Origin: an uncultured Bacteroidales bacterium
GTDB lineage: Bacteria > Bacteroidota > Bacteroidia > Bacteroidales > JACABE01
Direction: 5' to 3'
DNA length: 36,991 nt
Assembly (NCBI GenBank): GCA_903936865.1
Contig: CAIZXK010000738.1
Span: 1-36,991, forward strand
Position 1 is the stretch's first letter. Every line of letters begins with the position of its first letter. A model generated the notes under the pieces. That model searched no databases. It was not told the origin of the DNA and saw only the letters and a list, made by a program, of their open reading frames with translations. Both the position numbers and the translations under genes were made by a program. Below, one piece after another: positions 1 through 36,991 of the stretch.

Positions 1-1369
1 CATAGAAACTGTCAGGCGGGCAGATTGTTTTTTGTTTGTTATCTATTTCCGTATTTGATTTTTTGAAATATTCATATACTATTGCTGAAAATATTATATT
101 TAAAATAATCTGTAATTCAATCCTTTCTCTTGGAAATGCAAAAAGAGAATCTATCATATATCCAACTATGACAAAAAATAAAATTAAGATGAAAAGTTTA
201 TCTTTGAAATTCTCTGACTTTTTGAGAATTACAATGGAATAATAGATTAAAAATATAAAAATAAGTGTAAATGCCAATAAACCAATTATACCATTTTCTG
301 CAAAAATTTGCAAAAAATCATTATGTGCCCGATCAGGCATTATACGTCCTTTTTCTGTAAATACTTGTAAATCATATTTTAATATTTCAATTCTCCAGTT
401 TCCTGCACCAACACCAATTATTGGATTTTCAGTTGCTAATGATAAGGTCTTTTTCCATAGATTTATTCGATGGTAAGTATTTCCCTCTTTAAAATTTGTT
501 GCATTTGTTAGTTGATTTTGAATTGTTTTATTATTGTCAATAACTGTAATAAATACAACAGAAATTATGGCAATTCCAATAATTATTAATGCTGTTTTTG
601 TGAGTTTTTTTAATTTATCTGATTTTTCGCCCTTATTTGCATAAAGTATAAATAAAAAGAAGGTGAAAATAGAAGAGATAAAAAATGCGACCCAAATGGC
701 ACGTGTCATTAAAAGAATTATTAGCAAAAAACTTAATAGCGAACCAATAATGGCAGCACTTTTCCAAAATTTTTCTAAACTAAATATACCATAGAAACTA
801 AATGAAACTGTTATAAAAAGGACTTCTGAGAAAATATTTTTTTGAGCAAAATTACCAGTAATTTTATATAAGGATTCTATATTAAAAGTTGATTTTGATA
901 ATACACTGATTATTTGGAATATACCTATAAATGATATGATTAATGAAAAAATAGTAAAAATTTTGATTAGGGACAACCTACTGTTTTCTTGAGGAAAAAC
1001 AAATAAAATAAGGTATAAAAACAAAATAAAAAATGATGTTCGTTTTAGGAACTCATACATTGCTTCTGACTTATTTGTAGCCCAAAATATTGAAATACCT
1101 AAAATTATTATTAGTAATGAATAAATTATTACAACAGGATTTTTAATTATTGAAATGTCAGAAAGGTTTACTATATTTTTTTTTGTATTAATTATCAACG
1201 GAATTGAGAATAATCCTAAAAATAATGATAATGCAAGCATCCGAATTTCAAGATGTTGATCCATTGCTTTTGCATAATAAATATTTGATATTAATATAAT
1301 CAGCATAAAGAAAAAAAACAGTGAATAATTGATTACCTTTTTTTTGATTGTTTTATTTGTTTTCTTCAT
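1..1369 (-). CDS. O-antigen ligase / Wzy_C-like polymerase-ligase family membrane protein, C-terminus cut by window edge
   Basis: Absent from ORF track because it runs off the window. Reverse complement from ATG at 1369 gives MKKTNKTIKKKVINYSLFFFLMLIILISNIYYAKAMDQHLEIRML..., then long hydrophobic stretches, then ENPIIGVGAGNWRIEILKYDLQVFTEKGRIMPDRAHNDFLQIFAENG, which matches the O-antigen ligase pattern (NPIxGVGxGNW...HNxFLQ). Frame spot-checked as open near position 1. Confidence 0.85.
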   Translation of the reverse strand, partial: MKKTNKTIKKKVINYSLFFFFMLIILISNIYYAKAMDQHLEIRMLALSLFLGLFSIPLIINTKKNIVNLSDISIIKNPVVIIYSLLIIILGISIFWATNKSEAMYEFLKRTSFFILFLYLILFVFPQENSRLSLIKIFTIFSLIISFIGIFQIISVLSKSTFNIESLYKITGNFAQKNIFSEVLFITVSFSFYGIFSLEKFWKSAAIIGSLLSFLLIILLMTRAIWVAFFISSIFTFFLFILYANKGEKSDKLKKLTKTALIIIGIAIISVVFITVIDNNKTIQNQLTNATNFKEGNTYHRINLWKKTLSLATENPIIGVGAGNWRIEILKYDLQVFTEKGRIMPDRAHNDFLQIFAENGIIGLLAFTLIFIFLIYYSIVILKKSENFKDKLFILILFFVIVGYMIDSLFAFPRERIELQIILNIIFSAIVYEYFKKSNTEIDNKQKTICPPDSFY

Positions 1370-1405
1370 TCTTAATGATATTTAGAAAATTGAATATAAA
1401 TTTAG

Positions 1406-2515
1406 TTACTTAATTTTAGCTATCTTGATAAATAATTCGTTGTATTGGGAAATTATTTTATCCCAGTTATATATTTCTTTAATTTGTTGAATATTATTTT
1501 CAATCCATTGATATTTAGATTTATCAAAAATTATTTGTTTGCTAATTTTAGCAATATCGTCCTCGTTTTTAAAGAAAAAACCATTTTCTTTTATTACAGC
1601 TCTATTAAATAGATTATCGTGTGCACAAATCACTGCTGATGATGCCATTGCCTCCAGTAGGGAAGGGTTAGTGCCACCAGAAGAATGTCCGTGGAAATAT
1701 AATTTAGAAAAATACCTGAGTTGATTTAAAATATTTTTGTCAAATATTGAATCTAAAAATCGTATTTGTCTGGAGTTAAATTTTTTAAAAAGATAATTTC
1801 CAAATTTGCTATTTTTATAGCTACCAATCACAACAAGAGGTATATTAGTTTTTGACAAAAGAATTCCATTAATTATTTCTTCCACATGATTATCTGGTTG
1901 TAACCTAGAAATAAGTAAAAAATAGCTAAAAGGTTTTAAGTCAAAATCATTTAGTTTATTTTCATCCTGATTTGTAAAAACTTCAGCTCCATAAGGAATA
2001 AAAACAGATTCTCTATTATATGTGTTTAATACATAATCCTGAATAGCTTTAGAATCAGCAATTAATAAGTCATTTGTTTTTACTGCTGTTTTTTCAGCAT
2101 ACTTTAAGAATTTTCGAACGTAGTTACTGTATTTTGTCCTTATCCATTCCAGACCATCCATATTACTAATTCTATATGGTTTAGAATGAAGGAAACGATG
2201 CCAAATTGAACTGCTTGTATTTCCAAGTTGATAGATGATATCAAAATTACGTTTTCTGCTATCAATGATACAATTAAGATCATAGATAAATTGTCCGGCA
2301 GTGCCAATTTTATATTCCGGATCATAACAATGTATAATATGAACACCATTCCAAAAAGATTCTTGAAAAGGATGATTATGAGAATTATAAACCCAAACTT
2401 CTAACCCATATTCCACTAATCCTTTTGATAAATGTTCAGCAAATTCCTCAAATCCACCATAATGATTTGGGATTCCACGACATCCTAAAATTCCGATTTT
2501 TATTTTTGTACTCAC
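1406..2515 (-). CDS. Glycosyltransferase with DUF1972 N-terminus (rhamnosyltransferase-like, GT4 fold)
   Basis: MSTKIKIGILGCRGIPNHYGGFEEFAEHLSKGL is the DUF1972 signature; GGTNPSLLEAMAS GT4-like donor motif. Confidence 0.88.
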   Translation of the reverse strand: MSTKIKIGILGCRGIPNHYGGFEEFAEHLSKGLVEYGLEVWVYNSHNHPFQESFWNGVHIIHCYDPEYKIGTAGQFIYDLNCIIDSRKRNFDIIYQLGNTSSSIWHRFLHSKPYRISNMDGLEWIRTKYSNYVRKFLKYAEKTAVKTNDLLIADSKAIQDYVLNTYNRESVFIPYGAEVFTNQDENKLNDFDLKPFSYFLLISRLQPDNHVEEIINGILLSKTNIPLVVIGSYKNSKFGNYLFKKFNSRQIRFLDSIFDKNILNQLRYFSKLYFHGHSSGGTNPSLLEAMASSAVICAHDNLFNRAVIKENGFFFKNEDDIAKISKQIIFDKSKYQWIENNIQQIKEIYNWDKIISQYNELFIKIAKIK

Positions 2516-2560
2516 TTAATTATTTTCAAAAAAAGTATGCGTTAGATTTCTATTTCTAAA

Positions 2561-3151
2561 TTATTCAACGTTAGACTTTAATAATGGGAGAATTGTTTCA
2601 ATTAAAAGATAAGATGATTCCTCAATTGAAAATTCTGCAGTTAATATTTCAAGAAAAGGATTTTGAGGTATTTCGTAAGTTGAATCAATACCTGTAAATT
2701 CCTTAATTATACCTTGTCTTGCTTTTTTATACATTCCTTTCACATCTCTTGTTTCGCATACTTTTAAGGGGGCATTTACAAATACTTCAAGAAAATCGTT
2801 TTCTCCAATTATTTCTTTAGCCATATTTCTTAATTCAGTAGTTGGGCTAACTAAGCTAACTATCACAATAATACCATTTTCAATTAATATTTTTGAAACT
2901 TCGGCAATTCTTCTTATGTTTTCAAATCTTGAATTAGCTGAAAATCCAAGGTCTTTATTTAATCCGGTTCTAACGATATCGCCGTCAATAACAACTGAAA
3001 TTATATTATTTTCAAGTAGTTTGTTTTCAAAATGTCTGGCAAGTGTTGTTTTTCCTGAGCAGGGGAGACCTGTAAACCAAATTACTTTTGCTTTTTGGTT
3101 TAAAAAATTTTCTTTTATTATTTTGTTTTGTTCTATATGGTTCATTAGCAT
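2561..3151 (-). CDS. cysC: Adenylylsulfate (APS) kinase
   Basis: Walker A VIWFTGLPCSGKTTLA; IDGDIVRTGLNKDLGFSANSRFENIRRIAEVSKIL; KGMYKKARQGIIKEFTGIDSTYEIP. All are CysC hallmarks. Confidence 0.93.
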   Translation of the reverse strand: MLMNHIEQNKIIKENFLNQKAKVIWFTGLPCSGKTTLARHFENKLLENNIISVVIDGDIVRTGLNKDLGFSANSRFENIRRIAEVSKILIENGIIVIVSLVSPTTELRNMAKEIIGENDFLEVFVNAPLKVCETRDVKGMYKKARQGIIKEFTGIDSTYEIPQNPFLEILTAEFSIEESSYLLIETILPLLKSNVE

Positions 3152-3308
3152 ATTTTTAGCTTAAATTGTTTTTAAAAGTCTTTGTACAAGATATCTTAAT
3201 GTTTGTAATTGATTATAAATATGTTTTATTTGCGAAGTTGTTTAAATATTAAAATAGATTAAACGATACATAAGGTTTTTGTTAGTTACATTTAATATGA
3301 GAAATAAT

Positions 3309-4352
3309 TTAGATAGAAAAATGGTGAGCTTTTGAAATTAGTACAACAGGTTTATTGCTTTTGTATTCTGTATCAGCTAATTGTAAATTGTTTACAAGAA
3401 GTGCTGCAGAAAAAGTACGTTCTACTGCATGAGCCATGGTTCCGTCGGTCTGGTTTTTTTCAATTTCAAAGTTTTCATCTTTCAATCCTAGATTTAAAAT
3501 TGGCAGAAGTGCTTCTTTTGTGGCATAAAACATGGAACCTGCTACAAAATTTAGGTTACTTAAATCGGATTTCTTAACCCCCATTTTATTACTTAAAAAT
3601 TCGACTGTTAATGCATTGGCACCGTAATAATAATACATTGGAAGTATGTGTTTTGTTGGTCCTATAATTCCGATATCAGGGTTTTCTTGAAAAATATTGA
3701 TAGCCTTATTTATTGCTCCATCTCCAAGGAGTTTGTTAAACAAATCATTGCTCCACAAATCTTTCCGATTAAGATGGTTTGATTTTTTTGTATGGAGTTT
3801 TAATACCAGTTCGTTCCCATCATCAAAAATCTTAGGGAGAATTTTTAAAAAAGGTAAAATATCTCTTCCTCTGTTTTCAACATTCATAATCTGGAAAGGA
3901 AAAGATGATTTATTCAAAATTTCCTCTATTGATTTTGATATTTCAGAAGGTGTTGTAATATAAAGGTAGATTTTTTTATAATCTGATTTCTCAATCAGTT
4001 GTAGAATCTCACTAAATATTTCCGGATAAAAGGCATGAATAGCAATAGCAAGTTTTGGGTTTGTATTGGACGAGATTTCATTAGTTTTTTCGGAATGGAC
4101 TCTGATAACATATGATTTTGAAAAACTCCGTTGCCAAAATTTCAAACTCCAAAATGAAAAAGTTTTATCTTTGAAAACTTGTGCATTTTTCCAATTTTGA
4201 AAAACTGCAAAGGTTTTGAAAATAAAGGGAAATGCTGAAAACAGAATGCTCTTCAACAATTCTTTTTTTGGACGGTTGAGTGGCATTATTTGCCACACTT
4301 TATCGAAATTGAGTATGATAGGAGGTTTTCCATTTGTTAAATTGTCTTTCAT
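3309..4352 (-). CDS. Rhamnan synthesis protein F (RgpF)-like glycosyltransferase
   Basis: LAIAIHAFYPEIFSEIL...LKLHTKKSNH..LWSNDLFNKLLG...NPDIGIIGPTKHILP; FVAGSMFYATKEAL, typical of the RgpF family. Confidence 0.8.
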   Translation of the reverse strand: MKDNLTNGKPPIILNFDKVWQIMPLNRPKKELLKSILFSAFPFIFKTFAVFQNWKNAQVFKDKTFSFWSLKFWQRSFSKSYVIRVHSEKTNEISSNTNPKLAIAIHAFYPEIFSEILQLIEKSDYKKIYLYITTPSEISKSIEEILNKSSFPFQIMNVENRGRDILPFLKILPKIFDDGNELVLKLHTKKSNHLNRKDLWSNDLFNKLLGDGAINKAINIFQENPDIGIIGPTKHILPMYYYYGANALTVEFLSNKMGVKKSDLSNLNFVAGSMFYATKEALLPILNLGLKDENFEIEKNQTDGTMAHAVERTFSAALLVNNLQLADTEYKSNKPVVLISKAHHFSI

Positions 4353-4400
4353 ATTATTTCAAAAAAATGTTTGAATTAGATTCCAGGATAATTATTTTTT

Positions 4401-5216
4401 TTACAAAACATCGCCAAAATTGCGTTTTAAACGATGGAATGTATATGCTCCTATTGCAAAAATAATTCCGGTTAGAGTCCAAAAATAGAAATTCATTTCA
4501 GGGAATTCGAAAAACCATTTTTTCTCAATAAAGGTATAGCGATAGCCTTCGGTTATATAAAAAAATGGGTTGAATAGTGCGATATATCGATAATTTCCCT
4601 GGAGCATGCTGTAAGGCCACACAATGGGGGTAGCCCAAAACAACATAGATACTATTATATTCACAATATGTGCCATATCTTTGATATACACATTAACGGA
4701 AGCAACAAACCATGAAATACCTGAGAGTAACATAAAGGTTGCAAATAGATAGTAGAAAATTTGTATCCAGTATATTGTAGGGTAAATTTTAAAACTAAAA
4801 ATTAAGATTAGTACTATGATCAAAACCATTATAAGATGCACAACCATGCCTGACAATATTTTAATAATAGGGATAAAACTTACATTAAATTTTGTTTTTT
4901 TTATCAAATAAGAATATTCAGTTAAGGCCATACAACTCACTATCATTGTCTGGCTAATAAATAGCCAAGGTATCATAGAAACTAATAGCCACGGAGCAAA
5001 AGGCACACCGGATGAAGTATTTCCTGAGCGTAATCCATAAGTAAATGCAAACCAAATTATAAAAACATAAACAGCAGGTTGTATAAAAGCCCAAGGCAAG
5101 CCTACAAATGAAGAAAGGTAGCGGCTTTTAAAATCACGCATCACTAATGTGTATAGTACTGTCCGCTGCTCAACAAAGGAGTGTGTGAAACTATTAATTT
5201 TATTTATTATGTACAT
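4401..5216 (-). CDS. wzm: ABC-2 type polysaccharide export permease (Wzm/TagG-like)
   Basis: LVMRDFKSRYLSSFVGLPWAFIQPAVYVFIIWFAFTYGLR...FNPFFYITEGYRYTF; about 6 TM; adjacent to the matching ATPase. Confidence 0.9.
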   Translation of the reverse strand: MYIINKINSFTHSFVEQRTVLYTLVMRDFKSRYLSSFVGLPWAFIQPAVYVFIIWFAFTYGLRSGNTSSGVPFAPWLLVSMIPWLFISQTMIVSCMALTEYSYLIKKTKFNVSFIPIIKILSGMVVHLIMVLIIVLILIFSFKIYPTIYWIQIFYYLFATFMLLSGISWFVASVNVYIKDMAHIVNIIVSMLFWATPIVWPYSMLQGNYRYIALFNPFFYITEGYRYTFIEKKWFFEFPEMNFYFWTLTGIIFAIGAYTFHRLKRNFGDVL

Positions 5217-5267
5217 TTGAAATTGTTTTTAATTAAAATATTTGATAGTAGGTATTATTATTTTTAG

Positions 5268-6569
5268 CTAATCCAAAATATTGAATAATGCATCTTTAAT
5301 AACAATTTGTGCTCCTGTTTTAAACAGGATATTAGGATTATTAACTTCGATAATTAAACCATCATGCACCCAATGAAGATGTTGTTCAACCATTTTTTCA
5401 ATGGATATAACCCCAAAAGAAAAAGTGTATCGTCCATTGCCTAAGTTTGGGAAATCAAAATCGATGACAACAATCTGAGGAATATCAGTTTGAAAGTTAA
5501 GCTTTTGTGAGTACTGAAGACTATTTATTTTCAATACCGAACCACCAAAACTACCATTAAGTGTTAACTTTATTCCAACTTTATCAATCTTGTCATTTAT
5601 GTTTATTTTTAAAAAAAGTCTGAGTTGTTCACCTCCTTTAAATTCGCTTATATGCTTCAAGGTGTTACGCTCAGCCAATGCAGCATATTGTATATCAGCA
5701 TTACCAACTCCATAACTTTCACAACAGTTTAAGTCCTGCCATATTAATTCAGGGAACTCAATTGGATAGTTTAGTTGACTATTTATTTCCTCCGATTTTT
5801 CATTTGAATTTATTTTGGTTGCCTTACTGTTTTGTGAAAGCATAAACGTATTGTAGCTTTCAGTTACAAAGTATGGATCACCTTGTGCTTTTATTTCGCC
5901 TTCATGAAGCCAAACAGCTCTTGTGCAAAAATCTTTAATAGCTGCTAAACTGTGGGTACACAACAGTATTGTTTTTCCAGCATCTTTAAATTCCCTGATT
6001 TTTCTATAACATTTTTGTTGAAACCTAATATCACCTACAGACAAGGCCTCATCAGTGATAAGAATATCTGGATCGATATTTATTGCCATTGAAAATGCAA
6101 GTCTGACATACATCCCGCTCGAATATGTATTTACCGGTTGATAAGCATATTCACCTATATCAGCAAATTCGAGTATTTGTTGAATCTTGTTCTTCATTTC
6201 CTTTTTTGAAATACCTTGAATTGCACCCAGGTAATAAATGTTTTCTATTCCGGTAAGTTCCATATTGAACCCTCCACCAAGTTCCAGCAAGGCAGTTACT
6301 CTTCCATTGCATATAAATTCTCCTGAGGATGGTGATACAACTGAGGCAAGTATTTTTAAGAGTGTTGACTTCCCGCTTCCGTTCTGTCCGATAATACCAA
6401 TTACTTCCCCTTTTTCGACATCAAATGAAACATTATTAAGTGCCTCAAACTTTTTGTTATACTTACGTCCAAATGGATGAACAAATTCCTTAACAATATC
6501 ATACCGTGAGTGATAAAGCTTGTAGGTTTTGGATATGGATTTTATGATAATTGCAGGTTTAATTGTCAT
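5268..6569 (-). CDS. wzt: Polysaccharide ABC transporter ATP-binding protein with C-terminal Wzt_C-like domain
   Basis: Walker A GIIGQNGSGKSTLLK; signature YSSGMYVRLAFSMA; Walker B DILITDEALSVGD; about 180-aa C-terminal extension ending in YTFSFGVIS...HWVHDGLIIEV typical of Wzt_C. Confidence 0.93.
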   Translation of the reverse strand: MTIKPAIIIKSISKTYKLYHSRYDIVKEFVHPFGRKYNKKFEALNNVSFDVEKGEVIGIIGQNGSGKSTLLKILASVVSPSSGEFICNGRVTALLELGGGFNMELTGIENIYYLGAIQGISKKEMKNKIQQILEFADIGEYAYQPVNTYSSGMYVRLAFSMAINIDPDILITDEALSVGDIRFQQKCYRKIREFKDAGKTILLCTHSLAAIKDFCTRAVWLHEGEIKAQGDPYFVTESYNTFMLSQNSKATKINSNEKSEEINSQLNYPIEFPELIWQDLNCCESYGVGNADIQYAALAERNTLKHISEFKGGEQLRLFLKININDKIDKVGIKLTLNGSFGGSVLKINSLQYSQKLNFQTDIPQIVVIDFDFPNLGNGRYTFSFGVISIEKMVEQHLHWVHDGLIIEVNNPNILFKTGAQIVIKDALFNILD

Positions 6570-6600
6570 TATTAAAAATTATATTGGTTTATAAAAATAA

Positions 6601-7575
6601 TTATTTTTCTGTTAAGTCATCATTTAATTCGCGCATCAATATAAAATGATATATTGTGCCAAATAAGAATATTATAGCCATTCCTATAGCTCTGTCAATT
6701 GTAGCTGCAAGAAAGGAAATTTCGATTGGAATACCTATTGTATTTGATAGCAAGCCGATAATTCCTTCTCTAACAACAAGATTTCCAGGTGTAATGGCAA
6801 GAACCATCGAAAACACAGCCAGCATTTGAATGATTAAAATATCGGTCAATCCTACAGAAATATCAACAGATTGAAACGAGAAGTATAATCGTAAACCCAA
6901 AAGCAAAAAAGAAAATAAATAGGTTATTGAAATAACTATCAATTGTTTAGTATTGGTTTTAAATACTTTTACTCCAGTTATTATTTGAGCAATTATATTG
7001 TCCAATTCCTTCCATCCCGTTTTAAGCCTGTTTTCTGGTATATACCATAAAATTAAGGACATTATAAGCGTTAGAACCAGTAAAGAACCAACCATTAAAA
7101 TAAGAGGTTTGTTATATAGTCCTGTATTTAAATAACTTGTTAATAATAAAATAAGTGCAGAAATGCCAGCAACCCAAAAACCAATTATTAATGATCCCCC
7201 TGATAATGCTGCATATTTTGAGTATTCAAACTTATATTTGCTTTTTAAGTATTTAGCCCTTAATAACATCGAACCTTGAAAAGGGATAATATAACTATAC
7301 ATCGTATTTGTAAGGGACAATCCAATCCATTCTTTTATTTTTAAAGGAACATTAAAGAGTATCATCGAATTTCTAAAACCAATTGCAATAGCTAAAGAAG
7401 ACAAGAGACCACAAACAATTATTTTAAAAAGGATATTATGATTTGTTTTGGAAATCAATATCAGCTTATCTTGTTGGTTAATTAGATAAATGATAATAAA
7501 TACAAGAATTAACAAACTGAAAATAAGCTTGATGATTCTTTTGAAATTATAAATTGAAATTGTTTTTAACAGCAT
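6601..7575 (-). CDS. Lysylphosphatidylglycerol synthase TM region-like / flippase-like integral membrane protein
   Basis: Polytopic protein with GLSLTNTMYSYIIPFQGSMLLRAKYLK...AVFSMVLAITPGNLVVREGIIG, characteristic of PF03706-type proteins. Confidence 0.75.
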   Translation of the reverse strand: MLLKTISIYNFKRIIKLIFSLLILVFIIIYLINQQDKLILISKTNHNILFKIIVCGLLSSLAIAIGFRNSMILFNVPLKIKEWIGLSLTNTMYSYIIPFQGSMLLRAKYLKSKYKFEYSKYAALSGGSLIIGFWVAGISALILLLTSYLNTGLYNKPLILMVGSLLVLTLIMSLILWYIPENRLKTGWKELDNIIAQIITGVKVFKTNTKQLIVISITYLFSFLLLGLRLYFSFQSVDISVGLTDILIIQMLAVFSMVLAITPGNLVVREGIIGLLSNTIGIPIEISFLAATIDRAIGMAIIFLFGTIYHFILMRELNDDLTEK

Positions 7576-7729
7576 TTAAAAAGAAATTAAAACTAGATAG
7601 ATTTTTATTTTGTATGTTAAATTCAAAGGATTTTTAAACGTATGCAAATTTATAAATAACTTGATTCTATAGTGTATATTTATTTTCTATTTTCAATGAA
7701 TCCAGATTGACGTGAAGTAAATTATTAAA

Positions 7730-8560
7730 TTATTTAAAATTTCGAGACTTGAAAACAATTAAATATAAAATGATATAAATTATTCGGAATAGGAATAAGA
7801 AAATTAGTAAAATTCGTTTCGAAAAACTATAGTTTTCTATTGTATAAATTGTATTTATTACAGAAATAAGATGGTTAAATTTTTCTTTTAAAGAAACAAG
7901 AAATGGAGAACGGAAAAGATGTGCATCGGTCATGTCTTTTATATAGTAAACGTTTTCTACCATAAACCAATTATATTTTGCCAAACAAAAATGAGTTAAT
8001 GCTCCTTCATCAGGATCTTTTTGATTTAAAAACAAGTGTATGGAATTTTTTAATATTTGGATATTAAACAATCCATACATAACTTGATATCCCAAATAAC
8101 CCCTGATAATCAATTGTAGATGACTAGAATATCGCTTTTTTATGGATAACTGTAAGTCTCTGTTTTTTAATTGTTTATAGCCATTTTGAGTTTTGATTAT
8201 TTTATTAAGTTTAGGAAAAACAAAATCATAACCTTCTGTTATTTTGTGCATTAATGCTTGAAGGTAATCATCAGAATGATAATAGTCGTCATCTGACAAC
8301 CATGTAAAATACTCACCCTTTGCTTTTTTTAATACAAAGAAGTAATTTTCCTTTACTCCTATATTTTCTGTTTGGAAAAATACTCGAATACGATTATCGC
8401 TATTCAACAATTCGGTTAAGTAATCTATATTTTCTATTCCATTTGATTTATCATCTGAAATAATCAGTTCCCAATTTTGAAATGTTTGTTGTTGAACGCT
8501 TTTAATAGCCCTTAGAAGGTTCTTTGGTCTATTATAAGTCGGAACTCCTATAGATAACAT
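7730..8560 (-). CDS. Glycosyltransferase family 2
   Basis: MLSIGVPTYNRPKNLLRAIKSVQQQTFQNWELIISDDKS...GEYFTWLSDDDYY (DxD-like). Confidence 0.9.
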   Translation of the reverse strand: MLSIGVPTYNRPKNLLRAIKSVQQQTFQNWELIISDDKSNGIENIDYLTELLNSDNRIRVFFQTENIGVKENYFFVLKKAKGEYFTWLSDDDYYHSDDYLQALMHKITEGYDFVFPKLNKIIKTQNGYKQLKNRDLQLSIKKRYSSHLQLIIRGYLGYQVMYGLFNIQILKNSIHLFLNQKDPDEGALTHFCLAKYNWFMVENVYYIKDMTDAHLFRSPFLVSLKEKFNHLISVINTIYTIENYSFSKRILLIFLFLFRIIYIILYLIVFKSRNFK

Positions 8561-8607
8561 AGTACAATGAGATTAATAGTTAAAGGATAGAATTATTGCT
8601 TTAAAGT

Positions 8608-9348
8608 TTAATTACCTCTGTTTTTCTCACAAAGACATAAAATACCTGATCCCCAGGAAAAGTTTTTAAACAATTGCTGAATCAAATATAATGGATATAA
8701 AAAAATATCATTTGAAAATAGTGGTATAATCATGCTGACATTGCTTTTAAAACTAACTTTTGATAATTCTTCTTTTTCTTCTGACGAGAAATCCTTGTTG
8801 CGTATGGCAAAAGCTCTTATTTCCTCAACAATATTACTTATAGGGAATCCATAATGCCATAAAGTGATAATTTTCATGTTGTTAATTTCAAAAATTTGTT
8901 TAATGTCCTGGCTATTGTATTTTCTATAATGACCAACATATTGATCTAATTTGTTGTATTTTACGCTTTTTGAAGGTACAGAAAGTAAGATTTTTCCATT
9001 ATTAGTAAGGATTTGAGACCAATAAAATATTGTAGCATAATCATCTTTGATGTGTTCAAGGACTTCAAATGAAAAGATATAGTCAAATTTTATTGAGTTT
9101 ACTTCATTCAGGGATTTTAATAAATGTATATTTTTTAGATCTTTAGTCCTTTCTGTTGCCATCAAGAATGCTTCATCAGAGAAATCATATCCATACATTA
9201 TCGCACCTTTTTTAGAAAAGTAACGGAGCATTTCACCAGAACCATATCCAATTTCAAGACATGTTTTTCCTTTCAGATTTTCATGTTTAATTATTTTATC
9301 AACCATATTCTTTCGTAATAGAAAGCGTGGCATTGATATCCATTTCAT
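8608..9348 (-). CDS. Class I SAM-dependent methyltransferase
   Basis: KTCLEIGYGSGEMLRYFSKKGAIMYGYDFSDEAFLMA...FDYIFSFEVLEHIKDD, motif I and post-motif signatures. Confidence 0.88.
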   Translation of the reverse strand: MKWISMPRFLLRKNMVDKIIKHENLKGKTCLEIGYGSGEMLRYFSKKGAIMYGYDFSDEAFLMATERTKDLKNIHLLKSLNEVNSIKFDYIFSFEVLEHIKDDYATIFYWSQILTNNGKILLSVPSKSVKYNKLDQYVGHYRKYNSQDIKQIFEINNMKIITLWHYGFPISNIVEEIRAFAIRNKDFSSEEKEELSKVSFKSNVSMIIPLFSNDIFLYPLYLIQQLFKNFSWGSGILCLCEKNRGN

Positions 9349-9420
9349 TATCTATATATTAGTTAAACGATAGTTTTAATTTGATTATCATGAATGTTTT
9401 TTTTTAGACTTTTATAAAAA

Positions 9421-10524
9421 TCAGTTTTTATATAACCTATCATTATCCTGTATGTCCATCCACATGGCGAACATAAGTGATTGAAATGAGCTTATAGCAA
9501 GAAATACAAAAGCCAATACAGTAACAGGATTGACTGAAGTACGTGTGATAAAGCTGTGCTCGATTATTTTTACCAAAAATGGAATAGATGCAAATGCAAG
9601 CACAAATGATAGATGATAAAGTAAAAACAAAGGATGGAAATCTTTCAGGAAATACCTATGCCAGATTCGTTTAAAAAAAGAGATAAATAATAACCAGGAG
9701 ACCCTAGGTACTACTTTCATTATTTTCATTTTTGAATGTTCCCCGATATCGTAAACCGGCTTAATTTCGACTTCCTTAACTGTGCAAACAGCAATATTAA
9801 GTTTTACGAGCATATCATTTGGCATTCCATAATCTTTATATATTTTATAGAGACAAATAGCATTAAGTGCTTTATTTGAAATAGCAGTGAAACCTGTTTG
9901 CGTATCTGAAACCCTCCAATAGCCTGAAGCCAGCTTTGTTAATATAGATAATACAGAATTACCAAAAAAACGCAATTTTGGAATAACAAGTCCTGAGCTT
10001 CTGTGAATAAGTCGATTACCTTTTGAATAATCGATGTTTTCGTTTATAATCGGATTGCAAATACTGAGAAGTTCTGCTGGATCCATTTGACCGTCGCCAG
10101 CCATAACTGCTGAACAATCAATATTATGGTCTTTACACCATTTGTAGCCACGTGCAATTGCTGCTCCTACACCACTATTAATCTTGTGATTTATTAATAC
10201 GATTCTGTCTTTATCCTCATTGTTGTTAGTAATTACTGATGGAATAAAAAAATTGATTTCATCTTTTGACTGTTTGAGAAGCAATTGGTTAGCTCTTTCG
10301 TATCGACCTACAATTTTGTGGTCGAAAATATCTTTTATAACTGGGCCTTCATTTAAGCTGGTTTTCCAAAAAGATTTGACTATTTCTTCTGTTCTATCAT
10401 TTGAGCAATCGTTTACAACAATTATCCTGTCAACAAAATCAGGCATAGTCTCAAGTACCATGGCAATTTGTTGCTCCTCATTATAAGCCGGAACTATTAC
10501 GGCAATTGTTTTATTGTTTAGCAT
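9421..10524 (-). CDS. GT2 glycosyltransferase, polyprenyl-phosphate (DPM1-like) type with C-terminal TM segments
   Basis: IAVIVPAYNEEQQIAMVLETMPDFVDRIIVVNDCSNDRTEEIV...AVMAGDGQMDP; two C-terminal hydrophobic helices. Confidence 0.88.
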   Translation of the reverse strand: MLNNKTIAVIVPAYNEEQQIAMVLETMPDFVDRIIVVNDCSNDRTEEIVKSFWKTSLNEGPVIKDIFDHKIVGRYERANQLLLKQSKDEINFFIPSVITNNNEDKDRIVLINHKINSGVGAAIARGYKWCKDHNIDCSAVMAGDGQMDPAELLSICNPIINENIDYSKGNRLIHRSSGLVIPKLRFFGNSVLSILTKLASGYWRVSDTQTGFTAISNKALNAICLYKIYKDYGMPNDMLVKLNIAVCTVKEVEIKPVYDIGEHSKMKIMKVVPRVSWLLFISFFKRIWHRYFLKDFHPLFLLYHLSFVLAFASIPFLVKIIEHSFITRTSVNPVTVLAFVFLAISSFQSLMFAMWMDIQDNDRLYKN

Positions 10525-10531
10525 GTTTTTT

Positions 10532-12520
10532 TTATATGTTGAACCAATTTGTTGATACTTTATCGATAAACCAGAAAAAACTATTATAAACCAAAAAGAA
10601 CGTAAGAATCAAAATTACTGGAATCTTAGCCTTATCAGATAATTTGAAAAGAGTTGTATTCATTCCAAAAATGGCTATTAATGAGATGATTGGGAAATTA
10701 TACCTCCCTTGCAGCGCAACCCCAAAAGCCCGCATTTGTGAATAGCTCGAATAATTGACATAAAAGACAATCAATACATAGCTGCTTATTAAAAACAGCA
10801 TAATAATCAAATTTTGTTCACTAATAATTTTCTTAAAATGATAAATAGAAATAAAAAAAGAAAGTACCAATAAAATAAGATAAAATTTAAGTTCAGAAAC
10901 TCCTCTAGGAAAACTCAAATGCCCGACCACGCTAAAGATTGTTTCCATTGTTCTTGTAAAATACATTGGTACATATTCTGTAAGTGGCATTAACTCCCGG
11001 GTATGAGCAGTAGAAAGTAATTCTGAATTCCGCATATAAATACCATATCCGTGAAGTGCTTTTTCTTTACCGATTACCAATTCAGCACCAGGCCTTATAT
11101 TATTGTATTTAAGAAAGTTTCCTCCGTACAAATAAATAGTTGCCCCCAAAAAGATGAAGAAAATAATACCAATTGTTATGTTTTTTGTTATTCGTATTTC
11201 TTTTAGAAGTTGCAATCTATGTAGAAATATTTTTTTTGTATAGAACAGTAGTACAGCCATTTCTAATAAAATTAAAGGAAGGTAGGTTACCTTTGTCAAC
11301 GCACCAACAGCCATTGAGGAGAATAATAAAAGGAGGTAAGTTAGGTTGGGATTACGGATAAAACGAAATAAAAAAATAAAAGAAGAAACAGCTAGAAGGT
11401 TGATCAGGTTATCATACGATACCATAGATGATAAAAAAACAAACATCAAAACATTAGATTGGGCTAATAGAATGCTAATCTGTATGAGCTTATTTGAAGT
11501 TATTTCTTTTGAAAGCAGAAATGTTAAATATAGACTGAAAAGGCTCAAAACTATATTTAATAAGCGCAAGTATTGATAATCAATTATTGAACTTGGTTTT
11601 AAAAGTAATAGCTTGCCCATTACCAAATAATATAAATGAGGTTCAGTTGTCAAGCTACCATATCGAATTGTTTCATCCGAATTTTCCAAATGAAAGACGT
11701 AAGGTTTAGAGTAAAAATTGCTTACTTCAATGTGGTATCTTTCATCTGGTGAAACGCCCTTTTTAATGTTCAAGGCAAAATATAGCATTTGGAATAGAAA
11801 CCATGAAAATATAATCACTTTCAATGCAATAAACAGGTTTTTTGAAATATTTACTGAAGTCGTTTGCTCAAATAATTGTGTTTTATAGTACAAAAATTGT
11901 CGGAATAACAGTATAAAAACCAAGGTCACCAAAAAAAATGCTGTAATCTGGAATATCGTTTTTTTAAAGTTTTCAATAAAGGAAGCAGGATTCATTTCTT
12001 TTATCCCAATTAATAGCAGATACGGATCAATTCCATTTGTAGAAATTTTCACGATACCCGCTTTAAATTCTACACTATCAATATCATGTAAAGGTTTGAT
12101 CATTTTATATAATTCAAGTCCAGCGTATTTTTTTGAGTGGAAAAAATCACCAATGCTAATAGATTTGATTTCAATAGCAGCAGGAGGATCGAACCGAATG
12201 TGAGTAATACTCTTTTGGAATAATGTAAAATGATAGTTTTTAAAGGACTCATTATCTTTTAAATATATTGTCGAACTGTTTTTTTTGTTATGTTCATTGT
12301 TCGTATTGAAAAACAATTGAAATGGACCACCAACAGGGGTTTTTATCTCAAAGGAAATACGCTCGTTAATTATTGTATTTGTCTCGGTAATCCATTTGCT
12401 CACAAAAAATGAGCAAACTAATATCAAGATAATCGCAAAAATTCTGTTTGCTTTGGATAATGATTTAGGAAACATATCTTTAAGTTTTTTTATTGATTTT
12501 AAACTATTTATATAAAACAA
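10532..12520 (-). CDS. Multi-TM DUF2142-like / GT-C-like glycosyltransferase with N-terminal periplasmic beta-type module
   Basis: KKGVSPDERYHIEVSNFYSKP after a TM helix, then about 10 hydrophobic helices; the acidic 'PDExxH' loop is typical of DUF2142/GT-C proteins. N-terminal soluble segment carries QLFF...RFDP. Confidence 0.65.
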   Translation of the reverse strand: MFYINSLKSIKKLKDMFPKSLSKANRIFAIILILVCSFFVSKWITETNTIINERISFEIKTPVGGPFQLFFNTNNEHNKKNSSTIYLKDNESFKNYHFTLFQKSITHIRFDPPAAIEIKSISIGDFFHSKKYAGLELYKMIKPLHDIDSVEFKAGIVKISTNGIDPYLLLIGIKEMNPASFIENFKKTIFQITAFFLVTLVFILLFRQFLYYKTQLFEQTTSVNISKNLFIALKVIIFSWFLFQMLYFALNIKKGVSPDERYHIEVSNFYSKPYVFHLENSDETIRYGSLTTEPHLYYLVMGKLLLLKPSSIIDYQYLRLLNIVLSLFSLYLTFLLSKEITSNKLIQISILLAQSNVLMFVFLSSMVSYDNLINLLAVSSFIFLFRFIRNPNLTYLLLLFSSMAVGALTKVTYLPLILLEMAVLLFYTKKIFLHRLQLLKEIRITKNITIGIIFFIFLGATIYLYGGNFLKYNNIRPGAELVIGKEKALHGYGIYMRNSELLSTAHTRELMPLTEYVPMYFTRTMETIFSVVGHLSFPRGVSELKFYLILLVLSFFISIYHFKKIISEQNLIIMLFLISSYVLIVFYVNYSSYSQMRAFGVALQGRYNFPIISLIAIFGMNTTLFKLSDKAKIPVILILTFFLVYNSFFWFIDKVSTNWFNI

Positions 12521-12599
12521 GATATTGGTTGATTTGAATTATTATGGGTATTCAAAATTTTAGCAAAACAGTTCAAATTGAAATCTTGAGTATTTAAAT

Positions 12600-15452
12600 T
12601 TATTCAAATTTACTTTTAGAGAAATTAATCTCCAGAATTGAGAGGCGTGGTGGGAAAGCTAGGCTAAAGTTACCTGATGATAGTGAAAGATTAGGATTGT
12701 AAGCAGGATCTTGTTTCAGAGCAGTTCCCCATCTTTCATGCATAAAAGTCTTTTCATTGATAAACCTTTGAGATTTTGTTTCTATATTGCCTTTATTTCT
12801 GGATACTGATTCGTGATGATGCAATTCAGCGAATGGATTCCAAATATTTCTATAGCCAGCTTTTTTCAATTTAAGGCAAAAATCAACATCATTGTATGCA
12901 ACTGACAAGTTTACTTCGTCCAAACCACCCACTTCGATGTATTTTTTTTTAGATACGAGCAAGCAAGCTCCAGTAACTGCTGACATTTCCTGTAAAAGAA
13001 CTGCACGACCAAAGTATCCTAAAGATTCTGACGGACAATATTGATGCGCATGGATTGCCGTTACATCAGATCCAAGAATAACTCCTGCATGTTGAATTTT
13101 TCCGTTTGGATAATATAATTTTGCTCCTACAGCTCCTATGTCCGCTTGCATGGCAATTGCTACCATTTCACTTAGCCAGTTTTGGCTAATAATTTCGGTA
13201 TCGTTATTTAATAAACAAACAAATTCACCTTTAGCAGCAGATACGGCGCTGTTATTTAAAGCGGAATAATTGAATGGCTGTTCATCTCTCAAAATAGCAA
13301 TCCTATTGTCTTGTTTTAGTTCGTCAAAAAACTGAATTAAATCCTTTTCATCAGATCCATTGTCAATAATAAGAATATCAAAAGCTGTATAAGTAGTTTT
13401 ATTTAGTATACTCATTATACAAGTTCGTAATAGCTTAGCCTGATTTTTAGTTGGTATTATAATTGTTACGTGCGGCATTGTATCAGGCAAATTGTAATGT
13501 ACCCTATACATCCCAGGTCGGATTATGTCTACATTAACTTTTGATTGAGTTCTGTTGAAAAAATCATTAACTGCATTAATAGCCGAATTGATTGCATAAC
13601 TTTTATGATCCATCGAAACAGAAGTGCTATTATCATTTAAACGCCAATGATATAAGACTTTAGGTATATGAAAAATTTCGTTTGGAGTAATAAGTTCTAT
13701 AAAACGCAATGCAAGATCATAATCCTGAGAGCCTTCAAAACCTTTTCTAAAACCACCTATTTTTCTCATCATGGCAGTTTTGTAAATGCCTAAATGGGAG
13801 ACCATATTTTGCGAATAAAATAACTCAGGATTCCAGTCGCACTTAAAATAAGGATTTTGCCGAATCCCATTTAAGTCAATTTTATCTTCATCGGAATAAA
13901 TAAGTTTAACATGGGGAATATTTACAATAGCTTTTGCTACCCAAAAAAAAGCGTGTACTGGCAAAAGATCATCATGATCGAGGAGTGCGACAAAATCTCC
14001 TGTTACCAATTCGAGTGCACTATTGGATGCTAACGAAATATGTCCGTTTATTGGTCGATAGATGACCTTAATTCTTGAATCATTTTGACGATAATATTCG
14101 AGAATTTTTTTTATTTCGCCATCTGTTGAGCAATCATCTGCTATACATAATTCCCAATATGGATAAATCTGGTTTTTTACCGAATTTATTGCTTCTTTTA
14201 ACCAATCAGGATTTGGATTGAAAACAGGCATCAGTATCGATATCAAAGATTTTGATTCAAAACAGGATATTTCTCTTTCCATTTCTTCAATATCTGCTGG
14301 CGACAATGTGTCATACTTTTTTATCCACAAATTATAATTATTCCCTTCTTCTGTACAAAGCCTGTTTTCTAATTCGCCAAATTCAATAAAATGTAACAAT
14401 GGATTATTATTTGACTTACCAACATCTTCATATTTAGTAGAATAAAAGTTTGTATCAAAATATACACTTGGATTTCGTCCCTCTTTCCAGCCTTCAAATA
14501 AATAGTGTTCTGCAGGATCAATTCCGGCAGATTTCACATCAGGATTCTCTTTCAAATAGTAATCTGCATCGAAATATTCACTATTTTTTATCAATTGTAG
14601 ATCTTCAATATTAATACATCTTGTGGAGCTATTATCATTGATGTTAAGAAATCTATTTCTTTCTGAATTTTTTTCAAAATAACTGCTTACCTTTTCTGTT
14701 GCATCAGGGATTGGTTTGCGACCTTCAGATTTTCCAGATAAAATAAAATGAACCAAAGGATTTAATCTTGTTTCTTTTACATCAGGATTTTTTTCAAGAT
14801 AATACCTGGAATCGAAATATTCAGAAGGATTTCTTCCTTCAAATCCTCCATGAATCAAGTAATGTGTTAAAGGTTCGATATTTGATTTTAAAATATCAGG
14901 GTTATTGGTTACATAAAAAGATTCATCAAAAAAACCGTTTTCGTATATTAATAATTTATAATTGGTTAGAATTTTGTTTTGATTAAATTGTTGAGGGTTT
15001 ATATTTCTTTCTTCTTTGATTCCAAAATGGATATAGTGAATTAATGGATTGATTCCAGATGCTTTTACATCAGGGTTTTCTTCCATATAAAATGCACTGT
15101 CGAAATTTTCTGATGGTTTTCTTCCTTCAAAACCTCCATAAACCAGGTAATGCCATATAGGTTCGCAGTTTAATTTTTCTATATCGGGATTATTATGTAA
15201 ATAATATGATTTATCAAATAAACCACTTTCATTAATTAAATTCATATCGGCTTTTATCAGGTCATTTGTATAGTTATTCGCTCCAACTAAAGTTCTTCCT
15301 TCTTTTTTTCCATATCGGATATAATGAGCTAAAGGATTGATTCCAGAAGCCTTCACATCAGGATATTGACACAAATATAAATCAGTATCAAAGTTTTTTG
15401 ATACTTTCATTTTAAATCTAACCCAAAAAATGAAGTGTTTTAATGCTAGCAT
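12600..15452 (-). CDS. Repeat-bearing dual GT2 glycosyltransferase (7 NPDV repeats plus two GT2 domains)
   Basis: N-terminal 'FDxxYYLxxNPDVxxxGxxPLxHYLxxGxxEGRxP' repeats, then ISILMPVFNPNPDWLKEAINSVKNQIYPYWELCIADDCSTDGE...LLDHDDLLP and HVTIIIPTKNQAKLLRTCIMSIL...LIIDNGSDE...LLNNDTEII. Confidence 0.92.
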   Translation of the reverse strand: MLALKHFIFWVRFKMKVSKNFDTDLYLCQYPDVKASGINPLAHYIRYGKKEGRTLVGANNYTNDLIKADMNLINESGLFDKSYYLHNNPDIEKLNCEPIWHYLVYGGFEGRKPSENFDSAFYMEENPDVKASGINPLIHYIHFGIKEERNINPQQFNQNKILTNYKLLIYENGFFDESFYVTNNPDILKSNIEPLTHYLIHGGFEGRNPSEYFDSRYYLEKNPDVKETRLNPLVHFILSGKSEGRKPIPDATEKVSSYFEKNSERNRFLNINDNSSTRCINIEDLQLIKNSEYFDADYYLKENPDVKSAGIDPAEHYLFEGWKEGRNPSVYFDTNFYSTKYEDVGKSNNNPLLHFIEFGELENRLCTEEGNNYNLWIKKYDTLSPADIEEMEREISCFESKSLISILMPVFNPNPDWLKEAINSVKNQIYPYWELCIADDCSTDGEIKKILEYYRQNDSRIKVIYRPINGHISLASNSALELVTGDFVALLDHDDLLPVHAFFWVAKAIVNIPHVKLIYSDEDKIDLNGIRQNPYFKCDWNPELFYSQNMVSHLGIYKTAMMRKIGGFRKGFEGSQDYDLALRFIELITPNEIFHIPKVLYHWRLNDNSTSVSMDHKSYAINSAINAVNDFFNRTQSKVNVDIIRPGMYRVHYNLPDTMPHVTIIIPTKNQAKLLRTCIMSILNKTTYTAFDILIIDNGSDEKDLIQFFDELKQDNRIAILRDEQPFNYSALNNSAVSAAKGEFVCLLNNDTEIISQNWLSEMVAIAMQADIGAVGAKLYYPNGKIQHAGVILGSDVTAIHAHQYCPSESLGYFGRAVLLQEMSAVTGACLLVSKKKYIEVGGLDEVNLSVAYNDVDFCLKLKKAGYRNIWNPFAELHHHESVSRNKGNIETKSQRFINEKTFMHERWGTALKQDPAYNPNLSLSSGNFSLAFPPRLSILEINFSKSKFE
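14358..15395 (-). repeat. Seven NPDV-type protein repeats (about 36 aa each, one single plus three doublets)
   Basis: Translated copies: NFDTDLYLCQYPDVKASGINPLAHYIRYGKKEGRTL; LFDKSYYLHNNPDIEKLNCEPIWHYLVYGGFEGRKPS; NFDSAFYMEENPDVKASGINPLIHYIHFGIKEERNI; FFDESFYVTNNPDILKSNIEPLTHYLIHGGFEGRNPS; YFDSRYYLEKNPDVKETRLNPLVHFILSGKSEGRKPI; YFDADYYLKENPDVKSAGIDPAEHYLFEGWKEGRNPS; YFDTNFYSTKYEDVGKSNNNPLLHFIEFGELENRL. Confidence 0.93.
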
Positions 15453-15603
15453 GATTTTTTTTCTAAAAAATTTGTTTTGTCAAAATGGCAGCTTTCACTA
15501 ATATGCGGCAGTTGTTTAGTAGGTAATTTAAATTTTCATTCATATAAAATGAAATCCATCATTTAACAGTTCAACATTGGTAATATGTTGATTGAATACC
15601 ATT

Positions 15604-16821
15604 TCAAATTGTGTTTTTTTTGTTGTCTAGGATATTTTTTGATTTCCCTTTTGTTTTTTTATACAAGGGGATAAAATGATCAACAGGTGCAATAAGGTAT
15701 CTTTCAACAACTTCAAAAAGTACAAAATCTGGTTTATATAATTGTACTAAAGATGCAATATCATTTGTTCCTGGTTTTATAAAATGGCAGTATTTTATCT
15801 CGCCAAATGTATTGTTTAAATAAATTGATAATGAATTTGAAAATGAATCCCCAATTACTAAAATCTTTCCATGCTTATGTTTATTTCTAATAAGGTTATG
15901 ATTTAGCATTTCAAACGCCCTATTTGGATTTATATCTACCCATTTATTATTCGACATTAGTTTAAGTTTATGCTTGGATAATTTGTCCTTTATTGAAACT
16001 TCAACGTCATTATAAAGGGATTCCCCCTTTATTGTTAAAGATAAATCTGTTTTTCTTTGCGACAACCTGGAGGTGAAATTTGTTTCATCGAGAATAATTG
16101 ATGATGATTGGAAAGAGGGATTGAAATACGATAAAATTTCCCAATATGCTAAATATGCACCAAATAGATTCCAATGTGAATCAGTTTTATAATACAACGG
16201 CAATTTATGATTTTTTTTCTTCTCAATCAAAGCTTTTTTTAAATCAATAATCTGAAGGAAGGTGTTGCTGCTCATTATCTGGTCATAAGGAGTATTTCCT
16301 TTTTTCGAAAGATAAGATGGTAAATATTCTGGATAAATAGAATGTTTGTCAGGTGCAATTGCAATATAGAATGGAATATTTAGATTTTTTAAATAATCCT
16401 GTATATCTCCGAAATATTTATAAAAGGAATGAATCTGCTTTGCATCCATTTGCTTTAGTCCTCTGTATTGATTAATTGTTTTTTGATACTTGTTGCCTAA
16501 AAATATCCAACCATCTTTACCAATTATAACATCTTCAGCATCCATTGGAAGACCAAGACGATTTTTTAATTTCGCATTTAATTTCAATAAATCTTCACGA
16601 AAAGCTAAATGATCCCCGAAAAAAGACTCTGATTCTGAAAAATATTTTTTTATGCTTTTACTTTTCCAATCCCAATTTGGCAAACGTGTTATTGTCCTTT
16701 TTTCTTGATTTATAAAACTCTCTTTAGAGGATGTTCTCAATCCCAGTATACTTGCTAATGGAAAGGTTAATAAAACAATACAAAAAGTAAAAAAATAGGC
16801 GTATTTTATTGTTTTAACCAT
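15604..16821 (-). CDS. AlgX/AlgJ-like SGNH-fold (DHHW-type) O-acetylation protein
   Basis: FFGDHLAFREDLLKLNAKLKNRLGLPMDAEDVIIGKDGWIFLGN; TDSHWNLFGAYLAYWEIL; ILVIGDSFSNSLSIYL. Conserved AlgJ/AlgX SGNH motifs; lies 3 bp from an MBOAT gene. Confidence 0.85.
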   Translation of the reverse strand: MVKTIKYAYFFTFCIVLLTFPLASILGLRTSSKESFINQEKRTITRLPNWDWKSKSIKKYFSESESFFGDHLAFREDLLKLNAKLKNRLGLPMDAEDVIIGKDGWIFLGNKYQKTINQYRGLKQMDAKQIHSFYKYFGDIQDYLKNLNIPFYIAIAPDKHSIYPEYLPSYLSKKGNTPYDQIMSSNTFLQIIDLKKALIEKKKNHKLPLYYKTDSHWNLFGAYLAYWEILSYFNPSFQSSSIILDETNFTSRLSQRKTDLSLTIKGESLYNDVEVSIKDKLSKHKLKLMSNNKWVDINPNRAFEMLNHNLIRNKHKHGKILVIGDSFSNSLSIYLNNTFGEIKYCHFIKPGTNDIASLVQLYKPDFVLFEVVERYLIAPVDHFIPLYKKTKGKSKNILDNKKNTI

Positions 16822-16824
16822 GTT

Positions 16825-18294
16825 TTAAAATCTAAAATAAATAAACGGATTAAATGAGCCGGAAGTTAAATACATGATACTTAGTAGCAATAATGTAAAT
16901 AAAGCTGAAAAATATGTAATTTCGGATAAATACAATAACCCAGGGCGCAATAATTTTGAAATAGTTAGGAATTTTGGGATTAAAGGAGTTGAAAATAATA
17001 TACCCAAAGCAAATGCAATTAAAACATTAGGTTGCAAAAACTCGCTTATATGTAAAACATCAGATGTTCTATAAAAAAACATGCTTTTCAAATATTCTAT
17101 AGAGCCGGACAATGTCTCAGCCCTAAAAAAAACCCATGAAATTGACACAAAAAACAAGACATAAAAGTGACGAAATAGTTTTGGTAAATTATGTAACCAT
17201 TTTTCTACTCCAATTCTTTCCATCGAGAGAAAAAATCCATGAAACAGCCCCCAGATCAAGAAATTCCAACTGGCGCCATGCCATAATCCACAGAGAGAAA
17301 AAACGATGAACAGGTTTAAGTATGTTTTTATACCTGATCCCTTACTTCCGCCAAGAGGTATGTATAAATAATCACGAAACCAGGTTGAAAGCGAAATATG
17401 CCAACGACGCCAAAATTCTTTAATTGAGGTGGATATATAAGGATAATTAAAGTTTTCGGAAAATTCGAAACCAAACATTTTGCCTAGCCCAATAGCCATA
17501 CATGAGTATCCTGAAAAATCGAAATATATTTGCAGGCTGTAGGCAAGTATTCCTATCCAGGCTATAATTGTTGGTAATTCATTACTATTAATTAAAAAAA
17601 TCTGGTCTGCTATTTTGCCCAATGTATTGGCAATTAATACTTTTTTTGCTAATCCAATAATAAATCTTTGTATCCCTTCTACAAACTGGTCAAATTTTAT
17701 AGTATGATTATTTAGCTGCTTGTCAATTTCAGAATATCGAACTATAGGGCCGGCAACCAATTGAGGGAACATAGTAACAAAAGTAGCAAACTTTATAAAA
17801 TTCCTGTTTGCGGCAACATGCCCTCTATAAACATCAATTGTATAGCTCATAGATTGGAAGGTGTAAAAACTGATTCCAAGTGGAAGGCTGATTTTAATCA
17901 GACCATCAAGCTTCAAATGGCTCAAATGCAATAAATCAAGGACTTGTATTATATTGTCGGTAAAAAAGTTGAAATATTTAAAAAAGCCTAGTAAGGAAAG
18001 GTTGGAAATAATAGAAACCGTTAACCAAAATTTCTGTAAATTGCTTCTATGTCCATTTGGAATAAGCTGAACTATAGGTTTTTGATTCAAGCCACCTGCG
18101 ATTAATAATCCTGAAAAATAATCAACCACTATTGTAGTGAGCATTATCCAAATGAGATAGTTTTCTCCAAAAAAGTAAAAGAAAAGACTGCTTAGGAGCA
18201 AAAATGGAAACCTAAGGCTTTTTCTTAACGAATGAAATACTACCAATACAATTGGAAGAAAAAAGAATATGAATACTATTGAACTAAAAATCAT
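16825..18294 (-). CDS. MBOAT family O-acyltransferase (AlgI-like), copy 1
   Basis: PLGISFYTFQSMSYTIDVYRG; FATFVTMFPQLVAGPIVRY; DFSGYSCMAIGLGKMFGFEFSENFNYPYIS; FWRRWHISLSTWFRDYLYIPLGGSKGS; GLWHGASWNFLIWGLFHG. Confidence 0.95.
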   Translation of the reverse strand: MIFSSIVFIFFFLPIVLVVFHSLRKSLRFPFLLLSSLFFYFFGENYLIWIMLTTIVVDYFSGLLIAGGLNQKPIVQLIPNGHRSNLQKFWLTVSIISNLSLLGFFKYFNFFTDNIIQVLDLLHLSHLKLDGLIKISLPLGISFYTFQSMSYTIDVYRGHVAANRNFIKFATFVTMFPQLVAGPIVRYSEIDKQLNNHTIKFDQFVEGIQRFIIGLAKKVLIANTLGKIADQIFLINSNELPTIIAWIGILAYSLQIYFDFSGYSCMAIGLGKMFGFEFSENFNYPYISTSIKEFWRRWHISLSTWFRDYLYIPLGGSKGSGIKTYLNLFIVFSLCGLWHGASWNFLIWGLFHGFFLSMERIGVEKWLHNLPKLFRHFYVLFFVSISWVFFRAETLSGSIEYLKSMFFYRTSDVLHISEFLQPNVLIAFALGILFSTPLIPKFLTISKLLRPGLLYLSEITYFSALFTLLLLSIMYLTSGSFNPFIYFRF

Positions 18295-18416
18295 GTAAAT
18301 TATATTTTATTTCCAACTACAAAATTATTTCAATTTTTTTAAGATAATATATAGTCCCGAATGGTATCTTGTTTTAATTAAACTATTTTTTTTATTTAGA
18401 GTGCAGAAAAATAGGA

Positions 18417-20690
18417 CTATTGAACCAAAATAACTATCTCTTTCTCCGTTTCATAATATGATAGTTTGTCAAATGCCAATATTTTCAATTTCAGTTTATG
18501 TTCGCCTTTACCAATCAGTGCAGTTGGGATTTCAATCCTCCAACCAGAGTTATTGTATGCGCTGTTGTTATAAAAGTCTGCTACATCTGGCCTTTCTGTT
18601 CCAAATGTTGATTTATAATCTTTTCCATCTATTACAACAATTACATCTGATGCCGATTTCTGCGCTGGTTGATCAATGGCCCATCCAGAAATTTTGACTT
18701 TATTTTCTGAAATTGAAATGGGTTCTTTTGTTTCTCTTATTAAATTTTCATTTATTATATCAATAGAGTATTCCGTTTTCAAAAGCGATTTATTTAGCCC
18801 TTTGAAAAAGTCAAACACTTGTAACTTTATTTTTTTGAATTTGATTTTTTGCATTTCAGAAAAATATCCGGTTCTCGAACTATTTAAAAATCTGAAATAT
18901 AACTCGTGTTCGCCTAAAGTTAAATTGGAAATAGGTATTGAAATTCCCCAACCAGCATATTTAAAATCTGGATTATCGAAATGATCAGCAAGGTCGGTGC
19001 GCTCATATATAAACTGCGATAGATATGCTTTTCCATCTAGAGAAACAATAACTCCACCAATTGGCTTTTGCTTAGATTCATCTATAGCCCAGCCTTTTAT
19101 GGTTAATGATTTTTCATCTGAAACCTCTATAAATTCGTTTGATTTTATTTCATTAATTATATCAATAGAAAATTTTGTATGTGTTGAATCGGTTTTCAGT
19201 TCTGCTATCTTTATTGGTTTGTATCTTTGTAAGTGATCAATCTTAAAAATTGGTCCAGTTATTGAAAACTTGGTTTTATCCTCTGATAAAACAACCAATT
19301 TAACAACTTGCAGACCATCTTTTATAAAGCATGCGGGTATCATTATTTGCCAATCCACTTTTGTAGTCTTGGTTATTGGCTTCTCTCCAATACCAGGTTC
19401 TCTACAATTGGTTTTAAATAATTTATTGCCAATTTGGATGTAAATAGCAGATTTTTCACCTAAATTAGCTGATGGGCTTACACTTCCCTTTATTTTAACC
19501 CATGGAGTTGTAATCAGCATAGGTTGCTTTATAGAATTGGTATTTAATTCATTTACCGATTGTAATGAATATATTGGACTTCCCGGTAATTTTTGCAGTT
19601 TTTTTAAATCAATAGGTAATTGGTAACTATGCTCTATTGATGTAGCATCTAAAAATTCTTCATACCATTGTTTATGTAATTTAATAATATCATTCACATT
19701 TTCTTTTCTTACTAATTGGCCAAAATCATTAGGGATTACCTTATAAGGAATATTGAATATTTTGGCAATTATAAGATTTCCAACTTTTTCACGAAAATGC
19801 GATGATTCGTAGAAATTCAAATTGTTGATGGCTACTGAATTCAGACCACTAAAATCATAATAATCTGTAACTTTAGAAAGTAATTTCAGGGCTTCAAGGT
19901 AATCATCCAAGTCTAAATTTAAATAAGTTGTTGATTGTGTTGGGTTTGTATAGAAAATAAGATTGATATGGTTGGTTTTTGCAATTTGAACTATTTTTTC
20001 GATTTGTTTGATGTTTTTGCCTATTTCAGGATTGGGGGTATAAAAGGAGTGAGGAATAAATAAATTCACATTTGAAAGGTGTTGTAACGGTAAAGCTTCA
20101 ATAATTGAGTCATGTTTTTTGTTTGTGATTATTCCATTTTCCAAAAGAGTTGATCTGTCAATAGTGCTCTTCATTAAAGCTAATTTCACAAATTCCAAAT
20201 CAGGTATGTTTAAGAGATAAGCTTTGTAGAATAGAATCTTTTCAATTAGTGATACCGGGTATTTTTTTCTAAGTAAATCACTTTCTGCAATATCTGGATT
20301 TTCCAGCAGTGATGAATAATCAATTCCAATAAGCAGGTTCTTAATTTTTACTCCGTTTTGCAATAATTCCTGAATATCTTCATAATGTTGAGAAGGCATA
20401 CCTCCTGAATAGGTCATGTTAAAATATCTATTATTTGGAATATTTTCTGGTGTAATAGAATTTGCCCTTGAAGATCCAAAAATAAACGAATCAAATTTAT
20501 CGGGGTTCTCTTTCAAAAACTTCATTTTCATGTAACGTTTATTCGGTTCCATTGGAATGTTTTTAAACGCTTTAAAAAATATCCCGTAAGGATCAACCAC
20601 CGTATTAAAGAATAAAATTGGTGTGCAAACCAAAAGAAAAGCAATTAATACTATTAAAAGGCTTTTATAAAATTTTGAAAACTCGCCCAT
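18417..20690 (-). CDS. Membrane-anchored SGNH-like protein with C-terminal tandem beta-type (GWAxD) modules; candidate O-acyl transfer partner
   Basis: N-terminal TM; FIFGSSRANSITPENI (GxS-like block) and NFYESSHFREKVGNLI (distal His block); C-terminal modules with GWAID...VxIDGKxY...ERxDxADxxxNxxxxxxGWxIxIP...GEHxLxxK. Confidence 0.7.
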   Translation of the reverse strand: MGEFSKFYKSLLIVLIAFLLVCTPILFFNTVVDPYGIFFKAFKNIPMEPNKRYMKMKFLKENPDKFDSFIFGSSRANSITPENIPNNRYFNMTYSGGMPSQHYEDIQELLQNGVKIKNLLIGIDYSSLLENPDIAESDLLRKKYPVSLIEKILFYKAYLLNIPDLEFVKLALMKSTIDRSTLLENGIITNKKHDSIIEALPLQHLSNVNLFIPHSFYTPNPEIGKNIKQIEKIVQIAKTNHINLIFYTNPTQSTTYLNLDLDDYLEALKLLSKVTDYYDFSGLNSVAINNLNFYESSHFREKVGNLIIAKIFNIPYKVIPNDFGQLVRKENVNDIIKLHKQWYEEFLDATSIEHSYQLPIDLKKLQKLPGSPIYSLQSVNELNTNSIKQPMLITTPWVKIKGSVSPSANLGEKSAIYIQIGNKLFKTNCREPGIGEKPITKTTKVDWQIMIPACFIKDGLQVVKLVVLSEDKTKFSITGPIFKIDHLQRYKPIKIAELKTDSTHTKFSIDIINEIKSNEFIEVSDEKSLTIKGWAIDESKQKPIGGVIVSLDGKAYLSQFIYERTDLADHFDNPDFKYAGWGISIPISNLTLGEHELYFRFLNSSRTGYFSEMQKIKFKKIKLQVFDFFKGLNKSLLKTEYSIDIINENLIRETKEPISISENKVKISGWAIDQPAQKSASDVIVVIDGKDYKSTFGTERPDVADFYNNSAYNNSGWRIEIPTALIGKGEHKLKLKILAFDKLSYYETEKEIVILVQ
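18420..19176 (-). repeat. Two tandem GWAID/ERPDVADF protein modules at the C-terminus of the 757-aa protein
   Basis: FSIDIINEIKSNEFIEVSDEKSLTIKGWAIDESKQKPIGGVIVSLDGKAYLSQFIYERTDLADHFDNPDFKYAGWGISIPISNLTLGEHELYFRFL versus YSIDIINENLIRETKEPISISENKVKISGWAIDQPAQKSASDVIVVIDGKDYKSTFGTERPDVADFYNNSAYNNSGWRIEIPTALIGKGEHKLKLKIL. Boundaries approximate. Confidence 0.9.
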
Positions 20691-20698
20691 GGTAGTAA

Positions 20699-22150
20699 TT
20701 AAAATTGAAAATAAATAAATTGTTGATCGCTTTTAAATTGACCTAAATAGACAAATACAACTAACAATACAATGTAAATCGTCCAACGGGAATATTTGTG
20801 TAAGGTTTCTATCTGAAGTACATGCTGTTTTCTACGTTGTACCCATTCGATGGATATCAATAGAATAATCAATATTAACGGAATAGATTGCAACCAGGTT
20901 AGCAGAATTTCAGGTTTAAGCAACAGGTTGTGTACTATATTAGTAATAAAGTTGAGAAATCTTCTGATGCTATCAGAACGAAAAAAAATTAATGCAAAAA
21001 CAACCAATGAAAAAGTAAGTATCATTTGAAAAAATTCTTTTATTGAAGGGAATTTTTGGTTAACAGCCACGATTTCAGAATATTTTCCTTTTCCTTTTGT
21101 TAACATTTGAGGGAGATAATAAAGCCCATTTAGTAAGCCCCAAATGATATATGTCCAGTTGGCACCATGCCAAAAACCACTTAGTACAAAGGTTGCTAAA
21201 ATATTCCTTACCCGTTTGGTTTTAGAAACTTTACTTCCTCCCAAAGGAATAAATATATAGTCCCGGAACCAGGTTGAAAGTGAAATATGCCATCTTTGCC
21301 AAAATTCTCCAATATTTCTCGAAAAGAAAGGATAGGCAAAATTCCTCATCAGGCTAAATCCAAATAATCTTGCTGTACCAATTCCTATATCGGAGTAACC
21401 TGAGAAATCACAATAAATTTGAAAAGCAAATAAAATGGCACCAATAAGTAAGGTAATGCCTGGTGTTGAAGTATATGTAGGTGCATCGAAAATCAAATCT
21501 ACCTGAACTGCTAGTGTATCAGCTATCACTACTTTTTTTATCAACCCCCAAAGTATTTGTCTGAGACCGTCTTTTGCTTTTTCACTATCAAAAAACCTTT
21601 TGCGTTCGAATTGTGGTAATAAATTTGAAGCCCTTTCGATGGGACCAGCGACCAATTGTGGAAAAAAACTGACAAATGCCAGAAAAGAGATTAAGTCTTT
21701 GGTCGTTGATATTTGCCGCTTATAAACATCAATCGCATAGCTCAGGGTTTGAAATGTATAAAAGCTAATTCCTACTGGAAGTATGATATTTAAAGAGCTT
21801 TTGTGAAAAGTCATTCCTACTTGAGCTCCTGCTTCAATAAATGAATCAACAAAAAAATTGTAATATTTAAAAAAACCAAGCAACCCTAGGTTTGCAACTA
21901 GACTGATACCCAACAATATGTTGCGATGTGTTTGTTTATCACTTTTTTGTAACAATAAACCAACGGTATAATCTACCATTGAACTAAAGAACAACAAGGA
22001 TAAAAAACGCCAATCCCACCAGCCATAAAAAATATAGCTTACTACCAGCAGAAAAAAGTTTTGTAGTCTGATGGATTTATTGAAAACATACCAATAGAGA
22101 ATGAAAACTGTTGGTAAGAATATAGCAAAAGTTAAAGAGTTGAAAATCAT
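20699..22150 (-). CDS. MBOAT family O-acyltransferase (AlgI-like), copy 2
   Basis: LPVGISFYTFQTLSYAIDVYKRQI; FLAFVSFFPQLVAGPIERASNLLPQFE; DFSGYSDIGIGTARLFGFSLMRNFAYPFFSRNIGEFWQRWHISLSTWFRDYIFIPLGGSK; GFWHGANWTYIIWGLLNG. Confidence 0.95.
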   Translation of the reverse strand: MIFNSLTFAIFLPTVFILYWYVFNKSIRLQNFFLLVVSYIFYGWWDWRFLSLLFFSSMVDYTVGLLLQKSDKQTHRNILLGISLVANLGLLGFFKYYNFFVDSFIEAGAQVGMTFHKSSLNIILPVGISFYTFQTLSYAIDVYKRQISTTKDLISFLAFVSFFPQLVAGPIERASNLLPQFERKRFFDSEKAKDGLRQILWGLIKKVVIADTLAVQVDLIFDAPTYTSTPGITLLIGAILFAFQIYCDFSGYSDIGIGTARLFGFSLMRNFAYPFFSRNIGEFWQRWHISLSTWFRDYIFIPLGGSKVSKTKRVRNILATFVLSGFWHGANWTYIIWGLLNGLYYLPQMLTKGKGKYSEIVAVNQKFPSIKEFFQMILTFSLVVFALIFFRSDSIRRFLNFITNIVHNLLLKPEILLTWLQSIPLILIILLISIEWVQRRKQHVLQIETLHKYSRWTIYIVLLVVFVYLGQFKSDQQFIYFQF

Positions 22151-22229
22151 TTGAAAATGTTTGGTTTAGAATATGATTTCGTGATAATTACCAATATTTA
22201 TTGCAATTTTTACATTACAAGTAAAGGTT

Positions 22230-23693
22230 TTAATATGAAATTTCAATTTTATGAATAATATACTTGCCGGAAACACATCCTGGGTCAATCCGAAAATTGC
22301 CAATTATACGCTGAAATGGTAATAAAAAAATTGTTTTTGTTCTACCAGCTTGCAAATGCTTTTGTATTTTATTAGAATCTTTATAATGCTCGAAAATTCC
22401 TGTTTTAAAAAAAAGCTGTAAAGTGGTAGCAACAGGTGTTGTGATGTCTATTTTTATAGCTTTAATATATTTTATCTGGCGAAATTTGGGTAGGATAAAA
22501 TATGGATCAGTGCCAAGGGAAGTTATACATAGGCCAGATTCTGAAATTTTTACTTCAGCAATTTGATTATTGAATTTGATTTTTTTCAACAGATTCTCCA
22601 AATTTATTTCTGTAAAAACATAATTGTTTTCTTCAATAGAAGTGGCAGCAATATCAATCTTTTTTTTAGAGTTAAATGCATTAATTTGGTCTATTTGCTT
22701 TTGCATATTTATAAGCATATCCATAAAAACAGGAACAATCTTCTCTACAGTTAGCTTTTCAATAGGTACCCATTCTTCTTCAGGATCAGGCAACTTTTCT
22801 CTGAAAAACGATTCTCGTGACTCTCCAAAGAAAATGCTCCCTATTTCATTATTTGAAGACTCATATTTTTTTATAAGTTCCTGACGTTCTGCAGGTGATA
22901 ACAAACCATACGTTTGAAACGGATCCTGTTTCTTATAATTTTCAGGCAATACTTTTGTACAAAAATCTAATAACCTATTATCATTAATATCATGATTTTG
23001 CTTGGTGCACAATTTAAGTATTTCTAAAATTTCCCGGTTGAATCCCACATTTTTGTTGAGGTTAGTGGGTGGAGGTTCAATAAATCCTGTTTTGTAATTT
23101 ATTCCTATTATTTTTATAAAATCCAGAACAACATCATCACCTATCACGTTTTTTTCAAAGGGGCGGACAATAAAATCACCTGGCTGGAAAAATTGCAGCC
23201 AATGCATTATTGGTATCTTCCAATCCATGTTGTATTTTTTTGAAAAATCCTGTATGGAATTGTATTCATTAAATTTATGTCCCCACTGCTTCCAGGCACT
23301 TTCAACCCAGTAATCCTGTCTTCTTAAATATAGTACTATTTTAAAATCACACTCCAATGTTTCAATAATCTGATTTAGCAATTTTGGCCACCATAAACCC
23401 CAGCCAAAACCTTCATTGCTTATTATCAGTTTTGTAATTTTATTTTGTTCACAATAGTTTATACAATTTTTAAAAGCTTCAATGCAACCTGGGTAATCAT
23501 TTTTTAGTTGAGCGTTTATAAACAACTCTTCGTGGTTGTGCTGATTGCCCTTCCCAAAATCTGAACCAGTGAAATTAGGATATAAAACCTGATGATTATT
23601 AATCAGGTTTTCCCTGTTATAGTTTAAAAATGATTGGATGGCACTTGAGCCTGTTTTCGGTTGCCCGATATGGATAAATATTTTGATTTTCAT
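22230..23693 (-). CDS. Sulfotransferase-like protein with C-terminal beta-type module
   Basis: IKIFIHIGQPKTGSSAIQSFLNYNRENL (5'-PSB-like loop), FKIVLYLRRQDYWVESAWKQW (3'-PB-like region); C-terminus ...SLGTDPYFILPKF...LQLFFKTG...FRIDPGCVSGKYIIHKIEI. Confidence 0.78.
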   Translation of the reverse strand: MKIKIFIHIGQPKTGSSAIQSFLNYNRENLINNHQVLYPNFTGSDFGKGNQHNHEELFINAQLKNDYPGCIEAFKNCINYCEQNKITKLIISNEGFGWGLWWPKLLNQIIETLECDFKIVLYLRRQDYWVESAWKQWGHKFNEYNSIQDFSKKYNMDWKIPIMHWLQFFQPGDFIVRPFEKNVIGDDVVLDFIKIIGINYKTGFIEPPPTNLNKNVGFNREILEILKLCTKQNHDINDNRLLDFCTKVLPENYKKQDPFQTYGLLSPAERQELIKKYESSNNEIGSIFFGESRESFFREKLPDPEEEWVPIEKLTVEKIVPVFMDMLINMQKQIDQINAFNSKKKIDIAATSIEENNYVFTEINLENLLKKIKFNNQIAEVKISESGLCITSLGTDPYFILPKFRQIKYIKAIKIDITTPVATTLQLFFKTGIFEHYKDSNKIQKHLQAGRTKTIFLLPFQRIIGNFRIDPGCVSGKYIIHKIEISY

Positions 23694-23717
23694 TGAGAAC
23701 TAAAAATTAGAATTAAA

Positions 23718-24806
23718 CTAAATCACTTTACGAATCCAAATACTTCCTCCGCTATTCTTGAAACAGTAGGGCATTTTCGAGAAATATTCCTTGTGATTTT
23801 TATGAATAAAATCGGGGAAAAGCATGATTTCGAAATTATTATTAAACATCAAAAATGATCTTATGAAATAAACTTCATTCCAGCTTCTTCCTTCGAAAAC
23901 CCAATTTTGAGGATATTCAAAAGGGTAAAATATATCATGAAAATGTATAATAACTCCTTTGTTTAATGATGGTAAAATATTTAATATAAGATAATTAACA
24001 TCACTTCTGGTTTTAACAACATGTGAGCTATCTATAAACAAAATATCATCTTTTTTAAGCTTTTTAAAAAAAGAAAGATTGATTTGTTGAAGATTTTTTT
24101 CAATAATTAGAACTTTCCCTTTATCTTTATCAGATAAAAGGGAAAATAATAAGTCAGCATAAGGTTCAATAAACGTTACGTCAACATCTGTTCGCTTTAA
24201 TTGATCTATTGTGTCAAGTATTAGCGCCGATGAAAACCCAGATCCTACTTCAATTATTTTGGATGGACAAAAATGCCTGATAAATGAATATAAAATTATA
24301 CCGTCTGAGAATGAAAAAGCTGGGTTTTGGAAATAATATCGGTAACTATTAACCTTTTTCTCCTGAAATGGGATTTCCTTGTAAAATTTTGAAAATTCAT
24401 TTATTAACTGAAATTGATAATTAATGTTTAGCTCTATTCCTGGTAATTCCATGACACTTTTTTCATCCCATATTTCTTGTTCTCTTTCCTTTATTTCTTC
24501 AATGTTAACAACAGGCGAGTAAAAATGACCTGCTGGATAGCACATGTGTCGTTCATTTTCGTTTGGTTTGCGTCCTTCAAATCTTCCAAATAAATGATAA
24601 TGTTTTAAGGATGGCATTCCTGAAGCTTCTACATCAGGATTGTTTGCTAAATAGTACTCTTCATCGAAAAATAATTTATTATTTACCTTATCATATTCTC
24701 TTATTAATCTAATCCATCTGCGAATGAAGCCATTACTACCTAATGATAAAAAAAACAATAACTTAGTAAAAATAATTGAGATGTTATTGTTTTGATTTTT
24801 TTTCAT
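23718..24806 (-). CDS. Class I SAM methyltransferase (Methyltransf_24-like) with one N-terminal NPDV repeat
   Basis: SKIIEVGSGFSSALILDTIDQL...VTFIEPYADLLFSLL...DDILFIDSSHVVKTRSDVNYLILNILPSLNKGVIIHFHDIFYPFEYP; repeat LFFDEEYYLANNPDVEASGMPSLKHYHLFGRFEGRKPNENE. Confidence 0.85.
   Translation of the reverse strand: MKKNQNNNISIIFTKLLFFLSLGSNGFIRRWIRLIREYDKVNNKLFFDEEYYLANNPDVEASGMPSLKHYHLFGRFEGRKPNENERHMCYPAGHFYSPVVNIEEIKEREQEIWDEKSVMELPGIELNINYQFQLINEFSKFYKEIPFQEKKVNSYRYYFQNPAFSFSDGIILYSFIRHFCPSKIIEVGSGFSSALILDTIDQLKRTDVDVTFIEPYADLLFSLLSDKDKGKVLIIEKNLQQINLSFFKKLKKDDILFIDSSHVVKTRSDVNYLILNILPSLNKGVIIHFHDIFYPFEYPQNWVFEGRSWNEVYFIRSFLMFNNNFEIMLFPDFIHKNHKEYFSKMPYCFKNSGGSIWIRKVI
24555..24680 (-). repeat. 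Single NPDV-type repeat in the methyltransferase
   Basis: FFDEEYYLANNPDVEASGMPSLKHYHLFGRFEGRKPNENE read on the minus strand; boundaries approximate. Confidence 0.88.
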
Positions 24807-25180
24807 GTTTTTTGTAATTATTATTTAATTATTATTGTCTGGATTGTTTATGTAAAAAAGCAATCAAATTATGAGACCAAAGAATCAATTGATAGTAGAA
24901 TATGATTATTTATAATCACTTTAGTATTTATAAAATTACAAAAGTGTTTTTTTGCTACATCATAATCATAATATTATGGTTTAATTGCTTTTAATTGCAA
25001 ATAATATGTTTGACCCATCAACATTAAATGTATTTTTAAAGCATAGATAAAACATAAAGGCTATTTATTTAATTACAACTTCCAAATTTTCCTTGGTGAT
25101 AACTATATTTAAGGCTGAGAAGTATCCTTTTATTTTAAAATTTTATATAGAAACTAAAGGTTCAACTAATGAAAAAAAAA

Positions 25181-28100
25181 TTAAATTGCTATTGGCCGGG
25201 CAATCACATCTTCTAATGCCACGGTTTGAAATAAATCCTTGTATTTTTGCAACATAACCTCTTCACGAAATAAAATTCCAACAGCTTTATTTGCTTTTTC
25301 TCCTAGCGCTTTGGACTCGTTTGGATGATCGAGCAGATACCCGATTTTATCAACCAATTGGTGGATATCGCCCGGTTTGTAAAATAAAGCTGTTTCGCCA
25401 TCTGCCAATTGCTCAGAAATTCCAAATACAGGTGTTGTTACTATTGGAAGTGAGGATGCCATTGCTTCAAGAATTACTAATGGAAATGATTCATTGTATG
25501 AACAACATACAAAAATATCAGAGGCACTATAATAATCCATGATATTTTCCTGATTATCCAGAACCATAATATCCTCCATCTGATTAATCTCATCAATTAC
25601 CTGATGGTAATATTCATCATTGGTATTTTTGCCAATAATTGTGAAAAACAGGTCATCTCGCGATTCTAATAAAATCTTTGCAGCTTTTACAAAATCAATT
25701 TGTCCCTTTCTTTCGCAAACTGTTCCAATAATAGTTACAATAGTTTTTGTTGGCAAATTAAGTTTCTCGCATAACTGAATTTTATTTTTGGGGAATTCAG
25801 TTTTCACATCAATTCCATTGTAAATAAAATCCATATTTGCAAAATGATTGTACTTTTCAAACAACTTCATGCTTGATTTACTGACGAAAAGATTGCGGTT
25901 TGGTTTTAGAATAGTTGTTGAAATCCATGGCATTAGGTTGTTAAAAACAGGATGCTTATTGTAATATTCAAATAAGTCAATACTTTCGTGAATCCCCCAA
26001 ATGGAAGGGATTTCTGCAAAGTAGGAAGCATCGATAGCCCAAAAGTTATCCAGTGTATTTGCATAAACTAAATCAACTTTGTTCTTAGTCAATTGATTAC
26101 TAATTCGTTCAACTAATACAGAATAACTTTCCTTGTTAAGCGAAGAATAAATCTCCATAGTTTTAACTGCAATACCTTCATTCTCAAATAATTTTCTCAA
26201 AGGACCATCTTCAATACTAATGATTTCAATAGACACAAAGCCTGTTGCTTTAAAATACTTTGCTACTTTAAACATAATCAATGGTGCTCCTTCAAAATTA
26301 AGGTTATGCGTAAAAAATGCCATTTTTAATTGCCTGCTTTCTTTATTAAAGAAACGCAACCTGTTATTTCTGTTTATTTCAGTACTAAAAAATTCCTCTT
26401 TGTGTTGATTGATGTTATAGTAGGAATCGGTAAATTTTTCATGCTTTACTATAAGATTGAGGTCATCCGTTAAATAACTGAGTGGCTTTTCTGAACTCTT
26501 TCTTGAGGCACCTTCATGGTGTAGGATAATTGCATATGGATTATACACTATCCTTTTTCCTCTATTCAAAATCCTTAAACACAAATCAACATCGTTAGAT
26601 GAAATTTTAAAATTGAGCTCATCAAAACCTCCTGCTAAAAAAAACTCGTTTTTACTTATCATCAGGCAGGCAGCAGTAACTGCAGAATAGTTACGTGCAC
26701 ATATGTCGAAATTAAAATAAACATTTCCATGGCTACCAGTAAAAGGATGATGTGCTGGTTTTGGATCCATAGTTACAATTACTCCTGCATGCTGAATTCT
26801 TCTGTCAGGAAATAATGCTTTTACACCTACAATTCCTACTCCGGGCATTTTACAGTATATCAACATTTGTTCTATCCAATCTTCGGAAATAATTTCTGTA
26901 TCAGAGTTTAAAAAAATAAGGAAATCACCTGTTGCATTTTTAACAGCCAGATTGTTAATTCTGGAATAGTTGAATTCATTGTTTATTCGTTTATTTGTAA
27001 TCACTTTAATGTCCATATCTGCCATTTTGCCCAAAAAGTCAATGGTTTCCAAGTCATCACTTTCATCATCAGCTATAATGATTTCATAATTTTTATAGGA
27101 TGATTTTTTGATGGAATCAATACATTTCTGAGCCAGTATATGACCATTACGTATGGGAATAATAATTGAAACAAAATCATTAAAGGCTATTGAAGGATTT
27201 AAATTATAAATACCAATTTTGCTTTCTATTGCAAATTGGGGTAAAGAAACTTTTACCCAATTAATTCCGATATTTATAAGATGATTTTGAATTGCCACCA
27301 TACCTGCATTCACACTTCCTTCTTTTTTTGAAAGTTGCGTGGAGTGATTTCTCCAATGGTACAAAATAAGCGGAAGATGATCAATACTTTTTGAAAAGTG
27401 AGTAGCACGTAAAAAGTAGTCATAGTCCTGGCTACCATTCAAGTCAGAATTAAACCAACCTGTTTTTGAAATTATTTCCTTGTTGTATACGATGAGGTGC
27501 CTCAAGTAACAAAATGATAATGCTAACTCAGGCGACCAGTCTGGTTTAAATGCTGGAAAAGAAGCAATTCCATTGTGATCGATGGTTCCATCATCAGTGT
27601 ATAAGATGTCCGATTTTCTTTTTTGTAAAAAATTGGCAACTTGCAACAAAGCATCTTTTTCCATGATATCATCATGATCCATGAAAACAATATAATCACC
27701 GGTAGAAAGGCGAATGCCCTCGTTTGAAGCATTTGACACTCCTAAGTTTTTAGGAAGTCTTTTGTGCTTAACCTTTGGATTTCCGCTGAAAAGGGTTAAC
27801 AGTTTCTCAATTTCGGGCTCTGAATGATCATCTATTATGATTAATTCCCAATGTTCATAAATTTGGCTTAAAACAGAATTTAATGATTTGTTCAAATATT
27901 CTTTTTCAGGATTATAAACCGGGATGATGATGCTGAACTTAGGTAAAAACGAAAAATCTTGTTGCTGCTCAAGCAAAAATCTGATCATTTTGGCTGATAA
28001 GCTGTTCCTGTGAAGGTACTTATGATAATCATCAGGAAATAAGTTTGTTTCTGATTTTAATTTAATGGTTTCAACTATATCTGTCTCAGGAAATTGGATA

Positions 28101-29851
28101 GACTTAAATGGAGTTTCTTCAATTATGTCGGGGCTGATTTGCAATCGGAATTCAGCTTTTCCATGTAAAATGAAATGAAGCAATGGGTTCATCCCTGATT
28201 CAAGAACATCTTTATATTTATCAAGGTAAAATGAACTGCTGAATAATTTACTTGGGTTTCGTCTTTCAAATCCACCATAATTCAAATAATGTGTTATGGC
28301 TTTCATTCCAGAAAGTTTCACATCAGGGTTGGTCTCTAAATAATAATTTTCATCAAAAAGCCCACTTTGTGCGATTTCAGTTTCATACGATTGGCTTTCC
28401 GCCTCAGAGATTTTATCTTTAGCAGGGGTTTGCAGGCTGGGTTTTTGAATTTCAATCTTTTTAATTGTTTCTTTCAATTCACGAACCTCATCCAATAACT
28501 TTTGCTTTTCATCTGACTCCTGTTTTAATTCCAAAAAGGTGTTTTGCAAGATTTCTTCTTTTAATACCAAAGCATGTTCGAAAACTTCTTTGCCCAATTT
28601 CAAATATTCAAGTTCAATCCTCATTTCATCAAACTCTAGAATGCCAATTGCTTTCAAATCAATAAAAATCTGAGATTCATTTGTAACAAATAAGTAAACC
28701 TGATTTTCGACAGATTTGGCATTACTGCTGATTTCAAAATTAACATTAACAGTTTTACTGGATAATAAGAATTGGATGGTATTGATTTTAACAAGATTGT
28801 AGTCGTTAAGCGGATCAAACCTCAACTGAGTAACCTTTTTTGGGCAATTAAGTTTGAATTCCAACAGCTTGCTGTGCTTAAAAACCACCAGTCGCAAGGA
28901 GTTATTTTCATTATAATCAGTTGCCTTTTCTCTAAAATAAAGCTGCGCATAATGCTGCGAATTCAGGTTTTTTGTAACATTCAACTGCCAGTCCCAAAAA
29001 AATGTAATCATCCCCCAATTGATCTTTATAGGCTTTTCGATTGGATGGTTTAAAACACCGCTAAATTGTTGAGCTCTTTTTTCCAGAGCATCATACAACT
29101 TGATAATATCTGGAAAATACAATCCTAATAACTCCGGAATTTCTGATTGTGAGGCACGAACGTTGAAAATATCTTTGTCGATTATCTGAACTTTCGGCAT
29201 CGAAAGTTGAATTCCAAATTTTTGATAAAATCCGGAGATCAATACTGAAGGATTTTCAACAATCTGGCTTATATTTATGAGTAGGCAGCGATCAGCGTTA
29301 TTTTCGTAAAACGTTAATATATTGCGGTTATAGTGTTTCCATAATTCAGCGGCAATTTCGGGGTTTTCCCAGATTACCTCATCGGTACCTCTGCGATAGA
29401 GCGATTCGATGACTTCCCACGGAGCACGGTAGATAATCACAAAACAAGCATCGGGAAGTAACGAATTCCAAAAGTCAAGAAACAAGGTAGTTCTGGGGTC
29501 TTTCCAACCCCAAACCGGGTTTTTTGACTTGGTTTTAATCAGATCCATTGCCCTGTGACGCAGGTTTTCACTTACAGGAATCTGTGAAATAAGTGTTAAC
29601 CCATTTATTTCAATTCCTTGTGAAAGCAATACTTTTTGATGAAAATCAACAATTTCCAGATCTTCAAAATGGCCTTTTTCGTTTCCAGTTCCTTTGTCCA
29701 CAAGGTGTTCTCCCATATTTACCCCACCAGCTTGTAAAATAGAGGCGGTTAATGATGTTCCCGAACGATGCATTCCAACAACAATTATGGGTGCTGATTT
29801 ACGTGGAAACTGAGAATTTTTGTCTTTTATCATCATTTTCTTATTTGGCAT
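25181..29851 (-). CDS. Giant multidomain enzyme: sulfotransferase - beta-type module - coiled coil - NPDV doublet - GT2 - GT2 - GT4
   Basis: ST: PIIVVGMHRSGTSLTASILQAGGVNMGEHLV...WGWKDPRTTLFLDFW; GT2a: FSIIIPVYNPEKEYLNKSLNSVLSQIYEHWELIIIDDHSE...FMDHDDIM; GT2b: VSIIIPIRNGHILAQKCIDSI...IIIADDESDD...FLNSDTEII; GT4: IIGTVCERKGQIDFVKAAKILL...CSYNESFPLVILEAMASSLPIVTTPVFG. Confidence 0.92.
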   Translation of the reverse strand: MPNKKMMIKDKNSQFPRKSAPIIVVGMHRSGTSLTASILQAGGVNMGEHLVDKGTGNEKGHFEDLEIVDFHQKVLLSQGIEINGLTLISQIPVSENLRHRAMDLIKTKSKNPVWGWKDPRTTLFLDFWNSLLPDACFVIIYRAPWEVIESLYRRGTDEVIWENPEIAAELWKHYNRNILTFYENNADRCLLINISQIVENPSVLISGFYQKFGIQLSMPKVQIIDKDIFNVRASQSEIPELLGLYFPDIIKLYDALEKRAQQFSGVLNHPIEKPIKINWGMITFFWDWQLNVTKNLNSQHYAQLYFREKATDYNENNSLRLVVFKHSKLLEFKLNCPKKVTQLRFDPLNDYNLVKINTIQFLLSSKTVNVNFEISSNAKSVENQVYLFVTNESQIFIDLKAIGILEFDEMRIELEYLKLGKEVFEHALVLKEEILQNTFLELKQESDEKQKLLDEVRELKETIKKIEIQKPSLQTPAKDKISEAESQSYETEIAQSGLFDENYYLETNPDVKLSGMKAITHYLNYGGFERRNPSKLFSSSFYLDKYKDVLESGMNPLLHFILHGKAEFRLQISPDIIEETPFKSIQFPETDIVETIKLKSETNLFPDDYHKYLHRNSLSAKMIRFLLEQQQDFSFLPKFSIIIPVYNPEKEYLNKSLNSVLSQIYEHWELIIIDDHSEPEIEKLLTLFSGNPKVKHKRLPKNLGVSNASNEGIRLSTGDYIVFMDHDDIMEKDALLQVANFLQKRKSDILYTDDGTIDHNGIASFPAFKPDWSPELALSFCYLRHLIVYNKEIISKTGWFNSDLNGSQDYDYFLRATHFSKSIDHLPLILYHWRNHSTQLSKKEGSVNAGMVAIQNHLINIGINWVKVSLPQFAIESKIGIYNLNPSIAFNDFVSIIIPIRNGHILAQKCIDSIKKSSYKNYEIIIADDESDDLETIDFLGKMADMDIKVITNKRINNEFNYSRINNLAVKNATGDFLIFLNSDTEIISEDWIEQMLIYCKMPGVGIVGVKALFPDRRIQHAGVIVTMDPKPAHHPFTGSHGNVYFNFDICARNYSAVTAACLMISKNEFFLAGGFDELNFKISSNDVDLCLRILNRGKRIVYNPYAIILHHEGASRKSSEKPLSYLTDDLNLIVKHEKFTDSYYNINQHKEEFFSTEINRNNRLRFFNKESRQLKMAFFTHNLNFEGAPLIMFKVAKYFKATGFVSIEIISIEDGPLRKLFENEGIAVKTMEIYSSLNKESYSVLVERISNQLTKNKVDLVYANTLDNFWAIDASYFAEIPSIWGIHESIDLFEYYNKHPVFNNLMPWISTTILKPNRNLFVSKSSMKLFEKYNHFANMDFIYNGIDVKTEFPKNKIQLCEKLNLPTKTIVTIIGTVCERKGQIDFVKAAKILLESRDDLFFTIIGKNTNDEYYHQVIDEINQMEDIMVLDNQENIMDYYSASDIFVCCSYNESFPLVILEAMASSLPIVTTPVFGISEQLADGETALFYKPGDIHQLVDKIGYLLDHPNESKALGEKANKAVGILFREEVMLQKYKDLFQTVALEDVIARPIAI
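28140..28364 (-). repeat. NPDV-repeat doublet inside the giant fusion protein
   Basis: LFDENYYLETNPDVKLSGMKAITHYLNYGGFERRNPS followed directly by KLFSSSFYLDKYKDVLESGMNPLLHFILHGKAEFRLQ; boundaries approximate. Confidence 0.88.
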
Positions 29852-30614
29852 GGTTACAATTATTCCAAACGAATTTATCCCCTAAAAGTTCGGCTAGTTT
29901 TTTACCGTCCCCTATGAAATTGGCGGCAAGTCTTTCTCTTATTTCTGTGTCTAAAGTGGGGTAGGCATTGGTATTTTGCGGAATAAGATTATCAGGCATA
30001 ATTTTGCGGATTCCCAAAAACCGATACAGTTCAACCAGTTCGTTTTCAGGATTTTCGAAAAAATTTTCGCTTTTAATAAAATACATTTGCTTAAGACGAT
30101 AATATCGGAGCCACCTTGAAATTTGCTGAAAGTACATTCCCCTTGCGACGTATGTAAAACTTCTGTATGGCTTGCTTTGCGTTATTTGGTTGTTGATTAA
30201 TTTTTGCTCTTCATCAGATGTTCTTTCAGGCTCTTTTGCGATTGCTTCTTCAAATGAATTAAGAGGTTCTGTTTTATACTTCTTTTCATGCCAGAAATGC
30301 GAGTAAGCTCTGTCAACAGGATTTCTCAACATCACTATTAATTTTACTTTGGGTAGATGTTTAGCCACTCTAGCTGGCACCAGCGGATGAAACAAATAAT
30401 AAGGAGAGGCTTCACCTGTTAGCTTTCTTTCAAAAATGGGTTTTTGAGGGAATTGATTTTTATACCAGTTCCACCCCATCGAATAATCGAGTGAAAAAAA
30501 CTGGATCTCTTTCTGTAAAGGTAAAATCAGATCAGGATGCTGCCTCAAATAATGGAACAACGATGATGTACCGCACTTTTGTGCGCCTATAATCAGGAAA
30601 TCTGGTTTTGGCAT
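29841..30614 (-). CDS. Sulfotransferase domain protein (Sulfotransfer_1 / heparan-sulfotransferase-like)
   Basis: MPKPDFLIIGAQKCGTSSLFHYLRQHPDLILPLQKEIQFFSLDYSMGWNWYKNQFP; KLIVMLRNPVDRAYSHFWHEKK. The 3' end overlaps the start of the 1556-aa ORF by 11 nt. Confidence 0.93.
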   Translation of the reverse strand: MPKPDFLIIGAQKCGTSSLFHYLRQHPDLILPLQKEIQFFSLDYSMGWNWYKNQFPQKPIFERKLTGEASPYYLFHPLVPARVAKHLPKVKLIVMLRNPVDRAYSHFWHEKKYKTEPLNSFEEAIAKEPERTSDEEQKLINNQITQSKPYRSFTYVARGMYFQQISRWLRYYRLKQMYFIKSENFFENPENELVELYRFLGIRKIMPDNLIPQNTNAYPTLDTEIRERLAANFIGDGKKLAELLGDKFVWNNCNHAK

Positions 30615-30769
30615 ATAGCTTTGGATTAAATTAATGAAGTTGCGCCACTGTTAGGTATTCCATCGAGTGGTAATATCGGAATGTTGCTTTTATTCCTTTA
30701 AACATTTGAATGATTACAAAATTTTAAAAACATCAAATATTTTATTAAAAATAACAATTAACGCTAATT

Positions 30770-31501
30770 TCACTTTTGCAAAAAGGTAATGTAATCATTA
30801 AATCTTGGTACCCCAATTTTTTCCTTTTCATTCCAATACTGTAATTGGTCAATAATTGCAAGTCCATTTTTTAATGCCAGATTCCTGACCATTTTTTTTG
30901 AAATGTTCGACCGCCATCCATCGGTATCATTGGTTCGGCACATCGAAATTGTTCTGTAAAACCGATTTCCAGGATTGCCAAAATGTCGCATAAATCCGAG
31001 CCAACGGAAGAAATGATTCCTGCCGGAGTGGTGGATTACTGCTCGTCCTCCGGGCTTAAGTACCCTAAAAATCTCCCGCATGTATGAATTAATCACATAT
31101 TTTTCGATGTGTACAAAGGTGTCGAAGGACCAGATGAAATCAACCGAAGCATCTTTTACACCTTCCAAAGTTTTGCCATCGTTAATCACAAAAATAGTAT
31201 TTGACCGGTTAACAAATAGGTTCCTGCAAAAATCGATACAATTCGGACTTAAATCTACCAGAATTAAAGTTGTAGCAGATTTTGCAAGAAAAACCGACCA
31301 TCGCCCATGACCAGCACCAATTTCAAGAACAGTGTCATTTTTCCGGATATTTGAATGAATCAGATTTTGATACAACGATTGCTTCCAATATTCATAATCT
31401 AGTTTGCATTTAATGGCCTGGCCATCCCATTCGTCGCCATTTTTTTCCCAGTCATGCTTTTCGTTCCAGATTTCTTTGTTGATATTTATTGAATTTTTCA
31501 T
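30770..31501 (-). CDS. Class I SAM-dependent methyltransferase (intact copy)
   Basis: NDTVLEIGAGHGRWSVFLAKSATTLILVDLSPNCIDFCR...VDFIWSFDTFVHIEKYVINSYMREIFRVLKPGGRAVIHHSG. Confidence 0.93.
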   Translation of the reverse strand: MKNSININKEIWNEKHDWEKNGDEWDGQAIKCKLDYEYWKQSLYQNLIHSNIRKNDTVLEIGAGHGRWSVFLAKSATTLILVDLSPNCIDFCRNLFVNRSNTIFVINDGKTLEGVKDASVDFIWSFDTFVHIEKYVINSYMREIFRVLKPGGRAVIHHSGRNHFFRWLGFMRHFGNPGNRFYRTISMCRTNDTDGWRSNISKKMVRNLALKNGLAIIDQLQYWNEKEKIGVPRFNDYITFLQK

Positions 31502-31517
31502 TCAATTTCCGAATTAA

Positions 31518-32627
31518 TTAAGATGATTTTGTTTTTGTAAAATAATTCAGAATTTGTTTTAGCAAGGCCAATCTACTCATTCCATTGAAAGGATTTTTAA
31601 GTCTGGTTTTCAGTGCCATGTTTTCATCTGACAAAGTGGAAATATTTTTTTTTGCATTTTCGATATGGTTGCGCAGGATAACAATTTCATTGCCTAAACT
31701 TTCGGCAATTACTTCTATTTGCATTCGGCTAAATGTAAGCGTTTCAGGAATCGGATCAGGTTTCCGGATATCGCATTGATAGCGGTGCTTTTCGGGGATT
31801 TGTAAATTAACCCGCTCGATTGTTTCTCTAAGAACTAACCAGATAGACTCCTGAACTTCTATAGGAGGCAGGAGTTTTTTCGGTATGATGTCCGGTAATC
31901 TTTCGCATAAAGGATCTGAGAAAAACCGACCTGATGGACCAAGTATTTTATTTAGCGAAAGTTGAAAGAAATGTTCCGACCATGTTAATGAGCGGTTTAT
32001 ATGATCAACAGGCTGAAAAGAAAATACATCAACCGGTAGATCAAGCCATCCGGCAACTTCGTCAATCAATCTGTCGGAGCAAATACTGTAATTTCTAATG
32101 GTGAGTGTAACGTTTTTACATTTTTTCAGTCGGTTTAGCAAATGCTCAACTTGAAATATTATATCCCACCCAATTTCAGGATGCTCATGCAAATTGTTCA
32201 ATGAAATATCATGAACACCTCTTCGTTTGACACGCTGTTGCATGACTGAAACTGCTCTTTCAATTGGGTTTCGAATAAAAAATAGCAACTGGATGGTGTC
32301 AAAACCATATTTTGCCGCAACTTCTTCAAGATAATCTATTGCATTAGATTTGGTGAAAAACTTAAAGATACTTTCGCTGGTGAATAATAATGCTTCTCCT
32401 AACTTTAATTGGTTTTTTGCCAGTTGACTTTCAAAATGTTCTTTAGATTCGAATAGATTAACTGCATTGCCCGAAGTGATGGCGTTGGGATTGTCATTCA
32501 GCCAATCTTCGCCATAAGCGTAAATGATGCCATGTTTTGCCAAAGATTCACGGTTCAACCTCAAACAAGCTTGAATCCAGCTTGTTCCGGTTTTTCCGTG
32601 GCCGATATGTAAGAAAAGTGTAGCCAT
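31518..32627 (-). CDS. Sulfotransferase-like protein
   Basis: MATLFLHIGHGKTGTSWIQACLRLNRESLAKHGIIYAYG (PAPS-binding-type loop); QLLFFIRNPIERAVSVMQQRVKRRG (3'-PB-like). Confidence 0.8.
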   Translation of the reverse strand: MATLFLHIGHGKTGTSWIQACLRLNRESLAKHGIIYAYGEDWLNDNPNAITSGNAVNLFESKEHFESQLAKNQLKLGEALLFTSESIFKFFTKSNAIDYLEEVAAKYGFDTIQLLFFIRNPIERAVSVMQQRVKRRGVHDISLNNLHEHPEIGWDIIFQVEHLLNRLKKCKNVTLTIRNYSICSDRLIDEVAGWLDLPVDVFSFQPVDHINRSLTWSEHFFQLSLNKILGPSGRFFSDPLCERLPDIIPKKLLPPIEVQESIWLVLRETIERVNLQIPEKHRYQCDIRKPDPIPETLTFSRMQIEVIAESLGNEIVILRNHIENAKKNISTLSDENMALKTRLKNPFNGMSRLALLKQILNYFTKTKSS

Positions 32628-32628
32628 T

Positions 32629-33801
32629 TTAAGTATTAGATTTTTTAAATAATTCCGAAGACCTATAAAGTTTTATTGCTTGGGATAAGATGAATTTCAA
32701 TATCCTGAATCGTTGAGTGTAAGAAAGTAATGTATTTTGCTTATTTATTGTTCGCCAAAGTTCTAAAATAATAGTCTTTCGATGATTTAAAGGTAAATGC
32801 AATATGTTTTTTTTAAGCCAATCAAGCGTTTGCTGGCTCCAAATATCAGCATTAGGTTTCAAATCCTCATCCAAAAAACGATAATCCTGAAGCGCAAACT
32901 CACTACAAAGCCAATTTACATCTTCCGACAAAGTATCCCAAACTTTTTTGCTCATGTCGCGAGATAGCATAAATTTCTGCCCCGGCATTTCCAATAAAAG
33001 CTTCATCACCTCAAATTTCTTTTGTAGTTGCGGAAGGTAATCGGAAGTATGATTGCAGTTGCGATTTATGGCATTTAGCAATACAAAAGTTTCGTAGTTA
33101 GTTGCAGGATTTTCGTGCAGAAGAACAGGTTTTATTTTGTCCGGTAAATATTTATCAATAAGAGCCAATAATGCTCCCGCCGGGCCAAAAGGGTGGCAGA
33201 TGGCATCTTCATACCTCACTACAGTAATGTGCTCCTGTCCTATAACTTCGGATAAAACTGTAATCAGATTTCGGTATAAATGTGTTTGTTGAAGTTTACG
33301 CTCAATAACTTTTTTTTCCTGTAATATAGAGTTATAAACTTTGGCCAATAACGAACTTCGAAATCGTGAAACAGGATGGCGGCACATCAAAACCACCCGG
33401 ATATTTACTTCCGGATGAGTAATTTTTGTTAACCAGACTTTCAGATTTCTGAGTTCATCTATGTCAAAAAGTGAAATATCTTCCCCTGAGATAATCAGCG
33501 TTTCACCAATAAAGTCGGCTATTTGCGCTTCAATTTGCCGTTGATATTCTTGATGAAGTTCTTGGATTGCCTCCCTGTTTGTAATGCCAAAATTAACGTT
33601 AATGTGGTATTTTTCAGGTTCCTTACAAAAAAGGCTGTAAATGGGTATCGAATGGTTGCTGATAAGGTTGTCGCCTGCTATAAAAGCAGGATATAAAATA
33701 CCGTTATCAGATAATTTTGCCCGTTCTAAGTAAAGGGTATTTTGAATGGTGGTAGAGGCGGTTTTGTGAACGCCGATATGCAGAAAGATATTTTTGATCA
33801 T
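32629..33801 (-). CDS. Sulfotransferase-like protein
   Basis: MIKNIFLHIGVHKTASTTIQNTLYLERAKLSDNGILYPAF; IRVVLMCRHPVSRFRSSLLAKVYN; same overall layout as the neighbouring 31518..32627 protein. Confidence 0.78.
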   Translation of the reverse strand: MIKNIFLHIGVHKTASTTIQNTLYLERAKLSDNGILYPAFIAGDNLISNHSIPIYSLFCKEPEKYHINVNFGITNREAIQELHQEYQRQIEAQIADFIGETLIISGEDISLFDIDELRNLKVWLTKITHPEVNIRVVLMCRHPVSRFRSSLLAKVYNSILQEKKVIERKLQQTHLYRNLITVLSEVIGQEHITVVRYEDAICHPFGPAGALLALIDKYLPDKIKPVLLHENPATNYETFVLLNAINRNCNHTSDYLPQLQKKFEVMKLLLEMPGQKFMLSRDMSKKVWDTLSEDVNWLCSEFALQDYRFLDEDLKPNADIWSQQTLDWLKKNILHLPLNHRKTIILELWRTINKQNTLLSYTQRFRILKFILSQAIKLYRSSELFKKSNT

Positions 33802-33888
33802 TAAAAATAGATGGGTTGGTGGGATTTAGTTGTGAAATATTTTAAGTTCATAGGTAGTTTGCTTTAATGTTAGTTCTTAAAAAAAAGG

Positions 33889-34164
33889 TAGCAAAATTCG
33901 ATACAAGTCGAGTTTAAATCTACCAGATTTGATTTTCAAGCAGATTTTGCATAAAAAACGACCATTGTCCATGTCATGCATCAATTTCGAGAAAAGTGTC
34001 CTTTTTCTGGATATTTGAAGTAATCAGATTTTGAACCAACGTATGCGTCCATTATTCATAATATACTATGCATTTTCGTGTTTATCCATACCATTCCTCG
34101 TCATTTTTCTCCAAGTCATATTTTTCATCCCTTAGGATTTTATTAATGTCTTTTGAATTTTCAT
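33889..34164 (-). pseudogene. Frameshifted, 3'-truncated relic of the methyltransferase at 30770..31501
   Basis: Plus-strand 33890-34164 aligns end to end with 31227-31501 at roughly three-quarters identity by eye, with three 1-nt indels (e.g. ctggatatttgaa-gtaatcagattttga vs ccggatatttgaatgaatcagattttga). Minus-strand readable fragment DEKYDLEKNDEEWYG* vs intact NEKHDWEKNGDEWDG; in-frame stops and a 1-nt deletion just after the ATG. Confidence 0.88.
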
Positions 34165-35285
34165 ACGATTATTGTAAGTTTTTTTTTTAGAGAATCTATT
34201 TTTCCGCACTTTTTCAAAACATGGTCAATTCCGTTTTTGGCGAGGAAATCAACATAATTTGTAAAGAGTTGGGGATAGATTTGGTTGTATTTTGAATAGT
34301 CAGCCTTCTTGTAAAGTTGTTTCAGGTTTTTAAACATCTTTACCTCCGATATATTTATAGATGGTAGTTTTAAAAATTCAGCAAGCTCAATTGTCCTTGA
34401 ATCGTGAGTGACCCACAAAGCCGGAATTCGTTGTTGCAATGCCATCATATTTCCATGAAACCTCATCCCAAAAGCGAAATCAATGTTGCTTAAAGCATTT
34501 TGCCAGGCATTAATTTCATAAAATACCTGTATCCTGTAATTAATGAAATCAATGACCTTTTTGGTTTTAAATTTTGATTTTGAATATATTAGCTCAAAAT
34601 AACTACTATTTGCAAAGTTCGTTATTTCGTCATCTTTCAAGCACAAGGTTGCGTTATGATGTTGAGCCATTAAGTCGCTACCCTCTTTAAGTGCTAAATC
34701 GAAAAGATGTATCGAATCATGGTGATCGTTTAAATAATAGGCACTTCTGAATTTTTCAGGCAGTTTTTTTTTGTCAATTTTAAAATCTATGTCACAATTC
34801 AAAAAGTTACTTGGACAGCCAATAACATCTACATTTTTTATTCCCAAACTATTAAGCAATTCTGCAGTATAAAATCCTCTTACTCCGATTGTTGTTGATT
34901 TGGTTGATAGTATTTGCAGAAATCTCAATAAATCCGGTGTAATCTTAACCTTGTCGGACAGCGAGGCTGCCTGAGTGCCCAAACCAATGCAAATAACCGG
35001 AATTTTAATTTTTTCTAACAGCTTTATCTGTGCCTGAACTGAAAACATTTCGCGAATGTAATTGGCGGCTGGAATAATTAATGCATCATATTTCTCGTTC
35101 ACCATTTGAGGATTAAAATCCTCACGAAATTCAATTTCATCATGAAGGTTACCAAGGTGATTTTGAACAGCATGACCAATGATCAAATTTCCGGAATTGG
35201 CATTCCGGGCAATAAACTTTGCCTTGCTATCACCCTTGATAGCTTTATTAAAAGAAACAGCTCCCCACAATAGGTAGTTTTTCAT
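34161..35285 (-). CDS. Polysaccharide pyruvyl transferase family protein
   Basis: NLIIGHAVQNHLG...YDALIIPAANYIREMF...IPVICIGLGTQAASLSDKVKI...FAFGMRFHGNMMALQQRIPALWVTHDSRTIELAEFLKLP. Confidence 0.88.
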   Translation of the reverse strand: MKNYLLWGAVSFNKAIKGDSKAKFIARNANSGNLIIGHAVQNHLGNLHDEIEFREDFNPQMVNEKYDALIIPAANYIREMFSVQAQIKLLEKIKIPVICIGLGTQAASLSDKVKITPDLLRFLQILSTKSTTIGVRGFYTAELLNSLGIKNVDVIGCPSNFLNCDIDFKIDKKKLPEKFRSAYYLNDHHDSIHLFDLALKEGSDLMAQHHNATLCLKDDEITNFANSSYFELIYSKSKFKTKKVIDFINYRIQVFYEINAWQNALSNIDFAFGMRFHGNMMALQQRIPALWVTHDSRTIELAEFLKLPSINISEVKMFKNLKQLYKKADYSKYNQIYPQLFTNYVDFLAKNGIDHVLKKCGKIDSLKKKLTIIV

Positions 35286-35656
35286 TTACCAACTTTTAAA
35301 GTATTCTAAATTCAACCAATAAATGCAACTTTTAGGAAGGTATCATGTAGTGAATATTTCTATAATTAATATGCTATGTTTCAATACCTGGCTTGTTTAT
35401 TCCACTCATCACCATATCTTACCCTATATTGACCATGTTTCAATTCCTTTTGTTGTTGTTCTTTGAAAAAGATTAAGTTGATAGGCTGAATTTAATTATT
35501 AGATAACCGTACTTAATATTAATTGCAATTTGCAGCAAAAGAAAGGTTTTCTAAGGATTTTATGCAATATGATGTTTTTAAGTAAAATTGCATCATTAAA
35601 TCCCATTCGGACTTTAACTAACAATTTGACGATAGCGAATTGTGTTTTCTATTGCA

Positions 35657-36991
35657 TTAGTAAAGTTTCCTGCTTATAGTAAAAAGCCTGTTCAGCATTA
35701 ACTCCCCGATTTTTTTTGCTGAAAACTGCTCATTTATGGTTTTATATGCTTGTTCTCCAATTTTTTTTACCAACGGTTTGTCCAGTGAAATTGATTTCAT
35801 TTTTGCCGATGCCTCCTCCAAATCCGGTGATGCCCAATATTGATGTTTCTCATAAGGACCTAAATCCTTGCCGATTTGATTGAGGGTGAATGATATTGGG
35901 ATGCAATTATCTGAAGTCATATACTCAGTATTCCCTGACCAATTTGTTAGCATTGCAACTTTTCCGCGAGCCATAGCCTCAGCTGGCCCTAGCCCAAATC
36001 CTTCAGAGCGATGCAGAGATAGAAAGCAATCAATTGATGCGAGTAAGCAGTTTGTTTCCTGTCGGGTAAGATGTTTCTTGATGACAAGGATGTTTTTATA
36101 ATCACCGATGGATTTGTTTAACTCTTTCAACGTTAAAGCATCAGGATTGTTTACTTTGATGGCAAGCAATACACTTGAATCGTCAGCTTTAAATGCATTT
36201 TTAAATGCATGAATAGAACCAAAAGGATTTTTCCTTTCAATAATACTATGAACATCAAACATACTAAGGAAAACAAAGGCATTTTCAGGAATATTGAAAG
36301 AAGCACGGTTTGAAAGACTTTTTACTTCTCTGATATTTACTGCATTAATAACATGAGGGATGGTAATTACAGGTACAGGTGATAATAAGGAAACTGCTTT
36401 GTTTACAAAAGACGAAGGAACCCAGATTTCATCAACCAAATTAAAGGAATTTTTCCATTTTTCAGGAAATTTAGATAATTCCCAAGCCCAGAAACCAATT
36501 GTATATTTTTTTTCAAAAAAATCTTTGCCAAGGTTTTTTATTACAAAAGGAGTAAAATCTGCATTGATTTGCAAAATGTTGAAGTCGAAAACTGCTTTTG
36601 TCATTTCTCTATACTGCATTGTCAAATCGTTCATTTTCGATGGGTTGCCTTTTTCAAAATTGAAAACTCCAAAAGGGATATTTGCTGCTTTAAGTGCTTT
36701 GGCATTGCCACGTGCAGCTTCTCCAATGCCCATTTCAGCACGTATATAGGATATAATGTTTACACCAAAATTAGGTTGTTGGAGTATTTTTGGAACAAAT
36801 TGAACAGACTCTTTTTCTTTTTGTAGTTTGGTTTTTCTTCCTGCATAAAAATCATAGTTGTTATTGGGCGAAAAGTAATTACTGCTGTGCTTGACGGAAC
36901 AATCTTCTTTTTCGAGAGAAAGGTTTGGATTATAATAATAATCTCCTTCTTTAAAAAATTTGCCCCAACGTGCCCACATAGCTTTTTCATC
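35657..36991 (-). CDS. GT4-type glycosyltransferase, C-terminal part of a larger (probably GT2-GT4 fusion) protein cut by the right window edge
   Basis: FGVNIISYIRAEMGIGEAARGNAKALKAANIPFGVFNF...DEIWVPSSFVNKAV...SLHRSEGFGLGPAEAMARGKVAMLTNWSGNTEYM. Frame stays open past the annotated Met: ...DEKAMWARWGKFFKEGDYYYNPNLSL. Confidence 0.88.
   Translation of the reverse strand, partial: DEKAMWARWGKFFKEGDYYYNPNLSLEKEDCSVKHSSNYFSPNNNYDFYAGRKTKLQKEKESVQFVPKILQQPNFGVNIISYIRAEMGIGEAARGNAKALKAANIPFGVFNFEKGNPSKMNDLTMQYREMTKAVFDFNILQINADFTPFVIKNLGKDFFEKKYTIGFWAWELSKFPEKWKNSFNLVDEIWVPSSFVNKAVSLLSPVPVITIPHVINAVNIREVKSLSNRASFNIPENAFVFLSMFDVHSIIERKNPFGSIHAFKNAFKADDSSVLLAIKVNNPDALTLKELNKSIGDYKNILVIKKHLTRQETNCLLASIDCFLSLHRSEGFGLGPAEAMARGKVAMLTNWSGNTEYMTSDNCIPISFTLNQIGKDLGPYEKHQYWASPDLEEASAKMKSISLDKPLVKKIGEQAYKTINEQFSAKKIGELMLNRLFTISRKLY

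Follow-up and report, generated by a model that had tools for sequence, protein, structure and literature searches.

The window analysed here, one entire contig of 36,991 nucleotides, comes from the nearly complete but fragmented genome (779 contigs) of an uncultured Bacteroidales bacterium. On its minus strand, at 25181-29851, lies the open frame P0001, which runs for 1556 codons without a stop, while the plus strand across the same positions is packed with stops; the single long frame proposed in an earlier sequence-only reading of this DNA is real. The encoded protein has the domain order sulfotransferase, beta module, coiled coil, NPDV repeats, GT2, GT2 and GT4. The nearest relative of its sulfotransferase, with 75% identity, is found in an uncultured Bacteroidetes MAG (L012). 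Because this relative has AGG at the position of the ATG at which the frame had been taken to begin, and keeps an ATGATG five codons downstream, the likely start of translation is 29836 or 29833. All features of P0001 described below, and the neighbouring genes, lie on the minus strand.

The N-terminal domain (aa 20-222; 29186..29794) matches the Pfam family Sulfotransfer_3 over aa 21-215 with 39.5 bits (cut-off 27) and is modelled by AlphaFold mostly at high confidence. In a PDB fold search with this head the best 17 matches are all sulfotransferases (best E 2.2e-7), the top one being human TPST2 with PAP (PDB 3AP3). The loop expected to hold the 5'-phosphosulfate of PAPS, GMHRSGTS (aa 26-33; 29753..29776), is recognisable by motif and by conservation, with G26, R29, S30 and S33 invariant among relatives that had not been selected by the P-loop pattern. 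KDPR (aa 117-120; 29492..29503) aligns with NKDP of TPST2, and the 3'-phosphate-binding R-x7-S (RAPWEVIES, aa 142-150; 29402..29428) was assigned by its motif and by the same alignment; R142 and S150 are at least 90% conserved in a set of relatives most of which were picked by the P-loop itself. The P-loop, KDP and R-x7-S segments of the two proteins align, although TPST2 is a Golgi enzyme that sulfates protein tyrosine and shares only about 20% identity with the head of P0001. By fold and motif the head is a sulfotransferase, with a predicted activity that follows from sequence and model. The PAPS-type sulfotransferase suggested earlier is borne out by the Pfam match, the three motifs and the fold, and the head is neither a different P-loop fold nor devoid of PAPS-binding residues.

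Behind the head follow a beta module (aa 296-422; 28586..28966), possibly a carbohydrate-binding domain, and a short coiled coil of about 50 residues (approximately aa 424-475; 28427..28582); a LRFDPLN motif is found at aa 343-349. The beta module also occurs behind methyltransferase, GT2 and AlgX heads: in the same genome it stands behind a GT2 head and is followed by a coil and NPDV, in another it follows a methyltransferase head, and in a sister genome it is present on an AlgX-type protein as well as in a protein of the order beta module-coil-NPDV repeats-GT2-GT2, the head of which is lost at a contig end. The plasmid search returned no relatives of the beta module and coil, and the viral contigs none of the beta module. 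On a home-made heptad score, as opposed to a published predictor, the coil reaches 12.7 against a mean of 8.9 and a maximum of 10.9 for shuffled sequences (n=40), and the region is helical in the AlphaFold model (aa 421-441 and 447-468). Only two proteins in the window score above 12 and above all of their shuffles, P0001 and the sulfotransferase-like protein at 31518-32627. Both the beta-type module and the heptad-like stretch of the sequence-only reading are therefore present, while of its NPDV doublet one unit, at aa 508, is exact and the other degenerate. The NPDV repeat region (aa 490-580; 28112..28384) is helical in a low-confidence model, and the AlphaFold models of the beta and NPDV parts are poor.

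The C-terminal half comprises a first GT2 module (approximately aa 637-832; 27356..27943) with DHDD at 725, a second (approximately aa 892-1125; 26477..27178) with NSDT at 982, and a GT4 module (approximately aa 1180-1544; 25220..26314) with E-x7-E from 1454; a HHEGASR motif lies at aa 1111. A Pfam search gave two Glycos_transf_2 stretches, the best from aa 640 (1.6e-46), Glyco_tranf_2_3 at aa 894-1118 and Glycos_transf_1 at aa 1364-1522 (4.9e-33), with weaker matches to the family-4 N-terminal domains, so that membership of GT2 and GT4 is backed by family profiles and catalytic motifs alike. The model of this half is of low confidence overall and draws on an alignment of four sequences only. 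No kinase, methyltransferase or Kdo-transferase domain was found in P0001, which places it outside the WbdD and WbbB families by homology.

P0001 is embedded in a gene cluster predicted to serve glycan assembly and export. Just upstream lies a separate sulfotransferase gene (Sulfotransfer_1; 29841..30614), and L012 has the same pair, with 82% identity for the upstream gene. The cluster also contains an APS kinase (2561..3151), the sole one detected in the genome, so PAPS can be made. A Wzm-type ABC permease (4401..5216) accompanies a Wzt ATPase (5268..6569) with a C-terminal carbohydrate-binding domain (Wzt_C, E 4.8e-14), and a second multi-glycosyltransferase protein (12600..15452), consisting of NPDV repeats, GT2 and GT2, is 36% identical to residues 493-1117 of P0001. 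Three further proteins (22230-23693, 31518-32627 and 32629-33801) open with P-loop-like HIGxxKT(G/A)(S/T) motifs and may be sulfotransferases, an identity that received no confirmation from Pfam or PDB searches; the second carries its coiled coil at the end of the protein. The stretch 15604-22150 encodes an AlgX-like protein and two MBOAT acyltransferases, which suggests periplasmic O-acylation of the same glycan, and the genome is rich in type IX secretion tails. A search for a 16S gene gave none, and it is these tails and the nearest relative that place the organism in Bacteroidota. A sister genome of the same genus holds a cluster (L132, G001:C91, 1-17296) with matching Wzm, Wzt, RgpF, MBOAT and AlgX, where the beta-coil-NPDV-GT2-GT2 protein matches the window protein at 12600-15452 (57%) rather than P0001, a sequence pattern showing modules apparently reshuffled between clusters.

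With the sulfotransferase domain as query against 396 genomes of the phylum, and the entire protein as query against 59 relatives and the plasmid collection, no second case of the complete seven-part order came up; partial versions within a single frame do occur. A complete Desulfolutivibrio plasmid (L047) encodes sulfotransferase, beta module, coil and NPDV as a single frame, the beta module being identified there from its motif and by alignment; genes for an APS kinase and an ABC transporter lie close by. In another genome (L031) one frame joins sulfotransferase, GT2 and GT2. The coil of the Desulfolutivibrio protein (7983-11573) is made up of numerous nearly identical units, each about 32 residues long, and coil length, and with it any ruler, could be easily variable. 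The sulfotransferase-GT2-GT2 gene of L031 is one of two sulfotransferase genes just downstream of a frame (1456-3660) that itself joins Wzt, Wzt_C and a GT2-like stretch. These single-frame versions make it unlikely that P0001 is an artefact of joining two genes. Such an artefact might be suspected from the 779 contigs of the assembly, from the lack of the exact complete order in any other sequence searched, and from the closest relative breaking off at aa 122; given an intact frame of 1556 codons and partial versions of the order in single frames of complete plasmids and another genome, we regard it as scarcely credible.

Separate versions of the two halves are widespread. Alphaproteobacterial plasmids commonly carry sulfotransferase-coiled-coil genes, in several cases beside NPDV-GT-GT(-GT4) genes. 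On a plasmid of Sphingobium sp. V4, a sulfotransferase-coiled coil-NPDV gene neighbours an NPDV-GT2-GT2-GT4 gene that is collinear with residues 486-1520 of P0001; this pair (WP_285833787/WP_285833786) shares the modules of P0001 and has an ABC transporter in its cluster, but comprises two genes, which lie on opposite strands and bear no annotation beyond hypothetical protein and glycosyltransferase. Plasmids of Paracoccus and Phaeobacter carry similar pairs with other glycosyltransferase sets, and in an Enterobacter/E. coli plasmid cluster a methyltransferase-coil-NPDV gene adjoins NPDV-GT2-GT2, with an ABC transporter on the Enterobacter plasmid. Since the halves occur as neighbouring plasmid genes, P0001 looks, at the level of sequence, like a one-chain fusion of a common sulfotransferase-coil/NPDV-GT gene pair. 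A coil follows the head in 12/16 plasmid proteins inspected for similarity to the P0001 sulfotransferase; under a stricter shuffle test it was called in 7/14 sulfotransferase frames versus 9/155 other frames of the same loci (p = 4e-5, from related and hence not independent species). Among Bacteroidota, Wzm/Wzt lie near 7/8 coil- or GT-bearing sulfotransferase frames versus 2/10 stand-alone ones, six of the eight coming from one family, so that the comparison is no independent test. GT2-sulfotransferase fusions, with no coil called, are found in Methylosinus and Acuticoccus.

We suggest that P0001 could polymerise an ABC-exported glycan, measure its length and cap it with sulfate, a reading to which we give an even chance. 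The GT2, GT2 and GT4 modules would extend a lipid-linked chain at the membrane, while the beta module and coiled coil would hold the sulfotransferase away from them; when growth has brought the non-reducing end of the chain within reach of the head, sulfate would be moved onto it from PAPS. The cap would stop growth, and the carbohydrate-binding domain of Wzt would recognise the sulfated end for export. Capping is favoured because the order of putative cap enzyme, beta module, coil, GT2 and GT2 matches that of Klebsiella O7 ORF6 and resembles O12 WbbB, because coils recur behind plasmid sulfotransferases, and because Sphingobium V4 and, similarly, Paracoccus and Phaeobacter encode the two halves in separate genes that lie close together. 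It is further favoured by the methyltransferase-coil-NPDV protein that holds the same slot in the Enterobacter/E. coli cluster, by the Wzt_C domain, as carbohydrate-binding domains of Wzt read caps, and by the restriction of high coil scores in the window to P0001 and the one sulfotransferase-like protein. Several observations weigh against it: the short coil might serve simply as a spacer in a dimer, the chain may carry much sulfate, and a sulfated end would then be a poor mark, given the other sulfotransferase and the three possible ones, the beta module is not terminator-specific as it also sits on AlgX-type proteins, heads with lost P-loops stand on coils in one Bacteroidota family, and the cap types listed in the literature (methyl, methyl-phosphate, Kdo) do not comprise sulfate.

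The sequence-only reading proposed that the fusion would couple sulfation to chain building, with sulfate added during repeat-unit assembly. A physical tie between sulfation and chain assembly before export is supported, but sulfate on each repeat unit is not favoured over capping, given the methyltransferase in the same slot of the plasmid cluster and Wzt_C; chain capping is more likely than per-repeat sulfation. An evenly sulfated chain, in which the head modifies a sugar in every repeat as the glycosyltransferases add it, would fit the fusion of the head to polymerase modules, the PAPS supply and second sulfotransferase in the cluster, and the existence of other fusion orders such as those of Methylosinus and Acuticoccus. 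Yet beta module and coil part the head from the glycosyltransferases in the manner of terminators, the same slot is filled elsewhere by methyltransferase heads, and other sulfotransferases are available for internal sites, so that we consider this scenario unlikely while giving it real weight. We find it harder to believe that the head sulfates a non-terminal, non-repeated sugar of an adaptor or side branch, with a coil that only dimerises or anchors: no specific pointer to an adaptor residue emerged and the GT2-GT2 pair, being polymerase-like, speaks for action on the main chain, even though the coil is short and the conservation of the 29841-30614 sulfotransferase with P0001 in L012 suggests two specific sulfation steps.

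Within one Bacteroidota family, sulfotransferase-like heads are found on coiled coils beside Wzm/Wzt (L032-L035, L126). The heads of L032-L034 have degenerate P-loops and are possibly repurposed or dead, and P-loop loss of this type shows that a sulfotransferase-like head can persist without sulfation. A catalytically dead head serving as a glycan-binding scaffold in P0001 could be argued from these related coil-bearing proteins; with its own key motifs intact, and the only APS kinase detected in the genome sitting within the cluster, it is very improbable.

The wider proposal, which we put forward more tentatively than the role of P0001 itself, is that sulfate represents a further cap type, installed by a widespread and unannotated class of sulfotransferase-coiled-coil proteins of which P0001 would be the one-chain cap enzyme-ruler-polymerase version. 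If true, sulfate would be added to the few caps by which ABC-exported glycans are stopped and certified, and a function could be assigned to many sulfotransferase-coiled-coil genes that at present rank as hypothetical; bacteria building end-sulfated surface chains could be predicted, and a one-protein system would be at hand for testing how capping sets chain length.

Caps described in the literature comprise methylation, (methyl)-phosphorylation and Kdo, with sulfate absent, and it is the capped end that qualifies a chain for a Wzt whose carbohydrate-binding domain reads caps (PMC9445017); the open-access literature searched holds no report of a sulfotransferase terminator, an absence that is not proof of novelty. 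A sulfotransferase-domain protein, ORF19, is encoded in the Wzm/Wzt O-antigen cluster wbsalmo of Aeromonas salmonicida beside WbbB, but is small and separate, and no sulfate was seen in the O-antigen structure (PMC4483657). WbdD/WbdA of E. coli O9a and K. pneumoniae O3 likewise combine an N-terminal cap enzyme on a coiled-coil ruler with a multi-glycosyltransferase polymerase, although as two proteins, with a kinase-methyltransferase and with no beta module or NPDV reported in the open-access literature searched. O7 ORF6 and O12 WbbB are both experimentally characterised terminator-polymerases (PMC11231755). WbbB (K. pneumoniae O12/Raoultella terrigena) unites polymerase and N-terminal terminator in one protein, its terminator being a beta-Kdo glycosyltransferase (GT99) in place of the sulfotransferase of P0001. 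O7 ORF6 of Klebsiella pneumoniae, encoded beside Wzm/Wzt, joins methyltransferase, kinase, an Ig-like domain described as a CBM, coiled coil, GT2 and GT2 in one protein; chain capping is carried out by its distal enzyme, and its coil has been described as the ruler that typifies the class (PMC11231755). P0001 differs by a sulfotransferase in place of the methyltransferase and kinase that produce methyl-phosphate, by NPDV repeats and by an extra GT4, and shares with this layout a putative cap enzyme on the far side of the coil from the glycosyltransferases, a coil, albeit short, between cap enzyme and polymerase, and a Wzm/Wzt transporter in the cluster with a domain of the cap-reading type.
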